From: Panorpa germanica
Lineage: Eukaryota; Arthropoda; Insecta; Mecoptera; Panorpidae
Direction: 5' to 3'
Assembly (NCBI GenBank): GCA_963678705.1
Contig: OY783216.1
Coordinates: 1,612,001 to 1,676,000 of the forward strand
Length of the DNA: 64,000 bases
The notes beneath the pieces were generated by a model. The model worked only from the letters and a program-made list of their open reading frames with translations, was not told the DNA's origin and searched no databases. Positions 1 through 64,000 of the stretch are shown one piece after another; position 1 is the first letter of the stretch, and each line of letters begins with the position of its first letter. The position numbers were made by a program, and so were the translations under genes.

Positions 1-118
1 TGTTGGTTTTAGTAGATGTATAAGACTCAAATATTGCGACTCATTTTCTATCCTAAATGTGTGTAGAATTTTAACAGCGAAAAAGAAAAAGAAGTGACTC
101 CATTAAACATAATGACTT

Positions 119-968
119 CCCAGTAAACATTTTGGAGTAAATTCTACTTAATTTCTATTACATATCATGAGTTTTTTGTCTGGAACGTGTTCGTTTTCTA
201 TTCAGTCGTTCATAGGAAAGGCCCTTTTTATGAGCTACAGACATTGCAACGACGGTTTACTGCTGAATTAAAAGCGGAGTCGGTTTATGATTTATGACCG
301 GAGTTATAAACTTGAAACTAGCTGGGGTATAAAACTTAATGGAATTCTACTTTTTAGACTCTGCAAAATATAAATATTTAAATGAAGAAATAAATAGATG
401 TAATCTTTAGTACGGATCGTGATTTTTTTAATGAATATTATTCATCTTCAACAATACTCGTTATATTAGTTTTTTACATTGTTTTGGTGATTCAAAAATC
501 CACGATCGGCAGGTCTGCGTTAGGTTTAAAACCTCTGTCTTAGCATCGCTAAATACTATCTTCGTTTATCTACATTCTATTCGGGGATTGAGGGAGATAG
601 CGTCTGTCTATTACCGTTAAAGAAATATTTGTTGAAAAAGGATAGCATATACTTTAAATATCTGTACTGAACGAAATATTATACAAGTATACAAGTGTAA
701 CGGTGAAAAATATATTTTACTTGTCTAACGCATCTCGTTTCTCTCTCACTTTGGAATAAATGGTATACTCTCACTTTGGAAAAAAATATATCCATGTGGG
801 AAAGAAACAGAAATACTTAATGAATGATGTTGGAAAAAGAAAGAATACTAGAAAGAATAACTAACACAAAATCTGTGACAGGTAGAGAACTTGTAAAGCG
901 TTAGAATAGAATTGTACGAGTGACTCGAACTTCACCAAATAGGACACTTCACCAAATTGTTTACTGGG
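119..968 (+). repeat. CCCAGTAAACAT-family element, copy a
   Basis: About 850 bp bounded by CCCAGTAAACA on the left and TTTACTGGG on the right, the same inverted termini seen in copies near 6.5, 27.6 and 30.5 kb. It carries no coding capacity I can recognise, so a non-autonomous DNA transposon is likely. Most of its left three quarters reappears inverted at 6130-6891. No convincing target duplication is visible. Confidence 0.7.
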
Positions 969-2302
969 TTTATTGAATAAATTGTGGCAGAGGAGCGAAT
1001 TGGGAAGGGAGGTGGTTTTTTGTTTACCATAATTTTGTTATAACTAATTTAAACGATTAATATGTGGTATTAATTACACTACCATTTAAACATTTAACTT
1101 CTTTTAACTCTGAATTAACTTCTACCAAATTTAACTGCCCATCAGAAAATGCGGTATCAATCTGCATGGTCGCTCGAATCGAATCGATCCCTTAATTTTA
1201 TTCGAACCTTTTGTACATTATTGAGCATACTTTTGACTATGTTGTATAATTTTATCATGCATCAATATTGAAGCATAAGACGGTAACAAAGCTTTTTCCA
1301 GAAGGTCTTGGGAAAAAGACAATTTGCGGTGTTCACTATAACTCGGCCGGAAATTATTTGAAAATGAAAAACCATTAAAATTTAATTAAATTATAATCAA
1401 ATCTTCCCCCCAACGGCCTCTGATAATTCTTTTTTTCATTTAAAATTTTTTGGCGGCCATCTAAAGTGTAAACTGTTATTTTGCACGAAAAATTCCGGCA
1501 TTTTGTGGGTGGGAAACACCCTTAATGTAAAATTTCTTTTTTATCTAAACGTTGCGGGGAGGTATTTTATATGTAGAAAATGTGTACGAAGTTTGAAATG
1601 AATCGGTCAATTAGTTTTTAAATGGCTGTGAACACGGACTTTGAAAAAGTAGTTTTGAGAAAAACGCGTCAGGACTATAGCAATGAATAAACTGTATACC
1701 TGGTTAACATATAATACGATATAATATACCGGATTAATAAGACAATAACTTCAAGAATATTGCTTAGATCGATTCTACACAATACATTACTTAGAAATAC
1801 AGAAGTTGTAAATAAAAAACATAAATCAAATTTTTAAAGAAAAAAAAAAAGTTTTATTAAATGAAATGAAATCCATTCGTTATTACAGTTCCACCCCGTT
1901 CATAATTCAATAACTCACCCCTCCACAGCGCGGCAGTGTGGTTCAACCCCCATTTACCAGTTGCAGAGTCTACCAGTTCTTCCCTCGAACTAATGCGGCT
2001 AAATATCCATCCGATTTTACGTCGTATAATTTCTTATGTTTTTAACTTTTTTTTTTTCGACATTTATAGCAAAAGTTAATATAAAAATATGTTTTTTATT
2101 TGAAAAGTGAATATGTTTTTAGCGCGCCTTATATTTAACGGTTCCGGTTCCCTTTACGTTTACATTTTATTCAATGCACTAGTGCGGACCTCTGGACCTC
2201 TAACGTGTAGATGTCAGGGAAAAAACTATAAACTAAAAAAAATGCAAGTGATTTTAACTGTATTGCAACCAGTAGAATCAATAGGTTATGGGCTCAGGAA
2301 TA
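969..2302. other. gene-free stretch with a transposon-like relic
   Basis: No gene seen. The part at about 1575-1670 resembles 7937-8030: both run from a GTGTRC start through AATCGGTC to a CTTTGAAAAAG motif. They are probably fragments of the same uncharacterised repeat. The rest is AT-rich, with poly-A and poly-T runs around 1840 and 2048. Confidence 0.4.
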
Positions 2303-3229
2303 CGAGGTCTGTTAAAAAAATAAGGTGAGGCAAAAATTTCGCGGGCTACGTACATTCGATTATCGATTTTTTTATTTTGTTATGTTGGTACACTCGTCTC
2401 GAACATATGTTCACAGTTTTAGCTATATAGCACATTTAGTTTGTTTGTGAGAGGCATAAAAGTTAGAAGTGTTTTGCGTGTTCGGCGATTTTCTGCTGTC
2501 GAAAAACAATGGATCAAAGAGTTTGCATTAAATTTTGTGTGAAAAATGGAATCCAGTGCTCCAAAACACTTGAAATGTTGAAAGTGGCATACGGTGAGTC
2601 TACTTTAAGCCAAAAAATTGTTTACAAGTGGTACAAGCTTTTCACAGAAGGTCGAGAAGATGTGAATGACGACGCTCGCCTTGGACGCCCCAGCACATCA
2701 ACAACCGATGAAAATGTTGAGGAAGTAAAGAAAATTGTTATGGAGAATCGTCGAATCGTCAATTAGAGAAGTTGCTGAGGATGTCGGCATATCGGTTTGC
2801 TCATGCCATGCAATTTTTTCGGAAATTTTGGGCATGAAGCGTGTAACACCGAAGTTTGTTAATGCACCTGCTCACTCGTCATTGCTTGTTCGTAATTTTT
2901 TGGCCAAAAACAACACCGTAATCATGCCTCAGCCACCATATTCACCAGATTTGGCCCCCTGCGACTTTTTCCTGTTCCCAAGATTGAAGAGACGCATGAA
3001 AGGACGGCGTTTTGAGACGATTGAGGAGATACAAACCGAATCGCTGAGAGAGCTCAAGAGCATACCAAAAAGTGCATGTCAGAACTGCTTCGAGGATTGG
3101 AAAAAACGCTGGCACAAGTGTATTATATCTGAGGGGGACTACTTTGAAGGGGACAAAATAGAAATTGATGAATAAATAAATATTTTTTGAGAAAAATGAA
3201 AATTCTCCTTATTTTTTGAACAGACAGCG
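2303..3229 (+). mobile_element. mariner element, internally deleted
   Basis: The element is 927 bp, starts CGAGGTCTGTTAAAAAAATA and ends with the inverted relative TTTTTTGAACAGACAGCG. It is flanked on both sides by TA, the expected mariner target duplication. Autonomous mariners are about 1.3 kb, so roughly 0.35-0.4 kb is missing from the middle. Both inverted repeats are still recognisable, so a trans-acting transposase might once have moved this shortened form. It sits between two inverted copies of the CCCAGTAAACAT-family repeat. Confidence 0.9.
2509..3175 (+). pseudogene. mariner transposase, deleted and frameshifted
   Basis: The N-terminal part (from 2509) begins MDQRVCIKFCVKNG and holds the helix-turn-helix DNA-binding region with the GRPSTSTTDENV linker. 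At about 2755-2766 the frame breaks, and the second helix-turn-helix (IREVAEDVGIS) continues in another frame from 2735-2850. After GMKRVTPKFV the sequence jumps directly to NAPAHSSLLVRNF, so most of the catalytic core, including the first Asp of the DD34D triad, is deleted. The C-terminal part keeps PPYSPDLAPCDFFLFP, with the last catalytic Asp, and ends at 3175. Normal length is about 345 aa; here only about 220 codons remain. It cannot encode an active enzyme. Confidence 0.9.
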
Positions 3230-4150
3230 TATATCACGATACGTATAGTGAAGCACTATTTTCTTTTCAGTTGCCTTTAAAACAATAAAACAAATCTTAT
3301 TTAAGAAAATAATAACGCCTGACACCGGTAACATATTTTATAAAAGCACATTTCCAAAGTGACAGTGCTTTCATTACGGAAATTGAATTTCACCCACCTT
3401 AAATATAATCTACGACTTTTTTGTTTCAACAATGGAATCAAGAGTTGAAAAGAATTTATAAAAGACATAATCCAAGTAACATCTTGTTCTACAGATTTTC
3501 TTCTCTATTGTTTGCACAGAAAACTAATGATAAAATATATATGTTTTCCCAAGCTAGATTTCTTTGTTAATACTCAGTTTATTATTTTGAAAATGTTGTA
3601 CACGTTGTTTTTTTTATTAACATTTCCCACTGGACTGTATTTCACTTGGATTCACATTTCGGACCAGACAAATGTGACCATTCCGTTAGATACACACGTA
3701 AGTGCATCTGCACTAAACAGCGCCTGGAGTACTGTCCGCTGCAACCAGCTGCTCTGGCAATGGTCTCACACCCAGCACACACACACACAGCCCTACGTGC
3801 ACTATATTTAGCAAGCAGGTCTCAGACGAGTGTATTATTAGCCCGACAAGAACGGCAATAGGTCTTTTTGTTTAGTTTATATTTGTATTCTCTGTAATGA
3901 ACATCCACTATTCTTTAGTAGAAATAATAGAATTTATAAATATTATGAATACAGAAATATTTAAAGGATAAAATAAAATGATAGCTATCTAAACTTGTTG
4001 AAAGCTGACTAAATTAACTAAATTGATAGGACGTTTGCATTTTGTTTAACGCTTGGTTATCTCTTCTTGAGAATAAACATTTAAAAATTGGCAAGTAGTG
4101 CTGCATCAGTAAGTGCTAAATTAATTACATTTATTTTTTTGATAAGTTTC
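3230..4150. other. gene-free stretch
   Basis: No gene or repeat boundary recognised. The only local structure is a short CA/CACACA tract near 3770-3795. The ORFs here have no recognisable domain or splice context. Confidence 0.5.
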
Positions 4151-5238
4151 ATGGGCTTGTGTCTTATGTCTTAATTTCTATAAAAGTGTATTAGGCCTGT
4201 CTCAGTATGGGACGTAAATCGGCGGATTGGATGAGCTACAAAGCAAACCGCGTATGTGTGTTACAGATGTCTGTAGTTGTGTATTAGGGGGTGTATTGGA
4301 GTTCTTTAGCACTTATATAATTTATCATGAGAGCAAACTTTAACTTTAATTTTTATCGATACACTACTGGTATTAAAGGGACTTTAGCATTTATTAAATA
4401 TCTGAGTTCTGGTTGGCGTGAATTTAATCTCTCTTTCTTGAATTCAAAGAATTAATTTTTCGGTGTCCATGATTCACTGAAATACAAACATAAACTGAAG
4501 CATGCTGAACATACTCGTCACAAGCGATGTCGCCGATAGATCCGAAAAGGTATCCCCTTCAGTCTGAGGCGGCTCTTTGCATTTACAAAGGTTCGGATAG
4601 GATATCGTTGTAGTAGTGGTAACGCTTGGTTAAAATTCGCCTTTATACAGTTCTAATGTGCGAGGTAGTGCCGATTCGCTTAAATACGGTGCCATACTGA
4701 GACAGGCCTTATATATTGATAAAGTGGGTTACTAGAACCTCAAATGTTCAATTATTTTTTAATAACTCCTTATATTTCAAGAGATATTAACAATTAGAAA
4801 GTCATTTTTTCTCTTTAATTATTAAAGGGATTCAACGTTGTACACATTCCAAGTGCATGTGACATCACAATCCTTGTGTAAGGTTACCAACCTCATAAAT
4901 CTCTGCTATATGTATTTATATATCAAAATATCAAATATTATTTACAGCTATTTCAAGAAACAATAAAATTTCAATATTATGTCTGCCATAACAGGGTTAA
5001 ATAAAATAAGAACTTATTATTCTTTGACCTGACTTGATTATTTCGACTACCAACAACTACAAAACATTACCACAGCACTCACCTACTCAACAAATAACTG
5101 ACGTTAAAATGCATTTCACGTCATACAAATATGGCCGACAACATCAACCGTCAACATTTAGATATTTAATAAAATAGACACGCCAATACACATTTATAAC
5201 GAAAAATCGATCACTAAAAAATGAGGACACAAGCCCAT
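4151..5238. repeat. ATGGGCTTGTGTCC-family MITE, copy 1 (interrupted)
   Basis: The ends are ATGGGCTTGTGTC and GGACACAAGCCCAT, an inverted pair of about 14 bp. The copy at 29094-29715 is 622 bp and matches the two halves here. The extra length is explained by a second element inserted at 4194-4708. No coding capacity is seen. Confidence 0.8.
4194..4708. repeat. PIF/Harbinger-like MITE nested in another MITE
   Basis: A 515-bp element with perfect terminal inverted repeats of at least 17 bp starting GGCCTGTCTCAGTATGG. It is flanked by TTA on both sides (4191-4193 and 4709-4711), the 3-bp target duplication typical of PIF/Harbinger elements. It interrupts the host repeat at 4151-5238 between TTTCTATAAA and ATTGATAAAGTGGG, which are close together in the uninterrupted copy near 29.1 kb. 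Confidence 0.85.
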
Positions 5239-5572
5239 TAAACGAAAATGAAAACGTTATATTAGCATAGTGTAAAGAAATACTTAAACTTCATCTAATC
5301 CTATTCCACAGAGAATGGACCGTGTATTTATGTTTAATTTAGTACTTAAAATGCTAATTCTGCAAATTACATATCGGTAATATACACGGAATAAATTAAA
5401 CCGATGGAATTGCGTGCCTTCTGCGAATTAGCTTTCTGTGGTTTAGTAGTGCTAAGAGCACAAGATAGGGATCAAATAAGAAGTCTTGTTAATGCTATTG
5501 GTATATTCTTTAGTAAATAGATAGGTACACCAAAAAACTTTCAGACAAAAGATAGAGAAATAAAACTTACTT

Positions 5573-5854
5573 TTATATATTAAGTATTATATGTTTGTAA
5601 TAAAACATTATGTAAAAAGCAGCGAAACCTGTCGACGAGAGAATGGTGAAACCGACGCCAGAGGTCGCCATAGAGGGTGGCAAGCAGATGCCGAAACACA
5701 CTGAATACCCAAGCGCGCTATGCTTACAGTTAGCTCGGAGAGGGGATGTGAAGGGACCATCACAGCTGGTGGCAAGATGTGTTTTGTTATTATTTGGGGT
5801 CTCAGGTATAAGAATCCGACCACAGTTGCCGGTCCTCACATTTTGCATACTCAA
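5573..5854 (-). other. unrecognised GC-richer ORF region
   Basis: A stretch at 5610-5830 is clearly richer in G and C than its surroundings and keeps an open frame of 93 codons, ending in a hydrophobic segment (GFTILSSTGFAAFYIMF). Two further frames on the opposite strand are also open. I do not recognise a family. It could be a decayed retrocopy or exon, or chance. No splice signals decide it. Confidence 0.2.
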
Positions 5855-6129
5855 CTACCTATAGCGCCTGCACTAATAGTAAAGGATAAAACAAGTTTGA
5901 ACCAAAGTAACTTTAAAGAAAGGTGTTATTTAAAATTAACACACTATAAAATAATGTAAAATCTAGGTTGAATATTAAACGTTTGCTCGTTTTTATGCCA
6001 TCCATTTTGTTACTTCACTTAAGCGTGTGTTGAGGTTACATTGTAATTTTACTGTTGCCAGTGCGACGAGAAAGAGATAAAAAAACAGTATTCTTCATGA
6101 TAGAACGAGATAACGATATATCAACCCCA
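5855..6129. other. gene-free stretch
   Basis: Nothing recognised. The right part (6060-6130) may be a distinct end of repeat copy b, because the match to copy a stops near 6150. Confidence 0.4.
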
Positions 6130-6891
6130 ACTTGTGTTAGTTTTTCATAATAATATTCTTTCTTTTCCAACATCATTCATTAAGTATTTCTGTTTCTTTC
6201 CCACATGGATATATATTTTTTAAGTTGACTTTCATCTCATTTATTCCAAAGTGAGATAGAAACGAGATGCGGTTAGACAAGTAAAATATATTTTTCACCG
6301 TTACACTTGTATACTTGTATAGTATTTCGTCCAATACAGTATGCTTAAAGTATATGCTATCCTTTTTCAACAAATATTTCTTTAATGGTAATAGACAGAC
6401 GCTATCTCCCTCAATATCCGAATATAATGTATATAAACGAAGATAGAATCTAGCGATAGTAAGACAGAGGTTTTAAACCTAACGCAGACCTGCCGATCGT
6501 GGATTTTTGAATCACCAAAACAATGTAAAAACTAATATAACGAGTATTGTTGAAGATGTATAATATTCATTAAAAAAATCACGATCCGTACTAAAGATTA
6601 CATCTATTTATTTCTTCATTTAAATATTTATATTTTGCAGACTCTAAAAAGTAGAATTCCATTAAGTTTTATACCCTTGCCATCCCTGCTAGTGTCAAGT
6701 TTATAACTCCGGTCATAAATCATAAACCGACTCCGCTTTTAATTCAGCAGTGAACCGTCGTTGCGATCTCTGTAGCTCATAAAGAGGGCCTTTCCTATGA
6801 ACGACTGAATAGAAAACGAACACGTTCCAGACAAAAAACTCATGATATGTAATAGAAATTAAGTAGAATTTACTCCAAAATGTTTACTGGG
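6130..6891 (-). repeat. CCCAGTAAACAT-family element, copy b (inverted)
   Basis: The reverse complement of positions 119 to about 860, ending ATGTTTACTGGG at 6891. The match includes the poly-T/TTCATC block, the GATCGGCAGGTCTGCGTTAGG block and the CCACATGGATATAT block. The other end differs from copy a. Together with copy a it forms a pair of arms of about 740 bp, some 5.3 kb apart. Confidence 0.75.
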
Positions 6892-7773
6892 AAGTGGTAT
6901 GCGAATCGCTCTATCTTGAATAAAGCAAATGTTATCAATTAGACAAAGATTACTATTAGCAATTATGCCTTAAAAATAATCAATATAATAATTAACAATA
7001 CGTAAATATAAAAAGATGGTTATGGCGATGGTTACGAAGAAGTGATCTATAGATTATTAATATAAAAAGTGTGTAAATAAATGTACGTAACATTACATAA
7101 CCCGATTTGATGATGTAATTAAATACAGGTGATCTGCAAGTGTCGAGAGCCATCTGTTAGAGTCAAAGTAAACGACGAGTATTTGTTTGTGAATAAATCA
7201 ACCTGTATGCAGACAATTCGTCTTCATTAGCATGTAGATGTGTCCTTACACTGCGTAGTTGCTCTTATTTTCACTTCCATTAATTAAGTCTAAATTCGTG
7301 ATTACGGTTGATGGGTACAAATATGTGCGTGCGGGAAGTTCTTATTGAAACAGTGACAGCGGCAAAAAGGTATTTGATAATCTTTCGTTATTTTGAAGGT
7401 GTATTTTTGTAACTTAAACATATGAATTATCTTTCTTGTGCTATTCAAAAATATAAAGACAATGCCAATTTTACGCTGGTCGAATTCTTCTTCTGAAACT
7501 GAGGCAAAAGGATAAAAAAAAAGCATATTTTCGATAATATTTTTTGACGATACAGTTAATATATAATTATTTCTATAATTACCACATGATAAAATAACAT
7601 TTGAAGAATACTTTGTGAAATTTTCATAAATAAATATCAAGAAATGAGGCATTGACAGCGAATCTCCGCAGACGTCACAAAAAAAGTAACATTGCGGTGC
7701 CACTCATAACTCATCATTGGATTTTCTGAAATCGAATATCTAAAATGATTTCATTAGTTGATAAATTTCTGCA
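6892..7773. other. gene-free stretch
   Basis: No gene recognised. A 133-codon minus-strand ORF at 7302-7703 has no family features, no splice context and the base composition of its surroundings. Confidence 0.4.
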
Positions 7774-7920
7774 GGTAACGCTGTCGAGTTTTTCTTTTTT
7801 TTATTGACTTTTCAATTTTTTACAGCACTTAAAAGTCAAAATACCGATTTTTCATGAAAAAAATCAGAAACTTTGCTATTTTAAAATACGTTAAATAAAA
7901 AAAAACTCGACAGCGTTACC
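7774..7920. repeat. short MITE with 20-bp terminal inverted repeats
   Basis: Begins GGTAACGCTGTCGAGTTTTT and ends with the exact reverse complement, 147 bp in all. The interior is AT-rich and non-coding. No clear target duplication is visible. Confidence 0.8.
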
Positions 7921-9327
7921 TCGGCATTTATGTAAAGAAAGAGTGTGCAAAATTTCAAAAGAATCGGTCCAGTAGATTTTGAGCTAGAGAGAGCACTGAC
8001 TTTGAAAAAGCTATGTGTGAGAAACCGCATTTAAAGGTTTCAAAGTAACACGAAACCAGACCAGAGAGGTGAAGACTTAAAACTCTATATCTCCGACAGT
8101 TTTACTCCAATCGACTTCAAATTTTTACAGAATAAATTTAATATGTTGTACAATAATATAAATTAATAAAAACAAAATTTAAAAAAAAGTGGAAGCCTTA
8201 GCCCCCCCTTAAACAGTTTCAAACTTATAAAGTATAAAGCAAATTATTGATGAACGAAATTTGACAGCGATCAGTTTGGTAACTGATGTATTTAATGGCA
8301 GATATTACTTAAATTTATTAAATATTCTAAAAGCTATAAAAACAAACACAAATTTACAACTTGTAGGTCGTGCATTTAATATCTTGGATGCATTTGTTAG
8401 CTAAACACATTAAAGTGAATATTTTCATAACAACTAAATACCCTGCCAATTGATATCGACGCCACTGTTTATTAACTTCATTAATTTTTCGCCAAAAACA
8501 ACATTAGCTCATCAATCAAATAGTCTGAATATACATAAATAACCAGTGAGCGAGAGAGATAGAAGAAAGAGTTGCACAACTGCACGCAGGAGTGCGTATC
8601 CACGGAAATAGATCAACCACAAAACAACGGACGCATGAAACGCGCCAGATGTGTGGCCGCTTTGAAGGAAACATGTTAGATGTCACCGAAAAATATATTA
8701 CAGTGATATTAACGTACTCCCACTGGTAAATCATGTTGCATAACAACGGCGAATGTTCGCGGAGTTCATTTACGCACAGCGGTACCGAGCTGAGCGCACA
8801 GAACTAGGCTGGTGGTACAACCGTTAGTGGGTGAGTGCCAGATCCCACCCAGACTGTCCTGACAGTCGAATGGAGTGGCTACACATCGTGAAGTACTGCA
8901 GAACACTACGTTTGCGACTGCCAGTAGATAATGATAGAGTTTGTACTAAACGATGGTCATAAAACCATTGCCGTCATGTTTATGTGTATGCTCGTATTTT
9001 GGTAGTGTTCACTGTACTAGTAACACTCGTATCAAGTTAGCAAATTTGAGGTTATGTCGACGTGACAGACTACCATGTATATAAACTATATACTGCGAGC
9101 ATAAAAAGTGATGACGACGTGAATTACCAAGATAAAAGTTCAAGTATTGAGTTTGTAGATTTAAATTTGAACACGTTATTGTAGTTATCATGATTATTGG
9201 TGTAAAAGTACGACCCCCAGAGCCCCAAGAGTTATGTCATTTTAACAAAGGCGAAATAAATAGTGTAATATGTAACAAATTCTTATCTACATATTATATT
9301 ATTCATTATTAAAAGTGCTCTAGGACT
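7921..9327. other. gene-free stretch
   Basis: 7937-8030 resembles the relic near 1.6 kb. A GC-richer block at about 8760-8930 contains short palindromic stretches (CCAGATCCCACCCAGACTGT) and may be a decayed repeat. No coding gene could be supported. Confidence 0.4.
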
Positions 9328-9622
9328 CGGTAACGTGCCTTAGACGGGCCCCGTATCAAAATTTGTTGGGGGCCTAAATGATGGGTAAAGATTTTTCACA
9401 AAAGGAACAAAAACGCTTGCGTTGAATTAAAATAATTATATGTTGATTATACGTTATTACTTACAATTAATACTCCTAAGAACTAAGCTAAGTACGGCAT
9501 AAGCGTTGAAGTGAGATTGTGGATAAATTTTTCGAATTTTTGCTTACACAAGTTTGGGGCCCCTGTAGCCCGGGGGGGGGGGGGGGGGGCGTATCATTGA
9601 TACGGCGGTAGCTACACCATTG
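9328..9622. repeat. hAT-like element with perfect 8-bp target duplication
   Basis: A 295-bp segment flanked by CTAGGACT at 9320-9327 and 9623-9630, an exact 8-bp duplication as made by hAT transposases. The right end (TAGCTACACCATTG) resembles the GTAGCTA-type hAT terminus. The left inverted repeat is poorly preserved. The interior holds an 18-G homopolymer at 9572-9589. Confidence 0.6.
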
Positions 9623-10798
9623 CTAGGACTATTCTCTTCTTTTGTGTAATTGCTTTTTTATAGACAAATTTTGTTTAATTTTTAATTAGACTATACTATC
9701 TATTTTAATAATTCAAAATGGTGTTTAATCTATATGCATATTTCATTATGGTATATGAAAACAAAAACGTATTTTTTCAAATGAAGAACAAAAGGAATAG
9801 AATACAAAAATGAATCGAATAATTTCGGTTTTAAATCCCTGCTACTGACTTAATCTAATTGATGCACTTAGATAAAAAACAGTTGCTGAAGTATACTTAT
9901 ACAATTTTTATACGTTGAAAGTTTAAATTGTAAAGAAAATAAATAATTACTAACAGTTCATCTCATTCTGTAAGGAACCTCGAGACGTGCCAATAATAAC
10001 TTCATTTTGTTTATTACTTTTAAAAATGTAACGTCAAAAACTTTGTAGCCGCAAGAGTTAAAGTGCTCTCACACTGGTACAGCAGATCGCCAATAAGTGA
10101 CACATAGGTGTCACAACTTGTTTGAGGTCTTTGTTCTTTATATAGACTTATTGTGGTGGCGTTTTTGTTTTACGAACAAGCTTTTACTTTAATGTTTATC
10201 GATACAGCTTGATGGGATTGTGTCGTACGTTTGAAATAAACGTCGGTTTCGTTTCCTACACTATGAGAAAGCTGTTAGTGGAGCTCAGATATACGTCGGT
10301 CCTTTTCTGACCTTCTGAATCCGATAAGGACCGACATACAGTCAGCCGTAATCTCTTCCAATGTGAAAGAAGACTCAGACCGTTAAACAACCATACGTTG
10401 CAATATATCTTTCACGGTGTTTGCAAAAATGTTCGTGAAAATATATTTTATTATAAAAAATAATTAAAAGTTTTAATGGTTCATGCAATATTAATATAGA
10501 GCTATGTCTTCAAGTTAATTTTTACAATTCACGTTGACTCTCTGTGACCAAATTGTCTATTTAAATTTATATGAAACATATGTGATTTTTATTTTTATAT
10601 ATTTCTATTTTATGATTGTTTTGTATTTCTATGCAACTTTCTACGCAGGAATAAATAAGTGAATGAGTGTGCTTTAGCTATACTTATATATGATAAGTAG
10701 AAAAAGTTGTTGTATTAGCACACTTAGCTTAAGAATTAGAGCACGAAAATGAATCAATAAGTTTGTCATAAATAAAGATTATAAAATTTATGACAAAC
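9623..10798. other. gene-free stretch
   Basis: AT-rich, no gene. A block at about 10065-10390 begins GTGCTCTCACACTGG and ends with the weakly inverted CCAATGTGAAAGAAGAC, so it may be an old MITE. The match is too poor to define. Confidence 0.35.
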
Positions 10799-11087
10799 CC
10801 TTAGAAATGTTACCAGTCATATCAAAATTGTAATTTAACTAGAAAATATAGCAATATTCATTTGCAAAATAAATTTTTGCGATTTCAACTCATTAAAAGT
10901 CAGTGGAAGAAAGCTTAAAATGTAGATACGTTATTCATCTAACTAATTGCAGCTTTAGATTTTGATTCGCGTTTATGGTTACTAACATAAAACAATTTAA
11001 ACATAAAAAAACATGGTTTTTTTTGATAATATTTAACCTGCTGTATAGTATCGCCATCTATATTTCACCAGAGTATCGTTTCACCTT
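10799..11087. repeat. AAGGTGAAACGATA-family MITE, copy 1 (one end missing)
   Basis: Matches 18397-18730 and, inverted, 38031-38316. It carries the right terminus GTATCGTTTCACCTTA but lacks the left one: the match starts at CTTAGAAATGTTACCAG. Non-coding. Confidence 0.75.
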
Positions 11088-11863
11088 AAATAAACTTTGG
11101 TAATTATCTCCGCAAAAATATTTATTTTATTACACCTAATAAGTCATAAACTGGGGCACTTAGCAGCTAATAACGCGTAGTCATCGGTTTATGGTTTGTG
11201 CCGAGAAGCCCGACTCCTGGAGGAATACAATACGCAACGACGGCTCGGAAGAAACATTAAAATCCCCGGGCCAGAATGCTATCTCCAAGTTATTTATGGA
11301 CAGTTTATTACTGATGGTGTCAGGTGTGATAGTAACACAATTTACCTTAACGGTAGTACGACGTCTATGTTATTTAAAGTGATGGATCGAATAATAATAT
11401 CGATGTTATATCGATGTTATTTGAAGTGATGGATTGGAAAATATTGCAGGTGTTCTTTTAAACATACATGTCACAACCTTCAATTGAAAATATGTAATTG
11501 TGAAAGTCAAGGTCACAAATAAATTAGCAAAAGTGTATTTAAAAGATATGTAGCAAAATTAACAATTTACAAGAAAAACATAACTCTGAATTGTAAACTA
11601 ACTAAATAACATATTAATATGATTCTAAAACAGTTTATTTATGCCAAAACACAGTCTTGTCGTCACAAGGTTTATTATGTTCTCAGAAATAAAAACTAAA
11701 CGCTGACGCTGACGCGACGCTAACGTTGTTGACCTTTGTACTTATCAAACGTTGTTACATTAAGTCCGGTACAGACTAGTGGGACTCCAACATGCGACAT
11801 TCATTTTACTCTAGTAAACTCACAAAACACTACGAGTCATCAGAGCAATCTGTTACTTATATC
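11088..11863. other. gene-free stretch with a possible coding relic
   Basis: Positions 11196-11385 (plus strand) read through LLEEYNTQRRLGRNI, IPGPECYLQVIYGQF and TDGVRCDSNTIYLNGS, which looks more protein-like than chance. I could not assign a family and saw no flanking splice sites. A short imperfect tandem repeat around ATATCGATGTTAT lies at 11395-11425. The rest is featureless. Confidence 0.3.
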
Positions 11864-12248
11864 CAGAAGCGGTCTTAGGGGGTGGCAAGCAGGGCAACCG
11901 CCCGGGGCTTTGCAATCTTGCGCAACAAACCAAGTAAAAAAATTCATTCCTATATATGTATTTGAATCTCGCGCCTCGCTCTTTAGAAATCCCACTAGAA
12001 TCACTGCGTATATCTTTTAAGGCATTCATGTGCCTTAGTTTATCATTATTATTATTTGTCGTCTTTATGCTTATTAACTTTTATAAATCTTCCAATATAA
12101 AATTTTATTTCTCGTCAATTATCATCAAAAATACTTACTTACATTTACATAAATTATACAAAGAACAAGTGCCTCGGAAAGATCTGCCACCCCGGGGCCT
12201 CGCAAAGATCTGCTGCCCGGGGCCTTGCAATGACTAAGGCCGCCCCTG
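11864..12248 (+). repeat. hAT MITE (CAGRGGCGG family), copy 1
   Basis: A 385-bp element from CAGAAGCGGTCTTAG to CTAAGGCCGCCCCTG. Flanks CTTATATC and GTTACATC agree at 6 of 8 positions, consistent with a decayed 8-bp hAT duplication. Related copies lie at 20106, 34671 and 41842. The ORFs inside are chance readings of the repeat. Confidence 0.8.
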
Positions 12249-12858
12249 GTTACATCCGTTTACTGACACTGGCGTGGTAAAAAGTAAAATCTTTTATAGA
12301 CTAGAACGAAAATATTATTTGCGTTTGTATTATGTCAGATTGACGCTTGAAAAAAAAAAAATAAATAAGATCCACTCTCACTTTTGTGAACCCAGAACGA
12401 AATGTTTAAGCATTGACCGATGTCGCACTAGTGTGTACGGCACTGTAGGCATCGATATACCTCATACGACCAAGCAGAGCAGCCAGATCGTGACGTCACA
12501 ACTGTTGACAGCTGTTTGACATGTAACAAATTCGTCTTTCGTTCTTCATATCATGTCATTATTATCACTTAGTAATTTTAACATACAAATACTTGAAAAA
12601 TTAAACTCAAAATCATTCAACACTTACGATTAAAATGTGTTTCATTTTTAATGTTATTGAAAGTGTTTTTATAAGACATCAAAAAATTATATTTCGTTTT
12701 AGAACCGGTGAAGTTATTTATTTATAAATTAGAACAAAGTTATTAAGAATACCTTTTTAAGGATTATTTGATGTAGTAGTAGTTATTTTTAAAAATAAAA
12801 GCATTTATACTAGCAATAAAATAGGAAACTTTTAGATTAAATATTTCTAGGTTATGAT
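12249..12858. other. gene-free stretch
   Basis: No gene recognised. The ORF at 12274-12519 shows no domain. Confidence 0.4.
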
Positions 12859-13868
12859 CAGTGCCGTAGCTAGGTAACCAAGGGCCCCGGTGCAAAAAAA
12901 GAAAAATCTGGGCTCCTAACTAAACTGTTTAGGTTTTTCAAGTCAGATATAAATATATATAAATACTTTAAAGGTACAAAGTTATTAGTTTATCATCAGC
13001 TCTTTATCGTACACTGCATAACACAGCAAAACTACTTACTACATGTATGTGTATGTGTGTCTTGTGTGAGCTTTAGTGATCGCCTAGGTGAAGAGTTTAG
13101 GAATGTATACTTGGATTTATATTATTGGTATTAATTAATAAAACGAAGTAAATTAAAAGATGTATGCATGTATGTTGTAAAACATTTATTGTACATAAAA
13201 CATTAATAGTATATTACACACCGAAGGAAGAAAGTAAGACATTTCAACCCGCGTGTAAAACTGACCCCTATCCGAAGGCAAGGGTGGCAAACACGCGAAC
13301 TGGAATATCATACTTTCTTCACTAGAGGGTATACTATTTTGCTCCAAATTATGTGCACTTATGTCACTCCTTCTATCTTATCCAGATCAATTATTATGAT
13401 GTTTTAATAGTAGACCAAAGGAAATAAACATCTGCCTTTTCTGCATATTGCTAGCGATATTGCGCTCTAAGACTCTAAGTACAATCCTGCAGCTACTTTT
13501 GTTTTAGCTTAATCTCAACATAAACAACTCTAGAATGCGTACCTCTGCCTGAGAGAATTACGTAATAGACTTAGACCCTTGCCTGGTCCATGCTTCCTCC
13601 TCAGCGTTCAGCGATAAATTTGATAGTATGAGAGTATGAAATACACTCTCAATAAAAAAAAATTCATTCCTATTTAGAATTTTTGTTATTGTTTATGTTT
13701 TTGTTATAAAAGTTTTGTATGGATTGTCGGGAATAACTATTTACTAAGAGTATTACTTCACTGTGAAACCGTTAAAATATAAATATAAGTTATAAAAGTC
13801 CGAGGGCCCCCTGAGCTTAGGGGCCCCGGTGCACTGCACCGACTTGCCCATACCTAGCTACGCCAGTG
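12859..13868. repeat. hAT-type non-autonomous element (CAGTGSCGTAGCTAGG)
   Basis: A 1010-bp element with terminal repeats CAGTGCCGTAGCTAGG and, inverted, CACTGGCGTAGCTAGG. Next to both ends lies a GGGCCCC..GGTGCA block. It is flanked by GTTATGAT (12851-12858) and GTTCTGAT (13869-13876), an 8-bp duplication with one mismatch. This terminus type is widespread in insect hAT elements. No transposase is present. Confidence 0.85.
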
Positions 13869-15869
13869 GTTCTGATGAGTAATATATTACTTATAAGGTA
13901 AAATCTATATTTTGTGTTTTGAAGGCATGTCTATACATCTATATGTAACTCAACAGACATTTTATGCTTTTGAAAGTGACATTAACATTAGCAAAATGTT
14001 TTTAACACGAGTTAATCGGTGTACGTTGATTGATACTTTCACGTCAATTATAAAAACGTTTTGAACTTTTTTAATCGCAAAAATGATTTAATAGATTATG
14101 AATTATATTATTAGTTAGCCGATTTATCAAACACTTTTACGTATAAAGTCATTTATCATTTAGTATGAAATATTGAAATGAGCACCGCGCTAAATTAAAA
14201 CATCTGGAATTATGGTAAAGTGAAGTGAAGGGGACGGGATTAAAAATATCAATTGGATTCTGTCGACTGTCGGTTTTTTATTGGACAGTTAGACAGATAA
14301 CTTTATTCAGATTTTAAATAAATTTTCTACTTTTACTTTTTCATATAGATATACTTTTATCCATACATCAAAAATATAGTTTTATCTAATTAGGTTGGAA
14401 ATATTAACACAATAATATTTAAATAAAATTATGATTAATGGTTTAAAAATTTATCTGCAAATGGAGTAAGGATCTAAGATGTTCCATTTCTAAATTTTAA
14501 AAAATGTTTTCATTGTTGAATGTTGGAAGACATGTTGGAATCACCTCCATCTTGTTTTTGTGTATGATATTGTTGCTAAAATGAACGTTGAATAAGAAGA
14601 GGTATCAGAAACCAGAGAATCGCCCTCAGCCCTCAGCCAATAAACAATACAGGGTCGCGTGATACCAGTATGTGTGACCGACCTCCCCCACCCCCCACTC
14701 TAATCCCATCCTCGGGACAGCTAAGCCCGAGGCAAAAGCTAAACAAACAACAGCTTTCATACTGTAGCAACAACACTCGTAAGATCTTGAAAATTGAGTG
14801 AGATCGAGATGAAATATGTGTTTATTTATTTGTGTCACTTTTGGGATAGTTTATATAGTGAATACATTATCCATATTGGCTTAGGCTTCGGGTTACAGGC
14901 TTCGGCTTTCGGGTTAGACTTAGGCTAACGCAGATACACATACTTGTACAATGGACGTGATGTATTTATTTTCATTCTGAGATTTTTACCAACTGTGTAG
15001 AAGGTAACAAAATAAATAAAATGAAGAAAAGAGATTACATTCTTTATTTAAATCTGTTGGAATATTTTGTTCATATTCGCGTATATTTAGTTTGGTATTG
15101 ATAGATACGATAGATACCTATTATACCAGATCGTTCTTTGTGAATGACAATTTAATGTGATGCAATGACATTCCGTTAAAAAAATGTTCTAATTAATAAT
15201 TAGTGGTTCTTCGAAGACGGAGAAGTTTAAATTCTTATTCCAGTATTTCAAGAGTTTCAAAATTGATTTCAAACAATATTAAATAATAAATAATCATTTC
15301 TTAAGATTCAATAATTAAATACCGACTGGTATTCGTATAAATTCGTACTTTTGAATTAAAAACTTTTAATTTTTAATAATATTAATCACAGTCGAAGTAC
15401 GCTACGGTTGGTTTTGCCTTTGTTCGTTCTTTGGTTGGTTGCCTGCCTGCTGGGATGGTGTTCCCTTTATTTAGATGTACGAGTAATACTTAAAACTCAA
15501 TTAAGCGAAACCATTTGCGAGCATAAAACTTAAAAGAAGAAGTTATATTACTTTTACAAAGTTTCAAGCAGGTGTAACAGAATGGAAAACCAACTTCAAG
15601 TCGATATTAGCGTTATTATAATCCGTGGAAACACGTTGGGAGGGGGAGGTTGGTTGGATCCGCTGGATTCAACTCTTCTGATTGTATATTTTGGGGTAAA
15701 GTAAATACCTGCGTTTGTATTGTGTTACGAAGTTGACATTTATGAATAATTCAGATGGTAAAAACATAACCTATAAATATAAACATAGAGCGTAGTAATT
15801 TAAAATGTAATAACCACCTTTTGAATAACTTTCTGGGTGCACAGAAACTATAATATGAAAATGTCTTAC
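13869..15869. other. gene-free stretch downstream of the NOS1AP exon
   Basis: AT-rich and without recognised repeats. It follows the PTB exon at 15870-16037 on the minus strand, so it is probably intron. I looked for the next expected PTB exon and did not find it. Confidence 0.4.
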
Positions 15870-16037
15870 CTTTTTGTTACTTTTGAATACGCTGCATTTG
15901 AACACATCGGTGGCTCCATCTCTCGCTATGTAGCTAAAGATTTTGAGATCGCTGCTGTCATGGGACACGTAAAAGATTCTATAAATTGGGTGGGACATCA
16001 ATTCTAACGGTCTGTCGTCTAACCACGGGTGCGGCTT
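15870..16037 (-). CDS. NOS1AP: NOS1AP/CAPON-like adaptor, PTB-domain exon (third of three here)
   Basis: This 168-nt exon encodes 56 residues: [13 protein letters not shown], then [18 protein letters not shown], then [17 protein letters not shown] and SVFKSNKK. The [12 protein letters not shown] and [10 protein letters not shown] runs are characteristic of the PTB domain of NOS1AP (CAPON), the adaptor that links neuronal nitric oxide synthase to other partners. The acceptor is CTTTTGTAG and the donor AAG|GTAAGAC; both boundaries are phase 0, so it joins in frame to the exon at 18079-18174. The exon forms the core strands of the domain. The following exon, which in known family members completes the C-terminal helix, was not found at lower coordinates. 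No stop or frameshift is present, so the gene looks alive. Confidence 0.92.
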
Positions 16038-18078
16038 CTACAAAAGGAAGAAAAACATAAATTTAATTAGTGACTAATTGAAGAATATTGGCTTCAAATG
16101 TCGACGGACGGGTTCCTCGATTCGCGTTCGCTTGGTGGGACAAATTATACTTTATTGTTCTTTGTAGCAAAGAGAAATAAAAGAACGAGATTTTGTTAAG
16201 GATTTTATATTCAGCTCTTGTCGTTAATCAAGAAATAATTTAATGATACACGAGTATTACAGTAACTGAAGCGTGCCTAATCTAGGGTTAAATGTTTATT
16301 GTGATTGAATATTTCTATGAAAGATTTAAAAAAAAATGTTGTTTGGGGAGTTTGGACCTTATAGAGATCTATAGGCTGGCTAGGGCGTATCTGCGAACAG
16401 TCGGCGGTATCCAAGTTCTCGAACGGCAAATGTCGCTCAGTTCCTTTCAATAGCTTAGGGTGCGCACAATTTGTTATGAAGGACCTTTTTGTTATTAACT
16501 AATTAATAGCAATTTTTTATTTATATCAAAAGACACAGCAAAACATCAGAACTTTTTTAGATTATATTTATTTTAAAACTACACTATGGAATTACATATA
16601 AATTGATTAAATATTTTAATTGATGAGAATACTAGTTACGACACGAAGTAAATGTAACTCGCGGTTTTAGTTATAAATAATAATATGTGTAATTATTTAT
16701 TTTAAGTAAATGCACCAAAAGGTTAAAGCGTGCTGTCGGGTTAAGAGTTGAAGTAATAAGAACGAAAATGGGAACATATACGTAGTGTCAATGCCTAATA
16801 GAAATGAGTCGTAAAACAAAGGATGTTTACATAAGCAATATTAGGGCTTGCCCACATAGAAAAGTGTATATAAAAACAAATAGGCATAAAATAGAAATGA
16901 ATTAAGACAAAGAAATCTTAAAACTAACATTAATTAAAAATAAAGGCAAGATATTGATATACAAATATGAATATTGCATGCATTTATGAACAAATGTATT
17001 TTTATATTCTAAAGAAAATATAAGGAGATGCAACAAATTAGAAGACTTTGAGTAAAGCTACAACTCATGTGCAACACTAAGTCACTTTCATTAAAAACTG
17101 GGCTGTACTTAGCAATTGTACGTATCAAATAAAAAATATATTCAATTTAAATCATTAATATTCTATTTCGTGGAAAAACACTTTTCAATTATGAGTTTCT
17201 ATATAAATTCTCTTGTACATTACAATTTAAAAAAAACAAAGTATTCTACCCAAGTAAGTCTACCAAACTAAGTATCCTACCCCTCTCACCTCTTTATTAA
17301 AATTATGAAAATTTCCTTTGATGATATTTGTAAAATACAAACGTGTGCAGCTAGGTAGAATTGTATAATAACGTGTTTATAAAAAGAAATATCGAAAGAA
17401 GATCAATTATTTGTACATGAAGAAAATTCTTAATTAAAATGTAATGTCAATATTTAAAATATTCTCGTTAATTTCTTACATTTTAATTTGTTTCTTTTGA
17501 AATGTAATACTGTTGACTAAGAAGAAGCATCGGTGTTCGATTTGATAATGAATTGATAGATACAAATTATTCCAACACTTTGATAAAACACAATTTAATA
17601 AGGGACTACAAATTACACTAATTAAAAATACACTATTAAAAAAAGTTTTATTTCAACGTCTTAAGAAATCTAGTAAAAGAGAAACTCTGTTGTTGTAGAA
17701 ACTTTGAAAGTAGCGAAACTAGAAAAGCAATAAAGTGCAGCTTCCCATGAATTTGAAATTAGCGCCCAGTCGTAACTAAATACGGAAGTACAGCTTTACA
17801 AAAGTGCAATAATTTTAACTTTGTATCAGTAGTAAACTTTTCTTTTAGTGGTGTTCAGAAATTTGAAGGGAAACTTTTTAAAAAGAAAAGTCCAACACTA
17901 TAAAGTTTTATAGAGTGGAGTAGAAACTTGGTGCAATAATTTCAACAGCTGCCTGACATTCTGTGACTTTCATACAAAAAGTTTAACGATTAATTAAACC
18001 CTTTCTAGAGGGTGTTTCTAAGAGAGGAAGGAAGGGGGTGAGGATGGTGTTACTGTAGTGGTTTTTTCAAGGTCTTAC
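16038..18078 (-). other. NOS1AP intron
   Basis: A 2.0-kb intron between two PTB exons. It holds the interspersed repeat at 16337-16998. Elsewhere it is AT-rich without a recognised feature. Confidence 0.8.
16337..16998. repeat. 0.65-kb interspersed repeat, copy 1
   Basis: Matches 31605-32219 in the same orientation from TGTTTGGGGAGTTTGGACC to ATATTGCATGCATTTAT, with small indels and scattered substitutions. No terminal inverted repeats, long ORF or target duplication are evident, so its class is unknown. Confidence 0.75.
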
Positions 18079-18174
18079 CTTTTTCTTTTTCTTTCTTAGG
18101 GTGACTCGAACGCCGTCCACTGATATTTCTACTGACACTTTCTTCTTTTTGATGTTTCTTGCTTTGAAGTCGTA
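18079..18174 (-). CDS. NOS1AP: NOS1AP/CAPON-like adaptor, PTB-domain exon (second of three here)
   Basis: A 96-nt exon, 32 residues: [19 protein letters not shown] then [13 protein letters not shown]. The run of lysines followed by a VSV..SVDGV strand and a second lysine run is the signature of this part of the NOS1AP PTB domain. The acceptor is TTGTTCCAG|TAC and the donor AAAAAG|GTAAGACC, both phase 0. It follows the exon at 23300-23371 (ending RRIR) and precedes 15870-16037, matching the exon order and junction residues expected of the family. Confidence 0.92.
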
Positions 18175-18396
18175 CTGGAACAATTTAATTATTGGTTATC
18201 GAATAGTAACATTAAAATTACTGCTTTAATCATTAAGAACACATTGACATGGAAGAAATTAGTCAGATGGAAAATGGGAACCAATATATATATCTAAGTG
18301 AGCCTAATATGAAATACGTATTAGATTTGTTTTATATTACATAAAAACAGTAAAAATTTTCTCAAATTTTTTCCTCCACTATATATTTATGTAATT

Positions 18397-18730
18397 AAGG
18401 TGAAACGATACTTGGCTATACAGCAGGTTACCCTTAGAAATGTTACCAGTCATATAAAAATTGGAATTTAACTATAAAATATAGCAATATTAATTTTCAA
18501 AAGTTATTTTTGCGGTTCCAACTTATTAAAAGTCAGTGGAAGAAAGCTTAAAATGTAGATACGTTATTCATCTAACTAATTGCAGCTTTAGATTTTGATT
18601 CGCGTTTATAGTTACTTACATAAAACGATTTAAACATAAAAAACATGTTTTTTTTGATAATACTTAACCTGCTGTATAGTATCGCCATCTATATTTCGCG
18701 AGAAAAAATGGCCAAGTATCGTTACACCAT
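18397..18730. repeat. AAGGTGAAACGATA-family MITE, copy 2
   Basis: Has both termini: AAGGTGAAACGATACTTGGC on the left and GCCAAGTATCGTTACACCAT on the right. The interior matches 10799-11087 and (inverted) 38031-38316. Non-coding. Confidence 0.8.
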
Positions 18731-19611
18731 AAATTTGGAATTTATTTATTTTTGAATTTGGCGCCTACATGTCTATAGAAGAATCTGATGCTAAAATTAA
18801 AATAACGATTCTTTAATGTTCGAGTTTCAACTTGCAAACGAATTGAATATTTTCTTAAATTTAAATGTAGAGTTGCTAGTTATTTCGCTAGATTGATCTG
18901 GAAACTATATTCATCTCTTTTCTTCAACAGCCAATTATTAGGCAGTCGAAAGGAGTGTCTCAAGCTCGTCTTTATTTTATAATGAATTCTCTTTATTTAC
19001 ACACTGTTGTATAAAAGAGATGTCAATTCATAGACGAGTAGGAAATGATCATAATGTTATTAATTTTTCTTTTAGATAATGTGCCCAACAAATTAATTTG
19101 CAAAACGATTCATGTGTTTCACCGTTAAAGGGTTATTACTGAATTTATGAGGCCTGAGATGCCCTTATGAGAATCCGCTACTGCCTTCTTCGAAACAGAA
19201 AATATCTCCCATAGTTCGCGGTTTGTCTCTGGTAATAAATGTACTCTGTTTTGAAGATACTTTTCATCGGTATGGAGCTGTCATATTTAGAAGTAACATT
19301 AATTTATCACTGTTTTATAAATGTTTTATTTTCATAAAACGTAAAATAACTATGAAAGTATTTCAGACACTATTTGTTAGACTGAGTGACGCGTCATACC
19401 GCTCTGAGATGAATTGTGTCTCTTATTCTAGTAGAGTTCATTTATTATTGAAAAGTATAACGCTCTCTGGATGGAAAATGGGAAATACACATTTTTACTA
19501 TTTATTATATTATTATTAATAATATTTTCACATTTTTAGAAGCCAGGGGTTTATCTTCAGCAGATCAAAGTAGTGGACACCGTAGGAGTTAATCAGATTA
19601 AATAATAAATA

Positions 19612-19818
19612 TAGTTCAAATTACGAGAGTTCGGCAGCGACTCATACTTAAAACAAGTTGTGGGGTATAAACTGCCGATATAACTAAAAAGTACTGACTC
19701 ACTTATTTTTCTATAATGTGTATAGAAACTTATAAGATAAAATTTATTATCGAGTTATAGATTTATACCGCTCTTATAACCTCTTTTAAGTATAAGTCGT
19801 CACCGAACTATCGTGATT
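19612..19818. repeat. ATAGTTCAAATTACGAG-family MITE, copy 1
   Basis: About 207 bp, nearly the same as 25134-25346. The ends are imperfect inverted repeats of about 27 bp (TTCAAATTACGAGAGTTCGGC against CACCGAACTATCGTGATTTT). A diverged relative may begin near 25683. Confidence 0.75.
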
Positions 19819-20105
19819 TTGACTTTATATATACAGATGTGCCACTGGACACATATTGAGCAAGATGTCATAATTGTAAACATATTGTCTCAAATGCCTC
19901 TAGGGAAAGATCCATGAGTAATTGAATTTCTATTTATTATGTAGATCCAGAACTTAAAACGTATGTTGGACTGTACTCAGCGTAATCCTTTTCGCCATTC
20001 AGTTTATAGCAGTGCTTTTCATTTAAGCACATCATATCAGTATCATTTTATATTTAATTCAATTATAATATTATGCGTTGTCCACATAAGAACAACACCT
20101 ACATG

Positions 20106-20493
20106 CAGAGGCGACATTAGGAGGTGGCAAGAAGAGCAACGGCCCGGGGCCTCGCATTCTCGCACAACAACTCAAGTAGAAAAATTCATTACTATATATG
20201 TATTTGAATCTCGCGCCTCTCTCTTTTGAAATTCCACCAGAATCACTGCGTATATCTTTTAAAGCATTCATGTACCTTAATATATCATTATTAATATTTG
20301 TCGTCTTTGTGCTTGTTAACTTTTATAAAACTTCCAATATAAAATTTTATTTCTCGACAATTATCATCAAAAATACTTACTTACAATTTACATTAATTAT
20401 ACAAAGAACAAGTACCTCGCAAAGACCTGTCGCCCGCCGGGGCCTCGCAAAGATCTGCTGCCCGGGGCCTCGCTATGACTAAAGCCAGCCCTG
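20106..20493 (+). repeat. hAT MITE (CAGRGGCGG family), copy 2
   Basis: A 388-bp element from CAGAGGCGACATTAG to CTAAAGCCAGCCCTG, flanked by CCTACATG (20098-20105) and CCTACATT (20494-20501): an 8-bp target duplication with one mismatch. Same family as 11864, 34671 and 41842. Confidence 0.85.
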
Positions 20494-21270
20494 CCTACAT
20501 TCTACATCAATATTTGTTAGAAGAGGTTGTACAACACGTTCTCTGGGAGATTTATATGTTTACAAAATAAGTATTAAAAGTTAGGTTAATTCTTAAAACA
20601 TTTCAGTGTGTTTCGGATAATGCATAATATCGGGTTCAATTACCGGGCCAAACTGAGCTAATTTTTAAAACCCTTCGTGAACTTTTAAAGATATCATATA
20701 TTAATAAGAATGTTGAATTGATATAGACCATACAAGTTCAACAAATTGAATACACTAACCTCTAAAAAACATCAACTTATGAATGCTCGATGTCGAAAGT
20801 TAGAGTCGCACTAGTTTGGACGACGTATTACATATGCACTATCAGTATTTGGTATATTATATTTAAAACGTACTTATTTTAATCCTCTTAAATAACAGTT
20901 CGCCAGATTGGAAGCACTACTAGCGCCACAGTACATTGCAGAAGAACAAAGAAGCCAAGCAAATACTGTATCTAGTTTGCAGATTAACCCGTTTTACTGG
21001 CAACATTCGTGCTGAAGAACAACTGATAGTAAATAATACTAATTCCAAGTAAAGGTACACGTCCAGGGATCAGTATGGGAGTTATAGCAGGCGTGGTTAA
21101 AAGTATCATTCCCACTCACTGCTTTAATTTAATTTTGTATTTAATTTAAATTGTTTTGCATATGGCAATACGCGTAGTCATTCACAGTACCATTTTTAAT
21201 TTAATTTACTTTTTAAGTTTTTTTAGAACCTTACAAGAAAATTAAGAGAAACTATATTATATTATAATGT

Positions 21271-22040
21271 ATAAATGAAATAAAATCTGTGCACGTGACA
21301 TTTACTCTAAAAAGGTGCACGTGTCCCCCCGTGACCATTAATAACATTGCACTTCCTCAGGCAGAGACAGTGAAGTATCTAGGCATGCACTTGGACAGAC
21401 GTCTAACATGGAAAACCCACATATGGAAAAAGAGGCTTCAACTAGAAGAAAAACGAAGAGAACTATATTGGCTCCTTGGCTGGAAATCGCAAGTGTCTCT
21501 GGAAAATAAACTGCTAATATACAAGACAATAATTCGGCCAATATGGACTTATGGTATACAACTATGGGGCTGCGCTAGCATGTCAAACATAGAAATTCTC
21601 CAGCGTTTCCAAAACAAAATATTGAAATAAATATTAAATGTCCCAAGATATGTCCCTAACTGGTTAGTACATAAAGATCTTCGAATGCCCCTGGTCAAAG
21701 AGGAAATCCAAAGCTACAGTAGGAAGTACCACCTTCGATTGCAGAATCATCCCAAAGAAGCAGCAGTGAAGTTGTTCCATCATAGGCCAATAAGACGGCT
21801 GAAAAGAGCAGATCCCAAGGACTTAGCGAATTTAATCCCAAATGAAAACTAAAATTGAAATGTCATCGTACTAATAAAATATATACGAAACTCAGTTATT
21901 GTACACAGTATAAAGGGGTAAGGTGTAAGGGGGAGTCATCAATGGATGGCAACCTCACATGTCATTTATGTCATACAATTTTACTTAATGTCCTCGGACA
22001 GATTGTAAATTAATTAAAAGGGAAAAGAAAAAAAAAAATG
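21271..22040 (+). mobile_element. Jockey-clade non-LTR retrotransposon, 5'-truncated
   Basis: A 770-bp fragment ending in an A-rich tail (AAAGAAAAAAAAAAATG) and flanked by a perfect 12-bp duplication ATATTATAATGT at 21259-21270 and 22041-22052. It contains the end of the reverse-transcriptase ORF. Truncation at the 5' end, the A-rich tail and the duplication are the marks of target-primed reverse transcription. It landed inside a MITE within a NOS1AP intron. Confidence 0.9.
21289..21852 (+). pseudogene. Jockey reverse-transcriptase C-terminal part
   Basis: Reads MHVTFTLKRCTCPPVT, then PQAETVKYLGMHLDRRLTWK, LLIYKTIIRPIWTYGIQLWG and NIEILQRFQNKILK. These are the conserved thumb and C-terminal segments of Jockey-type reverse transcriptase. 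A stop at 21628-21630 interrupts it, after which the same frame continues (NVPRYVPNWLVHKDLRMP) to about 21852. The catalytic palm motifs are absent because of 5' truncation, so it is inactive. Confidence 0.9.
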
Positions 22041-22417
22041 ATATTATAATGTCTAAAATGAATTTATATTTAAAAGAAGTTTAATGTCAGTTTGTCAAAA
22101 ATAAAGAAATAAAGACAACTTCTATTACTAATTGTTATTGAAAACAGCAATTTTAATTATTTCACCTTCAAGTCGAACTGTCAAAATTTATATTACTAAA
22201 GACGCATGCGCACCAACTAAATTAACTAAACTCAAACTAAAATACGAATGTGACAAGGAATGCCTATTCTAAAAACCTGAAATCTAGATTAAAGTATTAA
22301 ATAAAAACAGTAAATTAAATATCAAAACAGTGAGTGGAAATGAGGCTAAAGGTATACCGCTATCAAATAGATCTTAGTTTTATTTGTATGACTATTCTGT
22401 TCTTTGCACAGGATCGG

Positions 22418-22660
22418 GGATATGCACCGTATCATTCAGTAGCATCCATGATCAACTTTTAGCCCCCAAAAGAATCTACTACATATCTAGAGTCAGAATA
22501 GGACAGAGGAATTTGATATAAACAGATCGATTTGATTTTAGCAGATCGATTTGTCGAATGTTGTGTTTCAATGACTTTCATGTTGATAAGTGGACGCATA
22601 CCTTTACACCAAATGAAATGCGAATATGTTAATAAAACCTCATATAAATTATTTATATGT
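22418..22660. repeat. foldback-type repeat related to the intron of gene C
   Basis: The block ATGCACC..GCATCCATGATCAACTTTTAG resembles 50391-50438 in the same direction, and the block near 22571-22620 resembles 50283-50320 in the reverse direction (shared ATGCGTCCACTTATCA). This suggests a decayed hairpin-type element. The boundaries are not defined. Confidence 0.4.
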
Positions 22661-23299
22661 ATAACCATCGTGCACTCGAGTGTCTTGCACGCTGAAAGAT
22701 AAATACGACATTATCCAACTTGACGTAGCGATGCGAGGAATGCTACGGCCGAGTCTACGGCGACGAGGCTACAACGTAGGCTGTGAGAGCTTGTAATTGA
22801 GCTCTACGTGCAAACGTAGCAAGAAACCGCGGGGAATAGGAACCAGAGAATATACTTAAGCGAGATGTTAAATTCAGTAAGAATGCTTGTTTGATCGTCA
22901 ATTTGGGCACTTCCAAACAGGATATAGGGGTTCGTAAGGTGGCGGAAATTTTGAAATTTCATTCATCAGTTGGTTCATCTCATGATAAAAGTGTACTAGT
23001 GCAAAAAAAGTTGAATAGATCGAACTCAAAAAGGTGTTTACCTACTGCATCTGTCACTAATTTGTTTACTCTATTGGAGGCGCTATTATTGACGACAAAC
23101 ATCGCCTGATGCTGTCACATTAATAGTGATAAACCCCACAACGATATTCAATTAATGTTTTCTCTAACAGACCCTGCATATTTATGTTATTCGTAGTCTG
23201 TTCAATGTTACGAATTTAAATGAAAAAAAGAAATCATTTGAAAGTCAGTCTAATGGAAAATAGTCTAATTCAATTTGGTTCTGATATCGGAATGCTTAC

Positions 23300-23371
23300 C
23301 CTTATTCTTCTCATGGCTGCCACAATCTCCACTCGACTGGTAGGCCGCGGAACTTCGAGGGTTCCAATGTA
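23300..23371 (-). CDS. NOS1AP: NOS1AP/CAPON-like adaptor, PTB-domain exon (first of three here)
   Basis: A 72-nt exon of 24 residues, [20 protein letters not shown] then RRIR, the start of the PTB fold in NOS1AP; the [17 protein letters not shown] run is diagnostic. The acceptor is TTGTTTCAG|TAC and the donor AGG|GTAAGC, phase 0 at both ends. In family members it is preceded by a short first exon encoding the N-terminal residues. I did not find that exon between 23.4 and 64 kb, so it is either missed or beyond the window; in the latter case all the right-hand part of the window lies in a NOS1AP intron. Confidence 0.92.
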
Positions 23372-23682
23372 CTGAAACAAAATAAAAATATTTTAATAAT
23401 AATTCTTGTATGCTACTTATATACATAAACAGAATATATAGTGTCTTGAACGTCTCTATGGTCTTAAGTTTTCTCTGCAGGTAATCCAGCTTAACTTTGA
23501 ATAAATGGCAAAGTGGTACGTAACACTATAAATATTCTAAGTAAGTGTCGCTTCATTTGGTTATAAATCGCATGGCTGACTGACTTAATAATAACAATTA
23601 CTTTTTAAACAAAATATTTTGTCATTGTATACTTAGAGCATATATATATGGAGTGTGAATAGCCTATGCTTCCTATAGATTA

Positions 23683-24113
23683 AAAGTGTGGCCAAAATGT
23701 GTGCGAGAGAGAAAGGTTCTCTATGCGCATGCGTCGAAAGTGACAGCTGTCTAGATATAATAAATATTAATATTCTATTAAAGTATAATAAATATTAAAT
23801 ATGTAAAGAAATTATATTTCTTTAGTTGGTAAGAAGCTTGTCTGTCGGCAAAACAGTGACCGTTCAGTGACAACATATACTCATGAACGCCGTAGATTTC
23901 GCTGTAGGGATAAGACACACAGTCGATTTTTGGAGTAGACAGAATTCACGTTTTTATTTATATTTATACATATCTACATTATTCTACATCAATATAATGT
24001 CATATTTAACAACTGTCACGTATTATATCTAGACAGTTACTTTCGACGCATGCGCATAGGGAACAAAAAGGAATATATACCTTTCTCTCTCGCACACATT
24101 TTGGACACACTTT
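23683..24113. repeat. foldback MITE with ~80-90-bp inverted arms
   Basis: The left arm (23683 to about 23762) and right arm (about 24027-24113) are inverted copies. Shared blocks are CAAAATGTGTGCGAGAGAGA, CTATGCGCATGCGTCGAAAGT and CTGTCTAGATATAATA. The interior is AT-rich and non-coding. No target duplication is certain. Confidence 0.8.
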
Positions 24114-27100
24114 CAGGACCAGCATTCACTCTCTATATATATGGTCTAAGTTGTATAGCAACTTTAAAATTTGTTCCACGCGTGCTCCTTACATTTCTAG
24201 CAACGCACTTTTTTTTAGTAGAGGGGGGGGGGATTATTACGTCATTAATCACAGTCACACGTTGACATTGACATCTTCGATAAAATTGAAATAACTTGAC
24301 AGGATCTTGAATCCCTCTTTTGATATATTTTAACATCGGATTCTTTAAGAACTCTTGATGGAAGAACCATTAAATGTATTCATCGGTACTCAAAAACACT
24401 AGCAAAATAATTTAAAATAAATGTTAAACAGAAAAAAACACGCAAAAGAAAAAAATGTATAAAAAAGCAGAAACGATTTCTGTTGACATATTTTCAAATA
24501 TTAAACAGTGGGGTGACTGAAAGGGTGCTCTTCAAAGACAAAAAAAGATATCAGAGCCGATGCTGACATTGACAGGGCGCCCCTATATCATACGGTGAAG
24601 TATAAAGGATAACAAGCCATCCCTATGCACCTCTCTCTTCAATCGTCTCTCTCTCTCTCTCTTTCTGTTGTGTGGCTAAACATTCAACCTGTCAAATATA
24701 TTACACGTCATGGAAAATAAAGCAGAAGAACCAAAAGCTCGGTCAAAGCATAAAACATAATGCAAAACAATGGCGCGCCGCAGTCGTGACAGGTGACAGT
24801 TGCAGATGGAATGACAGTTGAGGACAGCATCTCCTTAGGGTGGAACACTGCGTGAGTAAGGGACGGGGAAGGGTGGTTTGTAGCCGTCAATTCTACTGGT
24901 AATATTATATTTTATTGCGTATTTGCACGGCTTTTATTGTACTATCTTATACGCACTCTTCTACCTTTTATCAAAGAAATGTATACAGTACTAAATTATA
25001 ATTTGCTTTTTATTTGAAAGCTTTTTTTCTAACCTGATTTCATTTAGAAATGTCTCATTTCGTTCTTTTTACTTATATTTATTATTTTACGTCTAAAAAT
25101 AGAGTGCAATATCGTTATATAATATTAGTATAGTTCAAATTACGAGAGTTCGGCGGCAACACATACTTAAAACAAGTTGTGGGGTATAAACTGTCGATAT
25201 AACTAAAAGCACTGACTCATTTATTTTTCTATAATGTGTATAGAAACGAATAAGATAAAATTCATTATCGTATTATAGATTTATACCGCTCTTATAACCT
25301 CTTTTAAGTATAAGTCGTCGCCGAACTATCGCGATTTGGATTATATCTCGCTTAACACAAAATATGGGTATTAAAACTTCTTACTTTATGATTTTTCTAC
25401 ACATAGCGTAAGACCTCACGTAAACAGTTAATATCTGTTAAAACTTTCAGTTTGTTTATTTACACACGGTCTAAGTTATTAGCTATTGTGTCGATAACAC
25501 TTGACACATTTGAATTTGTCGGTTCTTGTTAATTATCTATTTCATAAATTATTTTAGAATACTTTAAGAACTTCTCGTGGGACTGCAAAAGTCAAAATCA
25601 CAAGTCGTCAGAGACTTAGTACATTTAATATACATACATTTTAAATCCTACATATATATATATGTATATATATCTTATGCTTAGCTCAAATTGCGCGAGC
25701 TTGACGGTAACTCAACAAAGTGACCTAAACAACTTGTGCCGTATAAATTTGCGAAAGAATGAAAAAGCAATCTCTCATTAATTTTTTTTTTTATAAAGTA
25801 TATGTAGGAACGAATTAGTTGAATTGTATCATTGTATCGTATATATTAAGGCTATATCTAACATAATATAATAAATATGTTTATGTTTGTTTGCATATGA
25901 GTTCAACAAGCTAAACATAAGAGCAATAAGTCTGCCTAATCATCACAAATATTAAATCCATTGTGTTTTCTCACGATCCCATAAGGCTTTATTTTACCCT
26001 ATTACGTAAAACCACAAGCATTACGTTTAAATCTAAATCTAAATTCCTACTCAAATATTTTGATAAACATCCAAATATCACTACGTTAGGACAAACAACT
26101 GGTTTCCTGACCACTAATCATTGACAACACCCTCTCAGCAGCCCCGTATCAACCTACGTGGAGTAAGGATTGATGCGTCCCCATCCCCACAGACTTCGTC
26201 TTCCTCCGCTTGATTTTACTCATTGTTTTCAAGGGGAAGAATATAATCTCCAGGAGTAAAGGCGTGTAGATCTGAGCATTAGTTTGAGAAATGGGGGAGA
26301 TGGGGAAGACTGGGAGGTGTTATAGCAGGAATTTGTGTCAAGGGTGACACGACGTAACAGTCTGATTATGCGGGATTGTTCGCCGTAAATTAAATCACGG
26401 CATTTGGTAATGCAAATTGAGTAAATTATAGAGTGTAGATAAAGAGACAAACTGGTGAGGCTTGTTGGGAATTCGGAGCAGTTTGCTTGACGTGAGACAT
26501 GGGACATGGGACATGGGACATGAGACACGAAGCAGACTCATCGTGACACCGTTGTGTTTGTGGATCAGTCAATCTAATTACAAGTTCGCTACGTTACTTA
26601 TATGATCTTTAAGAGAAGTGCTTAAGTGGTTTGGTTAGATCTTTTGGGGGAGTTGTCTCAGCAATGAAATATCTAAAATAGGTTTAGATTTGTATTGAGA
26701 GTAAGTCTACTGTGTTTATTAAATGAAGTAAGAAGGAACATTGTTCAAGGTGCTGAACAAAAATTTACGTAATTAATTGACAAGATAAAACTCGTTTCTG
26801 TGAATCATTCCATTGCTAGATGTATGTGGCAGGATTAGTAGCTAGTAATCTATTGGCAATTGGTTATTAAATAAACTATCTGAAAAATGCCAATTGATGG
26901 AAAAGAAGGTAAACAAAGTACTCAATTTTAATATTCATTAAAAACAAAATAAGCCTACGTGTGTCTAAAAACAAATTGTTTCTAATAACGGATTAACTTC
27001 ATCATCCATAAAACTTGCTGTAAATAATTTGATAAAAGAAGTAAGAAATTGAATTCAGCTGAACACAGCAGACAAGTAAACTTTTCCACTTAATTTCGAG

Positions 27101-27574
27101 GACCGTGAACTTCCGTCTGCAGCTGCAGACATAGTTTCGTTTCCGGTAAACACGTTCGACATGGCAAAGCTAATAACGTTCACGCTAATTTAATAAATGC
27201 AATTGCATTTAATGTGCTGCGATGTTCAGATCGGTTCGAGGCGAGTTTTCTAGTTGCAACAATTTACGGCTTGCGAAGAGGAAAACTCATTTAAGAGAAG
27301 TTTTTCTTGAACTATATTTTTCACGATTAAAGTTGGTCAATCGGGATAAAATTAGGTCTGTAAATGTTGTTATCACATCGAAGTATATAACCCTAAATCC
27401 AGATATGCGTGTTCGAGTACGAATGCTCAATATTAGTGTTATGAATATGCACTGCAGTTGGAAGATTCTTGTATTCGTACACACAAGTGTGAACCCGGTC
27501 TAACGCTTGCAACATCCCTAAAAAAAGTCCACAAGTTTTGAAGGATAACAATATTTAAACATTTTGGCCAGTAA
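24114..27574. other. gene-free stretch
   Basis: Apart from the MITE at 25134-25346, no element was defined. A CT-rich run lies at 24640-24665, a GC-richer block of unknown origin at 24770-24880, and a short ACATGGG tandem repeat at 26497-26523. The ORFs here show no family features. Confidence 0.4.
25134..25346. repeat. ATAGTTCAAATTACGAG-family MITE, copy 2
   Basis: Near-identical to 19612-19818. The end TCGCCGAACTATCGCGATTT is the inverted partner of the start. Non-coding. Confidence 0.75.
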
Positions 27575-27871
27575 CCCAGTAAACATTTTGAAGTAAATTC
27601 TATTTCATTTCTATTACGTTTCATGAGTTTTTTTGTCATGAACGCGTTTGTTTTCTATTTAGTCGTTCATAGGGAATGTCCCTTTTATAGGCTACAGATG
27701 GCGCAACGACTGCTCACTGTTGAATAAAAGCGACTCCTGTGACAGGTAGGGAATCAATTTGAACTAAAATTGATTTTTTGTGTGTTGATCCAACTTGTAA
27801 AACGTTAGAATTGAAATGTACGAGAGGTAGAACTTCACCTAGCCATTCTATTTCATGAAATCTTTACTGCG
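27575..27871 (+). repeat. CCCAGTAAACAT-family element, copy c
   Basis: A short form of about 297 bp. It starts CCCAGTAAACATTTTG and ends near TTTACTGC, and is largely the reverse complement of copy d at 30468-30734. It shares the CAGTCGTTCATAGG-type block with copies a and b. Confidence 0.75.
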
Positions 27872-29093
27872 AAATTTCGTAACCCTATTGATTAACTTTA
27901 AGCAAAAGACATTTAGTAAATATTATAGCCACAATACAGCTTCGCAACATTTGCGTTCGGGTCTCATTGCTTCGTTATTAATATGTACTTTATAAGTTTA
28001 ATTAACAGGTTATTGCTACAAGAAGATAAAACACAAGGACACGGCGACACAAGACACAATGCTTCAAGTTCCGGATGAATAAACACAGCCTAATTATTGA
28101 AATTGCTTCAAAAACAAAATTCATAAATGAATATGGTTTCTACAATTTGCTTTGGTAATTAATATTTATTCAAGGATGTAACACAAGAAAATAAACCATG
28201 TTTATTTAAGTTGATATTATATCTTTGAATTGATATAGTAAATACCCCAAAAGGGTAGATTTTTAAGGGTGGAATTTTAGCGTACACATGAGCGCCGGCA
28301 GGATTACTTTTAGTGAGGAGGAGGACATCGAATTCACTGACAAGGTGTTGAACAAATTTGGACCTTAAGTTTTTATTCAAATCGTGACTTTATAAATAAA
28401 AGACTTTATATATATAAATTTCACTGACCGCGCTAATATATATACAGTTATAGTTCACGGTACATTGCAAAAGACTATAATGTTCTTTTTTATTACAATA
28501 CATTTAATGTTAGCCCAAGCTCTGAGGTTTCCATTCGTCCGTGTCTACGTTCATCAGGCAGTTGGTAGTTTGCTACTTCCACTTCCTCTTGCCACTATTT
28601 CACGAACAGCACCATGTCAGTGCTTTACCACATCATACATAGTCCCTGCAGTCTCGTAGTGGAAGTCTCCCAAGACCCATTCCGACCCCATACCTCTCCC
28701 CCGCCCGTTCTCCCAGTACATCAATGCCTTTAATGGTTCGGATGAAGCTTTTATAGCTTTGTCAGTAGTACACCGAGTCAGTTCTTGAACAAATCGTACA
28801 CGACGCTTCGTAAGGCAAAGCTTTTGTGTTCCTCTTCCTCTGTCAAATAGCCGACCTTCGTTGTAGCACCGTTACGCTGAGTGAAGTTTGCTGAATAGCG
28901 AACACTGGACGTACATAGCTGGAACTATCAGAGTGCTAAGGAGTTAACATGTGACACTGATGTGGACAACGAGGATGTTACTCTCAAAAGGACGTCAAAA
29001 TGCATTTCCATGTACACGTTACACAAAGGAGCACATTATGTATGAAGCTAAATTCAAAAAGCAGGAGTAGAGTTTATCAAATAATGGGCTTGT
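27872..29093. other. gene-free stretch
   Basis: No gene recognised. A GC-richer block at about 28500-28900 has no open domain I can name. Confidence 0.4.
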
Positions 29094-29715
29094 GTCCTAT
29101 GTCTTAATTTCTATAAATATTGATAAAGTGGGTTACTAGAACCTCATATGTGTAAATATTTTTTAATAACTCCTTATATCTTAGGAGATATTGACAATTA
29201 GAAAAGTCATTATTTCTCTTTAATTATAAAAGGGATTCAACATTGTACAACATTTCAAATGCTATATTCAATTGCTATCTCTTTTATACGATAGAGCCAT
29301 ATTCTTGACAGAACTCTGACAAGTTTACATGTTACCAACCTTACAGCTCATAAATCTCTGCTATATGTATTTATATATGAAAATATCAAATATTATTAAC
29401 AGCTATTTCAAGGAACAATAAAATTCCAATATTATGTCTGCCGTAACAGGGTTAAATAAAATAAAAACTCATTATTCTTTGACTTGACTTGATTATTTCG
29501 ACTACCAACAACTACAAAACATTACCATAGCACTGACCTACTCAACAAATAACTGACGTATAAATGCATTTCACGTCATACAAATGGCCGACCATTTCTA
29601 GCGCTAAAACTACAATTCAAACTTTTAATTGCTATATCTCCGTCAACATTTAGATATTTAATAAAATAGACACGCCAATACACATTTATTAACATCAATG
29701 AGGACACAAGCCCAT
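29094..29715. repeat. ATGGGCTTGTGTCC-family MITE, copy 2 (uninterrupted)
   Basis: A 622-bp element with inverted ends ATGGGCTTGTGTCC and GGACACAAGCCCAT. It shows the ancestral state of the interrupted copy at 4151-5238. Confidence 0.85.
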
Positions 29716-31604
29716 TATTTTTTTTAAATTAAATTTATTTAACGAGTCCTGTATAACCGCTGCCTTATTAATGAAAGTAATTAATAGATGGCCCCTTAGT
29801 ATTTAGAATCCAACCAATTTTATGAACCAAAGACAATATGTTAGAGGTAAAAAACATTCTTTGTCGTTAAGCTCTTACAAATATTTTCAATTTGTTACAT
29901 CCTTTGCTTTCTAGATTCAAATATGTACAAGTTCTTCAAGATATAAATGTATTTAGAAACGTTATACCTGTTTTTTCTTAAATATAATTCTATAAGAACT
30001 GCGTATACACAACATACCAGACAATACCAAAATAATTATGAGGTTTACTTAGTAAATAACCAGGAGTCGCTTCTTGTAAACATTTTAATCCAGACGCAGA
30101 GGAATCATTGGGGTGTACATTGTTAGCAAAATAATATATTCAGATATTCTATAGAAGGCTTTCAGAATTCAGCTATTATGAAATAACATAACAAAGTTAA
30201 CACAAACTTAATTATTTACGTTTTTAAGCTTAATTTCATTATTAAATTAAAACAAATGTTGAATAATTATGTAAAGAAAAGTTGAAATATTCAAGCGAAT
30301 ATGAATGAACAACTTACATAGGACTTTATTTTGAACAACAGTTTCAGTGTTTAATATTTTGATTGAGATTGTCTCTAGGACGGTTAAGTTAGAATGCTGT
30401 CTTTCGAATCAATTTTATCACACAGTTTTAAATAATCTTAAAAATATTTTGCAATAACCCAGTAAACATTTGGTGAAATAGAATGGCTAGCTGAAGTTCT
30501 AGTCTCTCGTACATGTCAATTCTAACGTTGGAGCAACACACAGAAATTCAATTTTAGTGCAAATTGATTCCCTACCTGTCACAGGAGTCGCTTTTATTCA
30601 ACAGTGAGCAGTCGTTGCGCCGTCTGTAGCTCATAAAAGAGACATTCCCTATGAACGACTGAATTGAAAACAAACGCGTTCATGACAAAAAACTCATGAA
30701 AAGTAATAGAATTTACTCCAAAATGTTTACTGGGTTATTGAACAATTTATTAGATTTATTAGATTACCTGTACAGGTAAAACTGTAAAGTTATCCTTACA
30801 GATAAACTGCTCAAGTAAATCTGTTTGTAAAGCAGTCCATATGGACTCAGATGGACATAGTCTACACAAAACGAAAAACAAATACTACGATTTCTAGAAT
30901 AAGACGATCTTCTTAACCAGTAAAACCCTTGCTAAAATAGTTGTAAAAAGTAAATAATTGGAATAAAATATGCCACTATGTTTTGTTAAGCAGTAAAAGC
31001 AAGTAAGGGAAGCTCCAGTATTCGTTAAGTAGAACTTAGAGCCGCAGAACAAAGTAATACGACGGGGATGGCCATACGGAAAGGGTATACTTCCACCAAG
31101 GGGTGTTATATACTGAGAGCATGGACTACATAGCTTTAACGACCAACACAAGCTAATAAGATGGTCAATTAACGTAAGTTTAGCTGCAATATACCGAGGT
31201 CCGTGACCAAAATGGGCAATTTAGAGGCAATATTGTAACAGTTTTGTAGCCCATTTAGGTAACCACACAAACAATATACTTATGCATATTGCGACGATTC
31301 TTAAACTATGAGTAGTAAAATAGGAGTAACACCTTACTGTTTTACTTTGCAACATTCTCTCACGACGCACGCCGTCAGAGAAAATTACAAAATATTTTAT
31401 AACTATTAACGTTATTGTTTTCACATAAATATTATTGGCAAGGACAGATTTAGATGGCTTTTGAGGTAATACTTATTAGTTTATAATTCATTCATAATTG
31501 AGAGGCAGCGACACCATAAACTGTCTATACAAAGCTTCCGAAATCATGAAACTAATTAAAACAACTAAAATAAAATAATTTTGATACGGTTTCATTATCT
31601 CTGT
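29716..31604. other. gene-free stretch
   Basis: AT-rich. Apart from repeat copy d (30468-30734) nothing was recognised. Confidence 0.4.
30468..30734 (-). repeat. CCCAGTAAACAT-family element, copy d
   Basis: A 267-bp element. With the flanking bases the inverted termini extend to a perfect 20 bp (CAATAACCCAGTAAACATTT and its complement). Non-coding. Confidence 0.8.
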
Positions 31605-32219
31605 TTGGGGAGTTTGGACCTTATAGAGATCTATAGGCGGTATCCAAGTTCTCGAACGACAAATGTCGCTCAGTTCCTTTCAATAGCTTAGGGTGCGCAC
31701 AATTTGTTATGAAGGACCTTTTTGTTATTAACTAATTAATAGCAATCTTTTATTTATATCAAAAGACACAGCAAAACCTCAGAACTTTTTTAGATTACAT
31801 TTATTTTAAACTACACTATTGAATTACATATAAATTGATTAAATACTTTAGTTAATAAGAATACTAGTTACGACACTAAGTAAATGTAACTCGCGGTTTT
31901 AGTTATATACATATAATAATATGTGTAATTATTATTTTATGTATGCACCAAAGGTTATGCGTGCTGTAGGTTTGAATGTTGAAGTAATAAGAAGGAAATA
32001 GGAACATATACGTAGTGTCGATGCCTAGTAGCAATGGATCGTAAAACAAAGGATGTTTACATAAGCAATATTAGGGCTTGCCCAAACGGAGCAGTGTATA
32101 TAAAAACAAATAGACATAAAATATAAATGAATTAAAACAAAGAAATCTTAAATCTAATATTAATTAAAAATAAAAGCAAGATATTGATATATAAATATGA
32201 ATATTGCATGCATTTATTA
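31605..32219. repeat. 0.65-kb interspersed repeat, copy 2
   Basis: Same orientation as 16337-16998. It lacks a short block present there (CTGGCTAGGGCGTATCTGCG). Confidence 0.75.
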
Positions 32220-32722
32220 ACGATCTCCGTTATTAATTTCCATGTAAATAAACATCTAATAACGATTCCATAAATACCTTATTCTTTTATTTGTAACTGG
32301 AACCTAATGGTTAGGCAACCACATATACACTTAAGTTACGTAAAGTGCTGTATTGTCAGGGGCAGTCGTTTACGATGCTACAAGATATAAATAAATGTGA
32401 CTTTAATTGTGTAGGAAGTGATTAAGTACGTATTTATAAATATTTGATTAGATTTGTTTAAGTTCCAATTATCTCAATAAAACTAAATAAACTGTTTCCG
32501 ATTCGAATTTATTTAATGAATGAAGAAATTCTTGTATTAGATTTATTAGTAGTAAATGTAATTTTTAAATGTTCTAGATTTAACAACACTGTTACTACTG
32601 GATATTATTAATATATTTAATAAATATATTTTGTTATAATCAGATTGTATAGTATACCTTCTTAAGACAGTTTGTCTGTTCAGTACGGAACATGCAAACA
32701 TTTGAGAACGTCAGTTTGTCTC
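32220..32722. other. gene-free stretch
   Basis: AT-rich, nothing recognised. Confidence 0.5.
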
Positions 32723-33105
32723 AAGCCGTCCGCGCACGGGTCGACTGGTTACGAACCTTAGCCCGAACCGAATGAGAATGGAACTGTGTTGTTAGTGAGA
32801 GAACGCACACGGCACGAACGAAACTAAACTGATTTGAAACAGGTTTTGAGCGACTGTGTTTCTTGATAGCAGGGCAACTACGCTGCATGCTTTTGATGGT
32901 AACATCATGAGCAGAGATGTGTACAAATACTATTCAAAAGTATTGAAATAATACAAATACCTCATAATACGACACAATAAAATCCCCTATTATTTTATTG
33001 TTAAAAATTCTATAGAGTCACGAAACACGGCTTGTTTTTCGTTTTCGTTGGAAACTTCGTTGCGCGATTAGTTTACAATCAGTCGACCCGTGTGTAGACG
33101 GTCTT
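32723..33105. repeat. MITE with GACCGTC..ACGGGTCGACTG termini
   Basis: The left end AAGCCGTCCGCGCACGGG, followed by TCGACTG, is inverted at the right end (CAGTCGACCCGTGTGTAGAC then GGTCTT). The length is 383 bp with no coding capacity. The target duplication is unclear. Confidence 0.7.
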
Positions 33106-34408
33106 AAAATAAAATAATTTTGCGACCATGTTTTTTTTTAAATTTGGCGCTTCCTTTACCTTGGCGCCTAATGTGACTGCACTTTTTGCAAGCCCTTCAG
33201 ACCGGCCTTGAATGTATGCAACTGCGTAGTTTTTAAACAAATCTGTCTTAAAACAATATTACCTTGGTCGAAGAGAAAGGGAGACAGCACCATATCTTTT
33301 CTGCGACGTTTTAGTAATTTAATAAAGTAACAATTCAGTGCTCATCTATCCGTCTCGTTTTCTCACTTAGGATATATAAATACTTCTCGCTTACTCATTA
33401 ATAAAAGATATTACACGACCCAGAAAATTGACGTATAGTTTTTAGGTTAAAGAACGAACTGTCTAAAGACATTTATGTCTCGTGAATTCCAGATGTAATG
33501 AGTAAGCCATTGAAACACGAATCAGTTCAAGTGTCACAAATCTTACGAACTTTAGTTTAACATTTGACCTTCACCTCACACACATTGTTTCATTTATTTT
33601 CCTTTTGTGCGGTTCCTCGTGAAACATTCTTGTGGAATCATTCGGATTGCTGGCTCACAACAATGTGCGACTCCACCGTTTGTTGAGATACGATTGGCGT
33701 ACGCAGTCTGACACCGGGAAAACTGAAAATGATTCCAGTTCGGTTAACAAACATCCGAGAACCGACTAAGTTATGGGAAACTTTCGAGGAAATCTTTTGA
33801 AGATAACAAAAGATTCCTGAGTTCGTACGCATCGGGTTTGTTGGAAATAATGAATAAAATATTTTTTTGGTGAACAAAAAGGAAAATGATTGACGTTTCA
33901 ATAATAGTAGCTCAAAAGCTTGTTATTGAAGATTCAACTTATACTGGTATCTTATTGTTAAGACATTAAGAAAAAAAAAATCGTCAGTTACTTTTTCAAA
34001 AAAAGAAGCGCAGGAACTACTAGAATATTTCAGCTAGCCGTCTACATTATTGAATTGATGTTGATGAGTATATTTTTCTTTGGAAGTTTGCAAAGTTTTG
34101 GCATGCATTATAACTAATGTATGTAAATTATGCAATATATATCTAGAAATATGTCTTTGGAGTTCAAATAATAACACATTTCAAGCAAACCAATGGTTGA
34201 TTAGAAAAAGAAATGTTTTATAATCATACAAAATACAGACTTCCCCATTGCTTTGAAAATTAGAAAAGTACCGTTACCAAAACTACTATAACTCGTAAAC
34301 TTATGCTCGGAATGTCATGAAATTTTGGCACATATGGTTTGTAGGTTGGCATTATCTAAAAAGTATATGGATTTGTCAATAGTGGCGCCATCTATATGTC
34401 ACCTTACG
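33106..34408. other. gene-free stretch
   Basis: A block at 33135-33215 (GGCGCTTCCTTTACC to CAGACCGGCCTTG) looks like a hAT-type end but has no partner. The rest is featureless. Confidence 0.35.
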
Positions 34409-34670
34409 AACTTATTGTTAAATTACGATTTTTCAAAAAGAATCACCGAAGTTTGTATCCCACCACTTTTTCATTCATTACACTGTAAGTATTAAACGTT
34501 TCAAGTGGCATTCTAGTAGCCAGAAGTGCAGCATGCTAGATTTATGTGCAAAAATTAATGTTTTCTTAACATTTTAGAAACATCAACTGAGTAAGGAAAT
34601 TCTTATTTACAATTCGCATGTCGTTTGGATAATCTCCAAGGACTTCAAAGAATATTGCTAAACTTCTATG
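34409..34670. repeat. duplicated segment, copy 1 (left of a hAT MITE)
   Basis: Begins AACTTATTG and ends GCTAAACTTCTATG. It repeats at 35019-35311 in the same orientation, with substitutions and a 31-bp length difference. The hAT MITE 34671-35010 begins immediately after it. Confidence 0.8.
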
Positions 34671-35010
34671 CAGAGGCGGTTTTAGGGGGTGGCTAGCAGG
34701 CAACTGCTTCGCGCCTCGCATTCTCGTGCAACAACCCAAGTAGAAAAATTCATTACTATATATGTATTTGAATCTCGCGCCTTTAGAAATCCCACTAGAA
34801 TCACTGCGTAAATCTTTTAAGGTATTCATGTACCCTAGTCTACCATCATTAATATTTGTCATCTTTGTGCTTGTTAACTTTTATAGAACTTCCAATATAA
34901 AATTTTATTTCTCATCAATTATCATCAAAAACACTTACTTACAATTTACATACACCATACAAAGAACAAGTGACCACCCCGGGGCCTCGCAATGGCTAAG
35001 GCCGCCCTTG
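34671..35010 (+). repeat. hAT MITE (CAGRGGCGG family), copy 3
   Basis: A 340-bp element from CAGAGGCGGTTTTAG to CTAAGGCCGCCCTTG. Unlike the other copies it has no matching 8-bp flanks (CTTCTATG against ATCATACA). Instead it lies exactly between the two copies of a duplicated segment. Confidence 0.8.
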
Positions 35011-35018
35011 ATCATACA

Positions 35019-35311
35019 AACTTATTGATAAGTTACGATTTTTCAAAAAGAATCACCGAAGTTTGTGTCCCAGCATTTTTTCATTCACTACACCGTAAGT
35101 AACAAACGTTCCAAGTGTAATACTGGTAGCCAGAAGTGCAGAATATTAGATTTATGCACAAAAAGTTCCAATAAAGAAACATTAATGTTTTAGAAACATT
35201 ATTAACTGAGAAAGGAATTTCTTATTCACAATTTGTATGTCTTTTGGATAATCTCCAAGATCTCTTTCTATAAAGAACAGTGATTTGCAAGTACCTCGCT
35301 AAACTTCTATG
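35019..35311. repeat. duplicated segment, copy 2 (right of a hAT MITE)
   Basis: Direct repeat of 34409-34670. Its end CTTCTATG continues into CATTTG, probably the original genomic context. Confidence 0.8.
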
Positions 35312-38030
35312 CATTTGTAAGATCTACCAAGCGCCAAATTCTCAACACAATCAAAAGCAAACATATTTCAAATACTATACGTGAATCTAATTCATTCAAT
35401 ATATTGTCACATTGTTCTAAAACTAGAACTGTTCTTTCGTGAGTGGAGAATATGTTAGAAAATGAACTTTAGACAAATTATTGTGGTATAGTGTGATTTT
35501 ATAAGATCCAAGGTTAGCAATTCGAATAAATTGATTTATCAATGACAAATAGTCGATTAACTTTGTCAAACAGTATAGCTCAAATCAGATTTATAAATAA
35601 TTCAGTCGACAGATTCTCAACTCACGTTCCATTTAAAATTCTCTACAGCAGCATTTTGGAAGTGTCAATGAAGCAGAAAGAATCCAGAAGCTGTAGTATC
35701 TAAATCGCAAAGTGTTTCAATGATTCGCTAATACCTGAATACCCACATGGGCATTTGCAACCCGGGTCTCTCCTCTAAGGGATCGTTTTGTTATTCGAAT
35801 AGGGTAGCTTCAATCTCGTAGTCAGTTTTGTCAAGTTAGTCGCACGGTGGGTGGGAGTAGCTACCTCCAACCTCTGCGCCGGTGTACTTTTTGTGCATTG
35901 AGAGCACGTACCAATAAGTCAGACAAATCTTCTCCTTTTCTTAAAACATCCCCTTCCCCCTTGTCATACAACGATATTTCAACTCCTGTTCCGCTATACA
36001 GTTGTATGTTTTCAGGGTTTCCTGCTCGGTTCGTTGTGGCTACACGCGTCAGGAGAATACTGATATCTCAGCTGGTAAATCAGCAATCACATGGAGGATT
36101 ACATGAAGCCATTAGGGAGTTTAAATACTTAGTATTACATTTAATTTAATTAAATGTGAGGTACGTTGCAAGTACAAGCATGGTGGTGGATTTATTGGAG
36201 AAATGAGAGTCATGATGCGATGTTACACGGGAAATAAAATGACCTATTACGTAAAAATCGGTATGCCTAACAAACGATACCATAAAACTACTTGGGAAGT
36301 ATATAGTCTTCGTGCTACATCTCTGGAAATGAATCAGATCAAATTTGTAGAGAATTTTATGTCCTACAAGTTTTACTACAACGTCTAATGACACAATAGG
36401 CTTAAGAGACTGATTTAAGTGTCGTTCGATCTCGAATATCTTGACTCGCGAGGACTGCTCCAACTATATTTTTCAACAAAAGAGTATGTAGCCTCTACCA
36501 GATCTTGGTCTCAGCGTCGCTCAGTTCGGCACAAAGGTAGAATTCAACAAACAAACAATTTTAAACTCTAAACAATATACTTATAATAATATTACATTGT
36601 CCATTCTCCTAGTTACATTGTCATAATTTGTAATTGTAATATTGGATGGTCCCTTTTGTTCAATTTGGCCAAATCCATTAGTTTTTCGAAGATTACCATG
36701 AATATATCTATCATCCCTAAACAAGTATACTTTGCATACACCGAAATTGAGTAACACGAGAATTATTTAAATAAAATAACACTTAAAAGACCTTAACCCT
36801 CCGAATCCGATGAGAAACAAGTAATTTAATCTTTTGTGCGTACATTAACGATTCCCAGCGCTACAATTCCAGGTAAGAAGTAAGAACATAAACCACTATT
36901 GTTTCAGTAATATGAATACTTGCTGAACCCACCCCTATCTCCTCCACGTGTCTCCTCACCCCTCAGTTCCATCGAATTACAAAAAGCAAACTTTAACGCG
37001 ATTAAATCTGTAGTTTCCAATATAATTTTCCTTGGGGATGGTTTCCGTGTTTGAAGACCTCTGGTGCGGGATGCTCGTCGACACCCCATGGGATCCTATC
37101 CTCATGGGCTACACATGCGATTTATAGGAGGTGATAGGGCGCGTTCTACTGGTGATTCGCACTTTATTTCAGCAATAAAACCCCGGTGAACGATGGTAAA
37201 AAAAACCTTTACACTCTAAGTAAAGAAGCTAAAATATTTGTGTTTTTCTGTTTTAATGTTTCTCACAACATCCGGGGTGTAGCAGCAAAATTAAATTAGG
37301 ACGATTGTTAAAAATTTCATTTCATTTATTTAGATAAAATGTATAAAGGTCATTATCTGCTTTGTACGTTATTAAATGTAGTTTACTCAAAAACTGCAAT
37401 CTCGGATATACTCCTAATTACATTTCTCTTACATTTAAAACCTGCTACAAAAAAGTTCATTGAAATTATTTTTAACAAACCGTACAGAAGCTTATTAAAC
37501 ATTTCATTTACATTGCTCACGCATATCTGCAACTATGAGCTTTAAAGCTCTTTAAAATCAACAGAGAAAAAAGCTTTTATAAAAAGCTTTTCTATATTTT
37601 TAAAAAGAGAAATCAGAGTTTTTTGTACTCTGAAAAGAACCAGTTCTAAAGCTAGCACAGTCAGAAAATGACTGCGAGAGAAGAGCTTTTTAAAATTAAA
37701 TTATAATTTATTATATCTTTATACTCATATAAAAGATTTATATTAACCATTTTTCAAAAGGGAGAACCGAAAGATTATATTCCCAATAAAAATATTCAAG
37801 GCGAAATAGGTTCACAGATCTTATATTTATCTCAGGAGATTTATTTCAGACTTCTTGGTATAAGGATCATATTACAACGACCTGGATCCTTGACATTGCA
37901 GAATCCTTTTAAAATCGGGTCTTATATAAAATGTTTAAGTAGTTTTAGATGATATAAAAAATTACAATTCGTAAGACCCTGTGCTTACTTTGCAACATAG
38001 GAAAATCAAAGTAACAAGTGGCAAGAGCTT
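35312..38030. other. gene-free stretch
   Basis: No exon supported. GC-richer blocks at 35820-36060 and 36930-37110 have open frames but no recognised domain. Short AAGCTTTT palindromes lie near 37570-37590. Confidence 0.4.
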
Positions 38031-38316
38031 AAGGTGAAACGATACTTGGCCATTTTTTCTCGCGAAATATAGATGGCGATACTATACAGCAGGTTAAATA
38101 TTATTAAAAAAACCATGTTTTTTTATGTTTAAATCGTTTTATGTAAGTAACTATAAACGCGAATCAAAATCTAAAGCTGCAATTAGTTAGATGAATAACG
38201 TATCTACATTTTAAGCTTTCTTCCACTGACTTTTAATGAGTTGGAACTGCAACATAAGTTTTGAAAATGAATATTGCTATATTTTCTAGTTAAATTCCAA
38301 TTATCGTTTCACCGTA
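38031..38316 (-). repeat. AAGGTGAAACGATA-family MITE, copy 3
   Basis: Inverted relative to 10799-11087 and 18397-18730. It has both termini (AAGGTGAAACGATACTTGGC and ATCGTTTCACCGTA). Confidence 0.8.
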
Positions 38317-39034
38317 ATATCAGTTTAACAGATGTAACCTGATGTAATTTTTTCGAGTTTAGTAGTATAATTAATTATGTTAATTATTACTACATAACTA
38401 AGAAATATATTTTACCTAAGATTCGTAATTAATTAAATAATAGTTGTGCTTATATCCAGCAGTAACTATCTACTTAATTAAGTAATAAAAGAGCAGAAAG
38501 ATAGACATTGCTATCCTGTTCTAACACATGCTGTAAGCCTACTATTTTAGAAAGTACTGATAAACCCTAAATCGAATTGCTTTTATCAAGGAAATAAATA
38601 AAAATATCAACATTTTTATTACGTTTTAAAATTCCATAAAATATTTGAATTTCTTAAGGGCTCTATAAATTTTAACGGTTTTTCAGTTAAGCGCAACTTT
38701 ACGTGCTTTTTTAAAGATAACCTAAATATTAAAATGCATATTGTAGAATTTATTGTTTTTTGGTGTAAGATACGTTGGCTCTTCGTATGGTAGTATTTCA
38801 CTATAGAGGGCGATACTGCATCATATATGAGTGTAGTGTAATATTATGCCGGAACCGGTGATCAAAGTAAAGCGATTACAGTGTTTGAACTTTTTTAAGC
38901 TTTTACTCGAAATTTAAAGTTAATGTCGCATCCGGTGTACATTTGACTTCCCTTTTTATGTTTGTGTGGTCTCTTATTTGTGGACTGCACCCAGTATAAA
39001 GGCGCATGAGATAATTTTAGCAATTACATCTTAA
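38317..39034. other. gene-free stretch
   Basis: AT-rich, nothing recognised. Confidence 0.5.
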
Positions 39035-39362
39035 TCTTAATAATATATATAAATTACGTGTCACGTTGTTTGTCCGTGTTTGTCCGCGATGGACTCCTAA
39101 ACTACTTAACCGATTTTAATCAAATTTGTACACCGTGTGCAGTTTGATCCAACTTGAAAGATAGGATAGCTTACATCTCAATTTATGATTGCAATATTAT
39201 CTTATTGCAAATTATTTGTCTATTAATTATCTGTTACCTCCAAATGATTGTAAAAGATGGCGACATCTGTTGACTAGATTGAGTAAATATTCAATAGATG
39301 GCGCTATGTAATGTAATATGACAACAACGTTAGTCACAGCAACGCGTGGCCGGGACAGCTAG
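39035..39362 (+). mobile_element. Helitron-like non-autonomous element
   Basis: Starts TCTTAATAATATATATAAAT, runs through the GTTTGTCCGCGATGGACTCC block found in insect Helitrons, and ends GGCCGGGACAGCTAG. It lies between A and T, as expected for Helitron insertion without target duplication. The GC-rich segment before the CTAG end could form the 3' hairpin, though the stem is weak. No Rep/helicase gene is present. Confidence 0.6.
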
Positions 39363-40155
39363 TATACATATATAACTAAATAATAACACAAAACACAAAA
39401 CTAAATAATAAAACTAAAGTGTAAAGAGAAATTCTCCAAACTTCAACAAAAAAAAAAAAAAATTCGATAATATACAAAACAAAATGTATGAAATTTAAAA
39501 AGTAATTTAAAGAAAAAAAAAAATTCAAAAACTTTTTTGATTTATTTTTTTGAAAAGAAATAAATAAAATAGTAAGACGTTCAATTCCTTCTTCAATCTC
39601 TTGACTTATAATTTTTTCTATAAAAATTCCAATATTTTTCACTCTTCTTCTTCTTATTCTTTAACTTTCATCACACATTTAAACTTTGCCAAAGCTCTTA
39701 CCATATTATTATTATCATCACTCTAGAAAACGTTTTCAAGCTTAAAGCTTCTGGTGTGATGTTTCAGCTTTTGAACTTTTAACGTTGTGTGTACGATATG
39801 TATAAGTATGTGTGTGTGTGGCTGTTTCTCATTCTTTAAAAGCTGTCGATAAAAGCTTCTCCTTGTTTTTAGAATTTTATTTGTTTTTTTGTGATTTTAT
39901 TATACCGAATTACTTATTTTATATTATATCCAGGAATTTTATAAGAACGTGTATTTTATATTACATGTTTGTTTAAGTTCTGCTGGAATATGTTAACTAT
40001 GCTTAGAGCTAGTTTATTAAACCAACCCCCAGCAATAACACTAAACATTATAGTATATATATATATATCAGTGATGGCCAGCCTTAAAGTAGAGCACATA
40101 ATATGAAATAAATATATTTAATAAGAAAACTAAGTGGTTTAATAGAACTAAAGTA
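39363..40155. other. gene-free, low-complexity stretch
   Basis: Poly-A/poly-T rich (39440-39560), with short TG and TA runs near 39810 and 40055. No gene. Confidence 0.5.
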
Positions 40156-40650
40156 TCATTCCCACTCATTGCTTTAATTTTATTTTGTATTTAATTTAAA
40201 TTGTTTAGCATATGGCAGTACGCGTAGTCATTCCCAGTACCATTATTGATATAATTTATTTTTTAAGTTTTCTTAGTTTTTTTAAAATCTTAAAGGTCCT
40301 ATGTCTCAAATTAAAAATATTAAATTTAGAAAAACTATATTATATTATGTGACAATCTGTCAAAATGAAGTAGGATTTACTTTTAAAAGAAGTTTAATGT
40401 CAGTTTCTAAAAAATATAGAGTTGAAAATAATTTCTTTTACTAATTGTTATTAAAAATAGTAATTTTAATTATTTTACATACAATTTTGTCGAACTGTTA
40501 AAATTTATATTACTAACGATGCATACACACCAATTAAACTTAAATTAAAACACAAGTGTGAAAAGGAATACTTAAACGAAAACATGAAATCTAGATTACA
40601 ATATTAAATAAAAACAGTAAATTAAATATCAAAACAGTGAGTGGGAATGA
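40156..40650. repeat. TCATTCCCACTCA-family MITE, copy 2 (uninterrupted)
   Basis: About 495 bp with inverted ends TCATTCCCACTCATTG and CAGTGAGTGGGAATGA. It shows the state of the family without the Jockey insertion seen at 21271-22040. Confidence 0.85.
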
Positions 40651-41841
40651 GGTTTAAGTAAGTAAGTAGGCTACTTAGTATGCGAGTCCCGTAAGGAATA
40701 TACAGAGTGTACAATTTTCTAACACGTAATTTTAATATACAAGTAACTACCTACGCAAAAACCTACTACAGGATAACAAGTCATATATTTTTATAAAACT
40801 TTTCAATGAGATCAATTTTCACAAACTTTCAAATTTCAAATATTAAAATACATGAAAAGTATAATACGTAAAAAAGTTGAACGACATATTTCGCTTATAC
40901 GGCCCTTAATGAAATTACCATTGATCTTAACTTCAAGCCCCTCTCATTCTTTTTTTTTACTTAAATCTACGATCTAATTTCGCGGAAAACTTCAAAAAAC
41001 TTGTTACATTACAAAAGTTAAAAACTTTTTTTTATTTTTGAACAAATATTCCATAGCAGTGGTTTTTGTTGGCTTACAGTTGGTATTACTGCATGGTGTG
41101 TTTAAAGTACGGTTGTCATACCGTTTCTGACGTCAGATAATCCTCGTTAACATCGTTACCCTTCCCGCACCGCGCCGTAGGAGAACGCTGAGACCAGAGT
41201 TGGTTTCAAAGCTAATGAGTAGATGCAGAAAATCCACAAAAATGTAAAGTATGCCACCGTTAGCTACGAATGTAAAAAAAGCTAGTAGCAATAAAGTTAA
41301 CAAGAAAAGTCGTCTGCAAATTAAAAAAGGAAGCGAAGTTTAATTTCAAAAACATGTCATGAAGGATGTATTCTGCAGCTTCCCGTGCTACGTATATTTA
41401 AACTTTGCATAATTGTATACAAAACAATATACAGAAATTTACATATTTGTTTCTGAGATCTCTGAGAAGCAGAAATGTTTCTACACCTTGCGGCAACAAA
41501 TTAAATCATTTTTATTATTTTCGTGAATAATATTTGTTATAAGAAATATTATTTACAGTTGCCGTAGAATTTCTTTGTAATAAAAGGGCATGTATAAAAC
41601 CTATAAATACAAAAATGTTATGATGGTAATGTTAGTTAGCAAAGTAGAATAAATCACCAAGTCAGCAGTGGGATTTGAGAGTACATTTCCAGTATTTGTT
41701 TTCCGTTGTCAATATTTGTAATAATTGAACTAAGGCAAACAATTGAAACGTATCGAGCTCAGATATCACAATCAATAACAATGCGGATGACATTTCTCTC
41801 TGAAACAATACCAATACCATCGTTTGTGTATTAGTTGTAAA
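40651..41841. other. gene-free stretch
   Basis: No gene recognised. A GC-richer patch lies at 41130-41200. Confidence 0.45.
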
Positions 41842-42200
41842 CAGGGGCGGCCTTAGTTATTGCGAGACCCCGGGCAGCAGAACTTTGCGAGGCACTTGTT
41901 CTTTGTATAATTTATGTAAATTATAAGTAAGTATTTTTGATGATAATTGACGAGAAATAAAATTATATATTGAAAGTTTTATAAAAGTTAACAAGCACAA
42001 AGACGACAAATATTAATGATGATAAACTAAGGCACATGAATGTATTAAAAGATATACGCAGTGATTCTAGTGGGATTTCAGAAGAGCGAGCCGCGAGATT
42101 CAAATACATATATAGTAATGAATTTTTCTACTTTGATTATTGCGCGAGAATGCAAAGCCTCGGGCGGTTGCCCTGCTTGCCACCCCCAAAGCCGCCTCTG
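41842..42200 (-). repeat. hAT MITE (CAGRGGCGG family), copy 4 (inverted)
   Basis: A 359-bp element from CAGGGGCGGCCTTAG to AAGCCGCCTCTG, flanked by GTTGTAAA (41834-41841) and GTTGTACA (42201-42208): an 8-bp duplication with one mismatch. Confidence 0.85.
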
Positions 42201-45200
42201 GTTGTACACACTACAACAATGTACAGAGCACAGGGCATGATCAAACAGAGAAGTCTCATGGTAATTGTCACTGTGCTGCTAATAACGACGTAATTAATAT
42301 TAATTGAATTACAAGTACATCTATGGGTGTATGATATTATATGCAAAGGTATTTAAATATTTGTGATATCATCCAAAACTTTGCTCTGCTTTTAATTGCA
42401 GATATACAATAAACAAAGGTTAATTAATTAAGTAATTATGTCACGCTCATTTCCCATTTCAATTTATGGATGATGAAATATTTAGTAAATGTTCGATACC
42501 AGTTCATTATACAAGTTTTATATTATCTTAATTCGAGAAAACTTGGATGGATAAGAAAAGAAATGTATGCAGAATATACAACAATATCGCTCCGAGTTAA
42601 CAATATTCTTAAATTATAATCACATTTCAGAAAAATAAAATAGAACATATCGATAAAACTTAAAAAGACAATATCCAATTATTTAAGTAACTAAGCAAAG
42701 TATAAGGTAGACAAAGAAAATCTTTATTACAGAAGACCAGTTTTTCATTTTCTTCTTATTAGCGCGCATAAAACAGAAATAAATCCTGAGTACCAAACAA
42801 TATGAAAATCTGTAACAATTTTGTTTGATGTAAAATACTGCATATTGTGTTTTTTTTTTGTGTACGAATATATTTAAAATCTGAGGTTAGTTTTAAAACA
42901 AAATAAATTAAATCCTCATCCCTCATGGGTGTTTACTTTTAGGGGTAGTTCGTTCTCCACGTAGCAACCATCACTACGAACATAAATACAATTCACAACG
43001 GTATCTTATTCTTCTTCGTTTTCTCTGTGGTACATTAAACTAGATTATTTTCATCTTCTTTTTCATTTGTTTCGTTTTTACATACTGTCACGACAGAAAC
43101 AATTCGCAAAATAAAATACTTTTGTTTTATTTTTTTTATATATAATTTTGCAATTTAAAAATACACTGCTAACATTTTAGTATTAAATTACTACAAAAAA
43201 GTTTTTATGAAACGAATTCACTTGTTATGTATTTTTATACAAGAACGCTTTACTTGTGCAAACACTCTGTGATCGAATTCAATCCGTCTGGATATTTTCA
43301 GGACGGATTATCGAAACATAAGGCCAATCTCTAGCTTTGTTTCTATTTGTTCGATGTGTTTAAATGATGCTATCCGTTTCTTTCACAATAAAGACAAGCC
43401 TGTCTAAAGAAAGCCATGTTAAGACCGTCTTAAGTGTTATAGAACTCATGACTGGAGTCCATTTAGTTAGATCTCATGCGAATCTTGCAAAATAAAGTTT
43501 TTGATAATTTTTCAATTTCTAAAATATTTTGGATATTAATTGAATCAGTCTCTTCCTTATGGAAGCTCATGTATGGGTCAATGTAAAGGTCATTTATTCC
43601 CGTAGGACCCTTTTTATGATCAAGAAACGTGTGGGATTCATGTACATCCCAGTCATAAGTTTAAAGATGAAAAGGGTCTTCTATTCGCCGAAAAGAGAAA
43701 AGAAGTTTTATGATTATGTTAATAGATAAAAAGGTAGATTTGTTTAAGAAATAAGTCACAAAACGTTGTATATTAGGTAACATTTACGTAATAGATAACT
43801 TACGTTATGTTAGATAAACTTTAAACACATATAACTTTATTTAATAGAAGGAGTAAAGGTCGCGCTAGTAGATTTTTCTTAATTTTGGTGCAGGTAATGA
43901 ACTCTTAGAGAAACTAAAGTGTATTTAAAAACAACAAGAAATATGTTTTCACATTTATCAATATGTTTATTGTGAAAATGCGAGAGAGTTTGGTTCACTA
44001 AAGATGGTATCACCTGTTATATATTATAGATACATTTTCTTCCTTCGTTATAGAACATTTTTTTCAATGGAATTAAAAGCTATTCAACAAATTTAATGAA
44101 TTATTTTCAGCACAAGCAGCTACAGTGTAATTAAATTATGAAAGAAATACAAACACTATAGAACAAAAAAAACGTAAAAATTTTAAATACAACTGATGCT
44201 TAAGTCTCATGGGAAGATGTTCACACTATTAGCATGAAAACTAAACAACTATTATATATAAATGCAATCTTAAAAAATATTAAAAGCATAAACGTGTGCA
44301 ATTTTTGCAAATCAACTGTGATTGGTTTTTAATTATAAATAAAAGTAGATATCATAAAATTCATGTATTACTTAATGCATCGGGTCCATTGGATTTATCT
44401 CCTCCCGCTTCCCTTCTTTTCCATGTATGATACGATAAATCCAAAACGCTTGATGCGGATAATGCAAACGTGCTTAATTTAATATGCTCCTCAATGTGTT
44501 TAAGTCAATAAATCAAAAACCTTTACCGATTAATTAATTTAAGGGAGTACACTGACGTATAACAAATAGAATCCACAATTTTAACTCCAGATTACGGTTG
44601 CAATCTATCGCGGAGTCTCCTTAATAGATACAAAATTTCATTTTTAATAATGATTTTATTAAAATATTATCTTTCACAAAAGCAATTGATTGATTTGGTT
44701 TTTATGCCTCAGCATTCAATAGGCTTTTCTAACTGGTTTAGTGATTTCTCATTCATTCTCCGTTTACTCCATTATTCGGTTAATATTATCCGATACATTT
44801 ATTTCTTGGCTGCCTCATCAGAGCTATATCAGATTATTGATATGATTCGATTTCATACAAAAGGATTTTTTCTAAAGGGAGCTTTTTATATTTTATAATG
44901 CAATAGAAAAGAAAGAAGTTTGTCAAAATTCGTGATGGATAGGAAGTGAAGGTGGGAACAGGGCTGGTCCAAGGGGCATTGGGAGCTAAGACAAGCGATA
45001 AAAGATCAAGCAAATATAAAGATAGACTTCTTCTTATATGGACATTGAACTATGGAGAATAAGAAGAAATCTGGAAGTACAAAGTACGAATGGATCGAAA
45101 GAGAAAATATGGGAACTCAGGGATGCAAGAGTGAGATGTAAAGGGCCAGTGGAAGAAAACGTAACACTTAGGAAAGAATGAATAAAAGTCTAAATAAAAA

Positions 45201-46476
45201 ACTGCATTTTAAAGAGATTGTATTTAAGGTTTTTTAACATAAAAAAATTTAGCTTTACTAGATTAAAAAAATTGTTTGTTTACAGCTTTCGATTAACACA
45301 AATGAATCTACCTGACTTCATATAAAAAGCATGATCAGCAAAATGTCCAATAGATTTAGTATTCAAAAGAAAAACGTGTTTAAAATACAATAATATAAAA
45401 TAAAAAAACTACAAAAACCTCATAAATCAATAATGTTGGAACTCCATTCGTTTGCAGTGAAGCGTCTTGAACTGGCAACCCTCCAAGCAAATGCTAGGAC
45501 GCGTAATTCCGCGTTATTACACAATATAACCCAAAACACGAAATCAGAGGAATGGAAAACCGAAAAAGGTTTTCCCGTATCCAATAGAACACGAACACGA
45601 ACCGGCGCGACGCGACCCGTGGGACCATGGCGAACGCCGAACACGAACATGAACTAACTGCAGTACTGATACTTGGAGCTACCGTTCCCGAGGATGATAC
45701 CCTAAATCAGTGATTTGTATGGACGCCACACTGCACGGCGAATCGTGAGATCAGCGTTGAAACTACTGCTTTCGTATTTTAAAAAAAGATATTCTTTTCA
45801 TTTCAGAAAATAAACTATAGTCTTTCCTTTTTTGCTACTCAAAAGCCTGTTAATTATTTTGTATTATAATAAATTACAAATTCTCGTAACTTTTTAAACC
45901 ACCTCGAATGTGAAAGCACAATTTCTATAGCTACACAAGTAAGGGATGGTAACAAGAAAGAAAAACATATACAAACATAGATTAGTTAACCTAAAAAAAT
46001 AAATAATAAAGTTTTAAATACACAAATGTAATAATAATAAAACATGAAAACAATTGTAGAGAAGTATAAAGTTTTTAAGTCTGTTCCATCTATTTGCTTC
46101 AGACTTAAAAAGTTCTCGCGAATAATCAGGGATCTGCATCGTCAACAGAAAACATTACAGACCGATTCCAGTGCCGGTCACATAGTTGGAGAAAATTCCC
46201 ATGAGGAAATGAATGTATACTGCGGAAAATCATGAACTGCAGTTACACTAAATTACCATAAAAAAAGAAAATAATAATTTCCACGGAGAGATAAGTTTTA
46301 ATAAAATTACAAGATTTAAGATAGCTGTACGAATAAGTTATTCAATGTGAGAGACTTTTCATTTTCGTGGAAAGAAATGTCAGTGGAAATGTCATTGTGA
46401 TAGAAAGCTGCATTTACTGACTGACGTTGAATAAAGAATAATTTAAAACGTTTTGACACTCTGTATAAAGTCAGGT
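42201..46476. other. gene-free stretch left of the gene array
   Basis: 4.3 kb of AT-rich DNA. A GC-richer block at 45430-45760 contains repeated CGAACACGAAC and opens frames on both strands, but no family is recognisable. 44930-45190 reads like a decayed retroelement fragment, without a firm match. No signal-peptide exon like those of the array was found here. Confidence 0.4.
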
Positions 46477-46482
46477 TTTATT
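46477..46482 (-). terminator. poly(A) signal of gene A
   Basis: AATAAA on the minus strand, about 87 nt after the stop codon of gene A. Confidence 0.5.
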
Positions 46483-46568
46483 TACATCTATATAGATAAT
46501 ATTTTGTTTCTTGTTCCATGCTCCTTCCTCTTCCTAGTTCGTAGTAGATGATTAGTCCTTCACTCGGA

Positions 46569-47632
46569 CTACTCATCAGCCGCAGGTGTAGTAACATTAC
46601 CGCCTAAATCAGCTAACTTTGCTTTTAACGTATCTAGCGACGCTGCTTTATCGCCATCACCTGCAGGATCCTTTTGATCATCAGCCGCAGGTGTAGTAGC
46701 ATTGACGCCTAAATCAGAAAACTTTGCTTTTAACGTGTCTAGCGACGCTGCTTTATCACCATCACCTGCAGGATCCTTTTGATCATCAGCCGCAGGTGTA
46801 GCAGCATTACCGCCTAAATCAGCAAACTTTGCTTTTAACGTATCTAGCGACGCTGCTTTATCGCCATCACCTGCAGGATCCTTTTGATCATCAGCCGCAG
46901 GTGTAGTAACATTAACGCCTAAATCAGCAAACTTTGCTTTTAGCGTATCTAGGGACGCTGCTGTATCACCATCACCTGCAGGATTCTTTTGATCATCAGC
47001 TGCGGTTTCAGATTTAGATGAATCTCCTCCAAAAGCACCAAAGATTCCCACTAGTTTATCTACAGGAATAGATTTATCAGCACCATCAGGATTTTTATCA
47101 GCATTTCCATCAGCATTTTCTTTATTATTTGAACCGAGTTTCTGCAGATCTGCAAAATATTGCATGAGGCTTTCCACAAATTTTAGAAATGTAGTATCGT
47201 TAAGTGCTGATAGATTACTGAAATCCATGTATTCATAGGATGCGTCGTCATCATCCTTCGAGCCCACAACTGAATTCACCAAGCCTCTTCTTCCGTCAAC
47301 TTCTTGTGTGTATTCATCATTAGCTGGTTCTAATCTTCTTTGGGAATATTGGGACGAATCTGAAAACATGTAACGCATAGAATCACCAATATTTCAATGT
47401 TCTTACTCTGTAATAGGAAGTGTTTTCACTTGCTATATCATTTAATAATTTACTTGTAATAGTTTACAAGTTGGCAGTCTCCATCTTATACAGAGGAAGA
47501 AACATACTATTAATATTTGGCAGATTAAATGAAGAAATTAATTGAACCTTGATATCCGTAGTAACTAAAGGCTGGAAGAACTTCTCCGATGAATGCGCAC
47601 AGGACGAAGATGACCAATTGACATTGAAACAT
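46569..47632 (-). CDS. gene A: secreted protein with four 35-aa repeats
   Basis: Two exons: 47548-47632 (85 nt) and 46569-47359 (791 nt), with a 188-nt phase-1 intron (AAG|GTTCAA, TTTTCAG|AT). The product is 291 aa. Residues 1-22 form a signal peptide (MFQCQLVIFVLCAFIGEVLP), so the protein should be secreted. Exon 2 starts SSQYSQRR, giving dibasic sites at residues 36-37 and 52-53 separated by LEPANDEYTQEVDG (14 residues ending in Gly). An Asp/Ser-rich middle follows. From about residue 150 there are four near-identical 35-aa units containing DQKDPAGDGDKAASLDTLKA and a KFADLG segment that could form an amphipathic helix. It is the last gene of the array in transcription direction. The family is unknown to me. 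The start is set by the signal peptide and by alignment with the other first exons. Confidence 0.85.
46572..46997 (-). repeat. 105-bp (35-aa) coding tandem repeat in gene A
   Basis: Four copies with a 105-bp period: the GATCATCAGCCGCAGG landmark falls at 46676, 46781 and 46886. Copies 1-3 from the 3' end are very similar at the DNA level. The upstream copy (46920-46997) is the most diverged (QKNPAG, DTAAS). Confidence 0.9.
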
Positions 47633-47683
47633 TGCTCTCACGTGAATTTAAATCAAATGTCCAAACAGTTCGTCTTGCAAGCA

Positions 47684-47691
47684 GTATTTGT
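47684..47691 (-). promoter_or_regulatory. TATA-like box of gene A
   Basis: ACAAATAC on the minus strand; its 3' end is 52 nt from the A of the start codon (47684 vs 47632). This is exactly the distance seen in genes B and C. A GCAA pair and an ATTTGA-TTTAA block downstream are also shared without gaps. Confidence 0.5.
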
Positions 47692-47834
47692 TTTTTCCTA
47701 TTAATCAATAGTCTTAAGTTAAGTTAAGTTTTTGTATTTAATAAGCGTAGAGGTTTATTAATAACTACAAGCATTTTAAAAACTGTTATTGCAATTAATG
47801 CAATATAACGTGCGACATGCCTATTGTTATTCGA

Positions 47835-47848
47835 GAATGGAACATTAT
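47835..47848 (-). promoter_or_regulatory. shared upstream block of gene A
   Basis: Plus-strand text GAATGGAACATTAT, about 200 nt upstream of the ATG. Versions with at most one change from each other's consensus occur upstream of B, C and E. The similarity extends about 60 nt further, including AACCATTAG in A, B and C. Confidence 0.5.
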
Positions 47849-48310
47849 CGTGAACATACCAAATCAAAACAACCATTAGTACTCAGTTTATTCTCACATT
47901 TAAAAACAAGAGAATTTTTAATTTCGATTGAATCAGTATGAAATCAAAAGTAATTTAAAGTTTAAGGGTACCTTAGGTTGATCACACTTGCTAGCTAATT
48001 AAAGTGTTGAATTGCGTTACGTTTGCTACCTTAGGTTGATCACAATTTCCCTGAAATCACCCATCCTGAATTACATTCACTCCTTGCCTTTAATTAACAA
48101 AATGAATTTTTAATATTTGTTATCTGGTAATTCTTATCAGTTAGTTGATGAAAGTAATATCATGTAATGAACCTTACATGTTTTGTTAACGGAATGTAAA
48201 TTGTTCATGATTTACCTAAAATTGATTTACAGAAACTATTTTGATTTAAATAAAATAAAAACTTTAAATTCATTATAACAATGCAGAAGACTGGATTTCA
48301 CATTCCTGGA
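47849..48310. other. intergenic region between genes A and B
   Basis: AT-rich. The motif TACCTTAGGTTGATCACA occurs twice, near 47969 and 48029. No gene seen. Confidence 0.6.
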
Positions 48311-48320
48311 TTTATTTATT
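48311..48320 (-). terminator. overlapping poly(A) signals of gene B
   Basis: Two overlapping AATAAA hexamers on the minus strand, about 90-100 nt after the stop codon of gene B. Confidence 0.5.
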
Positions 48321-48409
48321 GTCAGAAAAAATACAAATATATTAATTGAACTAAATAGGAAAAAGAACTTTTTGTTATTGTATCGTACTAAATTAAAAAT
48401 AAACAATTA

Positions 48410-48982
48410 TTATTCCTCTTCTGCTGGTGCTTCTTCTTCTGCAGGTGCTTCTTCTTCTGCTGGTGCTTCTTCTCCTCCTCCGCCTCCATCACCTCCTCCA
48501 TCGCCACCTCCATCACCTCCTGCATCACCACCTCCATTTTTACCATCCACATCTGCGTACTCATGGGAATCACTTACGTATAAATTGGGTATGAAGTAAT
48601 GTAGAAAGATCCTTCTTGCCGCACTTTTTTGTGCTGCATTACCACGAGAGCTTCCTAATCTTCTATGCCTATTTTGAGAAAGATCTGAAAGTATGCATTA
48701 TATAGAACTATAATTTTTTAGGAGTTCACCATTATGTTTTAATTTGATTTTATATAAGCACTATGATATAAACATTAATTCCAAATACAAAAACCTTTTC
48801 AACAGAGATAACATCTGAGTGGTCTCGATACCGTGACAGCAGAGTGATAACGAAACAAAGTTATTTAAATATGATAAACCTAAGATGTTATTTGTACCTC
48901 TATGTCCACCGCTGGCAGGGAGAGACAGAACCTCCACAAGCAACATGCAACACAGAATGAAGGCAACTTGACATTTAAACAT
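48410..48982 (-). CDS. gene B: secreted protein with GGGD and EEEAPA tail
   Basis: Exons 48898-48982 (85 nt) and 48410-48684 (275 nt); phase-1 intron of 213 nt (AGAG|GTACAA, CTTTCAG|AT). The product is 119 aa. Signal peptide MFKCQVAFILCCMLLVEVLS (residues 1-20), then SGGHRDLSQNRHRR. Dibasic sites are at residues 36-37 and 52-53, with a 14-residue spacer (LGSSRGNAAQKSAA), followed by the aromatic motif IFLHYFIPNLY. The tail is a Gly/Asp run (GGGD units) and three APAEEE units. The first exon and the intron next to it closely match gene C, so B and C are recent duplicates. A GTAAGT hexamer lies within exon 2, just after the aromatic motif. The MFKCQ Met is preferred over the upstream in-frame Met at 49006 because the position matches the other paralogues and the TATA-like box. 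Confidence 0.85.
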
Positions 48983-49033
48983 TCTAGCAGCAAGATTTAA
49001 AACCAAATGTCGCAGAGCTAGTTTTTGCGAGTT

Positions 49034-49041
49034 GTATTTAT
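49034..49041 (-). promoter_or_regulatory. TATA-like box of gene B
   Basis: ATAAATAC followed by AACTCGCAA. It is 52 nt from the start codon, the same spacing as in genes A and C. The implied 5' UTR is short, about 20-30 nt. Confidence 0.55.
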
Positions 49042-49144
49042 CTCCTTGATAACGATTTTATATTTTACCTAATAAGCGTAAAATGTTTAATATTTGTGTA
49101 AAATGTTATTAAAAGTGTTATTACACACTGACATTGTTGTTTAA

Positions 49145-49158
49145 GAACGGAACATTAT
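49145..49158 (-). promoter_or_regulatory. shared upstream block of gene B
   Basis: Plus-strand GAACGGAACATTAT, 163 nt upstream of the ATG. The surrounding block (CATTGTTG..., AACCATTAGAGCTAATTCTA) is nearly identical to that upstream of gene C. The stretch 49071-49127 between block and promoter is also conserved with gene C. Confidence 0.55.
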
Positions 49159-49923
49159 CTTTAATGAACCAGAACCATATAACCATTAGAGCTAATTCTA
49201 TTTTTTTATATATATTCAAAATTACAAAATAATCAATTCGGTTGAATCAGCATGAAATCAAAAATAATAGGAACCTTAAGTGTAGCTCGAGCAGAATTTT
49301 GCACTAGGTGTTTCAGAACCCTGATGAGGATCTAATTGAGCATCTTCACGGTTTAGCTGTGACATTTCTACTAATATTTAACGTATTACTTATGTAGAAA
49401 GTAGAAACATAAAGTTTTCTTCTATGTACTTAAAGAGTTTTTAAATAGATTAAATGAAGGGGAAGGGGGGGGGGGGGGGGTTGCTAGTACACAGTAATTT
49501 TTGTGCGAGATTTTATAATCTTTTTTGCATATTTTGGTTATAATCTAAAGTGATCATACCACATGAACTTTAAAAATTAGTTTTATTATTTCTGTTTAAA
49601 AAGTATTTGAACTAAGATGAGAAGCTACATTTGTCTGTTAATTTATCTTGCCAACGTTTGCTCCGGTCGCTTAATCTTGTTGTTGTTTGTAATTAAGATA
49701 AAAAATGATTCAATTCAATAAGATATTCTACTCTCGTTAAACAAATTAATTTGAATACACAGTCCAAAACAGTTACAAGAGAGGAAAATGACAAATAACA
49801 ACTTTATAGATTCAATTAATATCCAGAAGTTTAATTCAAATAAAGAAATACAAATATATTAGTAGCACTAAATAAGAAAATGATCTTTTGAATATTGGTT
49901 CGTACTAAATTCAAAATAAATAA
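49159..49923. other. intergenic region between genes B and C
   Basis: AT-rich with a 16-G run at 49465-49480. No gene and no clear AATAAA close to the stop of gene C. Confidence 0.6.
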
Positions 49924-50705
49924 TTATTCTTCGGCGGCGGCTTCTTCACCACCACAGTCATCTTCGTACAAAAAGGGAAACATGTAATGAAGGAAGATCC
50001 TTCTTCCAGGAATTTTTTCTGCTGAATTATCAAGAGATCCTCCTGATCTTCTATGCATATCTTGACCAACATCTGAAAGTGTAGATTACAGAAAAATATT
50101 ACTTCTTTAATACATTAACTTTGATCCTAATTAGCAGCTTTAATTAACTTCGTACATGGGGTGTTTATCAGTCGCTGTGCTCAAAACTTTGCAAACGATT
50201 TTCAGCTCAAATTATGTCAAAATTACTTCAATAAATTTTGTACATTATTATCGATGACGCATCTCGGGTTTCAATCGATCAATGTAAAGTTATGCGTCCA
50301 CTTATCAGCATGGAAGTCGTTCCGCGCTTACTATTAAACAAATTCAATAACAATACCCAACAAATGTCTATTATTTTGCACCAGACCAGAGGTATGCATC
50401 GTCAGTGGAGATGGTTTGCTTCCATGAGCAACTTTTAGAGTCGTGCCTAATTTTGTCTATTGCTTTACTCTTCTGCCAACACATAAGTATGCACAAGACT
50501 TGCATTGTCTAAAGCCAGAATATCATTGTTGACAATACATGCATCACGCTCTTAATGAAATTGTTTGAAACGTAACAGCAAAGTTATTAAAATATGATAA
50601 ACCTAAGATGTGAATTGTACCTTTGTGTCCACCGCTGGCAGAGAAAGACAGAACCTCCAATAGCAACAAGCAACACAGAATGAAGACCGCTTGACATTTG
50701 AACAT
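49924..50705 (-). CDS. gene C: short secreted propeptide-like protein
   Basis: Exons 50621-50705 (85 nt) and 49924-50072 (149 nt), phase-1 intron (AAAG|GTACAA, CTTTCAG|AT). The product is 77 aa, the shortest of the array. Signal peptide MFKCQAVFILCCLLLLEVLS, then SASGGHKDVGQDMHRR. Dibasic sites at residues 36-37 and 52-53 enclose SGGSLDNSAEKIPG. The aromatic motif IFLHYMFPFLY follows, and the protein ends in EDDCGGEEAAAEE. With no repeat tail it shows the minimal plan of the family. GRR at residues 51-53 has the form of an amidation-plus-cleavage site in neuropeptide precursors, but that role is inference. The intron (548 nt) is longer than in B because of an inserted foldback-like segment at about 50150-50500. 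Confidence 0.85.
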
Positions 50706-50756
50706 GGTTGCAGAAAGATTTTAAGTCAAATATACGCAGAGTTTTTCTTGCGAGTT

Positions 50757-50764
50757 GTATTTAT
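50757..50764 (-). promoter_or_regulatory. TATA-like box of gene C
   Basis: ATAAATAC followed by AACTCGCAA, 52 nt from the start codon, as in genes A and B. The 59 nt from box to ATG align with gene B without gaps. Confidence 0.55.
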
Positions 50765-50873
50765 TGTCTCCTAAATAACCATTTTATATTTTACCTAAGC
50801 ATAAAATGTTTAATATTTATGTAAAATATTATTAAAAGTATTATTACACAATATCATGGTCATTGTTGCTAAA

Positions 50874-50887
50874 GAATGGACCATTAT
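50874..50887 (-). promoter_or_regulatory. shared upstream block of gene C
   Basis: Plus-strand GAATGGACCATTAT, 169 nt upstream of the ATG, inside a longer block almost identical to that of gene B. Confidence 0.55.
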
Positions 50888-51489
50888 CCGAAATGAAGCA
50901 GAACCAAAAAACCATTAGAGCTAATTCTATTTTTTAATCTATATTTAAAATAACCAAAATATTTATTTTTAAAAATATGTTAAATGAAAAAGTTTGACTG
51001 ATGCTTATCACAGTAGTTCGAGTTTAAGTTTACACTCGATGTTAAAAAGCCCTGGTGAGGGTCTTGGCAAGCATTTTAATACATACAAATATGTTCTTAA
51101 GATTTTATAATTCTTGAAAAGGTCTTCTTAATAAGTTTTATTGTTATGTTAATGGGAAAAGGATACGTGGATTTATTTTGCAAAAAGCCAAACATTCGGT
51201 CACAAAACGTTGATATTAGGTAACGTGTAACATAGGTAACAGGTAACAATTGTTATGCTAAATAAACCATAAGTACACGTAAGTGTCTTTAGCTAAAATA
51301 TCTGAAATTATAAGTTAATTGACTTAAATATAATTGATCAAAAAATTGAAATTGATTCAAATAAAAAAGCTAGAAGACTGAAAATCTAAAAGAGATATTA
51401 AATATAAATAATTTTATGTAACAAATATAACCTTTTTACATACACTTTATTATGTGAAATATATTTAAAATTCAGATTTTTTTTAATTG
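50888..51489. other. intergenic region between genes C and D
   Basis: AT-rich, no gene or repeat boundary seen. Confidence 0.6.
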
Positions 51490-51495
51490 TTTATT
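51490..51495 (-). terminator. poly(A) signal of gene D
   Basis: AATAAA on the minus strand, about 70 nt after the stop codon of gene D. Confidence 0.5.
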
Positions 51496-51563
51496 TGTTT
51501 ATAACATTGTATTTATAAGAAAGAAGCAAATCGTATTAGTGTTTCTTTTTCGTTAATTGCATC

Positions 51564-52712
51564 TTAATCATCAGACTGATCATCAGAATACTCGTTATAA
51601 TAATCATCTTCGGCCCCGTACAAAGAAGGAAAGACATAACGAAGGAGGAGCCTTCTTCCAGATGAGGCTGGTTCAAATTTATTTTGATCCGGCTCCAATC
51701 TTTTATACATATTTTGAGAGCCGACTGAAAAAAAAGTGTTAGATAATTTAGCATATGTTTCACTTTTTTTCTTCGTATTCATTTAAATCTATAGAATGGC
51801 ATTGGCACGAATTAACACCTTCTCCTTCCAATTACACATGAAACAACATGTTCAAACCAATTTAGGTCTGTTGCAAATCAATCACCAATCGAAACCCCAT
51901 CATAACTCGATGGAAATATTGGAGCATATTAAGAATAGGTGTAGGCGAAGGAGGAAAGTGAAGTAGACATGATGGACATCTTCCAAGGAACGAAGAAGGG
52001 ATACAATGGTCATTCATGATATTAAAAGCAAGGCAAGGGAAAATAAAGACAAGGAAATGAAGGATGACAATTTGTAGTGTTTAAACTAAAAACTGTATAA
52101 AAAAAATGAATTGCATCTAGCTAATTGCCCTTCGGAAAAATCAATTGTATCTGGTCACAATAGCCTTCAACGGTATTTTAAAAGTAGAACTATTAATCCG
52201 GCACTCTGTAGCAAACTGCAAGATCTAATTAAACTGAACGTGTATTTTTATAAGAAGTATATATTTACTTTTCGCGACTCACATATTTATGATTAATTTT
52301 CCTTTTATTCCATGTTCACACGCCACAGACGAAAATAAACATTCATTCGGCATTACATTCTACAATGTCGTCAAGCGATGTTGTGAATATTGGAATTCGC
52401 TACACTACAGAACACGAGAATAAAAGACTGAGCCCGAGAAATTTTTCATCTGCGGAGCGCAAGTGAACGATGCCGAATGAACATATCCAACATTGCTGGA
52501 TCGTTTCACTAATGAATTCATTCGGCACTTTTGATTCACTTTTTGAAAGGCAGTAATTAACAAAAGCTGAACCGTCGAATATTACTAATGCAAGTGTTGC
52601 TAATACAAACCAATAACTTACATTTGCTTTCAAATCTACCGCCGGCATTGTAAGACAGAACCTCTCCCAGCAACATGCCACATACAACGAAGACTATCTG
52701 ATATTGGAACAT
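51564..52712 (-). CDS. gene D: short secreted propeptide-like protein, acidic tail
   Basis: Exons 52622-52712 (91 nt) and 51564-51724 (161 nt). The 897-nt phase-1 intron has a canonical AAAT|GTAAGT donor and a T-rich TTTCAG acceptor. The product is 83 aa. Signal peptide MFQYQIVFVVCGMLLGEVLS, then YNAGGRFESKFGSQNMYKR. The dibasic pairs (KR at 38-39, RR at 54-55) enclose LEPDQNKFEPASSG, again 14 residues ending in Gly, followed by LLLRYVFPSLY. The tail is Asp/Tyr-rich (DDYYNEYSDDQSDD). LEP after the first dibasic site is shared with gene A. The large intron contains decayed repeat material (about 51850-52080 and 52320-52540) but no exon. Confidence 0.83.
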
Positions 52713-52753
52713 GGCTGTCGACTTATCTACATTTAAATGATGCTACCACTACT

Positions 52754-52762
52754 GTTTATTTT
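52754..52762 (-). promoter_or_regulatory. possible TATA-like box of gene D
   Basis: AAAATAAAC, 42 nt from the start codon. The spacing differs from genes A-C, and the surrounding match is weaker. Confidence 0.3.
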
Positions 52763-53201
52763 CTGTTATCAGTAAGTTTTTATACGAAATTTATACTATA
52801 TATAATAACCGTAAAGTATATAAGATTAACTACATGTATTTTGGAAATTGCGATTATTGATGCAGTATGTTACTTTAATCCGTACATATCAGAACAAACA
52901 AATACCATTACCACTACTGCTCCATTTTTTCAAAATTCTTTTGCGCAGGTTTTTGCCATAAACAGTCGCGCAATTATTAACACACATATAATTCTATTGA
53001 GGTAAGAACTACATTAATATTTATACAATTTTTACATAAAAAACATACTAATATATTATGACCTATTTATGTAAAATTACTTATAGAGAATTAAAAATTA
53101 CATAATTAATTTTACATAAGTAAATGTAAATTTTACTTAAAAAATTAATTTATATTATATTTTTAATGTAACATATACAGACAAAGAATATATAGTATGT
53201 A
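52763..53201. other. intergenic region between genes D and E
   Basis: Very AT-rich, with several TTTACATAA-like runs at 53030-53130. No gene. Confidence 0.6.
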
Positions 53202-53303
53202 CTAATTTATTTTAAGTTGGGTTGTTATATTAAAACTCGCTCTAAACCCTCCGTCTTTATCAGGTTTTTCATCTGGTGCTTTTTTACCATCGTCAGCTGG
53301 TTT

Positions 53304-53334
<31 letters not shown>

Positions 53335-53465
53335 TCCTCAGCTGGTTCTTCCTCAGCTGGTTCTTCCTCTGCAGGTTCTTCCTCTGCAGGTTCTTCCTCT
53401 GCAGGTTCTTCCTCAGCTGGTTCTTCCTCTGCAGGTCCTTCCTCTGCAGGTTCTTCCTCAGCTGG

Positions 53466-53499
<34 letters not shown>

Positions 53500-53525
53500 T
53501 CCTCAGCTGGTTCTTCTTCAGCTGG

Positions 53526-53559
<34 letters not shown>

Positions 53560-54352
53560 TCTTCAGCTGGTTCTTCCTCTGCAGGTTCTTCCTCAGCTGG
53601 TTCTTCCTCTGCAGGTTCTTCCTCAGCTGGTTCTTCCTCAGCTGGTTCTTCCTCTGCTGGTTCTCCCTCTGCTGGTTCCTCCTCAGCTGGTTCTTCCTCT
53701 GCTGGTTCTTCCTCTGCTGGGTCTTCCTCTGCTGGTTCTTCCTCAGCAGGTTCTTCCTCAGCTGGTTCTTCCTCTGCTGGTTCTTCCTCAGCTGGTTCTT
53801 CACCATCGTCTTCTGCTTCTTCAACTGGTGCTTCTTCGAATAACCCATCGTCCTCGAGTTCTTCATCTATTGCATCTTCACCTTCCTTTGCTACTGTGCC
53901 TGATGACACTTCTCCAGTTGCTTTATTACCGCACTGTGGATTTTCATTAAAATATTTCACGACTTCTAACATAAAACTTAGCATTTCTTCGTTCAGGGCC
54001 GGACATTCGCAGTATACATAGGATTCATCCTTACCATTATTATTATATAAAGAGGGTAGTAAATATGAAAGCAAAAATCTTCTTGTGTCAAATTTTTGTG
54101 AAGAGTTATATACAGCATTCTTCTGCAGATATCTTCTGAAGATATTTTGTTCAATTTCTGAAAATTATTGATTAATAATAGTGTAAATATTATCACAGCG
54201 GAGAATTGTCTGTTCGAGAATTCGAAAATTATCTGTAAAAAACCAACACAAATCAGTCAGTTATTTCTACCTTTATTTCCAGTGATATTATAACCGAACA
54301 CCACCTCTCCGACGAATATGTACAACAACAAGACCGTTTGACATTGGATCAT
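53202..54352 (-). CDS. gene E: secreted protein with about 34 EEEPA repeats
   Basis: Exons 54271-54352 (82 nt) and 53202-54157 (956 nt); 113-nt phase-1 intron (AAAG|GTAGAA, TTTTCAG|AA). The product is 345 aa. Signal peptide MIQCQTVLLLYIFVGEVVFG, then YNITGNKEIEQNIFRR. Dibasic pairs at residues 35-36 and 53-54 enclose a 16-residue spacer, followed by FLLSYLLPSLY, the family aromatic motif. Next is a segment with three Cys (YCECPALN.. and PQCGNK) that may fold or cross-link. An acidic linker leads to about 34 tandem EEEPA units (residues about 145-315) with rare D, G and K variants. The end is basic to neutral (KKAPDEKPDKDGGFRASF). The repeat makes it extremely acidic and probably disordered. 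Long open frames on the other strand and in other frames over the repeat are artefacts of the 15-bp period. Confidence 0.85.
53296..53800 (-). repeat. 15-bp coding minisatellite (EEEPA) in gene E
   Basis: About 34 direct copies of a 15-bp unit (plus-strand GGTTCTTCCTCTGCT, with CAGCT/GCAGG variants), all in register with the codons. Third-position variants (TCT/TCA, GCT/GCA) are scattered in a mosaic, suggesting repeated slippage or unequal exchange. Confidence 0.9.
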
Positions 54353-54529
54353 TGTTGTTGTGCGAAATTAAATTGCGCGAGCATTTGCGTTCGTTCATTT
54401 AATTTCACTTTCTAATAAACTTTGATAGGCATTACATCTTTTTTTGACTTTAACAAGATTAAACGAATATTCTAGAAATCTTATTCTAAGTGTAGTGCTA
54501 TAATATCGTAACATGATCGTTGGCGTTTA

Positions 54530-54543
54530 GAATGGAACGTTAT
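54530..54543 (-). promoter_or_regulatory. shared upstream block of gene E
   Basis: Plus-strand GAATGGAACGTTAT, 178 nt upstream of the ATG of gene E. It matches the blocks of A, B and C at 13 of 14 positions at best. Its flanks are less conserved than in B and C. Confidence 0.4.
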
Positions 54544-55287
54544 TATAATTGCATTAGAAGAAAACACTCAAAAAATAATTTTACGATTATGTTAGCATGA
54601 AATCAAATATAATGAAAAATGTAAGAGTGACAGGGAGAAAATTGTCGGTTCCCACTTGCTAACTTGTTAACACATGCCAGCTAGTTGCATATAATGCTCA
54701 TATAGAAATTATCTTGCCGTATTACCTTTACATTTGCTAGCTTGCTACAAGCCAATGAAAGTGTTACATCTTTACTTGGCTGCTCACACTGTTACTATCA
54801 TACTAAAAATTGAGTTGTGAACCTCAGTAGGGAACATGTGATTAAACAGGTCGAAGAAACGAAGAAAAAGGAAGTAGTTTTGGGTAAGAGAGTAAAGAAG
54901 ATGATGCAGGATTTGTGGGAAGCTGAACTTCAAGAATGCTGGAGTTATATTTGGGACTAGGGGCGCTGCAATTTCAGGGGTCAAATCAGAACCTCAAATA
55001 TCCAATTATTTTATATTATTCAGTTCGCAATATTATAGAAGTTATTAACGATTGAAATAATCCATCTAGACAATGGAAGGCATCTAAAAGAATGCGAAAG
55101 CGAAACTGTCTTGCTTGCGTGTAATGGCATTTCCCAGGAAGCAGGAATGCCTACCTAATTTAAAAATTGCCGGACTTTAATATACTCTACGTAATTTTAT
55201 AATACCTAAATGTAAAATAAACATAACATCATTTATTAACACATAATTTTATTGCAGTCAGATAACGAAATTTTAAACCAAATATAA
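54544..55287. other. intergenic region between genes E and F
   Basis: No gene. AATCAAATATAATGAAA near 54600 resembles sequence upstream of A and B. Confidence 0.5.
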
Positions 55288-55293
55288 TTTATT
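55288..55293 (-). terminator. poly(A) signal of gene F
   Basis: AATAAA on the minus strand, about 24 nt after the stop codon. Further hexamers lie at 55248 and 55232. Confidence 0.5.
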
Positions 55294-55316
55294 GTATAAA
55301 ATGTAGACTTTTCATG

Positions 55317-56237
55317 TTAATGAATGTAGTGGTATTCACCGGGAAGTACAATTTCAAAGTCTTCATCAAAATCACTTTCCCCTGTAATATCTAACTCAAA
55401 TACACCATCTGGAATTTTACTATCACTCTCATCTGTTTGCCTGTCATCTTGGATAATCAGAGGTTTGAGTCTTTGATAGTTGCTCCTATTTAAATTGTAG
55501 TTTTCAATATCCGTTCGGGATCTGTTCATATTCTGTACTGATTGATTCATTAGCTGCTGATTTTTATAACTTTGGAGAATAAATTCTTTCATTTTCGAAA
55601 GTATGTCATCCAAATTCTCTGAATCACGTCTGCTGTTGAGGTTGGGCGATTCCTGACGTCTGTTATTGGAGATAGACATCTCACGACGTCTGTTATTAAG
55701 GTTTGACATTTCCCGACGTCTGTTATTAAGGTTTGACATTTCCCGACGTCGGTTATTAAGGTTAGACAATTCACGGCGTCTGTTATTGTACACAGAGAAG
55801 AAATCTTTTATTTTGGAGTTTCGTCTTCCGTCTGTAATTAAATGTAATTTGTAATTTATGTTTTACTAATTGTGTCCATAAAAATCGTTGCATAATAGAT
55901 ATCATAATCTGATATCACTTAGATATTTCTCAAATTTGTTTATAATTTTATAAAGCCGTAATTAGGATTTGGTGAGGACACTGCATGGGGATCTTGGTGG
56001 TAATATTATTTGTAGTACTTAGTATTTGCTACTTCCACCAAAATCTGCATTGATAGTGGCTCAAGACCAGCCTATTTTAATAAACCTTAAATTTGATAAA
56101 AACTAATAGATAATTTACAAAAAAAAAAAAAATGAAGTGGACTTACTAGAATTTGTATGGCGTGAAGATATTGGTAAAAACTGACTAAGGAATATGCAGC
56201 ACATGGCCAGTGCGCACACTGTTCCATTGCGAAGCAT
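55317..56237 (-). CDS. gene F: secreted protein with repeated RRR-flanked peptides
   Basis: Exons 56147-56237 (91 nt) and 55317-55831 (515 nt). The phase-1 intron is 315 nt, with a perfect TCTA|GTAAGT donor and an AATTACAG acceptor. The product is 201 aa. Signal peptide MLRNGTVCALAMCCIFLSQF, then LPISSRHTNSNGRR. A 13-residue spacer (NSKIKDFFSVYNN) leads to RRR. From residue 48 a 10-aa unit repeats: RRRELSNLNN, RRREMSNLNN (twice), RRREMSISNN, then the degenerate RRQESPNLNS and RRDSENLDD. A Gln/Asn-rich middle and an acidic C-terminus (DITGESDFDEDFEIVLPGEY) follow. Short identical peptides between basic triplets resemble multi-copy peptide precursors, though arginine-rich structural repeats are also possible. 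The signal exon is more diverged from A-E, closer in style to G. Confidence 0.83.
55625..55795 (-). repeat. 30-bp coding tandem repeat in gene F
   Basis: Direct repeats with a 30-bp period (plus-strand CGACGTCTGTTATTAAGG type), four good copies and two degenerate ones, encoding RRREMSNLNN. Confidence 0.85.
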
Positions 56238-56908
56238 CGTGGATGTGTGGCATGTTTTATCAGTGCGGCTAACTTGACATTATAGTTTCTATTAATGAAA
56301 AGTATTATGTTCTAATGCAGCGTAATGTACTTTGCAAATGCATTAATAGATTTCGTTAAAAAAATGTATAGCTATTGTTAGAACGTGAAATAAAAAATAT
56401 ATAATTACTAGATATAATGTATGAGCAAAAACTTCAAACTTTGTAAGGATTAGCACAACGAAATACCATAAATATTTAAACAATTAGATTTGTTGCTAAT
56501 GTGTTTTCTAATGAGTGCATAGAAAATTGGATAATATTAGAATTGGAAATTAAATCAATTTGTTAAATTATTCTTTTATTTAAGTAACTATATATTATAT
56601 TAATAGCAAAATCATTAATTTTAAAATAACATACAATACAAAATAATAACAAATTATATGAAAAGAAAAACTTTGAGAATTCATCTATTTCGCTCGGATT
56701 AACCAACTCAGATTATATCTGAAACAATAAAAAGAAAATGTAAGATTAAACAGATTTGTTTCATTTACTCTAAAAGATATTGAGTAGTGGCGTATCATGG
56801 TACAAATACACACACTTATTATATTACAATTTATGCGAGATATAACCTAAATTTTCTTTAGAAGCTAAATATAACAACATACCCCATTGAATGTCGAAGG
56901 GCATAGCC
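56238..56908. other. intergenic region between genes F and G
   Basis: AT-rich. CTATAATG on the minus strand near 56285 could be the TATA element of gene F. No other feature. Confidence 0.5.
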
Positions 56909-58150
56909 CTAAGTTTTGTTTTGATCTTTAGTTTTCTTATCCGCAGAATTATTACTACTATCTTTTGCAGAGCTCCTCCGAGATTCTCCTTTTACCGGGT
57001 TTTCTTTTACTTTCTCACTCTCCATCTGTCTTCGTCCGCTACGTCTACTCGTCGATCTTCTCTTGCTACTTCTAGCACCTTGACGACCACCTTTACGACG
57101 GCTTGACTCCTCGTTTTCCTTCAACGATTCTTTATTCAGAGAAACTAAATTTTTGTTAAATTCTTCCTCGGTAGGCTCTATTACTTCATAGTCTAAATCA
57201 AGTAGCTTTCTGTTGTTGGCTTTCTTATCTTGTTGCTTTCTTCGTGGAGAAGCTTGATTTTGATTTGAATATTTGTTCCTATTATTATTTCCAGAATTTT
57301 GCGTCCATATCTCTGCTCCTGATGATCCGGTCCCTGATGATGACAACCCTGTATGCATCGCGGCTGAATCATACGTTTCCAATTCAGGATACAAAGGTTC
57401 AAGAGGAACCGAAATATCCACATTATTCGGTTTATCAGCTTCATTTTGTTTATTCAACAGCATCACCATGGTATCTAACACAGTTTTATAATATTCGGAG
57501 TTAGGTGCCTTTCCTCCTTGCGATTGCATCAAAGAATCAGTAATTTGCTGGGGAAGATTTAAATTTACTAACAACTTTGTTGCTCCATCCGATTCAGGTC
57601 CTGTTGGTCCCTGTTCTAATGTCTTTCTTGTTTTTTGCTGGTTCAGCAAATTCTGAATGTAGTTGTAAAGTAATTTCTGATATAAAGTCTTGGATTTCTT
57701 TCCTGGAGGTTTGCCCATTTTGACATGATAGTAAACATGGACGTCATCTTTTGAGGCATCATGGTGGTCATCATGGTGGTCATCATGGTGGAGAACATGG
57801 TCGACAACGGGATGAAGACTAGGGTTAACAACATGCTGGATAACAGGCGGTACAATAGGCGGTATAACAGGGTGAGTTTTATTTGTATTTAAGACAAACT
57901 GTGTCAAATTCTTAGGTGGTTTCCAGAAATCTGTGTTCGAAGATTACACATTAGAACATTAAAGTAGATAGCTAATAATAGAAAATTAACATAAAGCTCT
58001 CTTTGGATAAAACTCTTTTCAAATTAATTCCAACCGCAGATAATACAGATACTAATAACATAAATTACCTCCAAAATAATTGAATGGTGCACTACTTAAA
58101 TTAACAGCTTGCAACAAAACGAAGATGCAGACAAGTCCATTATGAAACAT
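56909..58150 (-). CDS. gene G: secreted His/Asp-rich protein with basic tail
   Basis: Exons 58069-58150 (82 nt) and 56909-57930 (1022 nt); 138-nt phase-1 intron (GGAG|GTAATT, AACACAG|AT). The product is 367 aa. Signal peptide MFHNGLVCIFVLLQAVNLSS followed by APFNYFGDFWKPPKNLTQF. A Pro/Val-rich stretch (VIPPIVPPVIQHVV) leads to a His/Asp cluster (HHDDHHDDHHD, residues about 75-85) that could bind metal ions. A central, more ordinary region (SKTLYQKLLYNYIQNLLNQQ) may be helical. An Asn/Gln-rich part and a strongly basic Ser/Arg tail (KRRSTSRRSGRR) end the protein. It lacks the RR-14-RR plan of A-E but shares gene structure, orientation and position, and its MFHNGLVC start resembles MLRNGTVC of F. 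It is the first gene of the array in transcription direction. Confidence 0.85.
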
Positions 58151-58181
58151 GCTGGCTACTACAAGATCGAATAGGTTTAAA

Positions 58182-58190
58182 AATATATAA
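58182..58190 (-). promoter_or_regulatory. possible TATA box of gene G
   Basis: A TATATATTTTTAAA run on the minus strand about 32-45 nt upstream of the ATG. The AT-rich context lowers its value. Confidence 0.3.
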
Positions 58191-59038
58191 TTAATATGAA
58201 TAAAAGTTTCACGAAACAAAAATCATATCTACATTTGTTTAATGGATTGATTTTGAGAACATACAACGGTTGCCTAAAATTTGATTTAATGTACACGAGA
58301 AAAAGTTCAGCAAACTAGGACCACGATCGTAAGTATACTATGCGCTGGGTTTAAGGTCTGTTCAAAATATTTTATGAACAAAATGTTAAGGGTAATGAGA
58401 TCGTTTATTGTTTATTCGATTGAACGAATTCTAATGACTTACGCAATGATTTTGTAAATGTGAATCTTTATTTAATTATACTTGCAATGAAGAAGTAACA
58501 GAAGTGAAGAAGCAAGTACTTGAATCAGCTTATCACACGCTAGAAATACGTAAATATCTAAAAACGCTAAGTTTCAAATACGATCGCTCAATTCTTAAAA
58601 TAATAATACAAAATATTTATTTCACTTAAATTTATGAAGTTTTCTTGTAGTGATTTCATTTCTTTAATATAATAAATTGTAAGATAAATACAAAGAAAAA
58701 GTCGATTGCAAATAAATGTTATCAAGAATAACATGCTGCAATCTATCAGTGATTAATAAATTTATTATTCTTTTTATTTAGTAGATTTGGCTCGTATCAG
58801 GCAAACAGCTGTTCTCTCATCAGGAATTAAAGAATTTTGTATCATAAATGTATTAGGTACACGCAGAAATAACACGTTTACAAAATGGTGCTTGATGGTA
58901 GGACTCATAAATAATTCAAAAACAAGTAAAGTAATCTTGTATTTTTGGTAGAATGCTGTTTTTTATTAGAAAAAAATCGGCACCTAGTCGAGGTGGATAC
59001 TGTTTACGGTGACTATGTATAATGATTTGCAACATTAG
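58191..59038. other. gene-free stretch right of the gene array
   Basis: AT-rich. No further signal-peptide exon of the array type was found. Confidence 0.5.
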
Positions 59039-59250
59039 CTGAATTTAAACCAGGTCGTACCAGCTAGTTTAATGATAAACGTTCGAGACCTCCAATAACA
59101 TTGAAAAAGTTCACCAAATGGTTCTAAATGACCGTCGATCTCGTGGTGGACAGTATGTGATCAAACAATTACGTATTAGGATTCTACCCACCGTATTCAT
59201 CAGATCTGCTCTCCAACAGTTTCGCTTGGTAGGTATTCCAAGGCATACAC
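59039..59250 (+). pseudogene. mariner transposase relic, heavily deleted
   Basis: With frameshifts the plus strand reads AEFKPGRTS, then KRSRPP, then VHQMVLNDRRS, which is the helix-turn-helix linker region of a mariner transposase. It is followed directly by a PPYSSDL-like stretch, normally found some 200 residues later. Most of the gene is missing. It belongs to a different mariner lineage from the element at 2303-3229. Confidence 0.5.
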
Positions 59251-61705
59251 AAGTGTACAACATAAGAACGGGACACAATACGAGAACTCTCACTCATTAC
59301 ACATCCAAATTGTGACGTCACATGCAAATAAGAAGACTTGGTATTCGTAACATCATTTGGTACGAACCTCTGCGTAAACAATGTGCACATTCACCTGTGT
59401 AAACTTAGGGGTTACATTTGAACTTAATACACGACCAAACAAGGGAAGAACCTCGTTAAGAGGGCTCAAACAATTTCATTAAATACGTGACTCTTTTTAA
59501 TTTAAGTAAACTGAAAACGTAATATTGTCGTGAGTTTTGTATCGCAGTAAGTGAATTTTTTAGCATAGCTATAAAATAGAATATTATTTAACATCTCTTT
59601 TATAATAAAGTCTATAATTTCATTTCAATATTTAACGACGTGTTTCGATTTTATAATTTTAAAGAAAAATATTAGGGATGTCAATGTGAATTATTTTATA
59701 GCGAATTGTTTTATAATAATCAATAATATAAACTGAATGTTGATTGCAATGATTAAGACCTAACACAACTGTCAGTTTTTTTATTTCACAGGTCCTCAAA
59801 CTCGAAACAATATCAATTCTATTGAACCCACTAAACCAGTGTAAATTTGTTATCAATATTCAGCGACGGTCTTGAATTTTTCGAATTGTAATAAATGAAT
59901 TCGTTATAAAAAGTTTTATCTAAAAATTGATCGTAATTAAGCTATTAAGATCTTATAATATCAGTAGCGAAAAAGTAACTTTCATTTTAAAATATTGTAT
60001 ACAAAAATGAAAGAAAATACTTAATGAGTTTTGAAGTAGTATTGGAATTGATAAAATAGAAGTGGTTGTAAAAACTTATTATTATAAATGACTCTATGAA
60101 AACGGTCTTTATGAAATGCAGATAATTCTGATGCTGTAGGGTGCTCAAGTTCTGTTTACTAACATGGCCATTAGGGTAGCGCTATGGCGGTCAACGAAAG
60201 AATCAAATAAAGTTTTATTATAAAAAAAAACACTGAAAAAATAACGTAGTAAATATAATAAATAAAAGATACGACATGAAATATGAATAAATGCACTGTG
60301 TGGCAGTGTCGTTGTCGCTAGAACTGTCCTCTTATTTATGAAGTCGTAGAACAGAACGTCGTAGCAGCGCTACGTTATGATCGCAACGTTAGTGGCGCTC
60401 CAAAACGTAGCACCGTAGCACTGTAGCACTGTAGCACAGTGGGAGACTAGCGAGCGGTACTAGCTTTTTATTGCTTAAAGTGAATACTGCGGAAAGTTAT
60501 TTACGTGAATTCAACGAACGTATGGGGATGATAAAAATATCATTCTTATGTGTTAAGTTGAAAAAGATAAAAAGAAATGTTTATATTTTTTTGTTTAGTG
60601 AATTATTCCACATTTTAAATTCTACTGTAGTAAGTGAAATACTTTGTTTTGTTATTTCAACTGGAAACAATTAAAATAAACGAAGTATGTAAAGGGAAAC
60701 ATACGAGAATTTAGCTCTTGTCTAAAGATATTTAAATATATGTAATTTAGTTATTTTCTTATTTGTCTTTATGCGCAATTTTAAACCGCAATGAAAGTTA
60801 AATAAAAAAAAAATGTTTTAGCTGTTTTGCTTATCTTAAAACCGTATTTTTAATAGCATACACCATCTACTATATAGTGGACTTATTGATAAAAAAGACC
60901 AGTTTTTATGTGTAAGCCACTACTGTTTCTGAACATAGGTTCGTTCCAAAATCGTTATAGATTCTCAGTCTTGTATGATTATAAGATATTATCAAACAAA
61001 TTAATTAATTTAAATTAATTCTTAAACAGATTGTGGCCGCACTTAAAAGCGGCCCCTTGTTTGCCCTTGATTTGAGTCCACCTCCGACGTAAATTCTGAA
61101 CTCTTTCTTGCTACAACTTCAACTACACAACAAAACATAGCATCCTATGTGCATAGGATGATTTTCTTTCATAAATCAAATATTTACAGACATGTTATAT
61201 ACAAAAATTTTAAAATTTAATATGCAAACGCAGACAAAAAAATATCTACGAAATACATAAAAGAGTGTAATAAAAAATGGCTGCCAACAAAATCCACGAT
61301 GAAGTTATACCTCGGTTTTTGCTATTTATAACTTAAACACAAAATATCCTCAAGGGCTGTCTAGCGAGAATGTTGGCATTGGGGGGATGAGAAAACCAAC
61401 CTCAAACAGTAACGAACCCCTGCATGATTCAAATGAAAACAAATGCAAACTCGACAGCAAATATTGACGGAGTGTGAGTGATTATAGGTCCCCGTGCCTC
61501 AGAAGTAATTCTAATACATAGAGATTTAAGCAAGTTTAAACCTGCAGTTCTTAATAATATTGAATAAAAGTACCACTTGCAATAAGAAAATATTGTTAAT
61601 TAACAGTTTTTTTACAATTTGAAATAGTGACTCGATAGCAAAATCCAAAAGGTTCAATCGTTTATGTAATAAGTAATTTTTGTTATGTTATATATACATG
61701 TAAGT

Positions 61706-61710
<5 letters not shown>
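59251..61710. other. gene-free stretch
   Basis: No gene recognised. A GC-richer patch at 60345-60450 holds short tandem copies of GTAGCACT (about 60408-60436). Confidence 0.45.

Positions 61711-61765
<55 letters not shown>
61711..61765. repeat. (AT)n microsatellite
   Basis: About 27 uninterrupted AT units. Confidence 0.95.
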
Positions 61766-61767
<2 letters not shown>

Positions 61768-63047
61768 CTTACATTTGTTATATAAACAATTCTATTCTCT
61801 TTTAGAATCTGATTCGTTTAACTTAGACAACAAGGCATTTAATTTTCTATGGTAAAACGTACTCCAACTGAATCTAGTAATTCAACAATAATCTTCATTA
61901 ATTTTAAATTAATTCCAATCTATAAATTTAATTATTATTTTCACCCGCTTTCCGTTTCTCGGTTTACATCTCTGCGTTTATTCTCCTGGTTCTGGAAGGC
62001 ATACTTAGTTTCCGTTTTCCGGTTTTGGGTTTCCTTTTTCATGGCGTTTTCTTCACGCGTTTTTATTCTACGCCTATCTATCACTATACGAGCAGCAATA
62101 AAAACACTGAAATAAAATAATAAAACATATTTGCGGTTCTTAAAGACCAATCGCGTGATTTTTTCTTGAGACACGTTTCTTTTTTAAGACAAGCAAATTT
62201 ATCAACAATGTAGCTCCTAATTGCGCAACGAAAATGGAAAGAGACTATAAAAACCGTAATATTCTTACTTAATTATAAGTAATTGTAATAGACAACTGTC
62301 AAATTTAAATGTTCAGTGTGATAAGTATTTGGAAATTTATATATATTGTATATTATGCAAGTGATTCTCATTTTCAAAGCGTAAGCATCTACATATAGTG
62401 CAACCTGAAATAATCAAACATATTCGTCGCCTGCCGTTTATGCAACACTAATAACACATTTTGTGTTTCATTGAAAATAAATGTTACCACACCTGTTAAA
62501 CTTATGTAGAGTCTGTAATAGGCTTTATTAAATATTTGTACTATAGTATTTTACTTAGATATGTTTCCTGCGCAAAAATAATGCTTAATAAGGACACGAA
62601 ATTCACTTTTTTTCATTTTTGTTAAAATTCATGAGGTGGTCTGCTTTCAATGGTTATCAAACGCAAATTAAGTGACGCAGCTTGCTCAAAATGTGACAGT
62701 AGTCTATTAATAGATGGTAGTTGACGGGAGCTGTGTTGCATTTAAAGTTAAAGTGCGGGAAATTTAAAAAGTAACTGCTCTTGTATTTAGCTAGCCAGAT
62801 GATAGCATAATCCATTCATGCCCAAATAGACCATGCCCGACTTGATAAAAAAAGGCACATACTCGTAATAATATCAGTACTTTAAAAAGAAAAAGGGTTC
62901 TTGAACGTGATTTCAATGCATTTCTTCTACTTACATCATTTTTCGTAAAGCTACTTAAATATTCTAGAATACTCTGTGTTATATATATTTATCAGATTTG
63001 GTATTTCTCAAAATATCCCGCTTTTTAGTTTTGATGATTTCACGTAA
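61766..63047. other. gene-free stretch
   Basis: Low-complexity TTTC/GTTT-rich part at 61940-62070. No gene. Confidence 0.5.
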
Positions 63048-63170
63048 ACTTTTATGACGGCTATGAAAAATATTACGATGTATCGATGTAAAATATTAGA
63101 GTTTCGTTTCGTTAAGCTCTAAAAGTTTTAAAATGAAATGGGCGAATCTTTTATAGCCGTCATAAAACGT
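63048..63170. repeat. short hairpin MITE
   Basis: The inverted ends TTTTATGACGGCTATGAAAA and TTTTATAGCCGTCATAAAA enclose about 85 bp of AT-rich sequence with a CGTTTCG core. Confidence 0.7.
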
Positions 63171-64000
63171 CAATGGTGTTGAAATAATTATAAACAGTAT
63201 AGCGATCGATGTTATTAATATGTTATATACACATAATTAATAATCTTTATTAATCAAACAAATTATTAACATCGATTAACAGGCGTTAATAATTTATATT
63301 TTTATATCCAGTCTAGACTACGAAATAATTTAAGATTTATCCCCGAATAGGTTATGTAAAATATTTTACGTTATATTTATGTTTTATATAAATATGAATA
63401 TATTTGAGGTTAAAACTTATTTTCTGTTAGAAATTTTTTAGTTTAACAAGCTACCGTTTGTTGAATATTTTCATTTCAGTTTTGCGACAGTGTTTCACTT
63501 GTGGGTATGAGATGTAGTCTATGGACTACAGAGAAACAAGTGACAACGAATATTGCTCATGTATTACACGTGTTCTAGAATAAATTACATCTTAAATATT
63601 AAATATGCATACAAATAATTAAGAAATATTAACATTTGCATCTTGATAAATATCTCAAAGTGAATTTTCATCACGAAATTCTGTGATCATTTTCGGACTA
63701 ATCTGATTATGTGCTTTTGATCAGAATAAGATGCGAGTCCAGCGTATCAGTTTCAGTTAAATTAATATTCAAGTTATGAGGTCAAGTTTCAAACTAACTA
63801 GGACACTGAATTATAAACTCATTTCAGAGATATTAAGTGATGTAGCTAGATTATTTAAATTAGTTATAAACTTCATCATTTAAATTATTAGCAGATAATT
63901 TGTGCTGAACTTGTGATAATGTTCCTGTGTCAGTTTTAAACTTTGCAGGACAGGATATTGTTGATGTAATATTACATAATCAAAATTATCTTTCGTTTTT
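63171..64000. other. gene-free stretch
   Basis: AT-rich with ATTAAT-type runs. Nothing recognised. Confidence 0.5.

Follow-up and report, generated by a model that had tools for sequence, protein, structure and literature searches.

A minus-strand row of seven predicted secreted-protein genes in Panorpa germanica: five paralogues with paired dibasic sites and two look-alike neighbours

Chromosome 13 of Panorpa germanica carries, on its minus strand, a row of seven small secreted-protein gene models that covers 11.6 kb (46569..58150) of the 64,000-nt window, the whole stretch of DNA analysed here. Mitochondrial gene order, read by eye, led us to reject two other insect orders as host: I-Q-M-ND2 speaks against Lepidoptera and W-C-Y against Neuroptera, with Gln and Val as the only tRNAs called by ARAGORN. 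Judged by their predicted sequences, five of them, genes 3–7 (46569–54352), are paralogues that are homologous over both exons, whereas genes 1 and 2 share the layout and look unrelated, with no detectable kinship to the other five. Our tentative reading of the whole is that genes 3–7 encode secreted precursors that would undergo furin-like cleavage and contribute disordered acidic chains to a gland secretion, next to two look-alike genes. Panorpa is a model for sexual conflict and nuptial feeding (PMC3783485, PMC8983043), and in the literature searched, judged mainly from titles and abstracts, we found no description of its secretory proteins. The family, compact and lacking known relatives, has clear candidate processing sites and offers testable leads.

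Gene models of the array

The seven models, all on the minus strand, consist of the following exons.

58069..58150, minus strand, gene 1 exon 1, signal peptide
56909..57930, minus strand, gene 1 exon 2, mature part, net basic
56147..56237, minus strand, gene 2 exon 1, signal peptide
55317..55831, minus strand, gene 2 exon 2, arginine-rich 10-aa repeats
54271..54352, minus strand, gene 3 exon 1, family member
53202..54157, minus strand, gene 3 exon 2, dibasic module and PAEEE repeats
52622..52712, minus strand, gene 4 exon 1, family member
51564..51724, minus strand, gene 4 exon 2
50621..50705, minus strand, gene 5 exon 1, family member
49924..50072, minus strand, gene 5 exon 2
48898..48982, minus strand, gene 6 exon 1, family member
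48410..48684, minus strand, gene 6 exon 2, APAEEE and Gly-rich repeats
47548..47632, minus strand, gene 7 exon 1, family member
46569..47359, minus strand, gene 7 exon 2, 35-aa repeats

From gene 1 to gene 7, exon 1 measures 82, 91, 82, 91, 85, 85, and 85 nt, the intron 138, 315, 113, 897, 548, 213, and 188 nt, and the predicted protein 367, 201, 345, 83, 77, 119, and 291 aa, with 489–964 nt from each stop to the next ATG. An earlier note had described seven minus-strand two-exon genes in 11.6 kb, and this was borne out: exon 1 is 82–91 nt long, and all seven introns are GT–AG, in phase 1. Each falls after residue 27–30, a few residues beyond the likely signal-peptide cleavage site, signal peptides being judged by hydrophobicity and the residues at −3 and −1. 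In genes 4, 5, and 6 another in-phase GT lies at nt 73, which leaves their donors uncertain.

The same note held that spliced lengths divisible by three exclude chance. The argument is circular because the splice sites were picked to preserve the frame, and we therefore tested the models by other means. A strict detector for a signal peptide, GT, AG, and ORF, with a donor range set from the seven genes themselves, was applied to the window: in the 11.9-kb array it returned exactly the seven models on the minus strand and none on the plus strand, and in the remaining 52.1 kb it returned nothing on either strand. Once donor and phase were left free, a relaxed detector made eight calls in the array, namely the seven models and an additional start for gene 1; 200 Markov-2 resamplings averaged 0.685 calls and never gave more than 5. 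Two observations count against the models. The relaxed detector favoured different donors for genes 4, 5, and 6, and it also fired outside the array, with 16 calls in the left 46.4 kb and 7 in 40 kb of right flank; these 23 calls were of mixed phases, and 1 of them had a second exon of at least 100 aa.

ORFs of 344, 320, 274, and 181 aa exceeded the longest found in 200 Markov-1 resamplings (171 aa). The gene 3 repeat is also open in other frames, with overlapping ORFs of 213–271 aa, and ORF length therefore counts little for gene 3. Among 19 rows of tandem repeats, the period was divisible by three in all 8 inside second exons vs. 3 of the 11 outside; such repeats occupy exon 2 of genes 1, 2, 3, 6, and 7 and are absent from genes 4 and 5. 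The models were drawn from sequence alone, and exon 2 is short in genes 4 and 5, where it adds 52 and 48 aa beyond the junction, which favours the view that some of the seven are decayed or chance ORFs and not expressed genes. We consider this very unlikely, as genes 4 and 5 match the family profile across both exons and the repeat periods keep the frame in five of the seven genes.

Five related genes and two look-alikes

Leave-one-out profiles, each built from the other four genes, gave genes 3–7 scores of 41.4–86.0 bits, and in none of the five cases did any of 2,000 shuffles score as high. Searches with blastp linked 9 of the 10 pairs (E = 0.018 to 4e-24), the exception being genes 3 and 4. 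The five share a module of about 38 aa that opens exon 2; gene 7 is without the hydrophobic stretch after the second of the two dibasic sites. These sites, 14–16 residues apart, are kept in all five genes and extend, from the first to the second, over the following positions.

54078..54137, minus strand, gene 3, first to second dibasic site
51651..51704, minus strand, gene 4, first to second dibasic site
49999..50052, minus strand, gene 5, first to second dibasic site
48611..48664, minus strand, gene 6, first to second dibasic site
47286..47339, minus strand, gene 7, first to second dibasic site

Two all-basic pairs of adjacent columns were present in all five alignment rows and in 0 of 20,000 shuffles, which retain an alignment with the sites already in register; when the proteins were shuffled singly and left unaligned, the spacing pattern appeared in 0.4–6% of the shuffles. 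Mean pairwise identity is 80% and 100% at the sites vs. 18% in the spacer between them. No further dibasic pair occurs anywhere in the proteins of genes 4–7, and gene 3 has one extra basic pair near its end. Net charge in genes 3–7 is +4, +3, +2, +7, and −2 ahead of the second site and −117, −7, −7, −18, and −23 beyond it. The mature parts hold 3, 0, 1, 0, and 0 cysteines, and three of the five contain in-frame repeats. An AlphaFold model of gene 7 exon 2 was uninformative (pLDDT 41), and disorder was therefore judged from composition only.

Genes 1 and 2 scored −4.2 and −2.5 bits against the family profile, and 1,663 and 1,420 of 2,000 shuffles, respectively, did as well or better. The proposal of one tandem family of seven thus finds no support for these two genes, and the reported alignment of the first exons applies to genes 3–7, whose profile match beats all 2,000 shuffles, and not to genes 1 and 2. 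Likewise, the strong divergence claimed for the mature parts is half right, as genes 3–7 keep the module at the start of exon 2. Genes 1 and 2 could still be distant members that have diverged beyond detection, a reading to which we give real weight while thinking it somewhat improbable. They lie on the same strand, contiguous with the others, and have introns of the same phase at a similar place; gene 2 likewise has basic pairs, 15 residues apart; and the two genes resemble each other over a short N-terminal stretch (blastp E = 1.3) and over 41 nt of their introns (76%, E = 2.5e-4 in a database of the seven introns). Against this stand the profile scores, no better than those of shuffled sequences; the appearance of the gene 2 basic pairs in 22% of shuffles of that gene; and the nature of the layout itself, which is weak evidence of kinship, since many signal peptides are followed by a phase-1 intron, as described for human genes (PMC7259759). 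A shared two-exon, phase-1 layout alone does not unite adjacent secreted genes into one family.

Divergence and searches for relatives

Flanking DNA is alignable in some gene pairs only. Several global DNA alignments shrank to a few bases, and those that extended over long stretches were the ones used. Three upstream stretches match between genes.

50706..50961, minus strand, upstream block of gene 5, matching gene 6
48983..49231, minus strand, upstream block of gene 6, within an 84% match to 50579–50961 at gene 5
47823..47973, minus strand, upstream stretch of gene 7, 70% identical to 49133–49287 at gene 6

Genes 5 and 6 are the youngest pair of the array, with DNA identities of 83% upstream, 87% in exon 1, and 76% in exon 2. 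Their introns match over the first 42 nt and, within a longer match, over about 35 nt at the 3' end; when the seven introns were compared, the match of introns 1 and 2 was the only other below E 0.05. The fast evolution previously claimed holds only in a relative sense: for the mature part, over the first 75 residues of the 10 pairs among genes 3–7, the NG86 method, a crude test, gave dN below dS in 7 pairs, slightly above it in 2 (0.66/0.63 and 0.82/0.70), and an undefined ratio in 1. TATA-like strings were seen at most 220 nt from the ATG in six of the seven genes, a raw count.

The claim that no known family is recognisable was upheld for genes 3–7. Nothing exceeded the Pfam cut-off for the seven proteins (gene 3 without its repeats), and no match was found in NCBIfam for the N-terminal parts of three proteins, in the PDB for the family profile, or, with the family profile and gene 1 as the only queries, among 5.8 billion proteins at E ≤ 1; an insect control in the last search was positive, with 703 found. 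Five Pfam families below the cut-off (E = 0.0056 to 0.62), the best of them falling in the gene 7 repeats, were taken as chance. For Fibroin P25 (PF07294), there was no genome match, but the control genomes were silent too; none of the seven proteins matched it in Pfam. In the whole genome, six queries found only the array, apart from two matches taken as chance, of gene 1 on contig 9 (E = 4.6, 34% over 69 aa) and of gene 2 on contig 21 (E = 6.3, with one stop); a 43-base DNA match with contig 20 falls in the gene 5 intron, outside coding sequence. Genes 3–7 thus occur at a single locus in the genome, and we infer that the family is restricted to this lineage.

Possible function and known systems

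In the reading that we tentatively prefer, the signal peptide would direct export, and a furin- or prohormone-convertase-like protease would cut at both dibasic sites, so that the spacer and a short pro-part, weakly basic in most of the genes, are lost. The product released would be a disordered polyanionic chain, lengthened and shortened by in-frame repeat slippage, which may hydrate a gland secretion, bind ions in it, or help it to gel. As a guess, that secretion could be the male salivary mass. Hardened salivary masses serve as a nuptial gift in Panorpa (PMC8983043, PMC3783485); that certain species have no salivary gift counts against the idea (PMC3783485), and for P. germanica itself we found no statement on a gift in the literature searched. 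A long shot would be a two-component bioadhesive kit, both parts produced at this locus, in which protease-released polyanions from genes 3–7 demix or gel on mixing with polycations from genes 1 and 2 and so form the hardened gift mass. If true, it would be a first molecular description of the Panorpa gift, and sexual selection would be what drives the turnover of paralogues.

Prohormone and neuropeptide precursors also combine a signal peptide with conserved dibasic sites, sometimes preceded by Gly. Genes 3–7 could accordingly encode precursors of small bioactive peptides, the 14–16-residue segment being the product, amidated in genes with Gly just ahead of the second site, and the acidic tail being a by-product. 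The dibasic pairs are conserved in all five genes, Gly stands ahead of the second site in three (genes 4, 5, and 7), and three genes encode precursors of only 77–119 aa. We nevertheless judge this unlikely: within the module this segment is conserved least, whereas a receptor-binding peptide would be expected to show the reverse; genes 3 and 6 have no such glycine; and acidic tails follow, long ones in genes 3 and 7.

We see a little more promise, still well short of even, in fast-evolving secreted effectors or reproductive proteins, that is, salivary effectors or seminal-fluid proteins, with the Hessian-fly SSSGP arrays as the analogue. The SSSGP-1 array has seven genes within 15 kb, each with a signal-peptide region, one intron, and a mature region; introns and UTRs are described as highly conserved, mature parts as little alike, and strong positive selection is reported (PMC2955719). 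Our cluster is similarly tandem and compact, its signal-peptide exon is separate, with the intron at or near the signal-peptide/mature boundary in all seven genes, genes 5 and 6 keep upstream and signal-peptide DNA better than the mature part, and dN slightly exceeds dS in two mature pairs. Unlike in SSSGP, intron conservation is confined to genes 5 and 6, flanks align in some pairs only, genes 3–7 retain an N-terminal mature module, dN is mostly below dS, and genes 1 and 2 lack any sequence relation to the other five. That P. germanica is mainly a scavenger (PMC11464959) also counts against this reading.

Compared by description and not by sequence, Hessian fly SSGP-11 is similar in having clustered genes with a single intron of conserved place and phase, a conserved signal peptide, and local conservation within the mature protein; in the part consulted, that account mentions neither a dibasic module nor acidic repeats (PMC2990301). 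The Drosophila glue genes Sgs1-3-7-8 are likewise clustered, with two exons and a phase-1 intron, and the larger ones carry exon 2 repeats as do genes 1, 2, 3, 6, and 7 here (PMC10835880). Their intron interrupts the signal peptide at residue 10, and their proteins carry a C-terminal IRXC[L/V]C motif (PMC10835880); our introns follow residue 27–30, and the motif is absent from the seven sequences, which have 0–3 mature Cys. The SSSGP and glue clusters resemble ours in organisation, yet the defining features looked for from each were not found here. Pea aphid KQY/KHI cassette effectors also join a conserved signal-peptide region to divergent mature sequence, but they have many miniature exons and mostly scattered loci, in contrast to the two exons and one compact locus here (PMC7495047).

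Coding evidence for the seven gene models

The array comprises two blocks, its genes being numbered from the high-coordinate end:
55317–58150, minus strand, genes 1 and 2
46569–54352, minus strand, genes 3–7

The seven two-exon models proposed in the earlier note are present as described, all seven introns being GT–AG and of phase 1 and lying after residue 27–30. The accompanying argument, that spliced lengths in multiples of three would not arise by chance, is circular, and we therefore ran other tests of the gene models. A strict detector, whose donor window was set from the seven genes themselves, returned these seven on the minus strand and zero others on both strands of the whole window. 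A relaxed detector gave 8 matches in the array, where 200 resamplings averaged 0.685 and never exceeded 5; elsewhere there were 16 in the 46.4 kb left of the array and 7 in the 40 kb right flank, of mixed phases and mostly with short second exons. Tandem-repeat periods were in frame in 8 of 8 rows within second exons versus 3 of 11 outside, and open reading frames (ORFs) of 344, 274, and 181 aa exceeded every ORF in 200 resamplings; each of these argues independently for coding. Less weight falls on the 320-aa ORF of gene 3, whose repeat is free of stops in other frames too. Inside the array, the relaxed detector preferred different donors for genes 4, 5, and 6. These three share a second in-phase GT at nucleotide 73 of exon 1 (window 52638–52639, 50631–50632, and 48908–48909), possibly an alternative donor.

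Kinship and conservation among the genes

A shared layout by itself says little about kinship, as an excess of phase-1 introns right behind signal peptides is known, being described for human genes in the part of the source available (PMC7259759). The idea of one family of seven was supported for genes 3–7 but not for genes 1 and 2. Among the five, blastp joined 9 of the 10 pairs (E 0.018 to 4e-24) in alignments spanning both exons, no match being listed for genes 3 and 4, and each gene, compared with a profile built from the other four, reached 41.4–86.0 bits, matched by 0 of 2000 shuffles in every case. The profile scores of genes 1 and 2 were −4.2 and −2.5 bits, and 1663 and 1420 of 2000 shuffles, respectively, did as well or better. 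Their introns (57931–58068 and 55832–56146) share a 41-nt stretch of 76% identity (E 2.5e-4 against the seven introns), perhaps an AT-rich chance match or perhaps a trace of common origin.

The strong divergence claimed for the mature parts holds only in part, exon 2 of genes 3–7 opening with a shared module of ~38 residues. Within this module, the only columns basic in all five genes are two adjacent pairs, 14–16 residues apart; mean identity is 80% and 100% at the pairs and 18% in the spacer between them. Two all-basic pairs appeared in 0 of 20000 shuffles with the alignment held fixed, and in single, unaligned proteins the spacing is expected by chance in 0.4–6% each. Apart from these sites, dibasic pairs are lacking throughout genes 4–7, and gene 3 contains a single additional one close to its end. 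Behind the second site, genes 3–6 carry the stretch xxLxYxxPxLY, lost in gene 7, and an acidic tail follows, the net charge after that site being −117, −7, −7, −18, and −23 in genes 3–7. Cysteines are almost absent from the mature parts of the five. The products of genes 1 and 2 carry a positive net charge (+10 and +3).

The two most similar genes are 5 and 6, identical at 83% of aligned bases upstream, 87% in exon 1, 76% in exon 2, and 77% downstream; part of the gene 7 upstream region matches gene 6 at 70%. For genes 5 and 6, NG86 gave a dN of 0.12 and a dS of 0.25 in exon 1, with 0.35 and 0.48 in the mature part, and across the 10 pairs of genes 3–7 mature dN was below dS in 7, above it in 2, and undefined in 1. 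Two pieces of the gene 5 intron recur, 50160–50202 as a 43-base match on contig 20 and 50283–50321 as a 39-base match at window 22570–22608, and are perhaps a transposable-element remnant.

Known relatives, comparable clusters, and function

The statement that the genes belong to no known family was supported for genes 3–7, each search within its own query scope. We found zero Pfam matches above the cut-off with all seven proteins as queries (gene 3 stripped of its repeats), zero in NCBIfam for the N-terminal parts of three, zero in PDB for the family profile of genes 3–7, and zero at E ≤ 1 among 5.8 billion proteins for that profile and gene 1. The last search relies on shared 5-residue words; a positive control, an insect chemosensory-type sequence, gave 703 matches, and the 120 listed included beetles, flies, ants and bees, a lacewing, a cockroach, and a louse but, among the named ones, no Mecoptera. 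Genome searches with genes 1, 2, 3, 4, 6, and 7 (gene 5 being covered by gene 6) returned the array only, besides matches at E 4.6 and 6.3. We infer a restriction to Mecoptera or Panorpidae.

In organization, the nearest described case in the source texts available is the Hessian-fly SSSGP-1 cluster of seven genes in 15 kb, in which, unlike in the array, the introns are conserved, the mature parts are super-diversified, and positive selection has been reported (PMC2955719). The SSGP-11 genes conserve the single intron and signal peptide and the mature protein locally, a pattern nearer to that of the array (PMC2990301). The Drosophila Sgs genes share the phase-1 intron and repeats but differ in intron place and C-terminal motif, as far as the available account goes (PMC10835880). 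By the features tested, the array is constructed as such clusters are, yet is no SSSGP or Sgs member.

The most economical reading makes the products part of a glandular secretion, as acidic and probably disordered proteins that are exported and cut by proteases; the one structure model was of low confidence. Because males of Panorpa may present hardened salivary masses (PMC8983043; PMC3783485), saliva would be a natural material in which to seek the predicted products. Certain Panorpa species give no salivary gift (PMC3783485), and the parts of the Panorpa literature available hold no statement on the habit in P. germanica itself.

Genomic surroundings

Whole-genome searches covered 464,208,970 bases in 249 contigs; the genome note, in the part available, gives 254 scaffolds and 464,228,243 bp, with OY783216.1 as chromosome 13 (PMC11464959). 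The locus and its surroundings are as follows, L numbers denoting other DNA stretches with their own coordinates:
C13:1612001–1676000, the window on chromosome 13
15771–16037, minus strand, exon taken to encode the NOS1AP PTB domain, with presumed further NOS1AP exons within C13 1.592–1.602 Mb
2467–3175, plus strand, presumed mariner-type transposase fragments split among several ORFs, as at L005 8914–9627 (minus) and L012 3092–3460 (plus)
11853–12255, 20071–20500, 34566–35010, and 41836–42293, interspersed repeat in which an ORF (KLTSTKTTNIN...) recurs, further copies being seen by eye at L003 64–363 and L006 5173–5530
115–869 and 6132–6895, inverted repeat of ~0.76 kb, 93% identical

The longer copies of the KLTSTKTTNIN repeat are ~82–91% identical to one another. 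The mitochondrial contig (16,386 bp) has, by eye, the gene order I-Q-M-ND2-W-C-Y-COI, which differs from that of ditrysian Lepidoptera and of Neuroptera. Outside this contig lie 19 of the 20 COX1 matches in the genome, as nuclear mitochondrial fragments, and two of these recur ~104 kb apart on contig 5.
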